The position numbers and the translations under genes are program-made. A DNA stretch of 64,000 nt from contig JAKSMI010000003.1 in NCBI GenBank assembly GCA_024400635.1, positions 127,076-191,075 on the forward strand, given 5' to 3'. This document shows positions 1 through 64,000 of the stretch, piece by piece (positions within the stretch are counted from its first letter, which is position 1; each line of letters opens with the position of its first letter). This stretch comes from Bacteroidales bacterium (GTDB taxonomy: Bacteria; Bacteroidota; Bacteroidia; Bacteroidales; WCHB1-69). The notes beneath the pieces are model-generated. The model ran no database searches and was not told the origin of the DNA. It saw only the letters and a list, made by a program, of their open reading frames with translations.

Positions 1-177
1 CTGGTAATCTTCTTCGATTTGCGCAGTTTCAGCACCCGAGGCCAGGTTTGCCTGTTGTTCCGCAGCTGCCTGTTCCGCAGCTTCGCGTTGCTTGGCATTT
101 CTATGGGATGTGAAGAAACTAAAGCCCATACAAAGGGCAAAGACGAGGAGTAAACCAATGATTGTATTCTTATCCAT
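1..177 (-). CDS. yidC: Membrane protein insertase YidC, N-terminal fragment
   Basis: The first 59 codons of a leftward gene that runs off the left edge. The start reads MDKNTIIGLLLVFAL, one hydrophobic segment (about residues 5-22), then a short basic stretch and an Ala/Gln/Glu-rich linker. This is the typical beginning of Bacteroidota YidC, where an N-terminal signal anchor leads into a large periplasmic domain before the Oxa1-like insertase core. YidC inserts and folds inner-membrane proteins, with or without SecYEG. The periplasmic and catalytic parts are outside the window. A sigma-ABfr-type -7 box lies about 20 bp upstream, so it appears to have its own promoter. Identification rests on the N-terminus only. 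Confidence 0.85.
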   Translation of the reverse strand, partial: MDKNTIIGLLLVFALCMGFSFFTSHRNAKQREAAEQAAAEQQANLASGAETAQIEEDYQ

Positions 178-196
178 TCAATTAAAAATTAGTCGG

Positions 197-204
197 CAAA
201 GATA
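197..204 (-). promoter_or_regulatory. Bacteroidota -7 promoter box for yidC
   Basis: Reading leftward the bases are TATCTTTG, an exact match to the TAnnTTTG -7 element of Bacteroidota housekeeping promoters, about 20 bp before the yidC start codon. No convincing -33 element was seen. Confidence 0.65.
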
Positions 205-623
205 CAATTTTTTTTCGATTTTTTCTTCTTCAACCTCTTTTCTTTACTTTAAAATTATCCTACCTGATTTTTTTCGCCTCAGTTTGAGCACCTTCTACAC
301 GATAGTGTTCCGTGGGGCATCTGATATAAAAATCTGTGATCTGTGAGCGGTGATCTGAGAGCGGGAATTGGAAAGTTATGGGAAGGTGCGATTTTGTTCT
401 GCCTGAAAGGCGTACGGTTAGTAACCGCTTGCACCGACGTAGGAGGTGCTGCCGGCATTGTGATGATGATGCGGCAGTGTCTGAAAGACACCACAACAAG
501 TAAGCGGGGACGGAGTCCTCGGAGCTGGATGAACCTCTGATGTCCTGGCGCGGCGCGGGGATGAAGGTGCCATGATGGTATCAGGCTGCCGCCGCGCAAT
601 CGACACGCGAGGCCATGACGCGT
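205..623. other. Intergenic region without a recognisable gene
   Basis: The AT-rich part up to about 300 belongs to the yidC upstream region. From about 338 it becomes GC-rich and has a short tandem duplication (GATCTGTGAGCGG at 338-350 and GATCTGAGAGCGG at 352-364). Short open frames exist on both strands, including a leftward one at 418-606 ending in a His-run and Gly/Ser/Tyr residues, but none shows a recognisable domain. I see no tRNA, RNase P, tmRNA or SRP RNA core here. Confidence 0.5.
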
Positions 624-720
624 GCGTTAGGGATTGAAGCGGTTACGAGCCTGCCGCAGGCAGGCGAAGTTTGAGCGGAAAGCCCGACGGCGAGCGTCAG
701 CGAGCCGGAACGCCCTAATC
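624..720. repeat. Putative structured intergenic element
   Basis: A GC-rich block closed by complementary ends, TTAGGG at 627-632 and CCCTAA at 713-718. Inside is a perfect 7-bp hairpin, GCCTGCC (649-655) and GGCAGGC (659-665) with a GCA loop, and a second GC-rich imperfect stem around 685-707 (CGGC...GCCG). It ends just before the promoter of the acyltransferase gene. The compact secondary structure and the contrast with flanking AT-rich DNA suggest a dispersed palindromic repeat or a small structured RNA rather than coding DNA. I cannot assign it to a named family. Confidence 0.45.
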
Positions 721-731
721 GAAAATATTTA

Positions 732-739
732 TATCTTTG
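732..739 (+). promoter_or_regulatory. -7 promoter box for the plsC-like gene
   Basis: TATCTTTG matches TAnnTTTG and lies 74 bp before the ATG at 814. Because it falls inside the longer open frame that begins at 634, it argues that translation starts downstream of it, at 814. Confidence 0.6.
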
Positions 740-813
740 CAGCCCATTTTCAAAATAGTTCCGAAAACGAACACTTCGCAGATCAAGAACAAGTTATTTT
801 AAACCCAAATGTG

Positions 814-2190
814 ATGATAAGTTTTGAAAACATCAACAAGCCGAATTGGAAATACGATGCCATAAGACCGTACATCGAGTTGATGCACAACTTCGTGTTC
901 TACAAGAATTTTTACGTACTGCATCGCGAACGAATTCCACAGGATTGTCCGATAGTGGCCATTTCCAACCATCAGAATGGTTTGAGCGACGCTTTGGGCA
1001 TTCTGTTTACCTTTTCGAAAGACAAACGCCGTCCGGTTTTCATTGCCAGAGGCGACATTTTCAAAAACAGGATTGCGGCCAAAGGCTTACATTTTTTACG
1101 AATCATGCCAGCATTCCGTCGTCAGGATGTTGGTTATGCCAACGTCAAGCACAACGAGGAAATCTTTGACCAATCGGCCAAGATTTTGAATGAAAACGGC
1201 GTGGTTGCACTTTTCCCAGAAGCAGGACATCAAGACCGGCATTTCCTGGGCACCTTCAAGAAAGGCTTTGCCCGCATGGCTTTCCGCGCCGCCGAACTCC
1301 GCAACTTCCAAGATCCTGTCTACGTCCTGCCGATGTCAAACCACTACACCAACTACTTCAGCGTTCAAGGACAGCTCGTCATGACGGTTGGCGAGCCCAT
1401 TGACATTTCCTATCTTTACGACACTTACAAGGAAAATCCTTCTATGGCTCTCAAAACGCTTACCGAAAGGGCCAGAGAAAGCGTGGGAAACTTGATGCTC
1501 GACATCAAGACGAAAGAATACTACGAGGAGTATGAGATGCTTTGCGAGATTTACAGTCGCGAAATGCTTATCAGCGAAGGGAAGGCTTTCAACAATCTCC
1601 CGCTTCAATTGGATGCCAGCAAGCGCATTGTCGCCCGCTTGGAATCACTTGAACAAGAAGAGCCGGGAAAGCACTCCGATTTAATGAAGGAGACTTATCA
1701 ATACATCCGCTCGATAGAGAAATTGCATTTGCGTGACTGGATTTTTGCCAAAAACATGTCGTTTGCAAGTTTCCTGGCAAACCTGCTACTATCCCTGATT
1801 TTAGCGCCCATTGTCATCGTTGGATGGTTGCTTTACTTCATTCCATTCAACGCCAGTCACCTCATCACACGCAAAATCGGAGACCAGATGCTGCACTCCT
1901 CTTTCCACTTTGCCATTTGGACACTTGTCTCCTATCCCATCTGGTTTATAATTTTGTCATTAATCATCGGCTTTACCACGAACTTATGGTGGACGATTCC
2001 CATTTTGTTTGTCGCCTGCCTGCTAACAGTCATTTACTATTTCCGTGGCAGAACATTAATCAAAAAATTATACAACCGCATACGCCGCTTCGTTTTCTGG
2101 TATCGTGGCGACTACCGCTACAAAAATGCTGTCAAAAGTCGAGCCGCCATCGTGGAGATGATGAACGAGATTTGCAAAAATAAATCATAA
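814..2190 (+). CDS. Lysophospholipid acyltransferase family protein (PlsC-like)
   Basis: A 458-residue membrane-associated acyltransferase, probably acting on lysophosphatidate or a related lysolipid with acyl-ACP or acyl-CoA. The catalytic signature NHQNGLSD is at residues 52-59 (His53/Asp59) and the substrate-binding FPEAGHQD motif at 134-141. Both are variants of the NHX4D and FPEG motifs of the PlsC superfamily. The C-terminal third has three or four hydrophobic segments (about 313-340, 360-385, 390-412) followed by a basic tail. The frame stays open back to a TTG at 634, but that part is encoded by the structured element and promoter, so the ATG at 814 is chosen. Its exact lipid substrate cannot be read from sequence. 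Confidence 0.85.
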   Translation: MISFENINKPNWKYDAIRPYIELMHNFVFYKNFYVLHRERIPQDCPIVAISNHQNGLSDALGILFTFSKDKRRPVFIARGDIFKNRIAAKGLHFLRIMPAFRRQDVGYANVKHNEEIFDQSAKILNENGVVALFPEAGHQDRHFLGTFKKGFARMAFRAAELRNFQDPVYVLPMSNHYTNYFSVQGQLVMTVGEPIDISYLYDTYKENPSMALKTLTERARESVGNLMLDIKTKEYYEEYEMLCEIYSREMLISEGKAFNNLPLQLDASKRIVARLESLEQEEPGKHSDLMKETYQYIRSIEKLHLRDWIFAKNMSFASFLANLLLSLILAPIVIVGWLLYFIPFNASHLITRKIGDQMLHSSFHFAIWTLVSYPIWFIILSLIIGFTTNLWWTIPILFVACLLTVIYYFRGRTLIKKLYNRIRRFVFWYRGDYRYKNAVKSRAAIVEMMNEICKNKS

Positions 2191-2194
2191 ATCG

Positions 2195-2225
2195 TTGTTT
2201 TTGTCAAAAAAATGATGTATGTTTG
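2195..2225 (+). promoter_or_regulatory. Promoter for prs (TTG-N20-TATGTTTG)
   Basis: A TTG at 2195-2197 is followed after 20 bp by TATGTTTG (2218-2225), matching the -33/-7 architecture of Bacteroidota promoters, 44 bp before the prs start. Confidence 0.65.
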
Positions 2226-2269
2226 TCATCTCGCAACATAAAAATTAAACATTTAAAAATCAACCTTTT

Positions 2270-3202
2270 ATGAATTCAGAAGTCGCATTAGTTTCGGGTG
2301 GTGCCAACCGAGTTTTGGCAGAAAAGATTGCCGAACACCTCGAAATGCAATTGCTGTCGGTGGATATTCCACACTTTAAAGACGGTGAAATCCAAGTTTA
2401 TTACAATGAAACGATTCGTGGCAAACACGTCTTCATCATTCAGCCAACCTTTGCTCCTGCTGACAACATCATGGAACTTTTGCTGCTCATCGATGCTGCC
2501 AAGCGAGCTTCCGCATACAAGATCATTGCTGTCATTCCTTACTTCGGTTATGCAAGACAAGACCGCAAGGATAAACCCAGAACTTCCATCGGCGCCAAAT
2601 TGATGTGCAACCTGCTTACCGCTGCCGGTGTTGACCGTGTCATCACCATGGACTTGCACGCAGATCAGATTCAAGGATTTTTTGAAATTCCCGTGGACCA
2701 TCTGTTTTCATCAAACGTGTTTTTACCCTATATCAAGAACTTGAATCTCGACAATCTCTGCATCGTTTCTCCCGACACCGGCGGGACAAAACGCGCTTCC
2801 ACATACGCAAAAGCACTGAAATGCGACCTCGCCATTGGTTACAAACAACGTGCTAAGCAAAACGTCGTTGCCGACCTTCAAATCATCGGTGACGTAAAAG
2901 ACAAAAACGTCATCATCGTTGACGATATCATTGATACCGGTGGCACACTCTGCAAAGCCGCAGCCCGCTGCAAAGAAGCTGGCGCAAAACACGTCATGGC
3001 CATGTGCGCCCACGGACTGCTTTCAGGAAGCGGCATGGACAACGTTGAGAATTCCGCAATCGAAAAACTCATCATTACAGACACCATTCCTTTGAAACGC
3101 CCGTCAGAATCCATCGAAGTGGTTTCCGTTGCCGAACTGCTGGCCGATGTTATCCGCAGCGTAATGGATAAGACCTCCATCTCATCACACTTCGATGTCT
3201 AA
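2270..3202 (+). CDS. prs: Ribose-phosphate pyrophosphokinase
   Basis: PRPP synthase transfers the beta,gamma-diphosphate of ATP to ribose 5-phosphate, supplying PRPP for purine, pyrimidine, His, Trp and NAD synthesis in the cytosol. The 310 residues are the usual length. Visible signatures are the metal-binding DLHADQIQGFF segment (about residues 127-137), the RQDRKDKPRTSI flexible loop near 99-110 and the PRPP-binding loop IIVDDIIDTGGT near 214-225. It has its own promoter and is followed 18 bp later by the thiL-like gene, so the two may be co-transcribed. Nothing in the catalytic motifs looks unusual. Confidence 0.97.
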   Translation: MNSEVALVSGGANRVLAEKIAEHLEMQLLSVDIPHFKDGEIQVYYNETIRGKHVFIIQPTFAPADNIMELLLLIDAAKRASAYKIIAVIPYFGYARQDRKDKPRTSIGAKLMCNLLTAAGVDRVITMDLHADQIQGFFEIPVDHLFSSNVFLPYIKNLNLDNLCIVSPDTGGTKRASTYAKALKCDLAIGYKQRAKQNVVADLQIIGDVKDKNVIIVDDIIDTGGTLCKAAARCKEAGAKHVMAMCAHGLLSGSGMDNVENSAIEKLIITDTIPLKRPSESIEVVSVAELLADVIRSVMDKTSISSHFDV

Positions 3203-3220
3203 CATCTAAATTGGCAGAAC

Positions 3221-4258
3221 ATGGATAGGGTTGAAGAAATCAAAGAATTAGGCAAATTTGGTTTAATCAAACTATTGGGTGAAAAATTCGACCACTTCAA
3301 TAGTTCCACCCTTGCTGGCCTCGAAGAAAACGCAGCCGTCATTGCCAACGGCAACAGTGATATGGTGGTAAGCACCAAGTTGTTCGTCGAAAACGCGCAT
3401 TTCGATATGACCTATGTGCCGCTAAAGCATTTAGGCTATAAAACAATAGCCGTTGCTGTCGCAGACATATTGGCGATGAATGCCCTTCCCTATCAAGTCA
3501 TCGTCAACATTGCCATCTCCAACCGCTTTTCGCTGGAAGCCATCAACGAACTGAGTTCCGGAATGCAGTTATGCTGTAGTCGCTACAACATTGATTTGGC
3601 CGGCCTTGACCTGTCGTCGTCGCAAACGGGGCTCATCATCACCATCACCGCCATTGGCGAGGTTGCCGACAATCATCTGACGCAATGCGGCGGCGCCAAA
3701 GAAAACGAACTCATCTGCGTCACGGGTGACCTTGGCGCCGCCTATACCGGCCTCATCCTCCTGGAACGCGAAAAGAAAGTCTTCGAAGTCAACCCCGAAG
3801 AACAACCCAAACTCGACGAATACAGCTATCTGTTGGAACGCCAACTCAAACCAGAGCCCCGCATCGACATCATCAAGAAATTGCAGGAAGCAGACATTCT
3901 GCCCACCAGCATGATCAACGTCAGCGACGGTCTGGCTTCAGCTTTAATCCGCATGTCTCGAGCATCCCAATGCGGCACTGTCATCTTCGAAAACAAACTG
4001 CCCATCGACATGCTGACTTTCAGAACGCTCAAAGATCTGAACATCGTGGCCACCACCATCGCCCTCAACGGCGGCGAAGACTACGAACTGATGTTCACTT
4101 TGGCTCAAAAAGACTACGAAAAACTCAAGACGATTCCGAATGTGTCGGTCATCGGCTACATCAAAGAAGCAGCGGCTGGCAACAACCTCGTCACCAACGA
4201 TGACAGACAAATCGAAATTCGTGCCCAGGGATTTGGAGAGGTAAAATCAGAGAATTGA
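3221..4258 (+). CDS. Divergent ThiL-like (AIR synthase-related) protein
   Basis: A 345-residue protein aligning end to end with Bacteroidota thiamine-monophosphate kinase, which phosphorylates thiamine phosphate to the diphosphate. Conserved landmarks include YVPLKHLGYK (65-74), DLGAAYTGL, the LLERQLKP motif, VSDGLA and ALNGGEDYEL near the C-terminus. However, the ATP/Mg-binding motifs are changed: GDDAAV is EENAAV (35-40), the VSTD aspartate is Lys53 (VSTKLF), and GGDTT is GLDLS (128-132, only Asp130 kept). ThiL needs these aspartates for metal binding, so this copy may be inactive, altered or regulatory. It follows prs by 18 bp. Family assignment is firm; activity is doubtful. Confidence 0.75.
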   Translation: MDRVEEIKELGKFGLIKLLGEKFDHFNSSTLAGLEENAAVIANGNSDMVVSTKLFVENAHFDMTYVPLKHLGYKTIAVAVADILAMNALPYQVIVNIAISNRFSLEAINELSSGMQLCCSRYNIDLAGLDLSSSQTGLIITITAIGEVADNHLTQCGGAKENELICVTGDLGAAYTGLILLEREKKVFEVNPEEQPKLDEYSYLLERQLKPEPRIDIIKKLQEADILPTSMINVSDGLASALIRMSRASQCGTVIFENKLPIDMLTFRTLKDLNIVATTIALNGGEDYELMFTLAQKDYEKLKTIPNVSVIGYIKEAAAGNNLVTNDDRQIEIRAQGFGEVKSEN

Positions 4259-4297
4259 TTGTTATTGTAAGAATTTAAGAAATTAAAATTATACATC

Positions 4298-5545
4298 ATG
4301 ATTAACATTAATGAAAAAAAATTATTAGGCATCAACGGTTCTGGAAGAATCGGCAAGTTAACGATTTGGCATCACCTGCTGTCAAGAAAAGTTGACGGTT
4401 TGGTAGTTAATGTTGGACGTGAAGTCGGCAAACACCTGGAAGACTATATCCAGCAACTCTGCACCGACTCAACCTACGGCAACCTGAGTTACTTCCTCTA
4501 TGGTCGCGCAGGTAAACAGGTGGAAGTTAAAATCATCGACCACGACAAAAACATGATCGAAGTAGATGGTTTCCCTATCAAGCTTTTGATTACCGAACGC
4601 AACCCCCGCAACATCAACTGGAAAGCTGAAGGCGTTCGCGTTGTCGTAGACTGCACCGGTAAATTCCTGGATCCATCTCTTCCCGACAATGAAGGCAAAG
4701 GCAGCATTTTAGGTCACTTGACCGCGGGCGCCGAACACGTTATCGCCAGCGCCCCCTTCAAAATCAAACAGAGTGACTTCAATACCGAAAACACTCCAAC
4801 TTTGATTTACGGCATCAACCACCACTGCTTCGATCCTCAGAAACACCATGTCATCTCTGCGGCCAGCTGTACTACTACGGGCTTGGCTCACATGATTAAG
4901 CCATTGCTCGACAATAAAGAAACCTGCAATGTGTTAACCGCTTCACTGTCAACAGTTCACGCAGCAACCAACACTCAAAACGTTCTTGATGGTGTTCCTA
5001 AAGAAGGTGCTACCGACTTGCGCAAGAACCGCTCGGTTTTGAACAACATTATTTTGTCAACCACGGGCGCCGCCAAAACGCTGGAAAAAGTTATTCCCGA
5101 AACCACACACTTCGGTTTCATGGCCGACTCCATCCGCATCCCGACCCCGTCAGTTTCTCTCATCGCCTTAAACATCACCTTCAACTCTCGTCTCAACGAA
5201 AATGGTGTTCCCTATATCAGCGGTGATTATATCCGCGACATCTATCGCAAAGTTTCAGAAAACGAACAGAAAGGTCTGCTGAAATTCTCAATGCAACAAA
5301 ACGTTTCCATGGACCTGCTGGGAATGCCTGCTGCCATCGTCATCGAAGGTAAGGAAATCCACACCCGTACGGGCTTCATCAAAGTTCCTACCGAAATCTT
5401 GGCAGGCATGGGCATCCACGACATTCCTGAAATCAACATACCTGTCACCCACGCCAAAATCATGGGCTGGTATGACAACGAATTCGGCAGCTACGTTTCC
5501 TGCTTGGGCCGCCTTACCGAACACGTGATTTCAAGCATAGATTAA
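4298..5545 (+). CDS. Glyceraldehyde-3-phosphate dehydrogenase-like protein, long form
   Basis: A 415-residue member of the GAPDH family, which oxidatively phosphorylates glyceraldehyde 3-phosphate with NAD(P) in glycolysis or gluconeogenesis. The catalytic Cys is in SAASCTTTG (Cys191), the partner His in STVHAATNTQ (His221), the TTGAAKTLEKVIPE and RIPTPSVSL motifs follow, and the C-terminus has GWYDNEFGSY. It differs from textbook GAPDH (about 335 residues) by insertions in the first half. It also has NGSGRIGK instead of NGFGRIGR in the nucleotide loop, and SAAS instead of SNAS before the catalytic Cys. It stands alone between thiL-like and feoB. A canonical gap may exist elsewhere; the physiological direction is not known. 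Confidence 0.85.
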   Translation: MININEKKLLGINGSGRIGKLTIWHHLLSRKVDGLVVNVGREVGKHLEDYIQQLCTDSTYGNLSYFLYGRAGKQVEVKIIDHDKNMIEVDGFPIKLLITERNPRNINWKAEGVRVVVDCTGKFLDPSLPDNEGKGSILGHLTAGAEHVIASAPFKIKQSDFNTENTPTLIYGINHHCFDPQKHHVISAASCTTTGLAHMIKPLLDNKETCNVLTASLSTVHAATNTQNVLDGVPKEGATDLRKNRSVLNNIILSTTGAAKTLEKVIPETTHFGFMADSIRIPTPSVSLIALNITFNSRLNENGVPYISGDYIRDIYRKVSENEQKGLLKFSMQQNVSMDLLGMPAAIVIEGKEIHTRTGFIKVPTEILAGMGIHDIPEINIPVTHAKIMGWYDNEFGSYVSCLGRLTEHVISSID

Positions 5546-5631
5546 ATTTAAGAAAATAAGACTTGAGACTTGGACTGTTGATAATTAAACAATCTTGATT
5601 TCTTCGTTTCTTAGTTTCTTAATTAAAAAAA

Positions 5632-8007
5632 ATGACTCTTCGAGATCTGAAAATCGGTCAATGGGGAAAAGTGTTGCAAGTTGGTGGCGACGGCCACGGA
5701 CGGCAACACTTTTTGGATATGGGCATCACCTTAGGAGCCTACATCCAAATGGTGAAGTATGCTCCGATGGGAGATCCCGTTGAACTGAGAATTCACGGCT
5801 ACTCCTTAACCCTTCGGCTGGCCGATGCCGAAAAGATTGAAATAGAGCCTGTCAAGGATCCTTCTCCAGACATGGCCAAAACGACATCTAAAACGACCTA
5901 CGCATCTCCCGATCTCCGCGTGGCGGAAACCTTGCACGAACACAACAGCCACCCAGGCTTTGGCGAGGAAGGCAAATACCACGACAGCACCCACGAACAA
6001 GCGCTGCCCAAAGACACACTGCTCACCTTCGCACTTGTCGGACAACAGAATTGCGGCAAGAGCACGCTTTTCAACCAACTGACGGGCGAAAAACAACACG
6101 TCAGCAATTTCCCTGGCGTCACTCTAGAAAAGAAAGACGGCACCATTCTCGGTCGCGACCACACATTGGTCACCGACTTGCCCGGCTTGTACTCTCTTTC
6201 GCCCTACACTTCCGGAGAGGAAATGTCACGGCAATTCATTCTCAATGAAAAACCTCGCTGCATCATCAATGTTGTAGATGCTTCCAACATAGAACGCCAT
6301 TTGTATTTGACGATGCAATTGATGGAATTGGACATCCCAGTAGTGTTGGCTCTCAACATGATGGATGAACTGAGAAATAACGGTGGATCCATCCGTGTCA
6401 ACGAAATGGAAAAGATTCTCGGCATCCCCGTTGTTCCTATTTCCGCTGCGGAAAACGAAGGCATCGACGAACTTGTTGAACACGCTATCCACGTGGCACG
6501 ATACAAAGAAACTCCCGCCCGCCAAGACTTCTGCGACAAAGATGACCACGGCGGCGCAGTTCACCGCTGCTTGCACAGCATCATGCACCTGGTGGAAGAT
6601 CACGCCGAAAAAGCCAAGCTACCCGTGCGATTCGTGGCAAGCAAACTGGTTGAAGGTGACCATCAGATACTCGAACAGCTGCACCTCAGTCAGAATGAAA
6701 AGGAAATGCTCGAACACATCATCTTGCAAATGGAGGAAGAACGAGGCATCGACCGCGCCGCGGCAATGGCCGACATGCGTTACGCCTTCATCAAAAAATT
6801 AGGCGACAAAGCCATCGTCAAGCCCAACGAAAGCCTCGAATATCGCCGCAGCAAGAAAATCGACCAGATACTAACAGGCAAATGGACAGCCATACCAATT
6901 TTTATCATCACCCTATGCCTCATCATCTGGTTGTCCATTGATGTATTAGGCTCTCCGTTACAAAACTGGCTCGCCATAGGCATACAAGGTCTTTCTGAAA
7001 TCTGCGGCAATGCCCTGGCGAATTGGGGCGCCAGCAAAACACTCATTTCGCTCGTTACCGATGGCATTTTCGGTGGCGTCGGGTGTGTTCTCAGCTTTAT
7101 CCCCATCATCATACTGCTCTTTTTCTTTTTAAGCTTGCTGGAAGACAGCGGCTACATGTCGAGAGTGGCTTTCGTCACCGATAAATTACTACGACGTTTC
7201 GGCCTTTCCGGACGCAGCATCGTTCCTCTGCTGATTGGCTTTGGTTGTTCCGTTCCCGCCGTCATGGCTGCCCGCACCCTTCCCTCTGCCCGCGACCGCC
7301 GCTTAACCATTCTGCTAACCCCGTTTATGAGTTGCAGCGCCAAGATTCCCGTTTACGCCTTCTTCTCCTCCTATTTCTTCCCGAATCACGGCGGCTTGGT
7401 ACTCATCAGTCTCTACCTTTTAGGCATTTTTACAGGACTAATGATTGCCTGGCTGAAAAAAATATTCTCTTCAAAATCGGCAATTTCGCCCTTTGTGATG
7501 GAAATGCCCAACTACCGTCTTCCTAAATTCAAAAACGTATTGCACCTGCTTTGGAGCAAAACCAAAGATTTCCTTCAAAACGCCTTCACCGTCATTTTCA
7601 TTGCCTCTTTGGTAATTTGGGCTTTACAGACTTTTGATTTCACCTTCCACGTTGTGGAAAATGGCGAAGGCAGTATGCTGGCCTGCATTGCCGGATTTAT
7701 CGCTCCGATTTTCAAACCTATGGGTTTAGGCGATTGGCGCATCGTCACGTCCCTGGTCAGCGGCCTGATGGCCAAGGAAAGCGTGGTCGCCACGTTGGAA
7801 GTGCTGGGCGGCGCTTCCATTTTTTCCACACTGACGGCTGTTCCCATGTTGGTTTTCTGCCTGCTTTACACTCCTTGCGTGGCCACGATTACCGCCATCA
7901 AACGCGAATTAGGTGGCAAATGGGCGTTCGGTGTCGTCCTTTTCCAATGCTCTATCGCCTGGCTTTTCTCCTGGATTGCCTTTTTGATTGCCAGTCTGAT
8001 TATTTAG
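5632..8007 (+). CDS. feoB: FeoA-FeoB fusion, ferrous iron transporter
   Basis: A 791-residue inner-membrane Fe(II) transporter with a fused FeoA (SH3-like) domain at residues 1-75. A His-rich linker (about 95-125) leads to the cytosolic GTPase: G1 GQQNCGKS (Lys143), G3 DLPGLYSL, G4 NMMD (near 242) and SAAENEG. After about residue 420 come the FeoB membrane helices with the duplicated Gate motifs (for example PLLIGFGCSVPAVMAAR and a later FCLLYTPCVATI segment). Such FeoA-FeoB fusions are common in this phylum. The G1 loop has GQQN where GxPN is more usual. The 86-bp upstream spacer contains repeated TTTCTT tracts but no clear Fur-box or promoter. Confidence 0.95.
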   Translation: MTLRDLKIGQWGKVLQVGGDGHGRQHFLDMGITLGAYIQMVKYAPMGDPVELRIHGYSLTLRLADAEKIEIEPVKDPSPDMAKTTSKTTYASPDLRVAETLHEHNSHPGFGEEGKYHDSTHEQALPKDTLLTFALVGQQNCGKSTLFNQLTGEKQHVSNFPGVTLEKKDGTILGRDHTLVTDLPGLYSLSPYTSGEEMSRQFILNEKPRCIINVVDASNIERHLYLTMQLMELDIPVVLALNMMDELRNNGGSIRVNEMEKILGIPVVPISAAENEGIDELVEHAIHVARYKETPARQDFCDKDDHGGAVHRCLHSIMHLVEDHAEKAKLPVRFVASKLVEGDHQILEQLHLSQNEKEMLEHIILQMEEERGIDRAAAMADMRYAFIKKLGDKAIVKPNESLEYRRSKKIDQILTGKWTAIPIFIITLCLIIWLSIDVLGSPLQNWLAIGIQGLSEICGNALANWGASKTLISLVTDGIFGGVGCVLSFIPIIILLFFFLSLLEDSGYMSRVAFVTDKLLRRFGLSGRSIVPLLIGFGCSVPAVMAARTLPSARDRRLTILLTPFMSCSAKIPVYAFFSSYFFPNHGGLVLISLYLLGIFTGLMIAWLKKIFSSKSAISPFVMEMPNYRLPKFKNVLHLLWSKTKDFLQNAFTVIFIASLVIWALQTFDFTFHVVENGEGSMLACIAGFIAPIFKPMGLGDWRIVTSLVSGLMAKESVVATLEVLGGASIFSTLTAVPMLVFCLLYTPCVATITAIKRELGGKWAFGVVLFQCSIAWLFSWIAFLIASLII

Positions 8008-8577
8008 CGTATTTTTTCTTTGATTCGGGCGGCCCGGCTTCGCTATCACTCACCGTCACGCCGCCTAATCAGTAAGTATTCAGAACCTTTTCAGTTTTTC
8101 CCTGTCAATGGGTTCGATGGTGAAGACATCGTTGCTGACGTGGATGACGATGATGCCTCTATACGCTTGTCGGTCTCCTGCATCTGGACCGAGATGGCCG
8201 AAATGAATACTTATGCAGTGTGTACGCCACGCTTATAAAATTCCATTGAAAATTTTTATTCCCGCTTCGTTTGAAAGACGATGACCAACTGCCAGACGGG
8301 AGCCAACCGGATTCCCAAGTACATTGTGGGCAAAACACTTATGTGGGAAATTTATAAAAGCGGAAGACTTCACAAAATCCTATCGACAATGAAATTATAT
8401 ATAATTTTGCATTCGTCAATAAAATCATATAGTACAGCGTGAAGTACATATATCGATATCGTTTTGATTGGTGGGCACTATGCTTATTTGCCGCAATTAT
8501 GCTCCCCAACATTGTTTGGTTCCGCTAGTTAAATCTGCATTATTTCATTTATTGTTCTTCTATCAAGATAAATCTTG
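8008..8577. other. Spacer between feoB and the NagB-like gene
   Basis: No intact gene is seen. The left part (8030-8230) is GC-richer and contains a leftward remnant open frame (annotated separately). The right part is AT-rich and leads into the promoter of the next gene. The GC-rich stretch 8030-8070 (GGCGGCCCGG and a complementary-looking GCCG...GGCGG on the other strand) may be a degenerate relative of the structured element at 624-720, but the similarity is weak. Confidence 0.4.
8080..8232 (-). pseudogene. Possible C-terminal gene remnant
   Basis: A 50-codon leftward frame without a start codon, bounded by TAA on its upstream side. It ends VFTIEPIDREKLKRF and contains YRGIIVIHVSND, which has the alternating hydrophobic/charged pattern of a real protein end rather than a random frame. 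The family is not recognised. It may be the tail of a small gene lost from this spacer. Confidence 0.25.
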
Positions 8578-8585
8578 TATCTTTA
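8578..8585 (+). promoter_or_regulatory. Likely -7 box for the NagB/PIG-L fusion gene
   Basis: TATCTTTA (one base off TAnnTTTG) lies 66 bp upstream of the ATG at 8652; a TTG at 8552-8554 sits 23 bp further upstream as a possible -33 element. Confidence 0.45.
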
Positions 8586-8651
8586 CAAAATAAACGAATA
8601 AAAAAAAATTATTTGTAACTAATTACAAATCTGAATTTTATACATATAAAA

Positions 8652-10982
8652 ATGGATACGGAAATGGTATGTTTGGACTCAATAGTGGAAAAATCGTTTC
8701 AAAAGGAGTCTGGAATTGTACAAATGACCACCACCACACCTTACGTGGTGACCGACAGCGTCCAAAAACTCGGACTGTTGATGGCTTTGCGTTTTGTTGA
8801 ATGGGTAGGAAAAAATCCAAAGGGCGTTATTAGTCTCCCTACAGGAAAAACGCCACAATACTTTATTCATTATGTCCATGAAATTTTAGATGGATGGAAT
8901 ACGGAAAATATTCAAAATCTGCTTGGAAAATATGGTCTCGGCGATATGGAAAAACCCAAATTTCAGAACCTGCATTTTGTCCAAATGGATGAATTTTATC
9001 CTATTAATCCCGCCCAACATAATTCATTTTGTCATTATGTCACAGAAACATACGTCAAGGGGTTTGGACTTGATCCGAAGAATGTGCTGTTGATGAATTC
9101 CGACGACATTGCCTTGGCTGATGGTCGTTCCTATACCGAGGTTTTCCCCGATTTGTCTGTGGATTTGAGCTTGCGTTATCGGCAACCGCTAACTCCTTTG
9201 GAAGAAATTCAGACTCGCTCTATCTTTATGATTGAGGACTGGTGTGCTCGCTACGAAGAACAGATACGGGAATGGGGAGGTATCGGCTTCTTTCTATGTC
9301 CGCTCGGCACCGACGGAAGGCTGGCTTTCAATGTCTGTGGCTCCAATACCCATTCGGTGACGCGTATCACCGAAACCAATTATGCTGCCCAGGCCGATGC
9401 GGCTTCCGATTTGGGTGGCTTGAGCGTGTCAAAAAAACGACTTGTGCTAACCATCGGTTTGCATACGATTACGGCCAATCCGGAGGCTGTGGCCATTGCC
9501 TACGCGGCAGGCGAGGCCAATGCCAAAATGGTGCAATGCTCACTCGAATCGCCCATTACGGCAAATTATCCAGCCACCGTGTTGCAACGCCTGAAAAATG
9601 GTCGCTTTTTCCTCACTACCGGCTCCGCATCCAAATTGCACGATTCCTACGATCGCTATTTCGATTCCAAGAATTGGTCTTTTGAAAAAACCGAACGTGC
9701 CGTCCTGAACTTGTGTAAAAAACTGGACAGCTATGCGCATAATTTGACCTTGCAGGACTTGCAAAATGATATCTACTGTCAGCGAATTCCCAACCTCGGT
9801 TTGAAAGTGGTACAGGATGTCATTGATGATGTCCGCCATAAATTGGAAAAGGGTTGTCGTGCTTTTGAAGCCGAGAACTTCTTTATCACCGGCCCACACC
9901 ACGATGACATTATGTTAGGAATACAACCGCTGATTTCCAGACAGTTGCGTTCTGTTACCAACAAAGTCCATTTCGCCGTGATGACTTCCGGTTTTAATTC
10001 GGTTACCAATAATTTCTTGATAGAGGCGATGGAAGATACGCTGGATTTCCTTTGCAAAGATGAAATTCAGATGATTCATTATCCTGATTTTTTCATTTGC
10101 GGTTACCAAAAGAAGTACGACAAGGATGTGTCTCATTATCTTGATAATGCGGCACGCAAAAATCCATACGAAATGCGTCGTGGATTCTGCCATCGTTTGC
10201 TGAGAAACGCTGTCGGTTTGTGGAAATTGCAAAATGCGGATGAACTGATTCGGCGTTTCAAATCTGAAATCGAAATACTGAAAAACAGTTACGATGGCGA
10301 GAAAAATTCTCCGGAAATCCAAAAACTGAAAGGATCGGTGCGCGAATTTGAAGAGGAACTTTTGTGGGCCTATATGGGCGTTCCGGTGAAGAACATTCAC
10401 CATCTGCGGCTGGGCTTCTATCAAAGTGCCTTGTTTGAGGAAGGTCCCAACGTGGAACGGGATGTAATGCCGATTTTGCAGCAGTTAAGGACATTGAAAC
10501 CGACAGTGCTGGCCGTGGTCGTCGATCCTGAAGGTATTGGCCCCGATACCCACTATAAGGTGCTGCAAAGCGTGGCAAAGGCGGTGGAAATGTGGAGCCG
10601 GGAAACCGACCTGAGTCAACTGAAAATCTGGGGCTATCGCAACGTCTGGTTCACTTTCCATCTGGCAGAAGCCAATGCTTTGGTGCCCGTTTCCCTCAAC
10701 TCTTGCGCCGTCCTCGAACAGTCTTTCAAGACCAGTTACCTAACCCAGGTGAAAGCCGAGTTTCCAAGTCCCAACTTTGACGGTCCTTTTAGCGAACTGG
10801 CAGAGAGTATTTGGGGTGAGCAACTCAAGGAAGTGCAGTTGATTTTAGGCAAGGATTTCTTCTACGAAAACGACAAACCGCTTATCCGCGCCACTCATGG
10901 CTTGATTTATATGAAAGAAATGAATGTCACTGAATTTCTCTCTATGGCTCAGCAAATTAAAAAGGTTTGTATGGTCAACTAG
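8652..10982 (+). CDS. Glucosamine-6-phosphate deaminase-like / PIG-L deacetylase-like fusion
   Basis: A 776-residue cytosolic protein with a NagB-like sugar-phosphate isomerase domain (about 30-340) fused to a PIG-L/LmbE deacetylase-like domain (about 400-640) and a C-terminal extension. This is a layout known from Bacteroidota. In the first domain SLPTGKTP (61-68), QMDEFYP (111-117; Asp113) and GTDGRLAFN (219-227; Asp221) match NagB. The catalytic-site His of DGH is Arg223, and the Glu after AFN is Val228. In the second domain PHHDD (415-419) stands for the zinc-binding PHPDD. NagB normally converts glucosamine 6-phosphate to fructose 6-phosphate plus ammonia. With these substitutions the first domain may have a different or no reaction. 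It is monocistronic with its own promoter. Confidence 0.8.
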   Translation: MDTEMVCLDSIVEKSFQKESGIVQMTTTTPYVVTDSVQKLGLLMALRFVEWVGKNPKGVISLPTGKTPQYFIHYVHEILDGWNTENIQNLLGKYGLGDMEKPKFQNLHFVQMDEFYPINPAQHNSFCHYVTETYVKGFGLDPKNVLLMNSDDIALADGRSYTEVFPDLSVDLSLRYRQPLTPLEEIQTRSIFMIEDWCARYEEQIREWGGIGFFLCPLGTDGRLAFNVCGSNTHSVTRITETNYAAQADAASDLGGLSVSKKRLVLTIGLHTITANPEAVAIAYAAGEANAKMVQCSLESPITANYPATVLQRLKNGRFFLTTGSASKLHDSYDRYFDSKNWSFEKTERAVLNLCKKLDSYAHNLTLQDLQNDIYCQRIPNLGLKVVQDVIDDVRHKLEKGCRAFEAENFFITGPHHDDIMLGIQPLISRQLRSVTNKVHFAVMTSGFNSVTNNFLIEAMEDTLDFLCKDEIQMIHYPDFFICGYQKKYDKDVSHYLDNAARKNPYEMRRGFCHRLLRNAVGLWKLQNADELIRRFKSEIEILKNSYDGEKNSPEIQKLKGSVREFEEELLWAYMGVPVKNIHHLRLGFYQSALFEEGPNVERDVMPILQQLRTLKPTVLAVVVDPEGIGPDTHYKVLQSVAKAVEMWSRETDLSQLKIWGYRNVWFTFHLAEANALVPVSLNSCAVLEQSFKTSYLTQVKAEFPSPNFDGPFSELAESIWGEQLKEVQLILGKDFFYENDKPLIRATHGLIYMKEMNVTEFLSMAQQIKKVCMVN

Positions 10983-11146
10983 GTAAAAGTCTTGAAAGTA
11001 ATCATGTGACTTTTTTCTGTGAAAAAGATTTTGTAGAACAATGCCGATTACTTTCCGTTATGGCGGAGGTTATGCCATTATGGGAAAACGGGATGTAAAT
11101 TGGACTCTGGTGGAAACAAAAGGCACTTGGATAGAGTGATTGTAGA
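10983..11146. other. Spacer with a tiny orphan open frame
   Basis: Forward DNA at 11041-11139 can encode 32 residues beginning MPITFRYGGGYAIMG, with no recognisable domain. Taken with the DUF4143 relic just to the right, this spacer looks like the debris of lost accessory genes. Nothing else is supported. Confidence 0.3.
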
Positions 11147-11365
11147 TTATAAGAAAGATGCCATAAATGCGGGCAGCATCAATGTTTCTTGATCTTTTCG
11201 CAAATCCTTTGTGTATATAAGTATTCTTTCTGAAACCCATTGGGAATATTTTCCGCAAAACTCATCCAGCGACTTATGGTTGGCATATCCGGAAGACTTG
11301 ACCTCTACGGGCCACAACTTTTGACCTCTGGAAAATGAGCAGCGCCGGACTTCCATTTTTGGCAT
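11147..11365 (-). pseudogene. Remnant of an AAA ATPase with DUF4143 C-terminus
   Basis: A 72-codon frame carrying the characteristic end of the widespread Bacteroidota ATP-binding proteins with a DUF4143 PD-(D/E)XK-like tail: a WPVEVKSSGYANHKSLDEF segment, then ILIYTKDLRKD and a final P-A-FM--FL. The family is normally about 380-450 residues, with an AAA module in front. Here the frame is interrupted upstream (an in-frame stop is met by about 11423) and the N-terminal ATPase is missing, so only the last fifth survives. The function of the intact family is unknown. Confidence 0.6.
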
Positions 11366-11466
11366 TTTTCCAATCCAGCATTTGCTGGTAAATCTTCCTT
11401 TTGAATATCCTTGAGGTCCCTGTCATAGCAGCTGATTTTTGAGTTGCAAAATCACACAATAAATTA

Positions 11467-11546
11467 AAATCTCAAAATGTTTTCGCTTGTTTTTACACAA
11501 AATCTCAAAATGTTTTTCTGGTTTTTGATTTAAATCTCAAAATCTT
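11467..11546. repeat. Three direct repeats at about 33-bp spacing
   Basis: AAATCTCAAAATGTTTT occurs at 11467-11483 and 11500-11516, and AAATCTCAAAATCTT at 11532-11546, with start-to-start distances of 33 and 32 bp (about three helical turns). The intervening DNA is not conserved. They lie about 190-270 bp upstream of the gcvT promoter box. The regular spacing would suit a DNA-binding protein contacting one face of the helix, or a short decayed tandem repeat. Confidence 0.5.
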
Positions 11547-11738
11547 CATTTTTGTCAGAAATGGGGAAATCGTATTTTTATAACTCAAATAATAACGCAA
11601 GGCTCGTTTTTTTCGAGTTTAAAACATGAACGAATCCAGAAGCAAAGACGATGTTTCTAGATTTTTCGCATCTGCAAAATGCAATTACAATGAATATTTT
11701 CAACTGTGAATTTTTATTCCGTCAATCAAAATATTTTG

Positions 11739-11746
11739 TATTTTTG
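11739..11746 (+). promoter_or_regulatory. -7 promoter box for gcvT
   Basis: TATTTTTG matches TAnnTTTG 43 bp before the gcvT start codon. No glycine riboswitch was recognised in the short leader. Confidence 0.6.
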
Positions 11747-11789
11747 CAAAATGTAGAATTTTATATTATTAACATTAATAAAAATAAAA

Positions 11790-12881
11790 ATGAAAGAAAC
11801 AGTATTTAGAGAAACTCACGAAAAACTGGGTGCAAAAATGGTTGAATTTGCAGGTTTCTATATGCCTATCCAATACGAAGGCGTATCTGCTGAACACTTG
11901 CACGTAAGAAGTAAAGTCGGCGTTTTCGACGTGTCCCACATGGGCGAATTTACCGTTAAGGGTCCTAAGGCCTTGGATTTGCTCCAATACATCACTTCCA
12001 ACGATGTTGCAGCCCTCTTCCCCGGAAAAGTTCAGTATTCTTGCTTCCCCAATGGCAAAGGCGGTATCGTTGATGACCTCTTGGTTTACAACATCGCCGA
12101 AAACGATTACCTTCTCGTAGTTAATGCCGCCAATATCGATAAAGACTGGGCTTGGGTTTCAAAACAAAATGAAAAATTCGGTGCCGAAATCGCCAACATC
12201 TCCGACAATATTTCCCAGTTGGCAGTTCAAGGTCCTTTGGCTCTGAAAGCTATGCAAAAGTTGACTGAAACGCCCGTCGTCGATATGGAATATTACACCA
12301 CCAAGACCGTCACTTTCGCAGGCATTCCCAACGTCATTTTCTCAACAACCGGTTACACTGGCGCCGGTGGCTGCGAAATCTATTTCAAGAACGAAGACGC
12401 CCACAAGATTTGGAACGCCGTTTTTGAAGCTGGCAAAGAATTCGACATCAAACCTATCGGTTTGGGTGCTCGCGACACTTTGCGTCTCGAAATGGGTTTC
12501 TGCCTCTATGGTCACGAAATTGATGATACCATTACTCCTGTTGAAGCAGGTTTGGGTTGGATTACCAAATTTGTTGACGGCAAGGACTTTATTGATAAGG
12601 ATTTCATGTTGGATCTGAAAGCCAACGGCATGAGAAAGAAACTGGCTGGCTTTGAAATGATTGAACGCGGTATTCCTCGCTTGGAATATGAAGTTTGCGA
12701 CGCTGAAGGCAACAACATCGGCATCGTTCGCTCTGGCACCTTCGGTCCCTCCATCAACAAATCTGTTGGTACCGCTTGGCTGAAGCCCGAATTCGCAAAA
12801 TCCGGCACGGAAATCTACATCAAAATCCGCGAGAAATTGGTGAAGGCCATTACCGTTAAAATGCCATTCTACAAAGGATAA
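11790..12881 (+). CDS. gcvT: Aminomethyltransferase (glycine cleavage system T protein)
   Basis: T protein of the glycine cleavage complex. It releases ammonia from the aminomethyl-lipoyl arm of GcvH and passes the methylene group to tetrahydrofolate. The 363 residues match the normal length. Family features include the N-terminal EFAGFYMPIQYEG, SHMGEF, the ITSNDV and GGIVDDLLVY segments and the RDTLRLEMGFCLYGHEID motif near the folate site, followed by the C-terminal barrel (TVGTAW-like SVGTAWLKPE). It has its own promoter; gcvH and gcvP are not in the window. Codon use is typical of the highly expressed genes around it. Confidence 0.97.
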   Translation: MKETVFRETHEKLGAKMVEFAGFYMPIQYEGVSAEHLHVRSKVGVFDVSHMGEFTVKGPKALDLLQYITSNDVAALFPGKVQYSCFPNGKGGIVDDLLVYNIAENDYLLVVNAANIDKDWAWVSKQNEKFGAEIANISDNISQLAVQGPLALKAMQKLTETPVVDMEYYTTKTVTFAGIPNVIFSTTGYTGAGGCEIYFKNEDAHKIWNAVFEAGKEFDIKPIGLGARDTLRLEMGFCLYGHEIDDTITPVEAGLGWITKFVDGKDFIDKDFMLDLKANGMRKKLAGFEMIERGIPRLEYEVCDAEGNNIGIVRSGTFGPSINKSVGTAWLKPEFAKSGTEIYIKIREKLVKAITVKMPFYKG

Positions 12882-12908
12882 TTTATTGATACATAAACAA
12901 ATTCTCTA

Positions 12909-13379
12909 ATGTATCAGAAAAAATACATGGACGAAGCCATTGCCCTGTCGCGACGTTGTCTCGCGACGGGCAAAGGTGGTCCGTTTGGGGCCGTGGTGGT
13001 CAAGGACGGCGAAATCATCGGTCGGGGAAGCAATAGTGTAACCTTGCTGAACGATCCGACGGCACACGCCGAAGTGATGGCCATTCGCGAAGCGTGCCAG
13101 CATTTGGGCAGTTTCCAGCTCGAGGGCTGCGAAATCTACACCAGCTGCGAACCTTGCCCAATGTGCCTCGGCGCCATCTACTGGGCTCGCCCCGAACGCA
13201 TTTACTACGCCGCCGACAAGAATGACGCCGCTGTCGCTGGCTTTGACGATTCTTTCATCTACGAAGAACTCGACCGCCCCGCCATGGAGCGGAAAATCGC
13301 CTCGGAACAGCACGACAGCGAACCTGCCCAAGAAGTCTTCCGTCGATGGATCAACCTGGAACAAAAAATCAACTACTAA
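12909..13379 (+). CDS. guaD: Guanine deaminase (cytidine deaminase-like fold)
   Basis: A 156-residue zinc hydrolase that deaminates guanine to xanthine in purine salvage. The zinc site is HAEV (His53, catalytic Glu55) and SCEPCPMC (Cys83, Cys86). The segments KGGPFGAVVVKDG, LNDPTAHAE and AGFDDSFIYEE closely follow the Bacillus-type GuaD pattern and separate it from the tRNA deaminase TadA. It starts 27 bp after gcvT and is followed by the porin gene, so a short operon is likely. A TadA-like or other purine deaminase role is the alternative but less likely. Confidence 0.88.
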   Translation: MYQKKYMDEAIALSRRCLATGKGGPFGAVVVKDGEIIGRGSNSVTLLNDPTAHAEVMAIREACQHLGSFQLEGCEIYTSCEPCPMCLGAIYWARPERIYYAADKNDAAVAGFDDSFIYEELDRPAMERKIASEQHDSEPAQEVFRRWINLEQKINY

Positions 13380-13387
13380 CTACAACC

Positions 13388-15304
13388 ATGAAAACCATTC
13401 GTCTGCTTTTGCTATTTCTTGTGCTGGCTTTGCCGTTCCTGGCATCGGCACAGGTCATAACAACAGATTCTGACGAAAACCAAGAAACAGAGGAGAAATC
13501 CCCATTCCACAAACACGAGATAGACACCGCCATGGCCATGTCGCCCGACTATATGCCTGTCTCATACGCTCGGATTGCATCGCACTGGCACAAACCTTTG
13601 ATTATGAAACCAGTTGACACCTCCACGGTGCAAGTGCACCAATCCGACCCACTTATCAGAACAGAAAACATTACGCAAAACCTGGGAATCTACGGTCAGG
13701 CACACCAGACCATCAACTACGACTATCATCGTGACCCGGGCTTCAAAATGATAACCCTCCCCTACCCTTATTACATCTACGACCAAAACGATGTCAAATT
13801 TTACAATGTCCCGACATCCTTTACCGATTTGGCATTCACCTTCGGCATCGCCAACATGTACGAATTTGACGCCACCCACGCCCAGAAATACAAGGGATTG
13901 ACCGCCGCTTTCGACATGCACGCCTACTCGAATACCGGCTACTACGTAAATCAGGAAACTCATAATATCCGCATCAACGCCTTCGTCAATTACGAAATAC
14001 CATCTCAATATTACGGCTTTACTGTTTCCTACCTTTACAACCGCATCAAGGCCCAAGAAAACGGAGGATTACAAGACATTACACAGTTTGTTCAGAACAA
14101 AGCTCAAGAGTTGACCGGTTATCCTGTGAAATCAGTTTCCGGCTACTCGAAAATACAAACTCACGACCTGCTTTTCCAACAATATGTCAATATTATCAAC
14201 AAGAAAAAACATTATTTCGGCACCATCACCCATAGTTTCCAGTTCAAGCAACTGAAAACCGACTATATTGACATGGGCTTCGACTCTCTTTTTTACCAGC
14301 CCATCATTTTGGGGAAAGACAGCACCCACGACACGATTCAATACTACAGCATCATCAACTCTTTGCAATGGTCTAATTTCAAACCTTTGGACACCTTGCC
14401 CGACAAAAAGTACTTTTTCAGAGTTGCTGGTGGTATCATGCACGAATATGTAAATGCCATAACGCCTTATTATCAAGGCAATACGTTTACCATTTTTGGA
14501 AGATTTCACACAAGACTTTTTGGTGTCATGGACTTGTATGGACGCATTGCCTACTCGTTTAACGGCTACAATAAAAACGACATGGTGGCTGCCATTGGCA
14601 CTAAATGGATGATTCAGAAAAAATGGAATCATTTTCTTGGCTTGGAGGCCGACTTCTATAGAAATTCTCCCGACTACATCTATGAAAACTACTATGGCAA
14701 TCACAATGTGTGGTTCTGCAAAGACTGGCCAAAACAGAACACCCTGAAACTAAGTGCTTTCTGGTCAATATTGAAATACAGAGTTGAACTGAATTATTTC
14801 ATGGCTCACAATCTGGTTCGATTGAATGAAATATACGAACCCTTCATTACCGAGAAAGCGGCAAACCTGGTGCAACTCCACATTTTTGCACCTGTACGCA
14901 TCAAGGGCTTTGGGTTAAATCTCAATGCTTACTTGCAATATTCCAACAGCACATCGCTGACCGTTCCACTGCTGGCTTTAAAAGCATCTCCTTACTATGT
15001 CTTCAATTTCTTAAGAGGAAAGTTGAAGATGCAAATCGGTTTGGATTTAATGTACAACACTTCATATTACGCAGACGGCTACGATCCCGTTTTGCATCAA
15101 TTTTATTGCCAACAAAAAATGCTTGTCGGCAATTATGCTTATCTGGATGCTAATATCACATTGAAAATCAAGAGAATATCATTTTTCTTCCGTGCTGGAC
15201 ATTTCTTATCTGGAATCGCTGGATATTCCTATTTCTCCACACCTTACTATCCAGCCATGGACCGCCGTTTCCAAATTGGCATCAATTGGAAGTTTTATGA
15301 CTAA
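13388..15304 (+). CDS. Putative outer-membrane porin (Porin_10-like)
   Basis: A 638-residue exported protein with a clear signal peptide (MKTIRLLLLFLVLALPFLAS, cleavage near ASAQ). The start at 13388 is chosen over an upstream ATG at 13346 because it places the signal peptide at the N-terminus and removes most of the overlap with guaD. The mature part is rich in aromatic residues with alternating hydrophobic/polar strands (for example LFGVMDLYGRIAYSF). It ends in a beta-strand with a terminal aromatic pair (WKFYD). The landmarks NVPTSFTDLAFTFG and KKHYFGTITHSFQFKQL match the putative porins common in Bacteroidota. The substrate is unknown. Confidence 0.75.
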   Translation: MKTIRLLLLFLVLALPFLASAQVITTDSDENQETEEKSPFHKHEIDTAMAMSPDYMPVSYARIASHWHKPLIMKPVDTSTVQVHQSDPLIRTENITQNLGIYGQAHQTINYDYHRDPGFKMITLPYPYYIYDQNDVKFYNVPTSFTDLAFTFGIANMYEFDATHAQKYKGLTAAFDMHAYSNTGYYVNQETHNIRINAFVNYEIPSQYYGFTVSYLYNRIKAQENGGLQDITQFVQNKAQELTGYPVKSVSGYSKIQTHDLLFQQYVNIINKKKHYFGTITHSFQFKQLKTDYIDMGFDSLFYQPIILGKDSTHDTIQYYSIINSLQWSNFKPLDTLPDKKYFFRVAGGIMHEYVNAITPYYQGNTFTIFGRFHTRLFGVMDLYGRIAYSFNGYNKNDMVAAIGTKWMIQKKWNHFLGLEADFYRNSPDYIYENYYGNHNVWFCKDWPKQNTLKLSAFWSILKYRVELNYFMAHNLVRLNEIYEPFITEKAANLVQLHIFAPVRIKGFGLNLNAYLQYSNSTSLTVPLLALKASPYYVFNFLRGKLKMQIGLDLMYNTSYYADGYDPVLHQFYCQQKMLVGNYAYLDANITLKIKRISFFFRAGHFLSGIAGYSYFSTPYYPAMDRRFQIGINWKFYD

Positions 15305-15325
15305 AAACACATCTAAAATATTTAT

Positions 15326-15333
15326 TATATTTG
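15326..15333 (+). promoter_or_regulatory. -7 promoter box for argF
   Basis: TATATTTG matches TAnnTTTG; the leader to the argF start is about 120 nt and AT-rich. No ArgR operator was identified. Confidence 0.6.
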
Positions 15334-15455
15334 CAATTTGAAATAACAAAGTGTACGATAAATTGGGTTTGGATATTCAAAACCATATAAAATACTAAAA
15401 ATTAAACAGTTACAAATCATCTTATTAATAATCATCATTTAAAAAATTTAAAATT

Positions 15456-16457
15456 ATGGCATTTAACTTAAGAAACAGAAACTTTTTGAAACTGTTGGAT
15501 TTCACTCCTGAAGAAATCAGATTTTTCTTGAAACTGGCCGCCGACCTTAAGGCCGCTAAATATGCTGGTACCGAACAACCACGCTTGACTGGTAAGAATA
15601 TCGCTTTGATTTTCGAAAAGACTTCAACTCGTACTCGTTGCGCATTCGAAGTTGCCGCAAAAGATCAAGGCGCTCATGTTACCTACCTGGGACCAACGGG
15701 TTCACAAATCGGCATTAAGGAATCCATGAAAGATACAGCCCGCGTATTGGGTCGCATGTATGATGGTATCGAATACCGCGGTTTCGGTCAGGATATCGTT
15801 GAAGAACTCGGTAAATATGCTGGCGTCCCAGTTTGGAATGGCCTCACCAACGAATTCCACCCCACTCAGATTCTGGCAGACTTCCTCACCATGCAGGAAC
15901 ACATTGACAAGCCTCTCAACAAAGTTACATTCGCATACTGCGGAGATGCTCGTTTCAACATGGGCAACTCACTGATGGTCGGTGGCGCTAAAATGGGCAT
16001 GGACGTACGTATCGTGGCTCCTAAAAAACTTCAACCCAACAAGGAATTAATCGACACCTGCAAGAAAATCGCCAAGGAAACCGGTGCAACGGTTACCGTT
16101 ACCGACAATGTTGAAAAGGGTGTCAAAGGTTGCGATTTCATCTATACCGACGTTTGGGTATCCATGGGCGAACCTGTTGAAGTATGGAAAGAACGTATCA
16201 AAATGCTGAAACCTTACCAGGTGAACAAGGAATTGATGGCTAAGACTGGCAACCCCAACTGCAAATTCATGCACTGCCTTCCTGCTTACCACAATCTTGA
16301 GACCAAAGTGGGCCGCGACGTCAACGAACAATTCGGTCTCGATGGCATCGAAGTTACCGAAGAAGTTTTCGAATCGAAAAACAGCATTGTTTTCGACGAA
16401 GCAGAAAACCGCATGCACACCATCAAGGCTGTCATGGTTGCAACTCTCGGTGACTAA
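15456..16457 (+). CDS. argF: Ornithine carbamoyltransferase
   Basis: Condenses ornithine and carbamoyl phosphate to citrulline in arginine synthesis, or runs in reverse in arginine deimination. The 333 residues are typical. The carbamoyl-phosphate motif STRTR is at 57-61, HPTQ at about 135-138, the ornithine loop includes the SMG stretch (DVWVSMGE) and the catalytic HCLPAYH comes near the end. These ornithine-type motifs separate it from acetylornithine carbamoyltransferase (ArgF'), the Bacteroides enzyme for N-succinyl-ornithine, although substrate choice depends on few residues. It is monocistronic or leads weakly into the next gene, 32 bp away. Confidence 0.92.
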
Positions 16458-16489
16458 AACATCAAATCATTGAATATCAAATAAAAAGC

Positions 16490-17959
16490 ATGAAAAGAAC
16501 GCTTTTAATTCTTACACTTTTATGTTTCTGGGCGATGACTTTCGCCCAGAACATGAAAGTCATGCTGAATCACAAGGCCTATTGTACAGATAAGATTCAG
16601 CCTTACATAGAATTTACATTTCGCGTTGGCGGAACTACAGTCGCCTACGCTTTGAATGAGCAACACAGATACGAAGCAGACGTGCTCATCAACGTTGACG
16701 TGAAAAAGAACGATAGTGTCGTTGCCAACATCCACTATATTCTCGCCAGCGAAACCTTTGCCGACACCATCATGGTCGGCCGCCCCGACTTTGGCGACGT
16801 TCACAATCTGCCCATCGACAATGGCAGCTATTTCCTGGAATTCACCTTTCAGGATGTAAACAATCCCAATTCAAAAATCGAATATCTCGATGCCATCACT
16901 GTGAATTTTCCCAAAGATTCACTCTGCACTTCCGGCATCGGTCTGATGAGCGACGTTCGCTCAGCCGAACCTGGAGACCTGTATGTCAAATATGGTTTCT
17001 CGCTCACCCCGCTTTTCTACAACTACGCGGGCGATAATGTATATAGTCTTCCCTTTATCATGGAAGTCTACAATACTGAAAAAACATTTGGAAAAGGAAA
17101 TAAATTCATAGCCAAGTGCTATATCGAAGATAATGTAAGTCACAGACTTGCCACCCCACAATCCACACTCAGTCTTGAAGTTAAAACAGCTCCCGTTGCC
17201 TTGGTTTTCGGACAATTCAACATTTATTCAGTACCTTCCGGCAACTATAATCTTGTGATTGACATCATTGGGGAAGATTCCGTTATTTATCATACAAACC
17301 GATGCTTCTTTCAACGTAGCAATCCCAACGTGCTTTCTTTAGAACTGCAAAACTATGCCCACGTCAATACCGAAAACACATTCGTGGACAAAATCACCGA
17401 CAAGAAAGTGCTTAACGACTATGTCGCCTGTCTCTACCCCATCGCCACTAACATTGAGCGCGATTTTTTTGATAAAAGAATGAAAAAAATAGATGACGAA
17501 AGTCTGAAAAAATATTTCTATTCTTTTTGGCTCTCTCGTAATCCAATAGATCCAGAGGGTGCCTGGTTGGAATACAAAAAACAAGTGGATTTCGTCCAAC
17601 AAGCCTTCGGCAGCAAATTGGTGAAAGGTTATCGTACCGACCGCGGCCGCGTTTATCTGCAATACGGACCGCCTACTGATATCAAGGATACTCCTATGGA
17701 TCCCGCCACCTATCCATATCAAATTTGGCATTATTACCATCTGCCCGACCAAAACAATGTCAAATTTGTCTTCTGGTGTCCTGCGGAAGTCACCAACGAT
17801 TACGAGTTGCTTCATTCTGACAAGAACAACGAATTACACGATCCTTATTGGCAGATGAAACTTACCAAACGTTTCAACCAACCTGAAGATTACCAGCAAA
17901 CTCAACCAGCTGACTATTTCGGGAATCAAATGGATAAAAACTGGCGCTTTAACGATTAG
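16490..17959 (+). CDS. Exported GWxTD domain protein
   Basis: A 489-residue secreted protein with signal peptide MKRTLLILTLLCFWAMTFAQ. The last quarter carries the Bacteroidota GWxTD domain in the form KGYRTDRGRVYLQYGPP followed by a conserved Trp/Tyr-rich segment (YPYQIWHYYHL). The central part looks like beta-sandwich repeats. Proteins of this family occur across Bacteroidota, probably in the periplasm or outer membrane; the function is unknown. It lies 32 bp after argF and 44 bp before a sorting-domain protein. Confidence 0.8.
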   Translation: MKRTLLILTLLCFWAMTFAQNMKVMLNHKAYCTDKIQPYIEFTFRVGGTTVAYALNEQHRYEADVLINVDVKKNDSVVANIHYILASETFADTIMVGRPDFGDVHNLPIDNGSYFLEFTFQDVNNPNSKIEYLDAITVNFPKDSLCTSGIGLMSDVRSAEPGDLYVKYGFSLTPLFYNYAGDNVYSLPFIMEVYNTEKTFGKGNKFIAKCYIEDNVSHRLATPQSTLSLEVKTAPVALVFGQFNIYSVPSGNYNLVIDIIGEDSVIYHTNRCFFQRSNPNVLSLELQNYAHVNTENTFVDKITDKKVLNDYVACLYPIATNIERDFFDKRMKKIDDESLKKYFYSFWLSRNPIDPEGAWLEYKKQVDFVQQAFGSKLVKGYRTDRGRVYLQYGPPTDIKDTPMDPATYPYQIWHYYHLPDQNNVKFVFWCPAEVTNDYELLHSDKNNELHDPYWQMKLTKRFNQPEDYQQTQPADYFGNQMDKNWRFND

Positions 17960-18003
17960 AGTTTAATTAGAACACATTGAATACGTAAAAAACACTATAA
18001 ACT

Positions 18004-19065
18004 ATGAAAAAAATTTTTCTCGGCCTTATAGTCATAGCTTTCGGACTGCAATTGTCAGCCCAATCCATTCCCAACCCTGGTTTTGAAGAATGGACAAGCG
18101 GAACACCAAACAATTGGACCACAAGTCTTGGTGGCACTATCAACGTGTCCTTTTTAGACATCAATATTCCCATTCCCTTAAACCTCAATTTCGGTTCCAA
18201 AAGCACGGATGCTCATTCTGGCAACTATGCCTTAAAATTAAAAGCCAATAGTCTTAATCTATCTGCTATCGCCAGCTACATTCCCAATTATGAAATTCCC
18301 GAAAGCATCACTTTGCCCGGCATCGCCCAATTGGGAACCGCAGGCACTTTTAATGTTGATGCTTCCACACTGATGGAAATTTTCAGTCTGGACACGAATT
18401 CCACAATGGAAGACTTGCAAAACATCGACTGGGAACAATTGGGCTCCATTGTCAATGTAGTTTCCAGAGGAGTTCCATTTCCTGCAGTACCAAGAAGCAT
18501 GAAAGTATGGATGAAATATCTTCCTCCCGTGGGCGAATCCGATACCATGGCTGTAGCTGTCGTTGCTTACCACCAAGGGCAAAGCGTCCTTTCCCTCCTC
18601 AGCGGTAACGAATACCCCGCCGGATTAGCATTCCGTACGATGAGTGAAAGACACGAAAACTACACTGAAGTCACTTTCGGAATTGACGGATATGACCCCG
18701 ACTATCAATGCGACTCCTTGGCTGTCATCTTCCTCTCTTCAATCTCCTATCCTTTCAAAGCTAATACAGAACTGTTCCTTGATGACATCACTTTCCAGTT
18801 CGATGAATCATCCATAGATAGCTTTGAAGAAAGTTTGATGAGTGTTTATCCCAATCCCGCGGCTCAATACGTGAACATTTTGCCAAAGAATCAGCAAAAC
18901 GAATATTCGATTGAATTGTTTGACATGAATGGACGACTGATTCGTCAACAATCTTCACTGACAGGCGATTACCGAATGTCTCTCGGTGATATTGCCAAGG
19001 GGGCTTACTTCTTGAAACTTCGCCAAGACGGCGAAACATCTTTACAAAAACTGGTGGTTGAATAA
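18004..19065 (+). CDS. Secreted protein with type IX secretion C-terminal sorting domain
   Basis: A 353-residue protein with signal peptide MKKIFLGLIVIAFGLQLSAQ and an N-terminal segment IPNPGFEEWTSGTPNNW typical of surface carbohydrate-associated (PCMD-like) modules. The last about 75 residues are a type A sorting domain: VYPNPAAQYVNI, then IELFDMNGRLIRQ and a terminal GAYFLKL...QKLVVE. In organisms with a type IX secretion system this domain directs export through the outer membrane and is usually removed. Together with the plug protein at 39099-40382 it implies that the host has this system. The natural substrate or partner is unknown. Confidence 0.85.
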   Translation: MKKIFLGLIVIAFGLQLSAQSIPNPGFEEWTSGTPNNWTTSLGGTINVSFLDINIPIPLNLNFGSKSTDAHSGNYALKLKANSLNLSAIASYIPNYEIPESITLPGIAQLGTAGTFNVDASTLMEIFSLDTNSTMEDLQNIDWEQLGSIVNVVSRGVPFPAVPRSMKVWMKYLPPVGESDTMAVAVVAYHQGQSVLSLLSGNEYPAGLAFRTMSERHENYTEVTFGIDGYDPDYQCDSLAVIFLSSISYPFKANTELFLDDITFQFDESSIDSFEESLMSVYPNPAAQYVNILPKNQQNEYSIELFDMNGRLIRQQSSLTGDYRMSLGDIAKGAYFLKLRQDGETSLQKLVVE

Positions 19066-19073
19066 GATTTAAA

Positions 19074-20018
19074 ATGCCGAAACTATGGCTCGCCCCACTG
19101 CACGGGGTTACGGTTTACACTTTTCGAAACTGCCTATTTCGGCACATATCGGGCATCGACGCCACCATTGCGCCTTTCGTTCCAGTGCAAAGCACTGCCA
19201 CACTGAACGTAAAAAAGTGGAAAGATCTCCTGCCAGATAATAACAAAGAAACCGTTCTCATTCCTCAACTGATGGGAACGGTTCCCTCTTTTTTCACCGA
19301 CACAATGAACGCCCTTCACGATGAGTTGGGCTACACGCACTTCAATTGGAATTTGGGCTGCCCAATGCACCCCATCGTGCGAAAAAAACGGGGCTGCGGA
19401 CTGATGCCGTATCCCGACGATGTGGAAGCCATCGTTGAAAATGCATGCAAACTTCCATTCAAATTCTCCGTAAAGATGCGACTCGGATTGCACTCTTTCA
19501 ATGAAGGTTTGGAAATCGCCAACAGGCTGAACCAATATCCGCTCGAATTCATTGTCATACATCCTCGTTTGGGAGACTGGCAATACGAAGGACAACCCGA
19601 CCTTGAAGCGCTTGACAATTTTCTAGGCCAATGCCAACACAAAATCATCTATAGCGGAGATATTTTTCAATTATCTGATTATCAATGCCTTTCTAAAAAA
19701 TACAATCAGATTCAAGACTGGATGCTTGGCCGTGGAATATTGCGAAATCCTTTTCTTGCTTCAGAAATCAAAAACACATCAGAACTAAGCGAAAAACAAA
19801 AAATTGAAAATTTTAACGAATTTTATGAGGATTTAGTTGCGAGTTTATTGGAAGTACGGTCTGAAAGTGGCACATTGGCATCGCTGAAAGAATTGTGGCA
19901 CTCTTTTGCCCACATTTACCGTCTTAACGAAAATCAGATACATAATTTACTGATTATAGATAATTTAAAAGATTTTTTGGAAGAGACTACGGCACTTCAA
20001 TTAACAATTAACAATTAA
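19074..20018 (+). CDS. tRNA-dihydrouridine synthase family protein, divergent
   Basis: A 314-residue FMN-dependent Dus-type TIM barrel that would reduce uridine in tRNA. The catalytic Cys is in NLGCPM, and KMRLG and IHPRLGDWQYEG stand for the usual VKxRLG and HGRT motifs. It diverges clearly from the second Dus in this window (22590-23549), for example RKKRGCGLM after GCP instead of SKGAGSAIL. The window therefore encodes two Dus paralogs that probably modify different tRNA positions. The final residues (QLTINN) are encoded by a 7-bp tandem repeat that runs past the stop, so the natural C-terminus may have been changed by repeat growth. Confidence 0.8.
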   Translation: MPKLWLAPLHGVTVYTFRNCLFRHISGIDATIAPFVPVQSTATLNVKKWKDLLPDNNKETVLIPQLMGTVPSFFTDTMNALHDELGYTHFNWNLGCPMHPIVRKKRGCGLMPYPDDVEAIVENACKLPFKFSVKMRLGLHSFNEGLEIANRLNQYPLEFIVIHPRLGDWQYEGQPDLEALDNFLGQCQHKIIYSGDIFQLSDYQCLSKKYNQIQDWMLGRGILRNPFLASEIKNTSELSEKQKIENFNEFYEDLVASLLEVRSESGTLASLKELWHSFAHIYRLNENQIHNLLIIDNLKDFLEETTALQLTINN

Positions 20019-20039
20019 CAATTAACAATTGGCAATTAG
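19998..20039. repeat. CAATTAA 7-bp tandem repeat
   Basis: Four exact CAATTAA units (19998-20025) and two decayed ones (to 20039). The array overlaps the last codons and stop of the upstream dus gene. Similar AT-rich filler recurs next to the restriction genes at 56949, 58838 and 61883. Confidence 0.7.
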
Positions 20040-20109
20040 CAACTTAATTTCTTATTCTCAGAATTTCTTTATTAAACAATCTTCTATCTTCTTCATTGAT
20101 ATTTTTTTG

Positions 20110-20117
20110 TAAATTTG
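20110..20117 (+). promoter_or_regulatory. -7 promoter box for the SRPBCC-lptB unit
   Basis: TAAATTTG matches TAnnTTTG, 19 bp before the start at 20137. Confidence 0.6.
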
Positions 20118-20136
20118 CCACAAAATATATAAGAAC

Positions 20137-20529
20137 ATGAAAGTAACAGGCAAGACCACGACATTAAACGTTCCCAATCGTGACGTTTTCACCAGATTCT
20201 GCAATTGCAACAACTTCGGCAAGTTCCTTCCAGACCAAATTAAGGACTGGCAATCCACCGAAGATTATTGTCAATTTTCGATTCCAGGAATTGCTTCTCT
20301 CAAAGTTAACATTGCTGAAAAAGTCGAATTTTCAAAAATTGTTTTCGCCGCCAACAACGACAAAAACATTCCCATAAATATTTCATTGAACATGAACGGC
20401 AATGACCTTCAAACAGATATTTTCGCCGAGATCGAAGCCGATATTCCCATTTTCCTAAAACCGATGGTTGAAAAACCCCTGCAAAACTTAGTTGACATGA
20501 TTGCAGACAAGTTGAAAACTGAAAACTGA
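20137..20529 (+). CDS. SRPBCC-like small protein
   Basis: A 130-residue cytosolic protein without signal peptide. The pattern (N-terminal strand KVTGKTTTLNVP, a helix DVFTRFCNCNNFGKFLP, several strands, then a long C-terminal helix LKPMVEKPLQNLVDMIADKL) fits the START/SRPBCC ligand-binding fold. Bacteroidota homologues are usually annotated only by fold. It sits 52 bp upstream of lptB and probably shares its transcript; a role linked to lipid export is only a guess from position. Confidence 0.55.
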   Translation: MKVTGKTTTLNVPNRDVFTRFCNCNNFGKFLPDQIKDWQSTEDYCQFSIPGIASLKVNIAEKVEFSKIVFAANNDKNIPINISLNMNGNDLQTDIFAEIEADIPIFLKPMVEKPLQNLVDMIADKLKTEN

Positions 20530-20581
20530 GAGTTGAAAATTAACTTTAAATATTAGTTTCATAATTAATCAACAATTAAAT

Positions 20582-21313
20582 ATGATAAGCACCATACGAA
20601 CTGAAGGTTTGATCAAGGAATACAAGCATCGCCGAGTTGTGAACAATGTTTCCATCAATGTCAACCAAGGCGAAATCGTAGGACTTTTAGGACCTAACGG
20701 AGCGGGAAAGACAACATCCTTCTATATGATTGTCGGGCTGATACAACCCATGGAAGGTAAAATATACCTCAACGACGAAGACATTACAGGAATGGCAATG
20801 TACAAGCGTGCGCAATTAGGCATCGCCTATCTGCCGCAAGAAGCATCGGTTTTCCGCGACTTGACCGTTGAAGACAATATCATGGCAATACTTCAGTTTA
20901 GTCTTACTTCAAAAGAAGAACAAAAAGAGCGTCTCGAACAATTGATTTCAGAGTTCAACATACAGAAAGTCAGGAAAAACAAAGGAAAGAATCTTTCTGG
21001 TGGCGAGCGCCGCCGCTGCGAAATTGCCCGTTGTCTGGCCTCCAACCCGAAATTCATCCTTCTTGATGAGCCCTTCGCTGGTGTTGACCCCATTGCCGTT
21101 GAGGACATCCAGAATATTGTGGCAAAATTGAAGAGCAAAAATATTGGCGTTCTTATCACCGACCATAACGTACATGAGACACTTTCCATCACCGACCGCG
21201 CCTACCTGCTTTTCGAAGGAAGCGTTTTAAAATCCGGCACCGCCGAAGAACTGGCTGCCGACCCACAGGTTAGAAAAGTATATCTCGGTAGCAATTTCGA
21301 ACTCAGAAAATAA
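20582..21313 (+). CDS. lptB: LPS export ABC transporter ATP-binding protein
   Basis: A 243-residue ATPase that powers LptFG-mediated extraction of lipopolysaccharide from the inner membrane. It has Walker [10 protein letters not shown] (about 38-46), a Q-loop near LPQEASVF, the LptB-type signature [16 protein letters not shown], Walker [14 protein letters not shown] and the H-loop TDHNVHET. The ERRR form of the signature and the [12 protein letters not shown] context are characteristic of LptB within ABC ATPases. lptF/lptG and lptC are not adjacent. It is followed 8 bp later by the aminopeptidase gene. Confidence 0.93.
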
Positions 21314-21321
21314 AACATATC

Positions 21322-22575
21322 ATGCGTTACCAAGCTTTAAATTCAGATTTTTATATTAGAAACAGAAAAAACGTAGTCGCTGAAATCGAACAAAATTCCG
21401 TGGTCATCCTCACTTCCCACGACGAATATCCACGTTGCGGCGACACCACGCACCCTTTCCGTCAAAATTCAGACTTGTTATATCTCTGCGGCATCGACCA
21501 GGAAGAAACATGCCTCGCACTTGCGCCTTGGCATCCCAACAAAGATTACCGCGAAGTACTATTTATCAAGAATCCAAGTCCGGAAATGATTACCTGGTTC
21601 GGGCATCGTCTCAGCAAGGAGCAGGCTCGTAAAATATCAGGCATCCAAACCGTTGTTTTTGTTGAAGAGATGGATTCCGTGCTCAACAACATGATTTTCT
21701 ATGCAGAACACATTTATCTTCATATTCCTGAAAGTTCTCGTTCCAAGAACTCTTTTGCGACTCGAGAAATACGCTTGGCTGAGCAACTGAAACGCGACTA
21801 TCCGCTGCACGATTTCCGCCGTTTGGCACCGATTCTTTATCCATTGCGTGCCATAAAGCAGCCCGAAGAATTGCAAGCGCTGAAAAAGGCCTGCGACATC
21901 ACCGCCGCCGCCTTCCGTCGCGCCAAAGCTGCCGTTAAACCTGGAATGTACGAATACGAAGTTGAAGCCGAACTGATATACGAAATGATTCGCAATGGTG
22001 CCTCAGGCCACTCCTTCGCTCCCATCTGCGCTTCCGGCGCCGACACTTGCATCCTCCATTATATCAAAAACGACAAAAAAATGCAAGACGGGGATTTATT
22101 GCTGATGGATTTTGGCGCAGAATATGCCAACTACGCCGGAGACTGCAGTCGCACTATCCCTGTCAATGGCAAATTCACGCCCAGACAAAAAGCCGTGTAT
22201 GACGCTGTTCTTTCAATTTACAAAGACACAATTCCTAAATTCAAACCAGGTATGACCATTCACAAAATCAACGATTTTGTCTTCAAAAGAATGGATGAAG
22301 AATTGATTAAATTAGGATTATATACCGAAGAAGACGTTAAGAATCAAGACCCCAATAAACCGCTGTTCAAAAAATACTACATGCACAACACCAGCCATTT
22401 CATTGGTTTGGATGTTCACGACGTAGGAGAACGCGACTGGGTTTTCCAACCAGGCATGGTTTTAAGCTGCGAACCCGGCATTTACATCGCCGAAGAAGGC
22501 ATTGGCATTCGTATTGAAACCGACGTGGTCGTTGCCGATAATCCTATCGACTTGTTTGAAGGACTTGATTTGTAA
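21322..22575 (+). CDS. pepP: Xaa-Pro aminopeptidase (M24B)
   Basis: A 417-residue cytosolic metallopeptidase that removes N-terminal residues preceding proline. The N-terminal AMP_N domain (about 1-170) precedes the pita-bread fold. The dinuclear metal ligands are visible as MDFGAEYANYAGDCSR (two Asp), HNTSHFIGLDVHD (His), CEPGIYI (Glu) and IRIETDV (Glu). All appear intact. It lies 8 bp downstream of lptB and 14 bp upstream of dusB, in a tight co-directional cluster. The C-terminus ends soon after the last metal ligand, slightly shorter than many relatives. Confidence 0.92.
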   Translation: MRYQALNSDFYIRNRKNVVAEIEQNSVVILTSHDEYPRCGDTTHPFRQNSDLLYLCGIDQEETCLALAPWHPNKDYREVLFIKNPSPEMITWFGHRLSKEQARKISGIQTVVFVEEMDSVLNNMIFYAEHIYLHIPESSRSKNSFATREIRLAEQLKRDYPLHDFRRLAPILYPLRAIKQPEELQALKKACDITAAAFRRAKAAVKPGMYEYEVEAELIYEMIRNGASGHSFAPICASGADTCILHYIKNDKKMQDGDLLLMDFGAEYANYAGDCSRTIPVNGKFTPRQKAVYDAVLSIYKDTIPKFKPGMTIHKINDFVFKRMDEELIKLGLYTEEDVKNQDPNKPLFKKYYMHNTSHFIGLDVHDVGERDWVFQPGMVLSCEPGIYIAEEGIGIRIETDVVVADNPIDLFEGLDL

Positions 22576-22589
22576 TATTTTGCTTCGCA

Positions 22590-23549
22590 ATGATGAATCC
22601 CATTCAGCAGTTGCTCGAAAAATATGAATTCCCACTTTACTTAGCCCCCATGGAAGAGGTTACGGACCCTTCTTTTCGGCATTTGTGCAAGGATTTTGGC
22701 GCCGACGTGCTGATTTCGGAATTCATTTCTTCGGATGCCTTGTCACGGGAAGTGGAAAAAAGCATTCGCAAAATGCACTTTGACGAAGACGAACGCCCTT
22801 TCGGAATACAGATTTTTGGTCATGATGAAGATTCGTTAATCGCAGCAGCTCGGCTGGCAGAAAGTGCCAACCCCGATTTCATCGACATCAACTGGGGCTG
22901 TCCAGTGAAAAAAGTCGTGAGCAAGGGTGCCGGTTCTGCCATTTTGAAAGACATTCCTAAAATGATACGGCTAACAAAAGCTGTCGTTGACGCGGTCAGT
23001 TTACCCGTCACTGTCAAAACGAGACTGGGCTGGGAAGAGGCAGAGAAACCAATTGTAGAGGCAGCCGAAATGCTGCAAGATGTCGGCATCAAAGCTCTCA
23101 CCATCCACGGTCGCACACGCTCGCAAATGTATAGCGGCACCGCCGACTGGACGCTCATCGGCGAAGTGAAAAACAATCCTCGAATGTGCATTCCCATCAT
23201 AGGCAATGGTGACATTGATAGTCCAGAAAAAGCCGTGGAATACAAGAAACGCTTCGGCGTTGATGCCATCATGATTGGCCGCGCCGCCATCGGAAACCCT
23301 TGGATTTTCAGGCAAATCAAAGACTATTTGCAAGGTCGTGAGCCTTCATGTCCAGACTACGAAGAAAGAGTGAATGTGTGCCTAAAACACCTGCAAATGG
23401 CCAAAGAATGGAAAGGTGAACGCACTGCCATCCTTGAGATGCGTAAACATTACGCCAATTACTTCAAGGGAATTCCACACTTTAAGGAACGGAAAATCAA
23501 GTTGATGTCGGCCTTAAGCATCGAAGAATGCGCAGAGATATTACAATAA
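22590..23549 (+). CDS. dusB: tRNA-dihydrouridine synthase B type
   Basis: A 319-residue FMN enzyme reducing uridine to dihydrouridine in tRNA. It has the classical Dus motifs: YLAPMEEVTDPSFR at the N-terminus, INWGCPVKKV with the catalytic Cys, KGAGSAILKD, VKTRLGW, IHGRTRSQMYSG and GNGDIDSPE, then IGRAAIGNPW. The start may be either of two adjacent ATGs (22590 or 22593). It is the last rightward gene of this block; only 3 bp separate its stop from the convergent permease gene. Confidence 0.92.
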   Translation: MMNPIQQLLEKYEFPLYLAPMEEVTDPSFRHLCKDFGADVLISEFISSDALSREVEKSIRKMHFDEDERPFGIQIFGHDEDSLIAAARLAESANPDFIDINWGCPVKKVVSKGAGSAILKDIPKMIRLTKAVVDAVSLPVTVKTRLGWEEAEKPIVEAAEMLQDVGIKALTIHGRTRSQMYSGTADWTLIGEVKNNPRMCIPIIGNGDIDSPEKAVEYKKRFGVDAIMIGRAAIGNPWIFRQIKDYLQGREPSCPDYEERVNVCLKHLQMAKEWKGERTAILEMRKHYANYFKGIPHFKERKIKLMSALSIEECAEILQ

Positions 23550-23552
23550 AAC

Positions 23553-24773
23553 CTATTCGTACCTCAACGCAGCAATAGGATCCAAATTGGCGGCCTTCTT
23601 GGCGGGATACCAGCCAAAGAAAATACCCGTAGCCGAACATACCAAGAACGAGATTGCAATAGCACCCTGGCTAACCATAAACGGCCATTGCAACACTTTT
23701 GATAAAACAAAGGATAATAACAAACCTAAAACAATGCCTATAAGACCGCCTATCAAACTCAGAATCACACTCTCAGACAAGAACTGCATCATAATATCTC
23801 GATTCTGAGCTCCGATAGCCATACGCAGACCTATTTCCTTGGTACGCTCTGTTACAGTCACATACATAATGTTCATAATACCGATACCTCCAACAATTAG
23901 GGAAATAGCGGCAATGGCTGTCAGCAACACCGTCAATAATTGCGTTACCGAACTGACAGTAGTAAGCAATTCTTCCATCGTCCTGACTTCAAAATCGTCA
24001 TCATCATTTTTGCCAATATGATGTGTATTTCGTAAAATATACGTAATTTCTGTAGCAGCCAATTCAGACTCCTCCTCTGATGTCGCCGAAGCAAAAAACA
24101 TGTGGAAATGATTAATGGCCAAGAAACGCTTCTGCACAGTCGTATAAGGCACCAAAACCACATCATCCTGATCTTGACCCATTTGGCTCTGACCTTTGGA
24201 TTCCAAAACGCCAATGACTTTCATAGGTATAGAACCAAAACGGACGGTCTGCCCAATTGGATTTTCGCCATTGGTAAACAAATCTTTCACGACGGTCTGC
24301 CCGATGACGCAAACTTTATTAAACTTTTTCACATCCTCATCAGAAAACATAATTCCGCTTTCGAGTTTATAAGTTCTAATTCCCAGATAATTAGGAGCCA
24401 CACCTTGAATGGAGCCAGGATGGTTGTTTGAGCCGAACACCAATTGGGCACTGCTGGTAACATAGGGCGAAATGGCCGTCACATAACGAACATTTTGCTC
24501 CAACATATGGAAGTCCTTTTCATCCAACGATTTGGCATTAGAAGAGCCCATATTGACCCCACCACGACGTTGCTCTCCAGGCATGACCATAATCATATTC
24601 GAACCCATACTTGACAACTGTTCTCTGACATTATTGGTGGAACTTTGCCCCAGACTCACCATCGTAATGACAGAAGCAATACCAATGATGATACCCAACA
24701 TCGTAAGGAAAGCACGACTTTTATTTCGAAGGAGTGCGCGAATGGCAATCTTTATGAGGTTTAAAATATTCAT
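23553..24773 (-). CDS. MacB-type ABC transporter permease
   Basis: A 406-residue inner-membrane protein with an N-terminal membrane helix (about 18-40), a periplasmic MacB_PCD domain (about 40-260) and three C-terminal helices of the FtsX fold. Conserved landmarks are LTMLGIIIGIASVITMVSLGQ, VGGIGIMNIMYVTVTERTKE and RMAIGA. These mechanotransmission transporters work with an outer-membrane TolC and an adaptor to expel substrates such as macrolides, peptides or siderophores. Last gene of the leftward tolC-macA-ATPase-permease operon; the gap to the ATPase is 3 bp. The substrate is unknown. The ATPase is a separate protein, unlike E. coli MacB. Confidence 0.9.
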   Translation of the reverse strand: MNILNLIKIAIRALLRNKSRAFLTMLGIIIGIASVITMVSLGQSSTNNVREQLSSMGSNMIMVMPGEQRRGGVNMGSSNAKSLDEKDFHMLEQNVRYVTAISPYVTSSAQLVFGSNNHPGSIQGVAPNYLGIRTYKLESGIMFSDEDVKKFNKVCVIGQTVVKDLFTNGENPIGQTVRFGSIPMKVIGVLESKGQSQMGQDQDDVVLVPYTTVQKRFLAINHFHMFFASATSEEESELAATEITYILRNTHHIGKNDDDDFEVRTMEELLTTVSSVTQLLTVLLTAIAAISLIVGGIGIMNIMYVTVTERTKEIGLRMAIGAQNRDIMMQFLSESVILSLIGGLIGIVLGLLLSFVLSKVLQWPFMVSQGAIAISFLVCSATGIFFGWYPAKKAANLDPIAALRYE

Positions 24774-24776
24774 TTC

Positions 24777-25514
24777 CTAAATCTTGAATTCTTTATAATT
24801 ACGTAAAGCTTCTGCTGCTGATTGCGTTTCAACGGCCTTGTCTTCGATGATGTTGCCGTCCCGAAGTTTGATGGTGCGAGTCGTAAAAACGGCAATATCA
24901 GGCTCGTGGGTTACAAAAGCTATCGTTTTACCTTTGTCGTGCAAATCCTGGAACAAACTCATAATTTCGTAAGATGTTCTAGTATCCAAATTACCCGTTG
25001 CTTCATCGGCAAGCAAAATGACCGGATCATTGATTAACGCACGGGCTATGGCCACTCGCTGTTGCTGTCCACCCGACAACTGGTTGGGCTCGTGCATCAT
25101 ACGATTTTCCAAGCCGACAGCTTTGAGGGCCTCAATAGCACGCTCATGGCGTTCTTTGGCAGAAATCGACGAATTATACATCAAGGGCAACTCCACATTT
25201 TCCAAAGCCGTAGTTCTTGCCAACAAGTTGTAATTCTGAAAGATAAAACCAATTTTGCGATTCCTGAGTGTTGAAAGTTCCTTCTTCGACAAATTGCTTA
25301 TGGAAACACCGTCAATCTTATAATCTCCTGACGTCGGGCGGTCGAGGCAACCCAAAATATTCAGCAAAGTGGACTTTCCCGAGCCGCTCGTTCCCATTAT
25401 GCTCACAAACTCGCCCTCTTCTATCGAAAAAGAAACGCCATTCAAAGCGTGAACATCTTCGTTTCCCACCTTGAAAATGCGCTTCAAATCCGTTATCTTA
25501 ATAATTTCATTCAT
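24777..25514 (-). CDS. MacB/LolD-type ABC transporter ATPase
   Basis: A 245-residue ATPase with Walker [11 protein letters not shown]-loop region FIFQNYNLL, signature [15 protein letters not shown], Walker [15 protein letters not shown] and the H-loop FVTHEPDIA. The FQNYNLL-GNLD pattern is typical of the MacB/LolD group. It sits between the adaptor and the permease of a four-gene efflux operon, 33 bp from the adaptor. It should drive conformational change across the membrane rather than lipoprotein release, given the TolC and adaptor partners. Confidence 0.92.
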
Positions 25515-25547
25515 TATAATCTATTAATTATTAATAATTTACAATGA

Positions 25548-26777
25548 TTAGCGTTTCCTTTCTTCTGGCGGACCCATGTGGAATGTGCTCTTGCCTTTTT
25601 CTTGAACTTTAGGAGCTTTCGCTTCCATCACCGACAAAACGACCTCTTCTCCTTCACGAAGACCACTGGTAATGATGGATTTGGCACCATCGTTCAGACT
25701 AGTCTGTACACTGACTTGTTCCAGACTGTTCTGGCGTTTCACCCAAACCGTCTTGGTATTTACATCTTTCAAACTTTGTGTCAAATCTTCCTGATTATTA
25801 AAAAGTTCCTTGAAGGTGTAGCCTTGTTTTTGCATCATCGTCATGGTCATTTTTTCAATATTGCAGAAAAACGCTTCCATGGGAATAGTAACACCTTTTT
25901 CCTTATTAACAATGATAGAAACACTGGCAGTCATGCCGGGAAACAGTTTTTCATCTGGATTTGGGGCATCGATAATGACGGTATAAGTAACAACATTAGA
26001 AGTTACCGTAGGGTTTAGACGCACTTGTTTTACAGTACCCGAGAAAACATCATCAGGGAAGGCGTCAACGGTAAATGTCACCGGCTGACCTTCGACCACT
26101 TGACCAATATCCGCTTCGTCAATATTGGCTTCCACCTGCATTTCCGTCAGGTTGTTGGCAATGGTGAAAAGTGTTGGCGTACTGAACGATGAAGCCACCG
26201 TCTGTCCTTCTTCCACTTCCTTGTTCAAAACCACCCCCGCAATCGGCGAATAAATCATCGCATACCCAAGGTCGACCTGCGATTTCTGATAATTAGACTT
26301 TGCCGTGACCAACTGATTTTTCGCACGAGTCAAGTCATCTTCCGCAGCATCCAAAGTTTCTTGCGTGGCAGCTTTGTTGTCGAACAAGGTTTTGGTCCTA
26401 TCATAATTTCGCTGGGCCAAATTCAGATTACTCTGCGCATTGGAAACGGCAGCCTCTGATTGAAGCACCTGTTCCATCAAGGTCGATTTGTCAAGTTCAG
26501 CGAGCAAATCGCCTTTTTCAACACGAGAGTTGAAGTCTACATAAAGACGCTTCACTATACCTGAGACCTGCGTACCCACATCTACCTTGTAAACGGGCTG
26601 AATTTCCCCCGTTGCAGTCACCGTTATTTCAATGCTGTCAACTTTTGCCACTTCGGTATTGAAAACCATATTATGCGACTTTTTCGCTTTCAGCACGTTC
26701 ATGACGATAATGAAAGCAATGATGATGGCGACAATAATGCCGATAACAATCCACCTTTTCTTCTTTTTACTATCCAT
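25548..26777 (-). CDS. MacA-like periplasmic adaptor protein
   Basis: A 409-residue membrane-fusion protein anchored by one N-terminal helix (about 8-27, WIVIGIIVAIIIAFIIVM). Order: beta-barrel/lipoyl half (VGTQVSGIVKRLYVDFNSRVEKGDLLAELD), a long alpha hairpin coiled coil (about 95-170, rich in Ala/Gln/Asn), the second lipoyl half (IYSPIAGVVLNKEVEEGQ), then the barrel domain. The lipoyl split and hairpin are characteristic of the HlyD/MacA family that bridges pump and TolC. It lies between tolC (31 bp upstream) and the ATPase. Substrate unknown. Confidence 0.9.
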   Translation of the reverse strand: MDSKKKKRWIVIGIIVAIIIAFIIVMNVLKAKKSHNMVFNTEVAKVDSIEITVTATGEIQPVYKVDVGTQVSGIVKRLYVDFNSRVEKGDLLAELDKSTLMEQVLQSEAAVSNAQSNLNLAQRNYDRTKTLFDNKAATQETLDAAEDDLTRAKNQLVTAKSNYQKSQVDLGYAMIYSPIAGVVLNKEVEEGQTVASSFSTPTLFTIANNLTEMQVEANIDEADIGQVVEGQPVTFTVDAFPDDVFSGTVKQVRLNPTVTSNVVTYTVIIDAPNPDEKLFPGMTASVSIIVNKEKGVTIPMEAFFCNIEKMTMTMMQKQGYTFKELFNNQEDLTQSLKDVNTKTVWVKRQNSLEQVSVQTSLNDGAKSIITSGLREGEEVVLSVMEAKAPKVQEKGKSTFHMGPPEERKR

Positions 26778-26808
26778 AGATATTGATATTTAATTAATTT
26801 TCCAATTA

Positions 26809-28101
26809 TTATAAAGTCACAGGAATACCCATCACAATGTCAAGGATTTTACGCTGCAAAACAAACGAATATTTATCCTGCATGTACGTATTCAATGCCG
26901 AGAGATAATTGTTCTGTTGCGTCAACAAATCGGCAGCAGTAATGGTTCCATACATAAATTTCATATTATATGCTTGAAAATTAGCATGATAAGCTTTTGC
27001 CTTAATTGAAGAAACATTATAATTATTTTCTGCTTCTGTTACAGACAGATAGTACTTTTGCAGTTCCTGCAAGACATCGAGTTGTTTTTCTTGCAAATCG
27101 TTTTCGGCTTTCTGCACATTAATTTTCGCCAATTTTACTGATGCTCTGGCTTTATTTTGATTATATATTGGAATATTGAGCGACAAGCCCACATTTTCAG
27201 AAAGGCGATCCCCGAATTGGCTTCCCACATCACCCAAACTTGAACTGAAACCTGTACTAACGCCCGCATTCAAGTTCAAACTTGGACAATAATTGGATTT
27301 TGCAATTTTAACATCATAATTGGCGCTTTCGATGCGGCTTTTACTGAGTTTCAATTCAGGAAGATAATCAAAGGCTTTATCTATAACCTCTTGCATTTCC
27401 GGGATACGAAGATTCTCTATCATTTGTGCCGTATCGGGTTTTACGACCTCCACACCTGCCGCGGTATTGATTGCCAACAATCCCTTCAGCGTAATGTAAT
27501 TGTTATTCAGTGAAATCAGCGTATTGTCGTAATTTGTAGAATCCGAAACATATTGGGCTTCAAGCAACATATAATCGCTTTCCAAAATCTGTCCAGCCAG
27601 ATAACGATGGTAGCCCTGTTCCATTTGTTCACGACTTTTTTTAATCACATCCTTCTGGAATCCAAGAAGTTCTTCATTCATCAAAATATTCAGGAATGCC
27701 TGGACGATTTGAATATCAAGTTGGTCTTTTTCATAATTATATGACCATTCTGACTGAGTGACACCGAGTTTGCTCTGCTTAATGTTATTGTAAATACTCA
27801 AGCCGTTGAAAAGCGTAATTCCTGCCGAAACGCCATAATTGCCCGTCCAATCGGAACCATCGTTATGAGAATGTCCATAGCCGTGATTGGCAGAAGCCGA
27901 AATGGTAGGCGTCATCTGCAGTTTGGCTTGCTTATAGTTGATTTCCGAAACTGTTTTGTCAAGGCGGGCATTTTGCAGAGAATAATTGTGTTCTTCAGCA
28001 TATTTCAGGCACTCTTCCAACGTAAAGCGATTGGTTTGTCCTTGGACCTGAAAAATCACCATCATTCCCAAAAGCAGCAACAGCATCAATCTTTTTTTCA
28101 T
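26809..28101 (-). CDS. TolC family outer-membrane channel
   Basis: A 430-residue outer-membrane efflux protein with signal peptide MKKRLMLLLLLGMMVIFQVQ. The start at 28101 is chosen because it puts this signal at the N-terminus and lies just downstream of a leftward promoter box. The mature protein has the two OEP repeats with long coiled helices (for example YEKDQLDIQIVQAFLNIL and IYNQNKARASVKLAKINVQ). First gene of the operon tolC-macA-ATPase-permease, so the whole tripartite pump is encoded together. Confidence 0.9.
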   Translation of the reverse strand: MKKRLMLLLLLGMMVIFQVQGQTNRFTLEECLKYAEEHNYSLQNARLDKTVSEINYKQAKLQMTPTISASANHGYGHSHNDGSDWTGNYGVSAGITLFNGLSIYNNIKQSKLGVTQSEWSYNYEKDQLDIQIVQAFLNILMNEELLGFQKDVIKKSREQMEQGYHRYLAGQILESDYMLLEAQYVSDSTNYDNTLISLNNNYITLKGLLAINTAAGVEVVKPDTAQMIENLRIPEMQEVIDKAFDYLPELKLSKSRIESANYDVKIAKSNYCPSLNLNAGVSTGFSSSLGDVGSQFGDRLSENVGLSLNIPIYNQNKARASVKLAKINVQKAENDLQEKQLDVLQELQKYYLSVTEAENNYNVSSIKAKAYHANFQAYNMKFMYGTITAADLLTQQNNYLSALNTYMQDKYSFVLQRKILDIVMGIPVTL

Positions 28102-28127
28102 ATTCACTATTTTAAAAAATACGATGG

Positions 28128-28135
28128 CAAAGATA
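28128..28135 (-). promoter_or_regulatory. -7 promoter box for the tolC-macAB operon
   Basis: Reading leftward TATCTTTG, 26 bp before the tolC start. It lies back-to-back with the rnf promoter box at 28230, giving a compact divergent control region of about 165 bp between the two start codons. Confidence 0.65.
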
Positions 28136-28229
28136 CTGAAAAAAACACTTTCATATCTGCACATTTTCACATACAGCATTTTTCCACATAAAAAAGTGTT
28201 GAAAAGAAACAAGATTTAAAATTTTTACG

Positions 28230-28237
28230 TATGTTTG
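28230..28237 (+). promoter_or_regulatory. -7 promoter box for the rnfDGEA operon
   Basis: TATGTTTG matches TAnnTTTG, 30 bp before the rnfD start codon at 28268. It shows that rnfD is the first gene of its transcript. Confidence 0.65.
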
Positions 28238-28267
28238 CATTCTTTTTTAAGGATAAAATTAAAACTG

Positions 28268-29254
28268 ATGAATAGATTGTTACAAGTTTCCGGTTCTCCT
28301 CACGTACACAGCACAGAATCGGTAAAAAAAATCATGTGGTCGGTAGTGATTGCGCTGCTACCAGCTTTCGGCGTGGCCGTATTTTATTTCGGTTTACCCG
28401 TCATTCTGCTGACGCTTGTTTCCGTTGCGACCTGCCTTTTGTGCGAATACCTCATCCAGAGATTCATGCTGAAGGGAGAGACGACCATCAGTGATGGCTC
28501 CGCGGTCATCACTGGTTTGTTACTGGCCTTCAACGTGCCCGCCAACCTGCCTGTTTGGATGATGATTGTCGGTGCCATCGTTGCCATTGCCATTGCTAAA
28601 ATGCCATTTGGCGGTCTGGGGAAAAACCCGTTCAACCCGGCATTAGTTGGTCGTGTGTTCCTGCTCATCTCATTTCCTGTTCAGATGACCACTTGGCCCA
28701 AGCCAACTCCCATCTGGAATTTCGGCACTGACGTAATCACTGGCCCCACGCCACTCGGCATTCTCAAAGAAGGTGTCAAAAACGGTCAAGCCGTTGACGA
28801 ATTAATGCACAAAATGCCAAGCTATGCCGACATGCTTTTCGGTCAGATGGGGGGCAGTTTTGGTGAAATTTCTGCCATTGCCATCCTCATTGGCGCCATC
28901 TTCTTGCTCATCCGCAAGGTCATCACCTGGGAAATTCCTGTTTCATTCATTCTCACGGCATTCCTGTTCTCAGGCATCTTCTACCTCGTTGATCCAAGCA
29001 CCTATGTCAATCCTTGTTTTCACTTGGTAACTGGCGGCTTGATGCTGGGTGCATGCTTCATGGCTACGGATATGGTAACCTCACCGACATCACGCTGCGG
29101 CATGATTGTCTTCGGCTGCGGTTGTGGTCTGCTCACCATTATCATCCGTATGTTTGGTGCTTATCCGGAAGGTGTTTCCTTCTCAATCCTGATCATGAAT
29201 GCATTGGTACCGCTCATCAACAAAGGCTTCAAACCCCAAACCTTCGCAAAATAA
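28268..29254 (+). CDS. rnfD: Rnf electron transport complex subunit D
   Basis: A 328-residue integral membrane flavoprotein of the Rnf ferredoxin:NAD+ oxidoreductase, which couples electron flow to Na+ or H+ export. About nine hydrophobic segments; N-terminal VSGSPHVHSTESVKKIMW is typical of RnfD, as is the ISDGSAVITGLLLAFNVP segment. The covalent FMN threonine is expected in ITGPTPLG. The ATG at 28268 is used because it follows the promoter box and gives the family's normal N-terminus. It is followed by rnfG, rnfE and rnfA. rnfB and rnfC, which normally precede rnfD, are absent here. Confidence 0.93.
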   Translation: MNRLLQVSGSPHVHSTESVKKIMWSVVIALLPAFGVAVFYFGLPVILLTLVSVATCLLCEYLIQRFMLKGETTISDGSAVITGLLLAFNVPANLPVWMMIVGAIVAIAIAKMPFGGLGKNPFNPALVGRVFLLISFPVQMTTWPKPTPIWNFGTDVITGPTPLGILKEGVKNGQAVDELMHKMPSYADMLFGQMGGSFGEISAIAILIGAIFLLIRKVITWEIPVSFILTAFLFSGIFYLVDPSTYVNPCFHLVTGGLMLGACFMATDMVTSPTSRCGMIVFGCGCGLLTIIIRMFGAYPEGVSFSILIMNALVPLINKGFKPQTFAK

Positions 29255-29280
29255 TTTTCTGACAATCAAATTTACAATAT

Positions 29281-29868
29281 ATGGCTAAAAAAGAATCAAC
29301 ATTACTGCAGTTAGTCATCACCTTGACGCTGATTACCGTTATCGCGGGTGTTGCATTGGCTGCGGTTTATACAGTAACGAAAGCTCCCATAGAAGCCGCC
29401 CAACAGCAGAAGAAAAACGAAGCTATCAATCAGGTCCTACCGGGATTTTCTGGCGAACTCACCGACACGACATGCCTTCTCGAAGGCGATAAGGATCCCA
29501 TCATTGTTCATCTGGCTCTCGTTGATGGCGAACTTTTCGGTGCGGCTATTGAAACCTACACCAACAAAGCTTTCAGCGGTCGTTTCGACATTATGGTCGG
29601 TTTGGACGCCGAAGGAAAAATTCTGGGAACGGCAGTGCTCAAACACAGCGAAACCCCTGGTTTGGGTGCAAAAATCAATGATGGCGAAAGTGAATTCATC
29701 CAACAGTTCAAAGGCAAAAGTGCCGTTATGGATGCATTGAAAGTTAAAAAAGACGGTGGCGACATTGACGCCATCACCGCAGCCACCATTTCATCACGCG
29801 CTTTCTGCGACGCTGTCAATCGTGCCACTGAGGCTTTCAAACAAGTAAAGGAGGATGATCATGAGTAA
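29281..29868 (+). CDS. rnfG: Rnf electron transport complex subunit G
   Basis: A 195-residue periplasmic flavoprotein anchored by one N-terminal helix (about 9-31). The FMN-binding domain contains the flavinylation region DAITAATISSRAF, where the Thr normally carries the FMN phosphoester, and ETPGLGAKI upstream. It passes electrons within the Rnf complex. It lies 26 bp after rnfD and overlaps the rnfE start by 8 bp, which suggests translational coupling. Confidence 0.93.
   Translation: MAKKESTLLQLVITLTLITVIAGVALAAVYTVTKAPIEAAQQQKKNEAINQVLPGFSGELTDTTCLLEGDKDPIIVHLALVDGELFGAAIETYTNKAFSGRFDIMVGLDAEGKILGTAVLKHSETPGLGAKINDGESEFIQQFKGKSAVMDALKVKKDGGDIDAITAATISSRAFCDAVNRATEAFKQVKEDDHE
29848..29854 (+). 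promoter_or_regulatory. Strong Shine-Dalgarno deciding the rnfE start
   Basis: AAGGAGG ends 6 nt before the ATG at 29861. Such a full match is unusual in this AT-rich Bacteroidota DNA and favours 29861 over the ATG at 29855, which directly abuts it. Confidence 0.6.
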
Positions 29869-30457
29869 AATGAATATCTTAACCAAAGGTTTTTTCAAGG
29901 AAAACCCGACCTTGGTTCTCGTTTTGGGCACCTGTCCCTCACTTGCAGTAACCACATCGGTAAACAATGCCCTTGGTATGGGCCTCGCCACCACCTTCGT
30001 TCTAATGATGTCAAACACCATCATTTCATTACTGAAGAATGTCATTCCCGACAAAGTGCGCATTCCCGCCTTCATCGTGGTTATCGCCACTTTCGTGTCC
30101 ATCATCGACCTGCTGATTCAAGGTTACATTCCGGCTTTGGCATCCAGTCTGGGCATCTTCATCCCGTTGATTGTCGTCAACTGTATCGTTTTGGGTAGGG
30201 CTGAAGCTTTTGCGAGCAAAAATTCAGTCTTCGACTCTTTACTCGACGGCATCGGCATGGGGATCGGCTTCACCATCGCGTTGACCATCATCGCCACCGC
30301 CCGCGAAATCCTCGGCAGCGGATCATTCCTCGGACACAAGTTCATTCCCGGCGACGGCATCCTCGTTTTCGTCCTCGCCCCCGGCGCCTTCATCATCTTC
30401 GGATTGACGATTGCCCTGGTACGCTTCATTCAATCTAAAGTTCATCATAAAAATTGA
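29861..30457 (+). CDS. rnfE: Rnf electron transport complex subunit E
   Basis: A 198-residue inner-membrane subunit with about six helices, one of the antiparallel RnfA/RnfE pair that hold a [2Fe-2S] cluster in the membrane. Landmarks: FFKENPTLVLVLGTCPSLAVTT near the N-terminus with the cluster Cys in GTCPSL, and VNCIVLGRAEAFA in the middle. It overlaps rnfG by 8 bp and precedes rnfA by 57 bp. Confidence 0.93.
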   Translation: MSKMNILTKGFFKENPTLVLVLGTCPSLAVTTSVNNALGMGLATTFVLMMSNTIISLLKNVIPDKVRIPAFIVVIATFVSIIDLLIQGYIPALASSLGIFIPLIVVNCIVLGRAEAFASKNSVFDSLLDGIGMGIGFTIALTIIATAREILGSGSFLGHKFIPGDGILVFVLAPGAFIIFGLTIALVRFIQSKVHHKN

Positions 30458-30514
30458 TCATCAATTCATCATCAAAGAATTAAAATCAATCATAACAACG
30501 AAAAATAGAATATT

Positions 30515-31087
30515 ATGGAATATATACTGATGATAATAGGAGCGGTACTCGTCAACAACATCATTTTGGCACAGTTCCTCGGTATTTGTCCGTTCCTCGG
30601 CGTATCTGGCAAAGTTGAAACCGCCGCTGGCATGGGTGCAGCCGTTCTCTTCGTGATGACCCTCGCCACCCTCGTCACTTCTTGCATCCAAACCTACGTT
30701 CTCATCCCTTTGGACATCACATTTTTGCAGACGATTTGCTTCATCCTCGTCATCGCTGCCTTGGTACAAATGGTTGAAATCATTCTGAAGAAAATCAGTC
30801 CGAAACTATACCAGGCATTGGGCGTTTATCTTCCCCTAATCACCACCAACTGCGCAGTTCTCGGTGTTGCCATCCTCGTTACCCAAAAGGATTTCAACAT
30901 TATGGAAAGCACTCTCTACGCCATCTCTTCAGCGCTGGGCTTCATCCTCGCCATCGTCATCTTCGCAGGCATCCGCGAACAACTCGACTTGGTAAAAGTT
31001 CCCAAAGGAATGCAAGGTGTTCCCATCGCTCTGATTACTGCCGGCATCCTTGCCATGGCATTTATGGGTTTCGCTAATCTGGTATAA
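30515..31087 (+). CDS. rnfA: Rnf electron transport complex subunit A
   Basis: A 190-residue membrane subunit with six helices, partner of RnfE in forming the in-membrane [2Fe-2S] site. The Cys is in FLGICPFLGVS, and TTNCAVLGVAIL is the second signature. The last base of its stop codon is the first base of the next gene's ATG (TAATG), which couples the methyltransferase to the Rnf operon. Confidence 0.94.
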   Translation: MEYILMIIGAVLVNNIILAQFLGICPFLGVSGKVETAAGMGAAVLFVMTLATLVTSCIQTYVLIPLDITFLQTICFILVIAALVQMVEIILKKISPKLYQALGVYLPLITTNCAVLGVAILVTQKDFNIMESTLYAISSALGFILAIVIFAGIREQLDLVKVPKGMQGVPIALITAGILAMAFMGFANLV

Positions 31088-32265
31088 TGACCAATGATGC
31101 CGAAACCTGGAAGTTCATCGACGCTCATCTCAATGATGACGTTCGTGCCTTGGCACTAAAAAAAACATCCCATCCTGAAATAAATTATGACTTTGCCTTA
31201 CGGCAGATACAAGGACGACAAAAAGCACTCAGCAAACTGCCGTCCTTGACACTTTTTCCACGGCTGCTCTACCCCGCCACCGTGTCAATGGAACAATGCT
31301 CGTCGGAAATTACTGCCAAATTCAAGGCTTCTTTGGTCGAAGGTAAAACCATGGCCGACCTCAGCGGAGGCTTCGGCATCGACACCATCCACTTTGCCAC
31401 AAAATTCCGGCATTGCCACTATGTTGAGCCTCAAAAAGAATTGTGCGAAATATTTCAACACAATATTAAAATTTTGAGCATCAACAATATAGATATCCAC
31501 AATTCTGATTTGGAATACTTCGTCAACAATCAAAAGAACTTTGATTTTTTATACCTCGACCCTTCCCGAAGAGACGCCAATGGCAAGCGCGTCGTCAATT
31601 TGGAAGAATGCTCGCCTAACATTTTGCAGTACAAACAACAATTGTTGCAAATATCTCCCAAAATCATGCTGAAACTGTCGCCCATGCTCGACATCCGACA
31701 ATGTTTACGCCTGCTTCCTGAAACGAGCGATGTTTATGTGCTTTCCGTAGACAACGAATGTAAAGAATTGATTCTTATTCTTCAACATAATATTGATAAA
31801 AAAAACATTAAATATCATGCTATCAACATTCTAAAAGACAAGACTGATACTTTTGAATATGATGATTCTGAAGAAGCTGGTGCTGAAATTGAATTTGCAA
31901 CGGAGCTGGAAACCTATCTGTACGAGCCCAACACCGCATTGCTCAAAGCAGGAGCTTTTAAAATGACGGCCCAACATTTTGAACTGAAAAAATTGCATCT
32001 TCATACACACCTTTATACTTCCAAAATTTATCATTCTGATTTTCAAGGCAGAACATTTATAATCGATGATCATTTTCTGATGAAAGAAAGCAAGGAAAAA
32101 CTGAAAAGCATTGCCAAAGCGAATATTGCCGTCCGTAATTTTCCTCTCACAGCCGATGAATTGAAGAAAAAACTTAAACTTACAGACGGTGGTGACGTCT
32201 ATTTATTTGGTGTTTCGCTTGTTGGAGACAAAAAAGTCATCATCAGGGCACACAAGGCAGAGTAA
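31087..32265 (+). CDS. THUMP-like domain class I SAM-dependent methyltransferase
   Basis: A 392-residue protein found across Bacteroidota. An N-terminal helical region is followed by a Rossmann-fold methyltransferase with motif I MADLSGGFGIDTIHFA (about 93-108) and the DFLYLDPSRRD catalytic-type motif (about 152-162). A C-terminal THUMP-like region has a basic end. The DPSRR motif resembles RNA-base methyltransferases, so an RNA target is plausible. It overlaps rnfA by 1 bp. The actual substrate is not known, and an effect on the Rnf complex is not implied by its domains. Confidence 0.75.
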   Translation: MTNDAETWKFIDAHLNDDVRALALKKTSHPEINYDFALRQIQGRQKALSKLPSLTLFPRLLYPATVSMEQCSSEITAKFKASLVEGKTMADLSGGFGIDTIHFATKFRHCHYVEPQKELCEIFQHNIKILSINNIDIHNSDLEYFVNNQKNFDFLYLDPSRRDANGKRVVNLEECSPNILQYKQQLLQISPKIMLKLSPMLDIRQCLRLLPETSDVYVLSVDNECKELILILQHNIDKKNIKYHAINILKDKTDTFEYDDSEEAGAEIEFATELETYLYEPNTALLKAGAFKMTAQHFELKKLHLHTHLYTSKIYHSDFQGRTFIIDDHFLMKESKEKLKSIAKANIAVRNFPLTADELKKKLKLTDGGDVYLFGVSLVGDKKVIIRAHKAE

Positions 32266-32294
32266 CTTCATAATCAATCAAAAATCAGAAAATT

Positions 32295-33563
32295 ATGAAA
32301 GCTATCAGAATCATCATCGGCATCATTTTGTTAGGAATCTCAACGCAGTTGTCCGCATCGACACTTTCCGGCCGCATCGTGGACGAAAAAGGCAACGGCT
32401 TGGCCTATGCCAGTCTATATTTAAAAAATGACCCGCAAACCGGCAGCATCAGCGACATCAATGGGCGTTTTTCGTTAGAAATCAGCAATAAGCACGACAG
32501 CCTGATTGTCGCTTTGGTAGGATACGAAACCGTCATCATCAATCTTGAAAAAATCAATCTCAGCAAGAACTTAAAAATCACCATGAAAGAGCAGGCCATC
32601 ATTTTGCACGAAGTGGTGGTTTCGGTTCAAGAAAAAGGCAAAAACAAAAAGAAAAGCAAAAAGGAAGAACGTGCTGAAATAAAAGAAATTTTAGCAAAAG
32701 TATACCAACGGATAGAAAAAGATTTTCCGACCAATAATGTCAAATTCAGTGTGGTTTCCGACTTAACGGCCAGTAGCGGAGACCAAGTCATAATGTTTGA
32801 TGAATGGATTGGCGACATCGTTGAGATACGTGACTATCGCGGTCCCCACGATTCCATCCAAATGAAGATGCAACTGGACAAACGCTATTTAAACTCAGCA
32901 GTCAGGCAATCATTAAACAGCTATAATCCAGATAATTACACAAAACACGAGCGACGTATTGTCGATAAGGTCGATGTCAATAGCCTAAAAAAGGTTAAAC
33001 CCCATCTCATCGCATGGGAATTGGACATCCAGCAATTGTTTTACCGTTATCTGTCTGACAACAAGCATTGGAGCATGGTTGAAAAGGATGGCAACACCAT
33101 CGTACTCACCCTCACATTGACACACAAGTTGCCTGGCATTTACAATCTGGTTCAGAAACTAGTTTATGCCATTGACAAGAACACTTACAGCATCAAAACT
33201 GTTTCCGAGCGTGTCAGTGCCGAAGTCAACATACCTTTCGGTTACAAGATGACCTCTGCCGAACTGGCACTGCTCAATGCCTTTGTCCTTGATGGCGATG
33301 GTTTCGAGAAGTATCGATTGAAAGGATTCAAGGGGACAAGTTGCCGCAATAACATTTTCACTAGACAAGATGGGCAATTGGTAGTAAGCGAAAAGAATTT
33401 CACTGCTTCCGGCTACATTGTAGACAACAAAGACCAAAAAATCAATTTTTCGAGCAAGATTAAGACAAGGGTGCTGGATGTCCAGACCAAGAATGTGAAG
33501 CCCTATTCTGCCCAGGAATTAAAGAGTGGGAAAGTGCAAGAGCTGCAGACACCGGCGTGGTAG
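32295..33563 (+). CDS. Exported carboxypeptidase-regulatory-like domain protein
   Basis: A 422-residue secreted protein with signal peptide MKAIRIIIGIILLGISTQLS. Residues about 24-105 form a CarboxypepD_reg-like beta-sandwich (GRIVDEKGNGLAYASLYL, SISDINGRFSL, VALVGYET), the N-terminal module common in Bacteroidota surface proteins and SusC-like receptors. A Lys/Glu-rich linker (about 113-132) leads to an uncharacterised domain. No TonB-dependent barrel is present. Its role is unknown. The gene ends 253 bp before recQ. Confidence 0.7.
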   Translation: MKAIRIIIGIILLGISTQLSASTLSGRIVDEKGNGLAYASLYLKNDPQTGSISDINGRFSLEISNKHDSLIVALVGYETVIINLEKINLSKNLKITMKEQAIILHEVVVSVQEKGKNKKKSKKEERAEIKEILAKVYQRIEKDFPTNNVKFSVVSDLTASSGDQVIMFDEWIGDIVEIRDYRGPHDSIQMKMQLDKRYLNSAVRQSLNSYNPDNYTKHERRIVDKVDVNSLKKVKPHLIAWELDIQQLFYRYLSDNKHWSMVEKDGNTIVLTLTLTHKLPGIYNLVQKLVYAIDKNTYSIKTVSERVSAEVNIPFGYKMTSAELALLNAFVLDGDGFEKYRLKGFKGTSCRNNIFTRQDGQLVVSEKNFTASGYIVDNKDQKINFSSKIKTRVLDVQTKNVKPYSAQELKSGKVQELQTPAW

Positions 33564-33743
33564 CCGAAATATAGAGAGCGGTACTCAATCTAAATCCCCC
33601 ACACTTCGCTCAATAACCTTAATCATTAACATCTTAATCGTAACATCTCCTCGTTTGATAAAATTATTTGATTGATTATCAGCATTTTAAAATTAACCAT
33701 CAAAAAAAAACAAAAAAAGTGCTGATATTTGTAAAGTTTTTTA

Positions 33744-33751
33744 TACTTTTG
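33744..33751 (+). promoter_or_regulatory. Likely -7 promoter box for recQ
   Basis: TACTTTTG fits TAnnTTTG 65 bp upstream of the recQ start codon, in a strongly AT-rich 253-bp spacer in which nothing else is recognised. Confidence 0.5.
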
Positions 33752-33816
33752 TTATTCCAATTCAATTTAACTATAAGAAAACAGATAAAACACATAACCT
33801 ATCAAGCTTCAACAGT

Positions 33817-36021
33817 ATGGCAACTGTAACTGAAAAAGAAATTTCTTCGATGCTGAAAAAGTTTTTCGGCTTTGACAAATTCAAAGGAAATCAACTCAAG
33901 ATTATCAAATCATTACTGAAGGGAAAAGATTGTTTTGTGATTATGCCCACCGGTGGAGGCAAGTCGCTGTGCTATCAGCTTCCCGCGCTGATGAGTGAAG
34001 GCACTGCCATTGTCATTTCACCGTTGATTGCACTGATGAAGAATCAGGTGGATGCCATTCGCAATTTTGGTACTGAAATCGGCATAGCCCATTTTTTGAA
34101 TTCATCATTGACAAAACAGGAAATCAAAGAAGTAAAGACCGACATACGCGAAGGGAAGACAAAATTGCTCTACGTGGCTCCCGAATCACTGACCAAGGAA
34201 GAAAACGTGGACTTTTTCAAAGACATCAACATTTCCTTCTACGCCATCGATGAAGCCCATTGCATTTCAGAATGGGGTCACGATTTCCGTCCGGAATACC
34301 GTCGCATCCGCAACATCATCGATACGATAGGACAAAAAGTTCCCGTCATTGCACTGACAGCTACGGCCACGCCGAAAGTCCAGACCGACATTCAGAAGAA
34401 TCTGGGCATGGAAAAGGCGGAGGTTTTCATTTCATCGTTCAATCGTCCGAACCTGTATTACGAAATCAGAGAAAAGACGAAAGATGTTGACAAGGAACTG
34501 GTGAAATTCATCAAGAATCATCCTGGGAAATCGGGGATCATCTATTGTTTGAGTCGTAAGAAAGTAGAAGATTTGGCCGAATTTCTGAAAGCCAATGAAA
34601 TCAAGGCGTTGCCCTACCATGCTGGATTAGACTCCCACACCCGCGTCGAAAATCAGGATGCGTTTCTGATGGAAAAAGCCGATGTCATCGTGGCGACCAT
34701 TGCTTTCGGCATGGGCATCGACAAGCCCGACGTACGTTATGTCATCCACTACGATATGCCCAAGAGTCTGGAAGGTTATTATCAGGAGACCGGCCGTGCC
34801 GGCCGCGACGATGGTGAAGGCATCTGCATCGCTTTCTACGATCCTAAAGACCTGAATAAGTTAGAAAAATTCTCCACCAAGAAATCGGTGGCAGAACAAG
34901 AAATCGTAAAACAGCTGTTGGCAGAGACCGCTTCATACGCCGAGTCATCGTGCTGCCGCCGCAAGCACCTACTGCATTACTTCGGTGAAGAATTCGACGA
35001 AGAGAACTGCCACAACTGCGACAACTGCGTTCATCCACATCAGAAAAAGAATGCTTCAGAGCAAGTCATCCTCGCCATCGAAGTCATCCAGACTGTAAAA
35101 CAACAATTCAAAGAAGACCATATCATCGACATACTGGTAGGCGACAAAACCACATCCATCGAAAAATTCAAGCACAACAAGCTCAAGCAATTCGGCGAAG
35201 GCGAAGAATTCGACAAGAAATTCTGGGCCAACGTCATCAGAATGGCCATCTTCGAAAAGTTGATTGTCAAGGATATTGAAAATTACGGCTTATTGAAAAT
35301 CACACCGAAAGGTGAAAAATACTGCACCAACCCCTACTCCATCATGGTGGTTCAACCCAAGAAGGAAGAAGATTTTGACGATGACGGCGATGTCATTGAC
35401 GAACCAATGCCAGGCAAAGGCGACGCATTGGACAAAAACCTGTTCGCCCTTCTGAAGGATCTACGCAAATCTATCTCGAACAAAGAAGGGCTTCCGCCAT
35501 ACGTCATTTTCCAAGATCCATCGTTGGAAGACATGTGCATCCAATACCCGACCAACATCGAAGAGATGACACATATCACGGGTGTTGGCACTGGCAAAGC
35601 TCAAAAATACGGACAACCTTTCATCGAACTTATCAAAAGATACGTCGAAGACAACGAAATCGAACGTCCGCAAGACTTTGTCGTAAAGACCGTTGTCAAC
35701 AAATCCGCCAACAAGTTTTATATCATTCAGAATATCGACAGGAAAATCTCATTGGAAGACATTGCCATTGCCAAAGGTTTGGAAATGGATGAATTACTTT
35801 CGTTAATCGAAAGCATCGTTTCTTCAGGAATGAAATTGGACGTTAATTATTACATTGACGAAGTGGTTGATCCATATCATCAGGAAGATATTCTTGACTA
35901 CTTCAACAACGCACAATCTGATTCCGTACAAGACGCTTTAGCCGAACTCGGTGAGAATGAATATACTATGGAAGAAGTAAGGATTATGCGTATTAAATAT
36001 TTGTCTGAAGTGGGCAACTAA
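33817..36021 (+). CDS. recQ: ATP-dependent DNA helicase RecQ
   Basis: A 734-residue 3'-5' superfamily 2 helicase used in recombination repair and fork restart. Walker A TGGGKS (Lys49) and DEAHCISEWGHDFRPEY (Asp145-) mark the first RecA-like domain; RAGRDD and GMGIDKPDVR lie in the second. The RQC zinc site is SCCRRKHLL with CHNCDNC, followed by the winged helix and an HRDC domain. Beyond this there is about 100 residues of acidic, helical C-terminal extension, so it is longer than E. coli RecQ (about 610). Monocistronic. Confidence 0.95.
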   Translation: MATVTEKEISSMLKKFFGFDKFKGNQLKIIKSLLKGKDCFVIMPTGGGKSLCYQLPALMSEGTAIVISPLIALMKNQVDAIRNFGTEIGIAHFLNSSLTKQEIKEVKTDIREGKTKLLYVAPESLTKEENVDFFKDINISFYAIDEAHCISEWGHDFRPEYRRIRNIIDTIGQKVPVIALTATATPKVQTDIQKNLGMEKAEVFISSFNRPNLYYEIREKTKDVDKELVKFIKNHPGKSGIIYCLSRKKVEDLAEFLKANEIKALPYHAGLDSHTRVENQDAFLMEKADVIVATIAFGMGIDKPDVRYVIHYDMPKSLEGYYQETGRAGRDDGEGICIAFYDPKDLNKLEKFSTKKSVAEQEIVKQLLAETASYAESSCCRRKHLLHYFGEEFDEENCHNCDNCVHPHQKKNASEQVILAIEVIQTVKQQFKEDHIIDILVGDKTTSIEKFKHNKLKQFGEGEEFDKKFWANVIRMAIFEKLIVKDIENYGLLKITPKGEKYCTNPYSIMVVQPKKEEDFDDDGDVIDEPMPGKGDALDKNLFALLKDLRKSISNKEGLPPYVIFQDPSLEDMCIQYPTNIEEMTHITGVGTGKAQKYGQPFIELIKRYVEDNEIERPQDFVVKTVVNKSANKFYIIQNIDRKISLEDIAIAKGLEMDELLSLIESIVSSGMKLDVNYYIDEVVDPYHQEDILDYFNNAQSDSVQDALAELGENEYTMEEVRIMRIKYLSEVGN

Positions 36022-36035
36022 TGCAAGATTTTCCG

Positions 36036-36043
36036 TATTTTTG
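36036..36043 (+). promoter_or_regulatory. -7 promoter box for pheT
   Basis: TATTTTTG matches TAnnTTTG 24 bp upstream of the pheT start. Confidence 0.6.
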
Positions 36044-36067
36044 CAGACTATTTAAAATTAAAGAAGA

Positions 36068-38527
36068 ATGAAGATTTCATACAACTGGTTGAAGCAGTAT
36101 GTAAACTGCGATCTGAGTGCCGAAGACGCTGGTAAATACCTAACTGATTGTGGGTTAGAAGTTGAAGGATTGGAAGAATTCGAAAGTGTGAAAGGAGGCT
36201 TGAAAGGGTTGGTTGTTGGGCAGGTTCTCACTTGCGAGCCGCATCCAGATTCCGACCATTTGCACGTCACCACAGTTGATGTGGGTGGCGAAACTCCCTT
36301 GAATATCGTTTGCGGTGCTGCCAATGTGGCTCAGGGACAGAAAGTCATTGTTGCGACCATCGGTACCGTATTATATAATGGTGACGAATCATTTACCATC
36401 AAGAAATCGAAATTACGTGGGGTACCTTCTGAAGGCATGATTTGTGCTGAAGACGAAATTGGTGTTGGCACTTCCCACGACGGCATTATGGTGTTGCCCA
36501 AAGACACGAAAGTCGGGACACCGGCCTCAAAACTGTTTCACGTCGAATCCGATTGGATTTTCGAAATCGGTTTGACGCCGAACCGAAGCGATGCCATTTG
36601 CCATTATGGTGTTGCCCGCGACTTGCACGCAGCCCTCGAAATCAATCACATTCCATGTTCGGCACTCATGCTGCCCAACGATTTCGACTTCAACGTCAAT
36701 TCACGCACACTGCCTATTGATGTATCGATTGAAAATCCCCAGTCCTGTCCCAGATATACTGGACTAACATTAGACAACATTACGGTGAAAGAGTCTCCGG
36801 AATGGCTTCAGAACCGCTTGAAATCCATTGGTGTTCGTCCCATCAACAACATCGTTGACATTACGCAGTACATCATGTTCGAAATCGGACAGCCGATGCA
36901 TGCCTTTGATGCCGACAAAATTCAAGGCGGCAAAATCATCGTCAAGAACTTGCCGGATGGGACTCCTTTTACCACACTTGATGGCAACGAAATCAAGTTG
37001 AGCAAGGACGACCTGATGATTTGCGACACCAAGGGAGGTCTTTGCATTGGCGGCGTTTATGGCGGCCTCGACTCTGGCGTGACCAACAGCACCAAACGGG
37101 TTTTCCTTGAAAGTGCCTACTTCAATCCTGTTAGTATCCGTAAGACGGCCAAACGCCACAGCTTGAAAACCGACGCGTCTTTCCGCTTCGAACGCGGCTG
37201 CGACCCCGATGTCTGCATATATGCGCTTAAACGTGCCGCCATTCTCATTCGCGAACTGGCAGGTGGCCGCATCACCTCTGACATTGTGGATGCATATCCC
37301 ACCGAAGTTAAACGCCCACAGATTGTGCTTCGCTACGAAGACATCAACAAAGTTGCGGGAAAGGTTATTGACAAACAGATTGTCAATCAGATTTTAATGC
37401 TTCTGGAAATGGAAGTCAGAGCTCAAGGTGAAGACCAGTTAATGGTTACCGTTCCTTTGAATCGTGCAGATGTGACGCGTCCCATCGACTTGATAGAAGA
37501 AGTACTCAGAATTTATGGCTATAACAATATCGAAATTCCCGAAATCATTTCTTATCCAATGAGCGGTCTCGGCACACAAACCGACCGCAAACTGCAAAAG
37601 AAAATTTCGACATATTTGGCCGATGCCGGTTTCTTCGAAGTGATGAACAATTCTCTTACGAAATCCGAATATACACAGAAATTCGATTTCATTTCTGAAA
37701 ACGAGACCGTTACATTACTTAATCCTCTCAGCAACGAACTGGGAGTACTGCGCCAAACACTTCTTTTCTCCGGTTTGGAAAACATAGCCAGGAACCTCAA
37801 CAACAAGCAGTCCTCTCTGCGTTTATTCGAATTTGGGAAAACCTACCATCGCAATCCAGATAGTCAGAAAGAAGATTCCGTGGTAGAGCGCTTTATCGAA
37901 CATGAAAATCTTGCCATGTTCGCTACTGGAAAGGTTCACGAAGACATTTGGAACTATAATTCCATGGATCTGGATCTTTTCTATTTGAAAAACATGATGA
38001 ACAATGTTTTTGTCAAAATCAACGTTCCAGTAGAAAATATTGTAGTCGGCACAGAAGAAAATTCCGCATTACTCAACCAATTAGTATATAAAATCGGCGA
38101 TGACATCTTAGGTCGCGTAGGCATGGTTCAACCGCACATTATCAAATATTTCGGCATAAAAAAGAATGTTTATTATGCTGAAATCGATACGAAAGTGCTG
38201 TTTGCTGCCAGCCGTAAGGAAGTGAACTACAAGCCGATAGCCCTATATCCAGCCGTCAAGCGTGATTTGGCGCTCATCATAGACAAGCACATTGACTATC
38301 AGACATTGGAGAATATTGCTTTCAAATTCGGCTCCAAGCTTCTGAAGAAAGTCAGTCTATTCGATGTTTACGAAGGCGATAAGATTGAAGAAGGAAAAAA
38401 GTCCTATGCTTTGAATTTTATTTTGCAGCATGCTGAAAAAACACTTACGGAAGAAGAAATCAACAAAGTAATGAGCAAGTTGATTGCTGCTTTCGAGCGT
38501 GAAGTCGGAGCAAAATTAAGACAATAA
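36068..38527 (+). CDS. pheT: Phenylalanine-tRNA ligase beta subunit
   Basis: The 819-residue beta subunit of the alpha2beta2 enzyme charging tRNA-Phe. In order: an EMAP/tRNA-binding domain (about 40-150, with LVVGQVLTCEPHPDSDHLHV), the B3/B4 editing domain (about 215-390), the B5 domain, a catalytic-like core and the C-terminal FDX-ACB anticodon-binding domain (YPAVKRDLALIID and a final helix). pheS is not adjacent. Only 2 bp separate it from the following truncated ribF-like gene, so these are probably co-transcribed. Confidence 0.96.
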   Translation: MKISYNWLKQYVNCDLSAEDAGKYLTDCGLEVEGLEEFESVKGGLKGLVVGQVLTCEPHPDSDHLHVTTVDVGGETPLNIVCGAANVAQGQKVIVATIGTVLYNGDESFTIKKSKLRGVPSEGMICAEDEIGVGTSHDGIMVLPKDTKVGTPASKLFHVESDWIFEIGLTPNRSDAICHYGVARDLHAALEINHIPCSALMLPNDFDFNVNSRTLPIDVSIENPQSCPRYTGLTLDNITVKESPEWLQNRLKSIGVRPINNIVDITQYIMFEIGQPMHAFDADKIQGGKIIVKNLPDGTPFTTLDGNEIKLSKDDLMICDTKGGLCIGGVYGGLDSGVTNSTKRVFLESAYFNPVSIRKTAKRHSLKTDASFRFERGCDPDVCIYALKRAAILIRELAGGRITSDIVDAYPTEVKRPQIVLRYEDINKVAGKVIDKQIVNQILMLLEMEVRAQGEDQLMVTVPLNRADVTRPIDLIEEVLRIYGYNNIEIPEIISYPMSGLGTQTDRKLQKKISTYLADAGFFEVMNNSLTKSEYTQKFDFISENETVTLLNPLSNELGVLRQTLLFSGLENIARNLNNKQSSLRLFEFGKTYHRNPDSQKEDSVVERFIEHENLAMFATGKVHEDIWNYNSMDLDLFYLKNMMNNVFVKINVPVENIVVGTEENSALLNQLVYKIGDDILGRVGMVQPHIIKYFGIKKNVYYAEIDTKVLFAASRKEVNYKPIALYPAVKRDLALIIDKHIDYQTLENIAFKFGSKLLKKVSLFDVYEGDKIEEGKKSYALNFILQHAEKTLTEEEINKVMSKLIAAFEREVGAKLRQ

Positions 38528-38529
38528 AA

Positions 38530-39093
38530 ATGGAAGTTATCACAGATTTAGATGCGGTTCCTCCGCTGCGAAACGCCGTAGTTGCGGTAGGCGCTTTCGA
38601 TGGCATTCACTTAGGCCACCGACAAATTTTCGCCCAGGTTAAAGCTCACGCCAAAAAGATTGGCGGTGTCAGTGTCATCGTAACCTTCGATCCACACCCA
38701 CAGGTTGTACTCCATCCAAATTCGGATTTCTTTCAAATATTTCCCTTGGAAGAGAACATGCGGCTCATTGAAGAAGAAGATATTGACTATCTTGTTGTGA
38801 TTCATTTCACAAAAGTTTTTTCTCAGATTCCCTTCAACGAATTTCTGCAAGACATCATCATTAACAAACTTCAGGCCAAAGCCATTGTGATGGGGCCAAG
38901 CCATTCCTTCGGCCATAACCGCGAAGGAAATCAGCAAGCAATAACTGAATTGTGCGCCCAGAACAATATCGACATCATTGAGATTCCAGAATACGTGCTT
39001 AACGATGTCAAGGTGCGTTCTGCCCAAATTCGCAGACTCATCGCCAACAACAATTGGGACATTGCCGCCGAATTGCTTGGAAGAAAAATATAG
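38530..39093 (+). CDS. FAD synthetase (FMN adenylyltransferase) domain, lacking riboflavin kinase
   Basis: A 187-residue protein equal to the N-terminal half of RibF. The nucleotidyltransferase motif GAFDGIHLGHRQI is at about 22-34 and TFDPHPQ at about 54-60. The equivalent of the SSTRIR motif reads VRSAQIRRLI near 165. Normal bifunctional RibF is about 305 residues. This one ends at LLGRKI, exactly where the riboflavin kinase barrel would begin, and a new gene starts 5 bp later. It could adenylate FMN but not phosphorylate riboflavin, or it may be a decayed copy. The kinase domain is not found in other frames nearby. Confidence 0.8.
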   Translation: MEVITDLDAVPPLRNAVVAVGAFDGIHLGHRQIFAQVKAHAKKIGGVSVIVTFDPHPQVVLHPNSDFFQIFPLEENMRLIEEEDIDYLVVIHFTKVFSQIPFNEFLQDIIINKLQAKAIVMGPSHSFGHNREGNQQAITELCAQNNIDIIEIPEYVLNDVKVRSAQIRRLIANNNWDIAAELLGRKI

Positions 39094-39098
39094 TCAAA

Positions 39099-40382
39099 GT
39101 GAAAACAAACAAAAAAACATTATCTGCATTTTGTTTATGTATGCTATTGATTTTCAGCATACAAGCTCAAAATTATGATAACATCGCGTTTGAAAACCGC
39201 ACCTACGTGGAAGGTCTGGCAAGTATCAAGTTGACACCAGCGACAGCGCCATTAGGTTATCCCATCATCGATTTGGGCAGTGGAGAGCAACTAAAACTGG
39301 TTTTCGATGATTTGACGGGCAACGACACACGTTATCTGAAATACACGGTCATTCACTGCACACACGATTGGAAACCATCAGATTTAACCACATTCGATTA
39401 TATCGACGGTTTCACTGAAGATGAAATCTATTCCCACTCCAACTCTTTCAACACCGTTCAAAGCTATGTCAATTTCGAGTTATTGTTTCCGAATGATATG
39501 CTGAACATTACGAAATCGGGAAATTATTTGCTTTTTGTCTATGATGAAACACCCGACAATCCGATTCTGACACGCCGGTTCATGGTGCGTGAGGCTGCAT
39601 CGGCGCCCATCAATGGCTATGTTCACTCCGCCACGGACGTCACCTATCGTTTTACGGGACAGGAAGTCGACTTCGTGGTGCATACCGGCGACTACGCCAT
39701 TCACAATCCGGCACAGAGTTTGAGAGCAACAATTATGCAGAATGGCCGTTGGGATAATGCGGTCATCGGATTACGTTACCGCTACGGCAAACCCGGCGAA
39801 TACAACTTCGATTATGACGACAACGAAAACAGTTTTTTTGGCGGCTCCGAATTCCGAAATTTCTCATTGAAAAGTCTGCGCTACAACGGTGACCGAATGG
39901 CTTCCATCCGCTACGACGGCCACGCCTACCACGCCCTGGTTTTAGAAGACATTGCCCGACCTTATGGCGCTTACCAAGGAACTACGACTCTCAAAGGGAA
40001 ATGCTATTGGACTACTGATGATTTCGATGATAAGAACCGAGAAGATTACGTCAACACACGTTTTTCCCTCAAATGCGATTTTCCGGTTACAGACGGAAAA
40101 ATATACGTTTTTGGAGAATTGACGGACTGGCAAATTAAAGAAGATGCTCAATTGAAATACAACCCTCAAACCAATTATTGGGAAACGACGCTTTTGCTCA
40201 AGCAGGGGTACTACAATTATCAATATGTGTATGTACGCGACGGTCAGACAGATATTGACGCCTGCTACATAGAGGGAAGCCATTGGGAAACAGGGAATGA
40301 CTATGGCGTTTTCGTGTATCTGACCGATGAAACCTCTTTATATGACAGACTCATCGGTGCAGATTTTTTCATTATAAAATAA
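39099..40382 (+). CDS. Type IX secretion system plug protein (DUF5103-like)
   Basis: A 427-residue exported protein of the DUF5103 family, whose members act as the plug subunit associated with the SprA translocon of the type IX secretion system. A GTG start at 39099 is proposed because it gives a proper signal peptide (KTNKKTLSAFCLCMLLIFS, cleavage near IQAQ) and begins just after the previous stop. Landmarks are YDNIAFENRTYVEGLASIKL, VIHCTHDWKPSDL and a C-terminal FGELTDWQ beta-sandwich. It ends 4 bp from the convergent hemW gene. Confidence 0.8.
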   Translation: MKTNKKTLSAFCLCMLLIFSIQAQNYDNIAFENRTYVEGLASIKLTPATAPLGYPIIDLGSGEQLKLVFDDLTGNDTRYLKYTVIHCTHDWKPSDLTTFDYIDGFTEDEIYSHSNSFNTVQSYVNFELLFPNDMLNITKSGNYLLFVYDETPDNPILTRRFMVREAASAPINGYVHSATDVTYRFTGQEVDFVVHTGDYAIHNPAQSLRATIMQNGRWDNAVIGLRYRYGKPGEYNFDYDDNENSFFGGSEFRNFSLKSLRYNGDRMASIRYDGHAYHALVLEDIARPYGAYQGTTTLKGKCYWTTDDFDDKNREDYVNTRFSLKCDFPVTDGKIYVFGELTDWQIKEDAQLKYNPQTNYWETTLLLKQGYYNYQYVYVRDGQTDIDACYIEGSHWETGNDYGVFVYLTDETSLYDRLIGADFFIIK

Positions 40383-40386
40383 ATTT

Positions 40387-41508
40387 CTACAAAAATAGCG
40401 TCTCGGCAATGCCGTCGGCAAAGAGTTTCCCCTCATCGGTAAGGACAAGCCAATCATCGGAATGAAGATAATGAGCGGGATTCAATTTTTCTATCTGCCG
40501 TAAGGCATATTGAGAATAAGATTTACCAAATTGCGATTCTATCTGACTAAATTTCAATCCATTACGCGTACGTAATTGTAACAACACATATTCATCATAT
40601 TGATTTTCGATAGTCAAAGATTCGCTTTCAGAAGGATCTTCGCCTTTTCCCAAGGCTGAAATATAAGTATCGAGTTGTGCGACATTCCACTTTCGTGATT
40701 CTCCATTGAAAGAATGCGCTGACGGTCCAACGCCCAAATAGGGAATTTGTTGCCAATAATTAAAATTATGTCTTGATATTTTACCATCACGAGCGAAATT
40801 AGAAATTTCGTACTGCTCAAATCCGCCGCCGCGAGATATTTCGAGCAATTCAAAGAACTCATCGCGAACCAATTCATCATCCAATTCCGGCAATTCCCCC
40901 TTGCGGATTTTCCGCCACAGTAACGAATTCTCTTCATTCGTCAAAGCATAGGCCGACAGATGACTGATTGGCAAAGCCATAGCTTTTTGCAAATCCTTTT
41001 TCCAATGACCTTTACCCCGTTGTGTTATACCATAAATCAAATCAATGGAGACATTTTCGAAACCCGCCTTAACCGCATTTTCAACAGCCGAGAACGCTTG
41101 TTCGGCAGAATGCTTTCTACCGAGGAAATGCAAGGTGTCATCATCAAAAGACTGCACACCTATACTCAAACGATTAACGCCCAAACGAAATAAATCAGCT
41201 AAATAAACATCCGTCAATTGTTCCGGATTGGCTTCAATAGTCCATTCGTAATCACTTGAAAGATTAAAATTATCGGCAATAAGTTTATAGATAAATTTAA
41301 TATCCTCTGCAGAAAGCAAGGAAGGCGTACCGCCTCCGAAATAAATTGTATCTATTTTATTATCAGATAAATAACTCTTATTATTTTCAATATCTAATTG
41401 AAGTGCATGAAGATAATCTGATTTTTTTGAGAGAAGGGCGACAGAATAGAAGGCGCAATAGAGGCATTTACGACGGCAAAAGGGAACATGGACGTAAATT
41501 CCGCTCAT
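40387..41508 (-). CDS. hemW: Radical SAM heme chaperone HemW
   Basis: A 373-residue protein of the HemN/HemW radical SAM family. The [4Fe-4S]-SAM motif is CRRKCLYC (Cys11, Cys15, Cys18), followed by YFGGGTPSLL and ANPEQLT. It lacks the extra N-terminal segment of true coproporphyrinogen dehydrogenase HemN, which supports HemW, a heme-trafficking chaperone. It is the last gene of a leftward run; its start directly abuts the stop of the preceding small secreted protein gene. Confidence 0.88.
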   Translation of the reverse strand: MSGIYVHVPFCRRKCLYCAFYSVALLSKKSDYLHALQLDIENNKSYLSDNKIDTIYFGGGTPSLLSAEDIKFIYKLIADNFNLSSDYEWTIEANPEQLTDVYLADLFRLGVNRLSIGVQSFDDDTLHFLGRKHSAEQAFSAVENAVKAGFENVSIDLIYGITQRGKGHWKKDLQKAMALPISHLSAYALTNEENSLLWRKIRKGELPELDDELVRDEFFELLEISRGGGFEQYEISNFARDGKISRHNFNYWQQIPYLGVGPSAHSFNGESRKWNVAQLDTYISALGKGEDPSESESLTIENQYDEYVLLQLRTRNGLKFSQIESQFGKSYSQYALRQIEKLNPAHYLHSDDWLVLTDEGKLFADGIAETLFL

Positions 41509-42060
41509 TTACTTTTTATGTTGAGACTTTACCGGACTTGCTTTTTCAGATTGTTTAGAGCTATTGGCATGCATTTTTTGGGAGCACTGTTTTTTGAAGC
41601 TTTGTTCCAACTGATAGAATTTTTTCAGTTCTCTGGGTGACAAAACCACTTTTGCATCAGTAAAAAAACGCTTGTCGATATTGAACATACGTTCTCTGTA
41701 TTGCATTTTCTGCATCAAATAAAAATCCAATTGTTCATCGCTCAATTTGCTGTCATCTTTGATTTTATCGCGAGTGATATCCTTACTTTCCAAAGCACTT
41801 TTAAAACTTTTATGGCATTTCTGTTCTTCAATGGTGTAACGATCATAGATAGGCCAGAATTTTTTAGCTACCTCATCCGACAAAGAAAGGTTTTCGGAAA
41901 TATAATTGCGTTTAAGCTTTAAGATTTCAGCCAAATCAGATTTTTTCTGAGCCACAGAAGTTTCCTTATTATCTTTTTTTACAGTAATGGGAGTTTGGGC
42001 GTATGAAGATACTGAAACCGAGAATAAGAAAATCAGAGATAAGAATGCTATTTTTTTCAT
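41509..42060 (-). CDS. Small secreted helical protein
   Basis: A 183-residue protein with signal peptide MKKIAFLSLIFLFSVSVSSYA. The mature part is charged and helical (LKLKRNYISENLSLSDEVAKKF, FFTDAKVVLSPRELKKFYQLEQ), a layout reminiscent of Spy/CpxP-like periplasmic proteins, whose LTxxQ-type motif may correspond to LSDEQ and LSPREL. It sits downstream of an ECF sigma factor and an anti-sigma-like membrane protein, which suggests an envelope-stress function. The homology is not firm. Confidence 0.55.
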   Translation of the reverse strand: MKKIAFLSLIFLFSVSVSSYAQTPITVKKDNKETSVAQKKSDLAEILKLKRNYISENLSLSDEVAKKFWPIYDRYTIEEQKCHKSFKSALESKDITRDKIKDDSKLSDEQLDFYLMQKMQYRERMFNIDKRFFTDAKVVLSPRELKKFYQLEQSFKKQCSQKMHANSSKQSEKASPVKSQHKK

Positions 42061-42072
42061 TTCAAAGTAATA

Positions 42073-42483
42073 TTATAATTCAACATCAGACATTTCGTCA
42101 TAAAAATCGGACATTTCATCGTCGTAAAAATCAAGAATCTGATAATCGACATTATCAAAACCGACCATATCCAAATTCACTTCCGGGTATTGCCCTGAAA
42201 GCGCGGAAAGATTTCCATTATCGACTGCCAGCAATTTGTCGGTGGTCGTTTCCACTTGAGCAAGGTTTTCGGCAGGAGTTTCCGACTTAAAAATAAATCC
42301 ATTAACAGATATCAGCAGAACAGCGACGGCAGCCACAGCGGCAGAATAAGTGATGATTTTACGGCGCAGCACCAGTTTCTTATGGCGGGCGACCTGTGAC
42401 ATCACATTTTTCTCCAACTGCTCAAAATAACCCTCTGGAACGGTGAAAGGATTTTCCTTTTTTAATTCTTCAAGACTATTCAT
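42073..42483 (-). CDS. Small membrane protein next to ECF sigma factor (anti-sigma-like)
   Basis: A 136-residue protein with a cytosolic N-terminus beginning MNSLEELKKENPFTVPEGYF, one membrane helix (about 46-66, IITYSAAVAAVAVLLISVNGF) and an acidic C-terminus ending in repeated MSDFYDEMSD-type segments. Position directly after the sigma factor gene and single-pass topology fit an anti-sigma factor or its Bacteroidota surrogate. The N-terminal PFxVPEGYF pattern recurs in such sigma-linked proteins. No zinc anti-sigma motif is seen, so the role is inferred from context. Confidence 0.6.
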   Translation of the reverse strand: MNSLEELKKENPFTVPEGYFEQLEKNVMSQVARHKKLVLRRKIITYSAAVAAVAVLLISVNGFIFKSETPAENLAQVETTTDKLLAVDNGNLSALSGQYPEVNLDMVGFDNVDYQILDFYDDEMSDFYDEMSDVEL

Positions 42484-42537
42484 ACCTTAATTTTGACACA
42501 AAAAACATTGGAATAGACCATATGATTCATGTATGGT

Positions 42538-43086
42538 TTAATATTGTAATAAAAATTCTTCAACTTTTTTTACCGCAAAATGATAGGAAGCTTTGAGGCC
42601 GCCTTCGCTGCCACCGAAAATCTTGGCCATTTCCTCATAGGGCATTTCCTCATAATATCTAAGGGTAAAGACTGCTCTTTGCTTTTCCGGCAGTCGTTGA
42701 ATGGCTTCTTGGAGCAGATGCTGGATTTTGTCGCCAGACAAGAATCGATCCTCTGCCACGGTCTTGGTCACATAATCATTATAGCCCTCTTCATCGATGA
42801 TATTCAGCATCTTCTTCTTTCTTTCTAAGAAGGTCAGCGATTCATTGACGCAGATTTTAATGATCCATGTTTTCAAACCGGCTTCGCCGCGATACTGATC
42901 CAAATGCTTCCAGATTTTAATCAGAACATTCTGGGAAATATCGTTGGCATCCTCGTGAGAGAACACCAGACGTCGGATATTGAAGTAAATATCCTGCTTA
43001 TATTTCTCAACCAGCAAGTTAAAACCTTTTTCCTTGGTTTTATCTTGTCCGAAGAGTTCTATGATTTCCTGATCAGTAGCTGGCAT
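42538..43086 (-). CDS. ECF-type RNA polymerase sigma factor
   Basis: A 182-residue sigma-70 family factor. Region 2 includes VFSHEDANDISQNVLIKIWKH (about 43-63), which recognises the -10-like element. Region 4 includes QRLPEKQRAVFTLRYYEEMPY followed by the helix-turn-helix GGSEGGLKASYHFAVKK. It begins 8 bp after the transketolase-half gene and is followed by the anti-sigma-like and secreted helical proteins, so it may control an envelope response and be co-transcribed with metabolism genes. Confidence 0.92.
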   Translation of the reverse strand: MPATDQEIIELFGQDKTKEKGFNLLVEKYKQDIYFNIRRLVFSHEDANDISQNVLIKIWKHLDQYRGEAGLKTWIIKICVNESLTFLERKKKMLNIIDEEGYNDYVTKTVAEDRFLSGDKIQHLLQEAIQRLPEKQRAVFTLRYYEEMPYEEMAKIFGGSEGGLKASYHFAVKKVEEFLLQY

Positions 43087-43094
43087 AAGTCAGA

Positions 43095-44051
43095 TTATGC
43101 TTTTCGTTGAATAGCTCTCATGGCGGCATCGATGATATGATCTTTATCAAGACCATATTTCGCCATCAGTTCGAAAGGTTTTCCACTCTCTCCGAAATGG
43201 TCATCAACAGCGACATATTCCACTGGTGCAGGCAAATGACGGCACAGGAGCTGGCTAACGGAATCGCCGAGGCCATTGTTCATCAGATGTTCTTCCGCGG
43301 TAACGACACAACGGGTTTTTGCCACACTCTTGAGAATAGCATCATTATCCAACGGTTTGATAGTATGGATGTTGATAACTTCGGCAGAGACGCCGTTCTG
43401 TTCCAATTGGGCAGCAGCTTCCAATGCTGGCCATACCAAATGGCCGGTAGCGATGATGGTTACATCTTTGCCTTCGTTCAGCATATTGGCTTTGCCGATG
43501 ATGAATTCTTGGCTGGCGGGAGTGAAGTTAGGCACTTCAGGACGTCCGAAACGCAGGTAAACGGGGCCCACATATTCTGCAGCTGCGATGGTGGCAGCCT
43601 TAGTCTGATTGTAATCGCAAGGATTGATGACCACCATATTAGGAAGACCTTTCATCAGACCAATATCCTCCATAATCTGGTGAGTGGCGCCATCTTCGCC
43701 GACAGTGATACCTGAATGGGAGCCGGCGATTTTAACGTTTAGGTTTGAGTAGGCAACGGTCATACGAATCTGGTCATAAACACGACCTGTGATGAAGCCG
43801 GCGAAAGCACCTGCGAAAGGTATCTTGCCGCTGAGAGCCAAGCCTGCGGAAATGCCAATCATATTAGCTTCTGCAATACCAGTCTGGATAAATCTTTCGG
43901 GGTGTGCCTTTTTGAAATCGCCCATTTTCAAGCTGCCCGTAACATCGGCACAGAGTGCGAAAATGCTATCGTTAGTGGCCGCAGCCTCTGTCAAGCCCGC
44001 TCCAAAACCAGAGCGAGTATCTTTGAAGTCATTACAAATCAATGTTTTCAT
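43095..44051 (-). CDS. Transketolase, C-terminal subunit (split form)
   Basis: A 318-residue protein matching the pyrimidine-binding and C-terminal domains of transketolase, which exchanges two-carbon units in the pentose-phosphate pathway using thiamine diphosphate. The key Glu is in QTGIAEANMIGISAGL, and HSGITVGEDGATHQ is the substrate-side His motif. In genomes with split transketolase the N-terminal subunit gene normally lies directly upstream. Here the upstream DNA holds only this gene's promoter and a divergent SDR gene, so the partner must be elsewhere. First gene of the leftward unit ending at hemW. Confidence 0.88.
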   Translation of the reverse strand: MKTLICNDFKDTRSGFGAGLTEAAATNDSIFALCADVTGSLKMGDFKKAHPERFIQTGIAEANMIGISAGLALSGKIPFAGAFAGFITGRVYDQIRMTVAYSNLNVKIAGSHSGITVGEDGATHQIMEDIGLMKGLPNMVVINPCDYNQTKAATIAAAEYVGPVYLRFGRPEVPNFTPASQEFIIGKANMLNEGKDVTIIATGHLVWPALEAAAQLEQNGVSAEVINIHTIKPLDNDAILKSVAKTRCVVTAEEHLMNNGLGDSVSQLLCRHLPAPVEYVAVDDHFGESGKPFELMAKYGLDKDHIIDAAMRAIQRKA

Positions 44052-44069
44052 ATTTCAAAAATTAAATTG

Positions 44070-44077
44070 CAAATTTA
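44070..44077 (-). promoter_or_regulatory. -7 promoter box for the transketolase-sigma unit
   Basis: Reading leftward TAAATTTG, 18 bp before the start at 44051. Confidence 0.6.
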
Positions 44078-44150
44078 CACTATTTTTTTTGATTTGTGAA
44101 ATTTATTTTTCAAGAAAAGGTATTCTAATTATTAATCCGAAAAATTATTG

Positions 44151-44158
44151 TAAGTTTG
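44151..44158 (+). promoter_or_regulatory. -7 promoter box for the SDR gene
   Basis: TAAGTTTG matches TAnnTTTG 47 bp upstream of 44206, divergent from the transketolase promoter. Confidence 0.6.
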
Positions 44159-44205
44159 CAGTGTGAACTTAAAATTTTGATTCAACAATTAAACACCCAA
44201 TAAAT

Positions 44206-44964
44206 ATGAAAAATGTTTTTATCACAGGAGCCACGAGTGGTTTCGGAGAGGCAATCGCCTACAGATTAGCACAGCACAATGTCAATATGATTATCACCGG
44301 GCGTACGGAATCGAAGCTGAAAGAAGTGGCCGCAAATATTGAAAAGGCCACGAAAACCAAAGTATTGCCTTTGGTTTTCGACGTTCAAGACTATGCGCAA
44401 TGCGAAGAGGCCATCAACAGCATTCCCGCAGAGTTCAAGCCCATCGACGTGCTCATCAACAACGCCGGCCTGGCCGTTGAGTTAAACCCTGTTCATCAAG
44501 GAGCCCTCGAAGATTGGGAACGCATGATCAACACCAACATCAAAGGGCTGCTGTACGTCACTCGGCTGATTTCGCCGCAGATGATCGAGCAGAAACACGG
44601 ACACATCATCAATCTGGGTTCAACTGCCAGTCACGAAGTATATTACGGAGGCAACGTTTATTGTGCCACCAAACACGCGGTCAAGGCACTGACTGCCGGC
44701 ATGCGCACCGACTTCCTGCCTTACGGCATCCGAGTTTCACAGATTTCTCCAGGTGCTGCCGAGACCAACTTCTCCGTAATCCGTTTTCACGGCGATAAGG
44801 CCAAGGCCGACAAGGTTTACGAAGGCTACGATCCACTTGTTGCCGAAGACATTGCCGACGCGGCGGAATACATCCTCACTCGCCCACCACACATGTGCAT
44901 CAACGAAATCATCATCACCCCGACAGCTCAGTTTAATGGGGTAATTGTAAGGGAAAAGAAGTAA
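44206..44964 (+). CDS. Short-chain dehydrogenase (YdfG-like 3-hydroxy acid dehydrogenase)
   Basis: A 252-residue NAD(P) oxidoreductase with the Rossmann motif GATSGFGEAIA (about 8-18), NNAGLA in the middle and catalytic YCATK (Tyr/Lys) preceded by the conserved Ser in INLGSTASHE. The C-terminal segment PHMCINEIIITPTAQ is typical of the YdfG group, which oxidises serine and related 3-hydroxy acids with NADP. Monocistronic. The precise substrate is uncertain. Confidence 0.85.
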   Translation: MKNVFITGATSGFGEAIAYRLAQHNVNMIITGRTESKLKEVAANIEKATKTKVLPLVFDVQDYAQCEEAINSIPAEFKPIDVLINNAGLAVELNPVHQGALEDWERMINTNIKGLLYVTRLISPQMIEQKHGHIINLGSTASHEVYYGGNVYCATKHAVKALTAGMRTDFLPYGIRVSQISPGAAETNFSVIRFHGDKAKADKVYEGYDPLVAEDIADAAEYILTRPPHMCINEIIITPTAQFNGVIVREKK

Positions 44965-45057
44965 GAATGTAAAAGATAAGAAATTAAGAATTAGACGACT
45001 AAGCTGTGAAAGCACGAAGAAGACTCGTAAATATCTGATTTTCTTAATTTATTTTTG

Positions 45058-45065
45058 TATTTTTG
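45058..45065 (+). promoter_or_regulatory. -7 promoter box for the glycosyltransferase gene
   Basis: TATTTTTG matches TAnnTTTG and overlaps the first bases of the longer open frame, supporting the ATG at 45090 as the start. Confidence 0.6.
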
Positions 45066-45089
45066 CACTTTGTATTAAAGAACAGGCTG

Positions 45090-46100
45090 ATGAAAAAGCT
45101 GGCAATTGTCATTTTGAATTGGAACGGGAAGCGTTTTTTAGAGCGTTTTTTGCCGACACTCTTAGAGAATTGTCCTGATTATGCTGAAGTTGACATTATT
45201 GACAATGCTTCAACGGATGATTCGTTGGCATTTCTGGCATCGGCCTATCCTCAATTACGCGTCATCGTCAATGATGAGAATTACGGTTTTGCCAAGGGAT
45301 ATAATGTCGGTTTGCGCCAGATTGAAGCCGAGTACTATTGTCTGCTGAATTCCGACATCGAAGTGACGCCGCACTGGACAGACCCCATAATGGCTCAAAT
45401 GGACGCCGACACACAGATTGCCGCTGTACAGCCCAAGCTGATAGCCTTCCACGACCGCAAGAGTTTCGAGTATGCCGGTGCCGCTGGCGGATTCATCGAC
45501 AAGTACGGTTATCCTTTCTGCCGTGGTCGTTTTTTCGATGTTTTGGAAGAAGACAAAGGCCAGTACGATAGTGCCATACAGATTTTCTGGGCATCGGGGG
45601 CCGCCTTGTTTGTCCGCAGCGAAATCTACCACCAATTGGGCGGCCTCGACGATGATTTCTTCGCACACATGGAAGAAATCGACTTCTGCTGGCGCATCAA
45701 CAATGCGGGTTACAAAATCATGTTCAACCCTGATTCGACGGTTTACCATATCGGTGGTGGCACGCTGCCCAAAGAAAACTCGTTCAAGACGTTCCTCAAC
45801 TACCGCAACGACTTGTTCCTACTGCTCAAGAACCTGCCAAGCCATCGTTTGTGCATTACTTTCATCATTCGCTTCTTTTTAGACATTTTAGCGGCTTTTG
45901 TTTTCCTGCTACAAGGTCACCGCAAGGATTTCGTGGCGGTTTTCAAAGCAATGAATGCCTTCCGCAAAGGCTTCCGAAAGATGAAGAAAAAACGCCAAAC
46001 CATCTCGGAACAAGCCTTCAAGATGACCTATCCTCACTCCATCGTCTTTGCCCGTTTTATCAAGCGTAAAAAATATTTTGACGGAAAAAAGTTATCCTAA
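45090..46100 (+). CDS. Glycosyltransferase family 2 protein
   Basis: A 336-residue GT-A enzyme: IVILNWNGKRFLERFLP at the N-terminus, DNASTDDS at about 39-46, CLLNSDIEV carrying the metal-binding acid, a FFAHMEEIDFCWR loop (the catalytic ED-type motif) and a C-terminal amphipathic/hydrophobic helix before a basic tail. This form resembles rhamnosyl- or related transferases of cell-surface polysaccharide synthesis. The next two genes (membrane reductase, WlbA-like oxidoreductase) follow closely on the same strand. Sugar donor and acceptor are not deducible. Confidence 0.85.
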   Translation: MKKLAIVILNWNGKRFLERFLPTLLENCPDYAEVDIIDNASTDDSLAFLASAYPQLRVIVNDENYGFAKGYNVGLRQIEAEYYCLLNSDIEVTPHWTDPIMAQMDADTQIAAVQPKLIAFHDRKSFEYAGAAGGFIDKYGYPFCRGRFFDVLEEDKGQYDSAIQIFWASGAALFVRSEIYHQLGGLDDDFFAHMEEIDFCWRINNAGYKIMFNPDSTVYHIGGGTLPKENSFKTFLNYRNDLFLLLKNLPSHRLCITFIIRFFLDILAAFVFLLQGHRKDFVAVFKAMNAFRKGFRKMKKKRQTISEQAFKMTYPHSIVFARFIKRKKYFDGKKLS

Positions 46101-46112
46101 AATCTTTGCCCC

Positions 46113-46898
46113 ATGGAAATTTTCAGGATTTTTTATACCTATTTGTTATGGATTATGACCATACTGGGGGTCATTGTATTCATCATGTTGCAGTTTGTAA
46201 CACCAGCCTACGGTATGACCTACAACAATCGTTGGGGTGTATCCATCCGTAGCAACAAAGCCTGGCTCATTATGGAAGCCCCCGTATTCATCGCGATGCT
46301 CATCATGTTCATCGTCTCGATGTTTTACGGACACGGTTTCAACTGGGTAAGCTTTACAATGTTCATTTTCTTTGAATTACACTATCTGCAGCGATCTTTC
46401 ATTTTTCCGTCACTGATGCGCGGCACCAGCATGATGCCCATTTCGATTATGATTACCGGCATCGTATTCAATACTTTCAATGCCTTGATGCAAGGTGGCT
46501 GGCTGTTCTACCTTTCACCCGATGACTACTACCCTATCAGCTGGCTCTGGTCGCCACAATTCATCATCGGCACCATCATTTTCTTCCTGGGGATGACCAT
46601 CAACATGCACGCCGACCGCATCATCAGGAAACTAAGAAAAGACAAAAACGACAACAACTATTACATTCCATACGGATGGCCATTCAAGAAAGTGAGTTCC
46701 GCCAACTATTTCGGTGAGATTCTCGAATGGATTGGCTTCGCCATCCTGTGCTGGTCAGTGGCAGGTCTGGTATTCGTCATCTGGAGTTTTGCCAACATCG
46801 TTCCGCGCTCCAAGGCCGTTTATGAACGTTACACGCAGTTCTTCGGTGAAGAATTCACCAAGCTGAACCGCTACAAGATTTTTCCGTACATCTACTAA
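46113..46898 (+). CDS. Steroid 5-alpha-reductase-like membrane protein
   Basis: A 261-residue inner-membrane protein with about six helices and the C-terminal domain of the 3-oxo-5-alpha-steroid 4-dehydrogenase family: MTINMHADRIIRKLR, then IPYGWPFKKVSSANYFGEILEW, where the family binds NADPH, and WIGFAILCWS. Bacteria with this family use it on steroids, isoprenoids or fatty lipids. No steroid pathway is apparent, so the substrate is unknown. It starts 12 bp after the glycosyltransferase and ends 18 bp before the oxidoreductase, suggesting one operon. Confidence 0.8.
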   Translation: MEIFRIFYTYLLWIMTILGVIVFIMLQFVTPAYGMTYNNRWGVSIRSNKAWLIMEAPVFIAMLIMFIVSMFYGHGFNWVSFTMFIFFELHYLQRSFIFPSLMRGTSMMPISIMITGIVFNTFNALMQGGWLFYLSPDDYYPISWLWSPQFIIGTIIFFLGMTINMHADRIIRKLRKDKNDNNYYIPYGWPFKKVSSANYFGEILEWIGFAILCWSVAGLVFVIWSFANIVPRSKAVYERYTQFFGEEFTKLNRYKIFPYIY

Positions 46899-46916
46899 CA
46901 TCTCCATCCTGTTTTA

Positions 46917-47894
46917 ATGAAGAATTTCGCCTTATTCGGACTTGCCGGCTACGTTGCCCCACGCCACCTAAAAGCCATAAAAGATACTGGAAATCAGCTT
47001 ATTGCAGCATACGACCGCAGCGACAGCGTAGGCATCATTGACCAGTATTTTCCCAATGCCAGTTTTTTCACCGAGCAGGAAGTCTTTGACCGCCACTGTT
47101 CAAAGCTGCGAGGCACGAAGCAACAAATCGACTGGCTTTCGATTTGCACGCCCAACTACATGCACGACGCCCACATCCGCTACGGACTCCGTCTGGGCGC
47201 TGATGTCATCTGCGAGAAGCCGTTGGTTTTGAACCCTTGGAACCTCGACACACTCGAAGACGCCCAGCAAAGCACTGGCAAAAAAGTGTTTACGATATTG
47301 CAATTGCGCCTGCATCCTTCTATTATCGCATTGAAAAAAAAGGTGGATGAAGGTCCGAAAGACAAGATTTACAATATCGACCTGACCTATATTACCAGCC
47401 GCGGACAGTGGTACTATGCCAGCTGGAAAGGCAACGAACAGAAGAGCGGCGGCATTGCCACAAACATCGGCATTCATTTGTATGATATGTTGATTTACAT
47501 TTTCGGCGACGTGAAGAGCAATGTGGTACACGTCAAAAGCCACGACCGCGTAGCAGGTTTTCTGGAATTGGAACGTGCCCATGTTCGCTATTTTCTGAGC
47601 ATCAATGCAGAGCATTTACCCAACGAAATCAAAGAGAAAGGCCAAATGACTTACCGCTCCATTTTAGTTGAAAATCAAGAGTTTGAGTTCAGCAATGGCT
47701 TTACAGACTTACATACCGAGAGTTACCGACAGATTTTGTCGGGTCACGGCTTTGGCATTGCCGAATCGCGGAAAAGCATCACATTGGTTCACGATATCCG
47801 CAATGCCGAGACAGTAGGATTGCAAGGCGATTTCCATCCAATGGCAAAATTTCCCATCACGACACACCCTTTTTTCAGGGCTGAAAATTTGTAG
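46917..47894 (+). CDS. Gfo/Idh/MocA family oxidoreductase (WlbA-like)
   Basis: A 325-residue NAD(P)-dependent sugar dehydrogenase. The N-terminal Rossmann domain starts FALFGLAGYVAPRHLKAIK; the catalytic Lys is in CEKPLVLNPWN and the substrate side has GGIATNIGIHLYDML. These features match WlbA/WbpB, which oxidises UDP-N-acetylglucosaminuronate on the way to 2,3-diacetamido-mannuronate in lipopolysaccharide. Its partners are not present in the window. Third gene of a likely cell-surface operon. Confidence 0.82.
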   Translation: MKNFALFGLAGYVAPRHLKAIKDTGNQLIAAYDRSDSVGIIDQYFPNASFFTEQEVFDRHCSKLRGTKQQIDWLSICTPNYMHDAHIRYGLRLGADVICEKPLVLNPWNLDTLEDAQQSTGKKVFTILQLRLHPSIIALKKKVDEGPKDKIYNIDLTYITSRGQWYYASWKGNEQKSGGIATNIGIHLYDMLIYIFGDVKSNVVHVKSHDRVAGFLELERAHVRYFLSINAEHLPNEIKEKGQMTYRSILVENQEFEFSNGFTDLHTESYRQILSGHGFGIAESRKSITLVHDIRNAETVGLQGDFHPMAKFPITTHPFFRAENL

Positions 47895-48038
47895 AGACGC
47901 AACATGCTTCTGCAGTTGAAACGACAAAAAAACGACTTTGCAAGAATGGTGCACCTCATCACTACAAATAATTGAATTTGCCTGTCCCCAAGGCGCATTT
48001 ATCCTTGAATTCATCTAAAATACATTAAAAATACGATT
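47895..48038. other. Short intergenic region
   Basis: Contains a GTAGAGACGCAACATG motif (half of a frequent Bacteroidota interspersed palindrome) immediately after the stop codon. No promoter box or terminator was recognised. Confidence 0.3.
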
Positions 48039-49214
48039 ATGTCATCACTATTGTCTTTTAATATTCCATCCTCCGCACGCGTTTTGTTTGGCGCCGGGCG
48101 GCTTAACGACCTTCACACTCTTCCTATGCCTGGACAAAAGGCACTTGTCGTGATTAGCCAAGGTAAATCTACGCGGGCCAATGGCTATCTTGACCGCTTG
48201 GAAAACGAGCTTAGGCAATGGGGTTGTGCCTATGTGGTTTTTGACCGAATTCAGGCCAATCCGTTGAAAGAAACCGTGGAGGAGGGCGCCGAACTGGCTA
48301 AAAACGAGCACTGCGACTTCATCATCGCCTTAGGAGGCGGCAGCGTGATGGATTCGGCCAAGGTGATGGCGATGAAGGCGACCAACGAAGGCGACCTTTG
48401 GGATTACGTGATGAGCGGAACGGGCAAAAGAAAGACTCCGACTCACGAGCCGCTGCCTTGGATTGCGATTCCAACCACGGCCGGAACGGGTTCCGAAGTC
48501 GATGCCGGCGGCGTAATCACCAACCTCCAAACCAAGGAGAAGTTGGGCATTTTTTCAACTTTCGCGACCTATGCCATCATTGACCCGGAATTGCAAACCA
48601 CGGTGTCTCAGGCATATACGGTTTACCAGGGTTTTGACGCGCTCTTTCAATTGTTGGAGGGCTGTTTGTGCCGGTCTGCCAACCTGTACAGCGATATGTT
48701 GCAGGAGACGGGTATTCGCCACATCGTGAAAAACCTGCCGATAGTCTATCAAGATGGTAAAAATGTGGAGGCGCGGGCAAAAATGGCCTTTGCCACGATG
48801 CTTTCGGGCTATTCTATGGTAATCAGCACCTGCACTGCGGAACACAGCATTGAGCACGCGTTGAGCGCGTACCACGAAAGTCTGCCGCACGGGGCCGGAC
48901 TCATTATGATCAGCAAGGCCTATTATAACGCCATTTTACGGCAGCACGTGGCCGACGACCGCTTGGTTCGGATGGCCCAATATATGGGGAAGGAAGATGC
49001 GACTCGTCCCGAGGATTTTATCGGCGCGCTTGACGATTTGCAAAAACTCTGCGGTGTCGATAATTTGAAAATGAGTGATTACGGCATCGTCCCCGAGGAA
49101 TTTGACGAGATGGCCAGCAATGCGATGACCGTTATGGCCCGTCTTTACACGCAGGACCTCCAGCCCCTCACGCACGAGGAAATCGTGAGAATTCTAAGGG
49201 ATTCGTATAGGTAG
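48039..49214 (+). CDS. Iron-type alcohol dehydrogenase with an altered metal site
   Basis: A 391-residue group III alcohol dehydrogenase. The NAD(P) loop is ALGGGSVMDSAK (98-109) and TTAGTGSE lies at 146-153. In this family the metal is held by an Asp, and three His. Here Asp200 is kept (GFDALFQLLEG), but the His four residues later is Gln204; His269 (TAEHS) and His284 (LPHG) are present. The protein may bind metal weakly or use a different ion. The gene ends 180 bp before hsdM and is not related to the restriction genes. Confidence 0.88.
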   Translation: MSSLLSFNIPSSARVLFGAGRLNDLHTLPMPGQKALVVISQGKSTRANGYLDRLENELRQWGCAYVVFDRIQANPLKETVEEGAELAKNEHCDFIIALGGGSVMDSAKVMAMKATNEGDLWDYVMSGTGKRKTPTHEPLPWIAIPTTAGTGSEVDAGGVITNLQTKEKLGIFSTFATYAIIDPELQTTVSQAYTVYQGFDALFQLLEGCLCRSANLYSDMLQETGIRHIVKNLPIVYQDGKNVEARAKMAFATMLSGYSMVISTCTAEHSIEHALSAYHESLPHGAGLIMISKAYYNAILRQHVADDRLVRMAQYMGKEDATRPEDFIGALDDLQKLCGVDNLKMSDYGIVPEEFDEMASNAMTVMARLYTQDLQPLTHEEIVRILRDSYR

Positions 49215-49303
49215 TCCTCCTTTCCGTTGCCGTTTTTATCTAAAATTTGATGGTGACGGGATAAGTGAAATTCTGTTTGTTTTCTGCTTTTTTCTGTGTA
49301 AAA

Positions 49304-49337
49304 TTTGTAAAATATTAGCGAGAAATTGTTATTTTTG
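49304..49337 (+). promoter_or_regulatory. Promoter for hsdM (TTTG-N22-TATTTTTG)
   Basis: TTTG at 49304-49307 and TATTTTTG at 49330-49337, spaced 22 bp, form a good Bacteroidota promoter. Transcription would begin a few bases before the inverted repeat at 49342. Confidence 0.65.
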
Positions 49338-49341
49338 CAAA

Positions 49342-49368
49342 TGTGCATTTTTTATAAAAAAATGCACA
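49342..49368. promoter_or_regulatory. Perfect 12-bp inverted repeat in the hsdM leader
   Basis: TGTGCATTTTTT (49342-49353), ATA, then AAAAAATGCACA (49357-49368), all complementary. It lies between the -7 box (ends 49337) and the hsdM ATG (49395). The symmetry fits a dimeric repressor operator at the transcription start; in RNA it would form a 12-bp stem at the very 5' end. No R-M controller (C protein) gene is next to it. Confidence 0.6.
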
Positions 49369-49394
49369 AATCTATATGCTAAATACACAATTTT

Positions 49395-51965
49395 ATGCCC
49401 TTAAAATCAAAGATATCCCTTGCCCGACTCGAGTCTTTCCTCAAAGCACAATGCGACCGTCTGCGTACCAGTATGGACGCCGCTGAATACAAGAACTACA
49501 TCATTGCGCTGCTCTTCCTCAAACGCATCAACGACCAGTTCGAGATTGACCGCGAAGCCCTCAAGGACGAACTCAAACGCCAATACCCAAATGCTGCTGA
49601 CAGCGACATCGAGGAGGAACTCGACGTGCCCGAAAAATACAACTGCTTCGTGCCCGAAAAGGCACGTTGGCACTTTGTACTCAACCCCACCGACGACAAC
49701 GGTGAGGAAGTCAGCTTGGGCGACGCGGTGACCACCGCGCTCAAGGAGGTGGAAATCGCCAACAGCGCACTCCTCTCCGGCGTGCTCAGCAAAACCAGGT
49801 TCAACGAACTCAACACCAAGAGCGAACGCGTGCTCGACGAGGAGACCATCCGCGACATCCTGCGCGATTTCGACAAATTCCCGAAACTGCAGGACGCCAA
49901 CTTCGAATTTCCCGACCTGTTGGGTGCCGCCTACGAATACCTCATCAAGTTCTTCGCCGAAAGCGCCGGCAAGAAGGCGGGCGAGTTTTACACGCCTTCG
50001 GAGGTCGTCTATCTGATGGGCCAAATTTTGCAGCCGCAGGAAACCGACGAAATCTGCGACCCCACCGTCGGCTCGGGCGGTCTGCTCATTACGATGCACA
50101 ACTACGTGGAAAACCGCTACGGCAGCGCCGCCAGACTCACCCTGCACGGGCAAGAGAAGTTTGACAGTCCCTACCAGATGTGCAAGATGAACATGATCTT
50201 CCACAACATCCGCAACGCCCGCATCGAGCAGGGCGACACGCTCACTACGCCCAAATTGGTGACCGGCGGCACGCTCAACCAATACGACATCGTGGTGGCC
50301 AACCCGCCCTTCTCGCAGAACTACACCACCGCCAATATGCAATTCAAGGAGCGTTTCCACAACTGGATGAGCAAGAAGAAACAGGCCGACTTTATGTTTG
50401 TGCAGCACATGATTGCCGTGCTGAAGAACAACGGCCGTATGGCGGTCGTGATGCCCCACGGCGTACTCTTCCGCGGCGGCGAGGAACAGAAGATGCGCGA
50501 ACGCCTCATCAACGGCGATGCCACCCAACCCGCCTGCATTCTCGAATGCGTCATCGGGTTGCCACAGGGACTTTTCTACGGCACCGGGATTCCCGCTTCA
50601 TTGTTGATCATCAACAAGAAAGACGCAAGCCGGCGCAAAGGTGTCTTTTTCATCAACGCCGACCGCGAATACAAGGAGGGCAAGAACCAGAACGCCCTGC
50701 GCCCCGAAGACATCGAAAAGATAAGCACCGTATATCACGAAAAGATAGAAATTGACGGTTACAGCCGTTTAGTCACCCGCGAGGAACTGGCAGCGGAGGA
50801 CTACAACTGCAACATCCGCCGCTACGTAGATAACTCCGAGGCGCCGACTCCGCAGGACGTGCGCGCCCACATCAACGGCGGCATCCCGCAAAGCGAAATC
50901 GACGAACTGAAAGCGAAGTTCGACTGCTACAAGGGGTTGCAAACGGAATTATTTACTAATGCTGAAAACGGGTATGCCAACTTTGCAGCATCGGTAACCG
51001 AAAAAGCATCCATAAAAACAATTATTGCCGAAAGCAAAGGAAAGAAGGAGGTTGTTGAAAACTATGCAAAGGCAATAGATGCGTTCTGGAAGAAATCGGA
51101 AGCCGATTTGGATTCATTGCATAATGGCAATATTTTCAATTTTAACAAGACGTTGACCGATACATTTGTTTCGGAGCTTACCAAACTCTCGGTTCTTGAT
51201 GCAAACCAGGTGCGCGGCTCGTTCGCACATTATGCAGACACCTTGCGCGGCGACTTCCGTAGCGTGCAATCCAGCGGCTGGACCGCGGAGCTGATTCCTG
51301 ACGACGAGCTGATTGCCAACGAGTTTCCTGAAGTGTTGGCAGACCTTCGCCGTTTCGAGAGCCGCCGCGACGAGCTGGAGGCCAAGTTTGTGGAGATTGC
51401 CGAGATGGAACCCGAAGAGTGGGACGCCTCGCAGTACGAAGTGATGCCGAAGTCTGCCATTGCGGAGGTGAAGGCCGAGCTGAAGGAACTGCGTGCGCAG
51501 AAGCGCGAGTTGGGCAAGGAGCAGAAAGCGTTAGAGAAGCGCCGCAAGGCTGGTGCCGTGGTGGATGCCGAAATGCGCCGGTGCATTGCCGCTTTGGGCA
51601 CCGTGGATGCGCAGATTGCCGACAAGGAGGCGGGCATTGCCAAGCACATGGCGTTGGAAGAGGAGCTGAAAGACTGCCGCAAGAAAATCCGCGAGATTGA
51701 GCAGAGCAAGGAGCAACTGGCCGACAAGGCGCGCGAGCAGATTTCCGACAACGACGCCCGCCGGCTGATTACCGCCCGCTGGCTGCACACCCTGCACGAA
51801 ACCATAGCAGTATATTTAGAAACTCACGCCCGCAAGTTGCAGCAGGACGTTGAGTTGCTGTACGACAAATACACCGTAACGCTCACCGCCCTGATTGCCG
51901 AACGCCAGCGCGCCACCGAGCAATTGGACGCTTATCTGAAGGAACTGGGATACACATTTAAATAA
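49395..51965 (+). CDS. hsdM: Type I restriction-modification system methyltransferase subunit
   Basis: The 856-residue N6-adenine methyltransferase subunit of a Type I R-M system. After the HsdM N-terminal helical domain (about 10-140) come SAM motif I DPTVGSGGLL (Asp222-) and catalytic NPPF (303-306). The segment from about 500 to the end is an unusually long, highly charged coiled-coil C-terminus (for example LRAQKRELGKEQKALEKRRKA), making the subunit much longer than the roughly 500-residue classical form. Codon use is GC-rich compared with the chromosome, except for a more AT-rich patch near 50940-51190. It is followed 8 bp later by hsdS. Methylation is directed by HsdS. Confidence 0.95.
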   Translation: MPLKSKISLARLESFLKAQCDRLRTSMDAAEYKNYIIALLFLKRINDQFEIDREALKDELKRQYPNAADSDIEEELDVPEKYNCFVPEKARWHFVLNPTDDNGEEVSLGDAVTTALKEVEIANSALLSGVLSKTRFNELNTKSERVLDEETIRDILRDFDKFPKLQDANFEFPDLLGAAYEYLIKFFAESAGKKAGEFYTPSEVVYLMGQILQPQETDEICDPTVGSGGLLITMHNYVENRYGSAARLTLHGQEKFDSPYQMCKMNMIFHNIRNARIEQGDTLTTPKLVTGGTLNQYDIVVANPPFSQNYTTANMQFKERFHNWMSKKKQADFMFVQHMIAVLKNNGRMAVVMPHGVLFRGGEEQKMRERLINGDATQPACILECVIGLPQGLFYGTGIPASLLIINKKDASRRKGVFFINADREYKEGKNQNALRPEDIEKISTVYHEKIEIDGYSRLVTREELAAEDYNCNIRRYVDNSEAPTPQDVRAHINGGIPQSEIDELKAKFDCYKGLQTELFTNAENGYANFAASVTEKASIKTIIAESKGKKEVVENYAKAIDAFWKKSEADLDSLHNGNIFNFNKTLTDTFVSELTKLSVLDANQVRGSFAHYADTLRGDFRSVQSSGWTAELIPDDELIANEFPEVLADLRRFESRRDELEAKFVEIAEMEPEEWDASQYEVMPKSAIAEVKAELKELRAQKRELGKEQKALEKRRKAGAVVDAEMRRCIAALGTVDAQIADKEAGIAKHMALEEELKDCRKKIREIEQSKEQLADKAREQISDNDARRLITARWLHTLHETIAVYLETHARKLQQDVELLYDKYTVTLTALIAERQRATEQLDAYLKELGYTFK

Positions 51966-51973
51966 GCAGCACA

Positions 51974-53011
51974 ATGACGAAATGGGTTACTAAAAAGTTG
52001 GGAGAAGGCTTAGTGAAAAGCATTTGTACTGGCAAGCTAGATGCCAATGCAATGGTTGAAGGCGGTGCATATAGATTTTATACTTGTGCTAAAAATTATT
52101 CATTCATTGATGAATATGCTTTTGATGATGAAGCATTATTGATTTCTGGCAATGGTGAATATGTTGGCTACGTACATTATTACAAAGGAAAATTCAATGC
52201 TTATCAAAGAACATATGTTTTGCGAAATTTCTCCATTGACATACATTTTCTTCAATGCTACCTCAATTACTTTTTAAGAGATAGAATAAAGAAAGAAATG
52301 AATGCTGGCAGCATACCATTTATTAAAATGGGTACATTAACTGAAATGCCTATCACTTATCCCGAATCCCTCGCGGAGCAGCGTCGCATAGCGGGGATAT
52401 TGAGCAGTGCAGACGGGGCAATAGCGGCATCGGAGGCGCTGATAGCGAAGTACCGCAACATCAAGCGCGGCCTCCTCGCCACCCTGCTGCAACCCAAAGA
52501 GGGGTGGAAGAAGGTGAAGCTGGGGGAATGCTTGACTATCGGCAACGGACAAGATTACAAGCATTTGCATAAAGGTGATATTCCAGTTTACGGAACTGGT
52601 GGTGTGATGACTTACGTTGATGATTATCTTTACGAAGGTGAAACTGTTTGCATTGGGAGAAAAGGAACAATTAACAAACCGATTTTTCATTGTGGCAAAA
52701 TCTGGACGGTTGACACGTTGTTTTACACCCACTCATATGTCAATGTATTGCCATTATTTATGTACTATGCTTTTTGTTGTATTGATTGGTTGAGATACAA
52801 CGAAGCTACTGGTGTTCCTTCGCTTTCTAAAGAAACAATATACAAAATAGAAATCAATATTCCCTCAGACCTTGCCGAGCAGCGTCGCATTGCGGAGATA
52901 TTGTCGAGTGTGGATGCGAAGATTGCGGCGGAGGAGAAGGTGGTGGAGAAATACAAGGGCGTGAAGAAGGGGCTGATGGAGGAGATGATGAAAGAAAATA
53001 ATTGTTTGTAA
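51974..53011 (+). CDS. hsdS: Type I restriction-modification system specificity subunit
   Basis: A 345-residue DNA-recognition subunit with two target-recognition domains (about 1-135 and 178-300). Each is followed by a conserved helix: LAEQRRIAGILSSADGAI (about 136-152) and LAEQRRIAEILSSVDAKI (about 302-319). The two conserved regions are near-identical in DNA (52373-52409 and 52874-52910), while the recognition domains are AT-rich and unrelated to each other. This is the mosaic pattern expected from domain exchange. The final KKGLMEEMMK is repeated outside the gene at 53507-53612. It defines the sequence specificity of both methylation and cleavage. Confidence 0.93.
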   Translation: MTKWVTKKLGEGLVKSICTGKLDANAMVEGGAYRFYTCAKNYSFIDEYAFDDEALLISGNGEYVGYVHYYKGKFNAYQRTYVLRNFSIDIHFLQCYLNYFLRDRIKKEMNAGSIPFIKMGTLTEMPITYPESLAEQRRIAGILSSADGAIAASEALIAKYRNIKRGLLATLLQPKEGWKKVKLGECLTIGNGQDYKHLHKGDIPVYGTGGVMTYVDDYLYEGETVCIGRKGTINKPIFHCGKIWTVDTLFYTHSYVNVLPLFMYYAFCCIDWLRYNEATGVPSLSKETIYKIEINIPSDLAEQRRIAEILSSVDAKIAAEEKVVEKYKGVKKGLMEEMMKENNCL

Positions 53012-53045
53012 ATAATTAGAATACAACTTTTAAAGTTATTAGGTT

Positions 53046-53474
53046 ATGGATATGAGCATTCAAACAGCATTAATAGCGGCAGGTTCCGCTTTTCTTGGCG
53101 CATTAGTACCAAGTGTATTTTCATATTTAGGGAAACGACAAGAGTTTAAAAATGCAAAGAAAGTTAGGCTTAATGAAATAAAAATTCAAGTCTACGAAGA
53201 ATATTTCAACACTCTACAAAATATGGTTCAGAATTCTAATCCTGATAATTTCAGTGCTCTACAGTCCAGCACTATAAAAATTTTGATGTTTGCTGACAAA
53301 GGTTTAGCGAACATCGTCAATGATTATATCCGTCGTTTGGTACAATCAACAACTACCACACCACTCACAAAAGAGCAACATATGGATTATCAAACAAAAA
53401 TCATAAATGAGATACGTAAAGAATTAGGATATACGAGTAGTGATTTAGAAAAAATTGAAATAGTTAGGTGCTAA
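53046..53474 (+). CDS. Small membrane-anchored protein, unknown (R-M accessory gene A)
   Basis: A 142-residue protein with one N-terminal hydrophobic helix (about 5-28, ALIAAGSAFLGALVPSVFSY) followed by a basic patch KRQEFKNAKKVR and a charged helical soluble part containing EIKIQVYEEYFNTLQN. No recognised domain. It is AT-rich and lies between hsdS and a second copy of the hsdS tail, so it was probably captured together with that tail. A single-pass anchor with a cytosolic helical domain is common among defence effectors, but the function is not known. Confidence 0.6.
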   Translation: MDMSIQTALIAAGSAFLGALVPSVFSYLGKRQEFKNAKKVRLNEIKIQVYEEYFNTLQNMVQNSNPDNFSALQSSTIKILMFADKGLANIVNDYIRRLVQSTTTTPLTKEQHMDYQTKIINEIRKELGYTSSDLEKIEIVRC

Positions 53475-53506
53475 CATAAGCACAGAACAAATCTTTATCG
53501 TCAAAC

Positions 53507-53612
53507 TCTAAATTCTATTTCGAAGATTGCCGCCGAGGAGAAGGTGGTGGAGAAATACAAAGGCGTGAAGAAAGGGCTGATGGAAGAGATGATGAATAAA
53601 AAGAATCTATAA
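53507..53612 (+). pseudogene. Copy of the hsdS 3' end
   Basis: An open stretch ending in TAA that encodes KIAAEEKVVEKYKGVKKG followed by LMEEMM, identical in protein to the last part of the hsdS above. Aligned to 52917-52992 over 76 bp it has 5 differences, all at third codon positions. There is no start codon or recognition domain. It must derive from a different hsdS allele, not from a recent local copy, and marks the right end of accessory gene A. Confidence 0.8.
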
Positions 53613-53623
53613 AAAATATAATT

Positions 53624-55918
53624 ATGAAAAAAAAGAAAGAACAAACTTCGTTTTTACAGAGAGCAATAGAAGGTTTATCTCAAGAAGGTTTTGATGAAGC
53701 TGTTAGCATTTTTCAAAAATATTATCTTAAGAACGAAATCGTTAATGTAAATGGAACTAATGATGGCGGTTGTGATATTAAAATATACCAGAATACAAGA
53801 GAAATAAAAAAATGTGTTCAAGTTACAGTTCGAAAAGATTGGGAAAATAAGTTAAAAAAAGAATTAGAAAATGCAAATAATTTAATCACAAAATATAATT
53901 ACTCTGATAAATATGATTTTTTCTGTTCTTCGGTTATTTCCGAATCCAAGATTGAAGAGTGTAAGCAATATGCATTGAATGATTATTCTATTGATTTGAC
54001 TATTTACGAGGCACATAGACTGTCACAATTACCATGTGTAGAATTAAAAAATCATCTATATACTTTGCATGATGATATTATTCTAAAACCAAATCAATTG
54101 AACCTTGGTAAAGCTACTAAATCTTTGTATGATTTTCTAACTGTTGGCAAAGGTTCAACGGATATAAAAAACGACATTCTAAATTCTTTTATTGTTTCAA
54201 TTTTATATGAGAAAGGGTTGATGTCAATCACTTCACTAAAAACAGAATTAGAAAGCAGACTGCAAAAAAATATACCAGATATCATTCATGTTATAAACCT
54301 TTTAAAAACCGCACATAGGGTGGAGAGTGATTCATCCAATAAAGAAATGATAAAGCTTTCTGAGTCAGAATATGAGAATGCAAAAAATATTTTTGCTTAT
54401 GCCTCTCTGATGGAAGATGAGTTTAATAAAGGGTTTCAAGAAATTATATTAAAGTATAATTTATCAAATGGTTCCGAGGTGTTAGAAAAATTGAAGTTAT
54501 TGTATCAAAGTTATTATAAAAATGACATTGACGAAGAATTCAATACCTCTCATCATAAAACTGATGATGATATTTATAAATCTTTTAACACTTATTTGAG
54601 TTCTGTAATTCAAGATACCAACTTAAAGGATTCTTTCGTTTGTGAAATTAAAAAATTATGTGAAAATAATACATATTTGAATAGAATTAGCGCAAGTGAA
54701 TCCTTTCTAAGTCTATATAAATCGGATAGATTAGAACAGTATATCGGGCAAAAACAAAAGAATTTGTTTGTTGATACTCCTGTTCTTGTCTATTTATTGT
54801 GTGCGATATTTCAAGTTGATGATTCTGTAGATTGGAGAGATTCGCTATACCGTTCTGTTAAATCTCTTAATAACCTTAAAAATCAAAATTCAGAGATATT
54901 ACATTTCAATGTAATGTTTGACTATGTTGGAGAAGTTGCCGGCGAACTGAAAAAAGCTTTTCAAATTGCACAATTGGAAAATGCTCCGTGTTTTTCTAAT
55001 TTAGGGAATACAAAAAACACGTTTTATAATTATTACAGACAATTAAAAGATAATGAATTAAGTGATTTTTATGACCAAATTAATAATTTTGAGGATTTTC
55101 TTGACAACTTAGGTATTGAAGAAACGGATTTATGTAATGACAATTTGTTAATTGGAAGATTATGTCAAATCATTGAAGATATAGAAGTTAATATTGCATA
55201 TTGTCCTTTACTCGATGATTTTAATAGTGCAAAAATTGCATATGAAAAACAGTTATATGGAAAACAAAAATCTGATGCTGCTATAACTCATGATGTTAGA
55301 CAAATACTTTTCTTATTAAATACAGAGGATTATGAAAATAATGTTTTCATAACTTGGGATATGTCATTGTCGAAACTTAGGGATAATCTAAAAGACAATA
55401 ATAATCAGTATAAATATTTCCCAATTTATAATCCTGCAAAATTATCAAATAAAATAGCTTTAGAATTATTTAATATAGATTCTTCAGCAATAACCAATGA
55501 TATTTATATTTATGCGGATAAAAGCTTCGGTTTATCAAGCAAAGTCAAATCGTTACTTGATATAATTTCTCCTATTTTTGGAAATAAAGAAGCCAAAGAT
55601 TCTAAGATGGTTAAAGCATTGGGAACTATAAGAAAACAGCAATTAGACTCTATAGAGTATAATGAAATGGAGTCTAATAAATCCAACTTACCTATAGAAA
55701 GCGTATTTATAAAAATTCTAGATATAATAGCAGTGAAAGAACAAGAAAAACAAAATAGTGATGTCATGAAAAAATTCATAGCATTTATGATAGATCCTAA
55801 AAATGAGAAATATATCTTAGAAGAAATAAAAAAATGGTCTGATGCTATATCGAAAAAAGCAAATTATAATCATGATGTCTTTTTTGAAAATATTTCAAAA
55901 GTTGAAATAAAAAAGTAG
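53624..55918 (+). CDS. Large protein with REase-like N-terminus and PIN-like domain (R-M accessory gene B)
   Basis: A 764-residue, very AT-rich gene (13 G+C in 60 bases at 54481-54540). The N-terminal about 130 residues resemble an Mrr-type PD-(D/E)XK fold: NGTNDGGCDIKI (Asp51) and CVQVTVRKDW (64-73). The usual catalytic Lys after Gln is Thr68, with Lys71 nearby. After a helical middle region, residues about 380-600 look like a PIN nuclease: FVDTPVLVYLL (Asp384), YVGEV (Glu437), SDAAITHDV (Asp551/Asp557) and FITWDMSLSKLR (Asp579). Two nuclease-like modules in one polypeptide would suit an effector. It follows the hsdS-tail copy by 11 bp and is followed by an hsdR-start copy. Domain calls are by motif only. 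Confidence 0.65.
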   Translation: MKKKKEQTSFLQRAIEGLSQEGFDEAVSIFQKYYLKNEIVNVNGTNDGGCDIKIYQNTREIKKCVQVTVRKDWENKLKKELENANNLITKYNYSDKYDFFCSSVISESKIEECKQYALNDYSIDLTIYEAHRLSQLPCVELKNHLYTLHDDIILKPNQLNLGKATKSLYDFLTVGKGSTDIKNDILNSFIVSILYEKGLMSITSLKTELESRLQKNIPDIIHVINLLKTAHRVESDSSNKEMIKLSESEYENAKNIFAYASLMEDEFNKGFQEIILKYNLSNGSEVLEKLKLLYQSYYKNDIDEEFNTSHHKTDDDIYKSFNTYLSSVIQDTNLKDSFVCEIKKLCENNTYLNRISASESFLSLYKSDRLEQYIGQKQKNLFVDTPVLVYLLCAIFQVDDSVDWRDSLYRSVKSLNNLKNQNSEILHFNVMFDYVGEVAGELKKAFQIAQLENAPCFSNLGNTKNTFYNYYRQLKDNELSDFYDQINNFEDFLDNLGIEETDLCNDNLLIGRLCQIIEDIEVNIAYCPLLDDFNSAKIAYEKQLYGKQKSDAAITHDVRQILFLLNTEDYENNVFITWDMSLSKLRDNLKDNNNQYKYFPIYNPAKLSNKIALELFNIDSSAITNDIYIYADKSFGLSSKVKSLLDIISPIFGNKEAKDSKMVKALGTIRKQQLDSIEYNEMESNKSNLPIESVFIKILDIIAVKEQEKQNSDVMKKFIAFMIDPKNEKYILEEIKKWSDAISKKANYNHDVFFENISKVEIKK

Positions 55919-55926
55919 TTTTAATT

Positions 55927-55962
55927 ATGTCCGAATACACCAACGTTGAGCGCCCGTTCCTC
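55927..55962 (+). repeat. Truncated hsdR 5'-end copy 1
   Basis: 36 bp identical to the first 12 codons of hsdR (61930-61965), including the ATG. Reading continues to TAA at 55984-55986, giving a 19-residue peptide that starts MSEYTNVERPFL. The next gene starts 20 nt after this stop. Confidence 0.9.
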
Positions 55963-56006
55963 ACTAAAACCAAACAATTGAAATAACAACCAAACACCAC
56001 CATACC

Positions 56007-56942
56007 ATGTCAAAAACCACCTTTTGGGATATCATTATCCGAACATTAGAAGCCGTAAAGACGCCATTGACACCGCAAGAAATTTGGCAGAAAGCCCACG
56101 AATTGGATCTGATGGACGATTTCAGCACCACTGGCAAAACACCTGAGGCCACTATTACCGCCTACTGCTATGTTGAAATGAAAAAGAATGGCGATAGCTC
56201 AGAAATTGTGAAAGCCAGCTTGAAACCCACCCGCTTCGCTCTACGAAAATTCTTTAAAAGCGAAACGACAACTACGGTCAAACAAGTCAAAGCTCCGGAA
56301 GTCAAGTTCCAGGAGCGGGATTTGCACCCTCTTTTGGTGGCCTACGCTTACGCCGATTCCCATTTCAAAGCCCGCGTCAAAACCATCTTCCACGAAGTTT
56401 CTTCCAAAAAACAAAAAGGCCAGAACAAATGGCTGCATCCCGATTTGGTGGGTGTACAATTCCCATTTGATGAATATAGTCGGGAAACCTTAGAAATGCA
56501 GAACCACCTTTCCGTTTCCTCCATCAAACTGTTTTCGTTTGAGATGAAAATCGACCTCACTTTCACTAATCTGCGTGAATGTTTCTTCCAGGCGGTTTCC
56601 AATTCCAGTTGGGCCAACGAAGGGTATCTCGTAGCACTGCACATTGATGAGGACACCGACTTCAGAGACGAAATGCGCCGCCTCAACAACGCCTTCGGCA
56701 TCGGCATCATCCAACTCGACCCGGAAAATCTGGCCGAAAGCCAAATCCTTTTCCCTGCAAAAACAAATACGGAAATCGATTGGGACACCGTCAACCGGCT
56801 CTGCACAGAAAACAGCGATTTCTGTGATTTTCTGAAATTGATTTCCGAAGACTGCAAACTCGGTAAAGTCAAAAGCAAATACGACGACATCATTGAGCTT
56901 GACAATGTCGAAAAATACGTTAAAAGCAGGAATATCAAATAA
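56007..56942 (+). CDS. HARE-HTH domain protein, HrgA-like (R-M accessory gene C)
   Basis: A 311-residue protein related to the HrgA/COG2958 group. The N-terminal about 80 residues form a HARE-HTH winged helix (TTFWDIIIRTLEAVKTPLT, EIWQKAHEL, ...TPEATITAYCYVEMKK, ...RFALRKFF), a domain that recurs in restriction and chromatin proteins. The C-terminal half has LHPLLVAYAYADSHFKA, VGVQFPFDEY and WANEGYLVALH, without clear catalytic motifs. hrgA in Helicobacter replaces a restriction enzyme gene, so the link with R-M loci is known. It is bracketed by hsdR-start copies 1 and 2. Confidence 0.7.
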   Translation: MSKTTFWDIIIRTLEAVKTPLTPQEIWQKAHELDLMDDFSTTGKTPEATITAYCYVEMKKNGDSSEIVKASLKPTRFALRKFFKSETTTTVKQVKAPEVKFQERDLHPLLVAYAYADSHFKARVKTIFHEVSSKKQKGQNKWLHPDLVGVQFPFDEYSRETLEMQNHLSVSSIKLFSFEMKIDLTFTNLRECFFQAVSNSSWANEGYLVALHIDEDTDFRDEMRRLNNAFGIGIIQLDPENLAESQILFPAKTNTEIDWDTVNRLCTENSDFCDFLKLISEDCKLGKVKSKYDDIIELDNVEKYVKSRNIK

Positions 56943-56948
56943 TTACAC

Positions 56949-57033
56949 ATTATCAATTGTCAATTATCAATTAAAATAAGATTATGTCCGAATACACCAA
57001 CGTTGAGCGCCCGTTCCTCGACAAACTCCGCGA
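56949..57033 (+). repeat. 85-bp perfect direct repeat, left copy
   Basis: Identical over 85 bp to 58838-58922: 35 bp of AT-rich leader plus 50 bp of hsdR start. Together the two copies bracket the AlbA_2 gene, so homologous recombination between them would delete exactly that module. Confidence 0.9.
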
Positions 57034-57058
57034 AATCGGGTGGACTGTGATAGACAAA
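56984..57058 (+). repeat. Truncated hsdR 5'-end copy 2
   Basis: 75 bp matching the first 25 codons of hsdR with one synonymous difference (GAA for GAG in codon 17). It stays open to TGA at 57065-57067 (27 residues). It is the longest of the four truncated copies. Confidence 0.9.
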
Positions 57059-57077
57059 AGTTTATGAAAAGTTATGT

Positions 57078-57085
57078 TATCTTTG
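57078..57085 (+). promoter_or_regulatory. -7 promoter box inside the AlbA_2 module
   Basis: TATCTTTG matches TAnnTTTG 40 bp before the AlbA_2 start. Among the accessory genes this is the only module with an obvious promoter of its own. Confidence 0.55.
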
Positions 57086-57125
57086 CAGTTGGAAAATTTT
57101 AGTCATCTTTAATACGATTATCAAT

Positions 57126-58730
57126 ATGGCGTTACCTATCAACATTGAGGATTTGCTGAATAAAAACCGAATTGAATCGGATAGAATCGAGTTCAAAAAA
57201 GGATGGAATCCTAAGACGGTTTATCACTCTGTCTGCGCCTTTGCCAACGATATCGACAACATTGGCGGGGGGTATATCCTTATTGGTGTAGAAGAAGAAA
57301 ACGGTATCGCAAAACGTCCTGTTTGCGGAATCCACGAAAACGCATTGGATAAAATCCAACGCGAAATCCACCAATACAACCAACTGTTGGAACCCTTGTA
57401 TGTTCCGCGTCTTTCGGTAGAAGACATCGACAACAAAAAAATCCTTGTCATCTGGGTGGCTTCCGGCAACAATCGCCCCTACTCGGCACCTGCCGATGTT
57501 ACCGCAAAACTGAAGAAGCCGGTTTTCTACGTCCGCTATGGTTCATCTTCCATTGAAGCCAAAGGCGAACTCCTTGATCAATTGAGAGACACAGCCAACC
57601 GCATACCGTTTGATGACAGAGGAAATGAAAACATATCCATAAATGATATTTCCCCATTGTTACTAAAAGACTATCTTGTTAAAGTCGGCAGTCGGCTTGC
57701 CGATTCGAACTTTACTGGCGATATGGCTAACATTCTGGAACAGATGGATTTGCTTGACGGCCCAGTTGAAAAAAGACAGATTAAAAACGTGGCAGCCATG
57801 ATGTTTTCAGAAAACCCCGCCAAGTTTTTCAAAGAAACTCAGGTGGATATTGTCGTTTTTCCCGACGGTCGCGAAAACAATCCCGATAATCTGATGGAAG
57901 TACCACCTATAAAAGGTCCCGTTCCTGAAATCATTGCCAACACTTTGAACTATCTTCGCACCAACGTTATCATGGAACGAATAGTAAAACCAAAGGATAG
58001 TGAAAAATCCATCAGATTCTTCAATTTCCCGTTCCAGGCCCTGGAAGAATCTGTGGTAAACGCCCTTTACCATAGAAATTACCAAGAACGAGAACCTGTT
58101 GAAATCACCATCGAACCAAATAGAATCAGCATCCTCAGTTATTCCGGTCCAGACAGGTCAATCAGTATGCAAGCCATCAAGGAAGCAAAATCCTTGCGTT
58201 CCAGAAGATACAGGAACAGAAGATTGGGCGAATTTCTGAAAGAACTGGATTTGACGGAGGGAAGAGCCACTGGCATCCCGACCATCCAAAAAAAACTTGC
58301 CACAAACGGTTCTGCAGCAGCAACTATCGAAACTGACGAAAACAGAACATATTTTCTGATTGACATACCTTGTCACCCAGATTTCGTCAACGATGTCCTA
58401 GTTAATGTCCCAGTTGATGTCTTAGTTGAATCGTCGGAAATTCAGAGTGTTGCATCAAAAATATCCCAGTTGTGTCCCAGTTGTGTCCCAGTTGTGTCCC
58501 AGTTGATCCTGAAAAAAATGGCAGTTTGTCTTTTAAGGTGCAAAAACGAAATTTCTGGGCATCAACTGCTTGAAGATATTGAAGTGACGTCATACAAACA
58601 GAAAAAAAGAAAATATATTGATAAATTATTAGATATGAATTTGATACGAATGACAAAACCGGAAAAACCAACTGCAAAAGATCAAAAATACATTTGCACA
58701 GATCTGGGGTTGGAAATTGTAGGAAAGTAA
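57126..58730 (+). CDS. AlbA_2/Schlafen-type ATP-binding protein (R-M accessory gene D)
   Basis: A 534-residue protein with an N-terminal AlbA_2 (Schlafen AAA_4) domain: ESDRIEFKKGW (17-27), AFANDIDNIGGGYILIGVEE, then a GHKL-type ATP-binding domain with EESVVNALYHRNY (about 306-318) and GRATGIP. The C-terminal about 75 residues look like a winged helix (ISGHQLLEDIEVTSYKQKKRK...LLDMNLIRM). Between them lie short tandem DNA repeats (423-434 and 447-460). Genes of this type are found between Type I subunits in several phyla. The biochemical role is unresolved. It is flanked by a perfect 85-bp direct repeat. Confidence 0.8.
   Translation: MALPINIEDLLNKNRIESDRIEFKKGWNPKTVYHSVCAFANDIDNIGGGYILIGVEEENGIAKRPVCGIHENALDKIQREIHQYNQLLEPLYVPRLSVEDIDNKKILVIWVASGNNRPYSAPADVTAKLKKPVFYVRYGSSSIEAKGELLDQLRDTANRIPFDDRGNENISINDISPLLLKDYLVKVGSRLADSNFTGDMANILEQMDLLDGPVEKRQIKNVAAMMFSENPAKFFKETQVDIVVFPDGRENNPDNLMEVPPIKGPVPEIIANTLNYLRTNVIMERIVKPKDSEKSIRFFNFPFQALEESVVNALYHRNYQEREPVEITIEPNRISILSYSGPDRSISMQAIKEAKSLRSRRYRNRRLGEFLKELDLTEGRATGIPTIQKKLATNGSAAATIETDENRTYFLIDIPCHPDFVNDVLVNVPVDVLVESSEIQSVASKISQLCPSCVPVVSQLILKKMAVCLLRCKNEISGHQLLEDIEVTSYKQKKRKYIDKLLDMNLIRMTKPEKPTAKDQKYICTDLGLEIVGK
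58392..58427 (+). repeat. 12-bp tandem repeat inside the AlbA_2 gene
   Basis: Three units at 58392-58403 (GATGTCCTAGTT), 58404-58415 and 58416-58427, with single-base differences. Being a multiple of three, changes in copy number would alter only the length of the (D/N)V(L/P)V linker, not the frame. Related units recur just beyond the stop codon (about 58744-58769 and 58801-58824). Confidence 0.7.
58465..58505 (+). repeat. 11-bp tandem repeat inside the AlbA_2 gene
   Basis: CCCAGTTGTGT three times (58465, 58476, 58487) and CCCAGTTG at 58498-58505, without mismatches. The unit is not a multiple of three, so gain or loss of one copy changes the reading frame before the C-terminal winged helix. 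Confidence 0.85.
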
Positions 58731-58837
58731 ACGCATACGATTAAATGTCCTAGTTGATGTCCAAGTTAAACTTGCAGATATTTAGAATGTTATAATAAAA
58801 TGTTCCAGTTGATGTCCTTGTTGAAAAGTTACAAATA

Positions 58838-58922
58838 ATTATCAATTGTCAATTATCAATTAAAATAAGATTATGTCCGAATACACCAACGTTGAGCGCC
58901 CGTTCCTCGACAAACTCCGCGA
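58838..58922 (+). repeat. 85-bp perfect direct repeat, right copy
   Basis: Right partner of 56949-57033 in the same orientation, 1,889 bp away; see that entry. Confidence 0.9.
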
Positions 58923-58923
58923 G
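58873..58923 (+). repeat. Truncated hsdR 5'-end copy 3
   Basis: 51 bp identical to the first 17 codons of hsdR. It then reads GGC GAA TAA, making a 19-residue peptide. The stop is 19 nt before the DUF1016 gene start. Confidence 0.9.
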
Positions 58924-58951
58924 GGCGAATAAATAACAAACAGAATTGAAA

Positions 58952-60031
58952 ATGAACGAGATAGAACAAAACAATCAAATTGTCGCACCAGTGGTGTCAA
59001 AATCTTTGGTTACGGATTTGCGGCAGATTATCGAGCAGGCACGCAGTCGTGTGGCAGTCACAGTCAACAGCGAGCTTACGATGATGTATTGGCACATCGG
59101 CGAACGCATCAACCGCGAAGTGCTTGACAATCAGCGAGCCGAATATGGAAAGCAGATTGTCTCAACAGTGTCGCGACAATTACAAGCCGAATATGGAGCC
59201 AAAGGATTTGAAGAACGCACTATCCGTAGAATGATGCAATTTGCCGCCATGTTTCCTGACATTCAAATTGTGTCAACACTGTTGTCAAAATTGTCGTGGT
59301 CTCATTTTCTGATAGTTATGACTTTGAAAGATGAAATTCAACGGGAGTTTTATCTTACAATGGCTGCAACAGAACAGTGGAGCGTGAGAACTTTGCAGGC
59401 GAAAATCGACGGGATGCTTTACGAGCGCACGGCCATCGCTTCCAAACCTGATGCGCTGATAAAACAGGAACTTTCGCAACTGCGCGATGACAATGTGCTT
59501 TCTCCCGATTTGGTGTTCAAAAGTCCTTATTTTTTGGAATTTACCGGTCTGAAGGGAATGTACAGCGAGAAAAGCTTGGAAGACAGTCTGTTGGCTCATT
59601 TGGAGCAGTTCATCATAGAGTTGGGCAACGGTTTTAGCTTTGTGGCACGCCAGAAACGTATGATTATTGATGGTGAGGATTTTTATCTCGACCTGCTGTT
59701 TTATCATCGCCGTTTGCACCGCCTTATCGCCATAGATTTGAAACTCGGCAGTTTCAAGGCACAATACAAGGGTCAGATGGAGCTTTACCTGCGCTGGCTG
59801 GAACAAAACGAAATGGAACCCGGCGAGGAAACGCCCCTCGGTCTGTTGCTTTGCACCGAAGGCGGAGAGGAGCAGATTGAACTTCTGCAACTCGACAAGG
59901 CAGGCATCAAGGTTGCCCAGTATATGACGGAACTTCCACCTCGCGAAGTGCTGATGCGCCAAATCCAAAAATCGCTGGAAGCCGCCAAGGAAAGATTTGA
60001 TTACCCAAGTAATGCAGAAAATCACGAATAA
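58952..60031 (+). CDS. DUF1016/YhcG PD-(D/E)XK nuclease-domain protein (R-M accessory gene E)
   Basis: A 359-residue protein. The N-terminal DUF1016_N domain (about 10-150, RQIIEQARSRVAVTVNSEL, MMYWHIGERI, FEERTIRRMMQFA) precedes the PD-(D/E)XK nuclease domain with DFYLDLLFYHR (Asp247), IAIDLKLG (Asp262-x-Lys264) and YKGQMELYLRWL. The ATG at 58952 is preferred over an upstream TTG at 58946. The family is strongly associated with defence loci and with Type I R-M genes. It lies between hsdR-start copies 3 and 4. The nuclease motif is intact. Confidence 0.88.
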   Translation: MNEIEQNNQIVAPVVSKSLVTDLRQIIEQARSRVAVTVNSELTMMYWHIGERINREVLDNQRAEYGKQIVSTVSRQLQAEYGAKGFEERTIRRMMQFAAMFPDIQIVSTLLSKLSWSHFLIVMTLKDEIQREFYLTMAATEQWSVRTLQAKIDGMLYERTAIASKPDALIKQELSQLRDDNVLSPDLVFKSPYFLEFTGLKGMYSEKSLEDSLLAHLEQFIIELGNGFSFVARQKRMIIDGEDFYLDLLFYHRRLHRLIAIDLKLGSFKAQYKGQMELYLRWLEQNEMEPGEETPLGLLLCTEGGEEQIELLQLDKAGIKVAQYMTELPPREVLMRQIQKSLEAAKERFDYPSNAENHE

Positions 60032-60055
60032 TTATTCATTGTTAATTAGAAAACT

Positions 60056-60087
60056 ATGCCCGAATACACCAACGTCGAGCGCCCGTT
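60056..60087 (+). repeat. Truncated hsdR 5'-end copy 4
   Basis: 32 bp matching the hsdR start with two differences (codon 2 CCC for TCC, codon 7 GTC for GTT). It encodes a 14-residue peptide MPEYTNVERPFSIN ending 21 nt before the DUF262 gene. The 22 bp at 60027-60048 also recur before the real hsdR (61883-61904). Confidence 0.88.
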
Positions 60088-60121
60088 TTCAATAAATTAA
60101 GATTAACCAAATATTCATAAT

Positions 60122-61867
60122 ATGTCAAAATTAAATGTAGATCAGAAAAATATCAGTTCACTGTTTTCAGACAAGAAAGCAGATTTTTTAATTCCCGACT
60201 ATCAGCGTCCATACGCTTGGGAAGAAGACAAATGCAAGACTTTGTGGGATGACATTTTCACTTTCGCTTTCCCAGATAATGACTGCGACAAATTTGATGA
60301 AAATGAGGAATATTATTTGGGTCCCATTGTTACATTTAAAAATGATAATGGCAAAATGGAGGTCATAGATGGTCAGCAACGTTTGACCACGTTGATGCTT
60401 CTGCTCCGTGCCTTCTACGATGGTTTTGCCAATGCCAACGATAAGAAATCGGTTTCCACACGACAAAGAATTGAAAAATGCATCTGGAAGACAGATGAGT
60501 ACGATGAACCCAATTTGGATGTTTTGAAAATCAATTCTGATGTCGCCACCGATGAAGACAAGGAAGAATTTCTTTCCATCCTAAAAACAGGATTATGCAA
60601 TAAAGACCAAAAGAGTCGTTATGCCAAAAACTTCAAATTTTTCAAGCAGGAAATCGAACAACTGTTGCATAACTTCCCTACTTTTTACGCTTTAATGCCC
60701 AATAGAATTCTGAACAATTGCATTCTTCTTCCTATTGAAGCAGAATCACAGAATACCGCCTTGCGAATTTTTTCCACATTGAACGATAGAGGTTTGCCTT
60801 TGTCGGATGCCGATATTTTCAAAGCTCAATTCTATAAGTATTACGCAAAGAAGAATCAAAAAAACGATTTTATCAACCGTTGGAAAGAACTGGAAGAGAA
60901 AGTCAACAAAATATTCCATCCCATACAAGGCACTCCGATGGACGAGCTTTTCACCCGCTATATGTATTATGAAAGAGCTTTACAAAAAATCAAATCTTCT
61001 ACCACAGAAGCTTTGCGAAAATTCTATGAAAAGAATAGTTATGCTCTTTTAAACAGAGAAGAAACACTTTATAATCTGGAACTTTTAGCTGATTTTTGGA
61101 ATGATGTTGCCGATCAGGATAAGGATCGATTCTCCGAAAAAGTATTACGTCGTTTATTCGTATTGAACTATGCTCCCAACGGTATGTGGAACTATTTTGT
61201 TTCGGTTTACTTTATGAAGAACAAAGATGCAGAAGGCAAACTGGATGATGAAAAATTCTACCAATTTTTACAAAAAACGACTGCTTTTGTATGGACATAC
61301 GCCGTTACAAATCCTGGTGTTAATGCTCTTCGTACCCCAATTTATTCTGAAATGATAAATATTGTTGAAGACAAAGATGTGACTTTTGGCGAATTCAAAT
61401 TTGATTCCGAAAAAGTCAAATCAATGTTCAACAATTACGTTTTTTCAAACAACAGAACGATAACCAAATCCATGCTCACTTGGTGGGCTTTCAACAAAGA
61501 AGAACAAAGTTTAATACCATTGGAAACCACATTGGAAATAGAGCACATATTTGCCAGAAAGAGACAAGAAACAGAAAATTCGTTAAGCGACAAGAAGAAT
61601 TTGGAAGTTTTAGGCAACAAAGCTTTGTTGGAAAAACGTATCAATATCCGAGCTTCTGATTATCGTTTTTCTGACAAAATAAAATACTACAAAGGTTTTA
61701 CCAATGCCAAAGGACAGATTAAAGAAGGTACTAAAATCTATGAATTAAGTTCAGTATTGTCTTCCAACGTTGATTTCACCGAAACCGACATTCAAAACCG
61801 AAACAGCAACATTATCAATACCTTTGTTGATTTCTTGAAGCAAAACGGATTAACCAAGAGCGAGTAA
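60122..61867 (+). CDS. DUF262/DUF1524 GmrSD-like protein (R-M accessory gene F)
   Basis: A 581-residue protein. The N-terminal DUF262 (ParB-like NTPase/nickase) domain has FLIPDYQRPYAWEED (22-36), GPIV and VIDGQQRLTT with the DGQQR motif at 83-87. The C-terminal DUF1524 HNH region has LEIEHIFA (His475) and NLEVLGNKAL (Asn493, Asn499). The canonical His-Ile-x-Pro is His-Ile-Phe-Ala here. GmrSD members are Type IV enzymes that cut modified (glucosylated hydroxymethylcytosine) DNA, so this could complement the Type I system against modified phages. It is followed 62 bp later by hsdR. Confidence 0.85.
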   Translation: MSKLNVDQKNISSLFSDKKADFLIPDYQRPYAWEEDKCKTLWDDIFTFAFPDNDCDKFDENEEYYLGPIVTFKNDNGKMEVIDGQQRLTTLMLLLRAFYDGFANANDKKSVSTRQRIEKCIWKTDEYDEPNLDVLKINSDVATDEDKEEFLSILKTGLCNKDQKSRYAKNFKFFKQEIEQLLHNFPTFYALMPNRILNNCILLPIEAESQNTALRIFSTLNDRGLPLSDADIFKAQFYKYYAKKNQKNDFINRWKELEEKVNKIFHPIQGTPMDELFTRYMYYERALQKIKSSTTEALRKFYEKNSYALLNREETLYNLELLADFWNDVADQDKDRFSEKVLRRLFVLNYAPNGMWNYFVSVYFMKNKDAEGKLDDEKFYQFLQKTTAFVWTYAVTNPGVNALRTPIYSEMINIVEDKDVTFGEFKFDSEKVKSMFNNYVFSNNRTITKSMLTWWAFNKEEQSLIPLETTLEIEHIFARKRQETENSLSDKKNLEVLGNKALLEKRINIRASDYRFSDKIKYYKGFTNAKGQIKEGTKIYELSSVLSSNVDFTETDIQNRNSNIINTFVDFLKQNGLTKSE

Positions 61868-61929
61868 AGACCAAGAACATCAAATAATTATTCATTGTTA
61901 ATTATTCATTATCAATTTTCAATACCATC

Positions 61930-64000
61930 ATGTCCGAATACACCAACGTTGAGCGCCCGTTCCTCGACAAACTCCGCGAGATCGGGTGGACTGTGATAGA
62001 CAAAGGAGCTTGTGGCATTCCGCAAGACCCCGCCGACTCCCTGCGCACCTCTTTCGATGAGGTCGTCCTCAAAGACGTGTTTTACCGTATGCTCGGCGAA
62101 CTCAACCCCTGGATTACCGCAGAGCAGAAAGACTACTGCTACGAAAAAATCACCGACAACCACGGCGCACTCATCGACGTGAACCGGACCATCCACAAAC
62201 TGCTCGTAGAAGGTATCCACCTGCGCACGCCCAACGAACAGACCGGCGAGGAAAACCCCACCGCGAAAATCATCAACTTCGACCGCTACCAGCAAAACTC
62301 CTTTATCGCCATCAACCAGTTCCGCGTCAACACCCACAACACCAAGCCCTTCATCATCCCCGACATCGTATGCTTTGTCAACGGTCTGCCCCTCGTGGTC
62401 ATCGAGTGCAAGGACGAGGACGTTTCGGAACCGATGAGCGAGGCCTTCACCCAGATACAGCGCTACGCCAACCGGCGCACCACCGACGATCCCTTCGCCG
62501 CCGGCATCGAGGAGGGCTGCGAACGCCTCTTCCACACCAACCTCTTCTCGGTCATCACGCACGGCACCGAAGCCCGCTGCGGCACCCTGTCCGCCGACTT
62601 CGACTTCTACCTCAACTGGCGCGACATCTTCCCCGAAGAGTACGCCGAGGGTGTCAACATTGAACCCTCCGGCCGCCAGGAAATCCTCATCAAGGGAATG
62701 TTCAACCACGAAATCCTCATCGACATCTTCCGCAACTTCACCCTCTTCAAGCAGAAAGGCGACAACACCATCAAGCTCATCTGCCGCTATCCGCAGTACC
62801 GCGCCGTGGGCAAGATGATTGAAAAGCTGCAAAAGGGCACCGACTGGAAAAGCCGCAGCGGCGTCATCTGGCACACCCAAGGCAGCGGCAAGTCGCTCAC
62901 GATGGTATTCCTCGTCCGCAAAATGCGCCATATCGCCGACCTGCGGACCTACAAGATCCTGATGGTGGTGGATCGCCAGGATTTGGAAGACCAGCTGGCC
63001 GAAACCGCCGAAGACACCGGCGAACTTCGCCACGACCCTAAAACCAAAAAGATAGAAAACATCGTCGAAAACCGCCAGGCACTCGTCAAACTCGAGGACG
63101 ACTCCGCGGACCTGAATCTCGTGATGATTCACAAATTCGGCGAGAACAAAGAATACTCCCTCGAATCGCTCATCAAGTCGGGCATCGTTCCGCAGTACGA
63201 AACCTTCCCGGTCATCAACGCCAGCGACAAAATCCTCATCCTCATCGACGAGGCTCACCGTTCGCAAGGCGGCGAGATGGGCGACAACCTCTTCCAGGCC
63301 TTCCCCAACGCCGCACGCATCGGCTTTACCGGCACGCCGCTCATCACCCCGCACCACAAAGCCACCACCTGCGAACGCTTCGGACAGAAGGCCGGTGACT
63401 TCATCGATACCTACAAGATGAACGACTCCGTGCGCGACCGCGCCACCGTGGACATCAAGTACATCGGCCGCCAGAGCGAAGACCACATCCCCAACAAGGA
63501 CGAGTTCGACGAGGCCTTCGAGCAGACCTTCCGCAACTGCACTTCCGACGAGCGTATCGAAATACAGAAACGCTACGGCACTATGATCGCCTACCTTGAA
63601 AGCGCTGACCGCGTGATGAAGAACGCCCGCGATATGATGACGCACTTCGTGTCCGATATCTTGCCTAACGGCTTCAAGGCCCAAGTGGTGGCATCGTCCA
63701 TCTTGGCCGCCGTGCGCTACAAAATCGCGTTGGAGCGCCTTATCCCCGAATTTATCAAAGCCGAAGAGACCAAATCGGAAGCCGACCGCGACGAAGTGAT
63801 GCTGCAACGCCTGCGTATGCTGAAAGTACGTGCCGTGGTGTCGAGTCAGGGAAACAACGAAGACGCCATCATCCGCGATGCACGCTTACAGGCAGCCGCT
63901 GACGACGCCATCGCCAACTATAAAAAGGATTTCAACCCCGAAGATCCCGCTACGGGCATCGGCATCCTCTGCGTGTGCGACCGTCTGCTCACCGGCTTCG
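61930..64000 (+). CDS. hsdR: Type I restriction endonuclease subunit HsdR (partial, right edge)
   Basis: The first 690 codons of the motor/nuclease subunit; no stop before the window end. The nuclease core is PDIVCFV (Asp145) with VVIECK (Glu159, Lys161), and the SF2 translocase has Walker A QGSGKS (Lys321) and DEAH (440-443), followed by RIGFTGTPL. All motifs look intact. The N-terminus MSEYTNVERPFLDKLREIGW is the sequence that occurs in truncated form four times upstream. Codon use is GC-rich (34 G+C in 60 bases at 62401-62460), like hsdM and unlike the accessory genes. Confidence 0.96.
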   Translation, partial: MSEYTNVERPFLDKLREIGWTVIDKGACGIPQDPADSLRTSFDEVVLKDVFYRMLGELNPWITAEQKDYCYEKITDNHGALIDVNRTIHKLLVEGIHLRTPNEQTGEENPTAKIINFDRYQQNSFIAINQFRVNTHNTKPFIIPDIVCFVNGLPLVVIECKDEDVSEPMSEAFTQIQRYANRRTTDDPFAAGIEEGCERLFHTNLFSVITHGTEARCGTLSADFDFYLNWRDIFPEEYAEGVNIEPSGRQEILIKGMFNHEILIDIFRNFTLFKQKGDNTIKLICRYPQYRAVGKMIEKLQKGTDWKSRSGVIWHTQGSGKSLTMVFLVRKMRHIADLRTYKILMVVDRQDLEDQLAETAEDTGELRHDPKTKKIENIVENRQALVKLEDDSADLNLVMIHKFGENKEYSLESLIKSGIVPQYETFPVINASDKILILIDEAHRSQGGEMGDNLFQAFPNAARIGFTGTPLITPHHKATTCERFGQKAGDFIDTYKMNDSVRDRATVDIKYIGRQSEDHIPNKDEFDEAFEQTFRNCTSDERIEIQKRYGTMIAYLESADRVMKNARDMMTHFVSDILPNGFKAQVVASSILAAVRYKIALERLIPEFIKAEETKSEADRDEVMLQRLRMLKVRAVVSSQGNNEDAIIRDARLQAAADDAIANYKKDFNPEDPATGIGILCVCDRLLTGF

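What the first reader, a model, noticed from the sequence alone, without database searches (positions are those of the whole stretch)
55927..61965. Serial capture of defence genes at the start of hsdR, each leaving an hsdR 5'-end scar
Between hsdS and hsdR five accessory genes (B-F) are arranged as gene, partial hsdR start, gene, partial hsdR start, and so on, ending with the full hsdR. The four partial copies (55927-55962, 56984-57058, 58873-58923, 60056-60087) are 36, 75, 51 and 32 bp long, all on the + strand, all beginning exactly at the hsdR ATG and nearly identical to 61930 onward. They differ only in how far into hsdR they extend. Such a series is unlikely by chance and is not explained by any visible transposase or integrase. 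It suggests a repeated event in which a new gene plus a fresh hsdR start was inserted behind the existing hsdR start, building a modular defence array. Genes between hsdS and hsdR are known from other Type I loci (for example the R-linked genes of Campylobacter), but I do not know of a description of a scar array like this.
Basis: partly seen in the sequence, partly recalled or inferred. Interest (0 to 1): 0.93.

Follow-up and report, generated by a model that had tools for sequence, protein, structure and literature searches.

The report
Spliced restriction loci stack defence genes
In a Bacteroidales genome and its relatives, the space between two genes of a DNA-restriction operon holds rows of defence-like genes separated by leftover starts or ends of the operon's own genes, which are likely the seams left when different versions of the operon were spliced end to end.

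Summary
Close relatives repeat the pattern: 11 of 12 alleles carry hsdR-start copies in the hsdS-hsdR gap. Of 96 other gap loci of the phylum, 8 carry hsdR-start and 8 hsdS-end copies; the heads of 746 other genes give 2. All 24 hsdR-start copies lie between two accessory genes; none of 33 gaps with at most one called gene has any copy. Where both relics adjoin (5 loci), the hsdR start comes first and the hsdS end follows within 10 nt. The genome's second type I locus holds one 620-nt hsdS-end-bounded unit twice. A 568-nt tract identical in a relative starts in hsdS and ends inside the hsdS-end copy, while hsdM and hsdR are only 77-80% identical. Best explanation: alleles with different cargo were spliced, and relic-bounded cassettes were then exchanged. 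Embedded defence genes and one-ended recombination are known; this boundary-relic array is a new variant.

The parts
49395..51965 (+). hsdM (type I methyltransferase)
   Evidence: N6_Mtase, HsdM_N
51974..53011 (+). hsdS (specificity subunit); left border of the gap
   Evidence: Methylase_S
52993..53560 (+). 568-nt tract identical in relative L009, from the end of hsdS through gene A into the hsdS-end copy
   Evidence: exact tract, (local 5993-6560); hsdM 76.9% and hsdR 79.9%
53046..53474 (+). accessory gene A, 142 aa, no Pfam or PADLOC match
53521..53606 (+). hsdS 3'-end relic (86 nt, 91% to 52917-53002)
53624..55918 (+). accessory gene B, 764 aa, no Pfam or PADLOC match
55927..55962 (+). hsdR-start relic 1 (36 nt, 100%)
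56007..56942 (+). accessory gene C, HARE-HTH protein
   Evidence: PF05066
56984..57058 (+). hsdR-start relic 2 (75 nt, 98.7%); 35 nt upstream are shared with relic 3
57126..58730 (+). accessory gene D, Schlafen AlbA_2 protein
   Evidence: PF04326
58873..58923 (+). hsdR-start relic 3 (51 nt, 100%)
58946..60031 (+). accessory gene E, DUF1016/YhcG PD-(D/E)XK nuclease family (PADLOC PDC-S02)
   Evidence: 95.7% identical to L009
60056..60087 (+). hsdR-start relic 4 (32 nt, 94%); its upstream flank matches the flank of the intact hsdR in L009
60122..61867 (+). accessory gene F, GmrSD (DUF262) family
   Evidence: PF03235, PF07510
61930..64000 (+). intact hsdR (runs past the window; open frame 1100 aa in the genome); right border of the gap
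   Evidence: HSDR_N, SWI2_SNF2

Best explanation
Each partial hsdR start and each partial hsdS end is likely the seam where two alleles of the same type I locus, with different genes between hsdS and hsdR, were spliced end to end. Anatomy shown here: a seam is (accessory gene)-(first 29-108 nt of hsdR)|(end of hsdS, or nothing recognisable)-(next accessory gene), and where both relics adjoin they stand in that order. Inferred mechanism: incoming DNA of another allele pairs with the resident locus at one end by ordinary homology (hsdM/hsdS or hsdR) and joins at the other end with little or no homology, near a gap border, so that one block of cargo comes to lie beside the other and both intact border genes survive. 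Short seams are predicted to persist because long direct repeats would recombine and delete the cargo. Once formed, the relics match the border genes of every other allele, so a cargo gene flanked by relics is predicted to move as a cassette by general homologous recombination, with no recombinase of its own; one such exchange is visible (gene A). Divergence of the relics suggests, on few arrays, that newer blocks enter on the hsdS side. The cargo is predicted to add anti-phage functions to the restriction enzyme.
For: (1) Border specificity: hsdR head on + in 19 of 108 gap loci at E<=1e-5, on minus in 0, hsdR windows 151-600 0-1; hsdS last 150 nt on + in 11 of 108. Head copies: 18 of 131 hsdR loci against 2 of 746 other genes (outside the family 8 of 120); hsdS-end copies 7 of 125 against 2 of 788. 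(2) Position: 24 of 24 head copies have a called accessory gene on both sides; 0 of 33 gaps with at most one called gene have a head or tail copy, against 8 of 63 larger gaps outside the family for each kind (p = 0.048). (3) Order: head-like and tail-like matches that adjoin occur in 5 loci (L012, L114, L149 and the related pair L123/L126), 5 of 5 head first; distances with the best-scoring alleles are 9, 4, 8, -7 and -7 nt. L149 and L123/L126 are in-frame fusions; in L114 an hsdS end also runs by an ATGA overlap into the hsdR start. (4) The window genome's second type I locus (L170) has three hsdS-end copies, each before a gap gene, and a 620-nt, 94% identical unit (hsdS end-module-hsdS end) twice, before different genes. 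(5) Exchange: 568 nt identical between window and L009, from the end of hsdS into the hsdS-end relic; gene E 95.7% identical, its tract running from relic 3 to relic 4; hsdM and hsdR 77-80%. (6) Allelic origin: in 8 of 17 family relics another genome's hsdR start fits better than the own one. (7) L009 has gene E followed directly by hsdR, with the flank found upstream of relic 4, so a state without F exists. (8) hsdS-hsdR loci with neither cargo nor copies exist (L103, L104).
Against: Most head relics have no recognisable hsdS end behind them, so the incoming side is not identified there. The position test is only just significant (p = 0.048). Microhomology at the seams is uncertain: with the best-scoring alleles only L123/L126 overlap (7 nt); choosing other hsdS alleles gives overlaps of 10 nt (L114) and 3 nt (L149). 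Relics 1-3 of the window are identical or nearly so to the own hsdR, which duplication within one lineage would also give. hsdS-end copies also occur on the minus strand (5 of 108: L015, L114, L172, L218, L219), and one of the 11 + copies (L172) is a dispersed repeat that the hsdR 451-600 window matches at the same place; the hsdS side is thus less specific. One weaker head copy (L006 9872-9904, E=5e-5) has no gene between it and hsdR. A shared relic plus promoter-like leader stands before different modules (L012 against L013; L007 against L008), which needs a further exchange. No head copies in 8 plasmid loci and 6 E. coli loci; one 22-nt hsdS-end match in L224. No donor alleles or strain-level before/after series were found.
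Confidence: 0.62

Rival explanations
1. Insertion with long target duplication: each accessory gene inserted into the hsdR start and duplicated the first 30-100 nt around the insertion point.
For: Direct repeats of variable length flank single modules; this pattern is described for RM genes in Helicobacter (passages seen in PMC3031569 and PMC1643837). Copies 2 and 3 share 35 nt upstream as well.
Against: It predicts relics in single-gene gaps, but 0 of 33 gaps with at most one called gene have one and 24 of 24 relics have a gene before them (p = 0.048); it does not give hsdS ends behind hsdR starts or relics closer to other alleles than to the own hsdR (8 of 17).
Confidence: 0.16
2. Tandem duplication of the hsdS end-gap-hsdR start segment inside one lineage, followed by replacement of the cargo in one copy through transfer from other strains.
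For: Gives the same head-then-tail seam; L170 holds one unit twice at 94%; relics 1-3 of the window match the own hsdR almost perfectly.
Against: Only 6 of 76 multi-gene gaps have any related pair of gap genes, and only L170 a near-identical one; 8 of 17 relics match another allele better.
Confidence: 0.14
3. The hsdR starts are functional leaders (short peptides or expression signals) kept in front of the modules.
For: By eye, a promoter-like TATTTTTGC element follows several relics, and relic plus leader is shared by different modules; all four window relics reach an in-frame stop soon after the seam.
Against: Relics decay: 26 synonymous and 23 non-synonymous codon differences and one stop in the 15 of 17 relics that align without gaps, indels in the other two, against 457:152 among intact starts (pairwise, not independent); L008 has an in-frame stop, and L009, the second copy of L010 and L014 are degraded.
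Confidence: 0.05
4. A mobile element or integrase uses the hsdR start as its attachment site.
For: Repeated use of one target and cassette-like modules.
Against: Relic ends vary from nt 29 to 108; no transposase or integrase domain in the 36 accessory proteins scanned; hsdS ends serve as well.
Confidence: 0.03

Closest known systems
Defence genes embedded between hsdS and hsdR (DarTG2 in the RptR island, PMC12255303; TgvAB, PMC11411939; passages seen; the Payne et al. preprint cited there was not seen)
   Same: Genes of other defence systems inside the type I locus; PMC12255303 calls the hsdS-hsdR site a potential recombination hotspot.
   Different: In the passages seen no partial hsdR or hsdS copies, seams or relic arrays are described.
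Insertion with long target duplication (Nobusato et al. 2000, Kobayashi group; seen only as cited in PMC3031569 and PMC1643837)
   Same: RM-linked insertion with long, variable direct repeats.
   Different: There RM genes are the inserts; here the RM borders are the target, copies come from both border genes, and they lie between occupied blocks.
Sequential displacement arrays of T6SS effector-immunity modules in Vibrio (PMC5361080; passages seen)
   Same: Serial addition of modules from other strains leaves partial genes; the authors propose (perhaps) homology-facilitated illegitimate recombination plus ordinary homologous exchange.
   Different: There old effectors are displaced and immunity genes kept; here both border genes stay intact and cargo genes are kept, with relics of both borders.
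Homology-facilitated illegitimate recombination (PMC3240628; abstract seen)
   Same: One end joins by homology, the other without.
   Different: A process measured in the laboratory, not a locus architecture.
Campylobacter rlo/mlo genes between type I genes (recalled, no call)
   Same: Accessory genes in the type I locus.
   Different: No relic arrays recalled; not tested here.

Membership tests
Type I restriction-modification locus | hsdM, hsdS and hsdR with their domains in one locus | tested here: met
   N6_Mtase/HsdM_N, Methylase_S, HSDR_N/SWI2_SNF2
Defence genes embedded in a type I locus | defence-like genes between hsdS and hsdR | tested here: met
   GmrSD, YhcG (PDC-S02), AlbA_2, HARE-HTH in the window; TIR/ThsB, AbiH, NACHT, ABC-3C, SEFIR in relatives
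Defence genes embedded in a type I locus | anti-phage activity of the cargo | not testable with these tools
   needs phage assays
Insertion with long target duplication | direct repeats of one target flank the inserted gene | tested here: met
   hsdR-start copies flank C, D, E and F
Insertion with long target duplication | the repeat arises with the first insertion into an empty target | tested here: not met
   0 of 33 gaps with at most one called gene carry a copy; 24 of 24 copies have a gene before them; difference to larger gaps p = 0.048, so not a strong test
Homology-facilitated illegitimate recombination product | one junction homologous, the other with little or no homology | tested here: inconclusive
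   adjoining relics lie within 9 nt of each other or overlap by 7 nt with best-scoring alleles; the homologous end leaves no trace
Integron or transposon-like cassette system | recombinase gene or fixed recombination sites | tested here: not met
   no recombinase domain in the 36 accessory proteins scanned, not all gap proteins of the relatives; relic ends vary from nt 29 to 108

The most novel reading that the evidence does not exclude
The hsdS-hsdR gap of Bacteroidota type I loci is a recombinase-free gene-capture platform: alleles with different cargo are spliced end to end, and the fossil ends of hsdS and hsdR left at the seams become homology arms that turn each captured defence gene into a cassette exchangeable among all alleles of the locus.
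Probability: 0.47. Interest if true: 0.85.

Novelty: new variant of a known kind. Interest (0 to 1): 0.73.

Why it matters
Defence genes are known to cluster and to sit inside restriction operons, but how they come to be there is mostly unknown. Here seams are still readable, so the route can be reconstructed: splicing of whole alleles, then exchange of relic-bounded cassettes by general recombination. If true, hsdS ends and hsdR starts are search tags for captured defence genes of unknown function, arrays can be ordered by the decay of their relics, and the question how defence islands grow without mobile elements becomes testable. The gap itself is common: 108 of 133 loci examined have at least 150 nt between hsdS and hsdR.

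Tried and rejected
Rejected: assembly artefact (recurs in independent assemblies and in single-contig genomes); transposon or integrase capture (no such domain in 36 accessory proteins scanned); target duplication as the main route (position and order, a moderate test); functional leader (decay). Dead ends: hsdR in viral contigs gave no relative; gene B in 393 genomes of the order gave itself and two distant hits (27-30%) and no donor allele; window DNA 55919-57090 in plasmids gave one match, inside gene C, in Persicobacter; plasmid and E. coli loci gave no head copies. Literature: ten searches showed no title or abstract on hsdR-start or hsdS-end relic arrays; that is limited to the open-access library held here. 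The Payne preprint was not looked up (no preprints are held) and Furuta 2010 is not held.

Dropped or limited: one search lists only part of its matches; of those listed 100 were fetched, chosen by hand roughly in order of E-value and skipping many with little upstream sequence. 10 of 133 loci had no hsdS upstream and 15 had hsdS next to hsdR; these 25 were left out of the 108-locus counts. hsdS and hsdM were assigned by profiles that I built and iterated; they were not checked one by one, and the 564-aa gene taken as hsdS in L149 looks doubtful. Four of the 33 small gaps have no called gene at all. L014's decayed copy is not counted among the 19. Gene calls are my own ORF calls. Per-gene and pairwise counts are not independent. 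28 gap proteins of relatives and 2 of L170 were scanned against Pfam, not all.
Full report
Observation. Two points were missed. Copies 2 and 3 share 35 more identical nt upstream of the ATG. And an 86-nt copy of the hsdS 3' end lies at 53521-53606, behind a first accessory gene A at 53046-53474 and before gene B. So the gap reads: hsdS - A - [hsdS end] - B - [hsdR start] - C - [hsdR start] - D - [hsdR start] - E - [hsdR start] - F - hsdR.

Cargo. C is a HARE-HTH protein, D a Schlafen AlbA_2 protein, E a DUF1016/YhcG nuclease-family protein (PADLOC PDC-S02), F a GmrSD protein; A and B have no Pfam or PADLOC match. B is one of 162 related proteins found among a capped set of candidates, including Prevotella proteins; the few rows with a name call it hypothetical or uncharacterised (best 120 listed). 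Relatives carry ThsB-like TIR, AbiH, NACHT and TIR-STAND, ABC-3C, SEFIR, PD-(D/E)XK, AAA and metallo-beta-lactamase-fold genes in the same gap; none of 28 proteins scanned from relatives and 2 from L170 has a transposase or integrase domain.

Relatives. Eleven alleles with 80-83% identical HsdR were found in MAGs titled as Bacteroidales or broader (L006-L016; one, L015, as Salinivirgaceae). At E<=1e-5, hsdR-start copies lie in the gap of 11 of 12 alleles including the window; the twelfth, L014, has a degraded copy by eye. Two loci whose HsdR is 51% identical over the first 167 residues (L103, L104) have hsdS 11-17 nt from hsdR, no cargo and no + strand copies.

Survey. I examined 133 type I loci: 12 family alleles, one Treponema locus, 20 picked by similarity and 100 from an HSDR_N search of 296 genomes of the phylum. 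108 have a gap of at least 150 nt between hsdS and hsdR, 15 have the genes adjacent, 10 have no hsdS upstream. In the 108 gaps, at E<=1e-5, the hsdR head (nt 1-150) has a + copy in 19 and a minus copy in 0; hsdR windows 151-300, 301-450 and 451-600 have 0, 0 and 1 on each strand (the one is repeat-rich L172). The hsdS end has a + copy in 11 and a minus copy in 5; the two hsdS windows before it have 1 each on + (one of them, L114, is itself a seam) and 0 on minus; the hsdS head has 0 on + and 3 on minus. One of the 11 hsdS-end copies (L172) is a dispersed repeat. Outside the family 8 of 96 gaps have head copies and 8 of 96 tail copies. Among other genes of the same loci, 2 of 746 heads and 2 of 788 ends have such partial copies, and hsdS heads 2 of 120; one of the two end copies overlaps a hsdR relic. 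Hence the relics come mainly from the two gene ends that bound the gap, more cleanly so for hsdR.

Position. All 24 head copies have a called accessory gene before and after them, and none of 33 gaps with at most one called gene has a head or tail copy; against 8 of 63 larger gaps outside the family this is just significant (p = 0.048). If single insertions duplicated the hsdR start, such gaps should show it. A relic thus looks like a seam between two blocks of cargo. One weaker copy (L006 9872-9904, E=5e-5) has no gene after it and may mark a lost block.

Order at the seam. A scan of all 108 gaps with the hsdR starts and hsdS ends of all loci found adjoining relics in five loci, all with the hsdR start first: L012, L114, L149 and the related pair L123/L126. 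With the best-scoring alleles the hsdS end starts 9, 4 and 8 nt behind the hsdR start in L012, L114 and L149 and overlaps it by 7 nt in L123/L126; with other hsdS alleles the overlap is 10 nt in L114 and 3 nt in L149, so microhomology is possible but not established. L149 and L123/L126 read as in-frame fusions. In L114 an hsdS end runs with an ATGA overlap into the 29 nt of hsdR, then another hsdS end follows; this reads as an empty allele caught between two others. This order is what end-to-end joining of two alleles gives.

A second locus in the same genome. L170 (G000:C12:165400-180600) has three hsdS-end copies, each before a gap gene. The unit hsdS end-132-aa gene-hsdS end (9468-10079) is repeated at 11938-12557 with 94% identity over 620 nt, before two different genes. 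Two sibling alleles with the same first module and different second modules, joined end to end, would give this; so would a tandem duplication with later replacement. Among 76 multi-gene gaps six have any related pair of gap genes.

Exchange at the relics. The window and L009 are identical over 568 nt (52993-53560), from the end of hsdS through A into the hsdS-end relic, then diverge into unrelated genes; their hsdM and hsdR are 76.9% and 79.9% identical. Gene E is 95.7% identical in the two, with identity falling to background around relic 3 on the left and relic 4 on the right. In L012 against L013, and L007 against L008, a relic plus promoter-like leader is shared (63 of 67 and 72 of 79 nt) but the next gene differs. 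So cargo moves in units that end at relics.

Direction. If new genes were always added at hsdR, left relics would be oldest. In the four family arrays with two or more relics the rightmost is the most diverged from its best hsdR start; against the own hsdR this holds in three of four. The hsdR-proximal block contains a YhcG, AAA or AlbA_2 gene shared with other alleles in 11 of 12, while the hsdS-adjacent gene is unique in 8 of 12. Both suggest arrival on the hsdS side; this rests on few arrays. In 8 of 17 relics another genome's hsdR start fits better than the own one.

Not functional peptides. In the 15 of 17 relics that align without gaps, 26 codons differ synonymously and 23 non-synonymously from the best hsdR start, with one stop; the other two carry indels. 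Intact starts differ 457:152 (pairwise counts). A promoter-like element behind several relics (by eye) is probably the module's own promoter (inference).

Scope. Of 12 plasmid regions fetched outside the phylum, 8 have a gap; none has a head copy and one (L224) a 22-nt hsdS-end match. Six E. coli loci with two DUF262 genes packed in the gap have none. The samples are too small to say that the process is limited to one phylum.

Known ground. Defence genes inside type I loci are described, and one paper calls the hsdS-hsdR site a potential recombination hotspot (PMC12255303, PMC11411939; passages). Long target duplication at RM genes is described (as cited in PMC3031569 and PMC1643837). Serial arrays with partial genes, explained perhaps by homology-facilitated illegitimate recombination, are described for Vibrio T6SS immunity genes (PMC5361080; passages). 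I saw no description of hsdR-start and hsdS-end relic arrays in the listings of ten searches of the held library.

Verdict. A real, recurrent and informative architecture. Shown: relics of both borders, their position, their order where they adjoin, the repeated unit in L170 and the exchanged tract. Inferred: splicing of alleles with one homologous and one near-non-homologous end, persistence by short length, cassette movement by general recombination, and defence function of the cargo.

Noticed in passing
G000:C12:165400-180600 (L170, gap 9545-13995): The genome's second type I locus is an array with hsdS-end relics and one unit present twice at 94% over 620 nt.
   Followed up: partly
window 58464-58505: 11-bp tandem repeat (TCCCAGTTGTG, 3.8 perfect copies) inside the AlbA_2 gene; a change in copy number would shift the frame, so it may be phase-variable. 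Related 12-bp repeats lie in the gene and behind its stop (58392-58429, 58745-58767).
   Followed up: no
window 56949-56973, 58837-58862, 61885-61921; elsewhere 19998-20047, 25509-25539: AT-rich repeats of period 7 or 14 stand just before relics 2 and 3 and before hsdR; period-7 repeats also occur elsewhere in the window, and similar repeats are seen by eye near modules in L006, L007 and L170. They could be recombination substrates or ordinary intergenic sequence.
   Followed up: partly
behind the hsdR relic in L006-L008, L010-L016: By eye a promoter-like TATTTTTGC-type element follows the relic, and the same relic plus leader stands before different modules (L012 against L013, L007 against L008).
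   Followed up: partly
window 53624-55918: Gene B (764 aa) belongs to an uncharacterised family (162 proteins found, itself included) without a Pfam match.
   Followed up: partly
L007 6467-7717: hsdS with a 636-nt internal direct repeat at 83% (two related halves).
   Followed up: no
L218 and L219 gaps: Minus-strand genes with stretches matching the hsdS head and end, possibly inverted hsdS copies for specificity switching.
   Followed up: no
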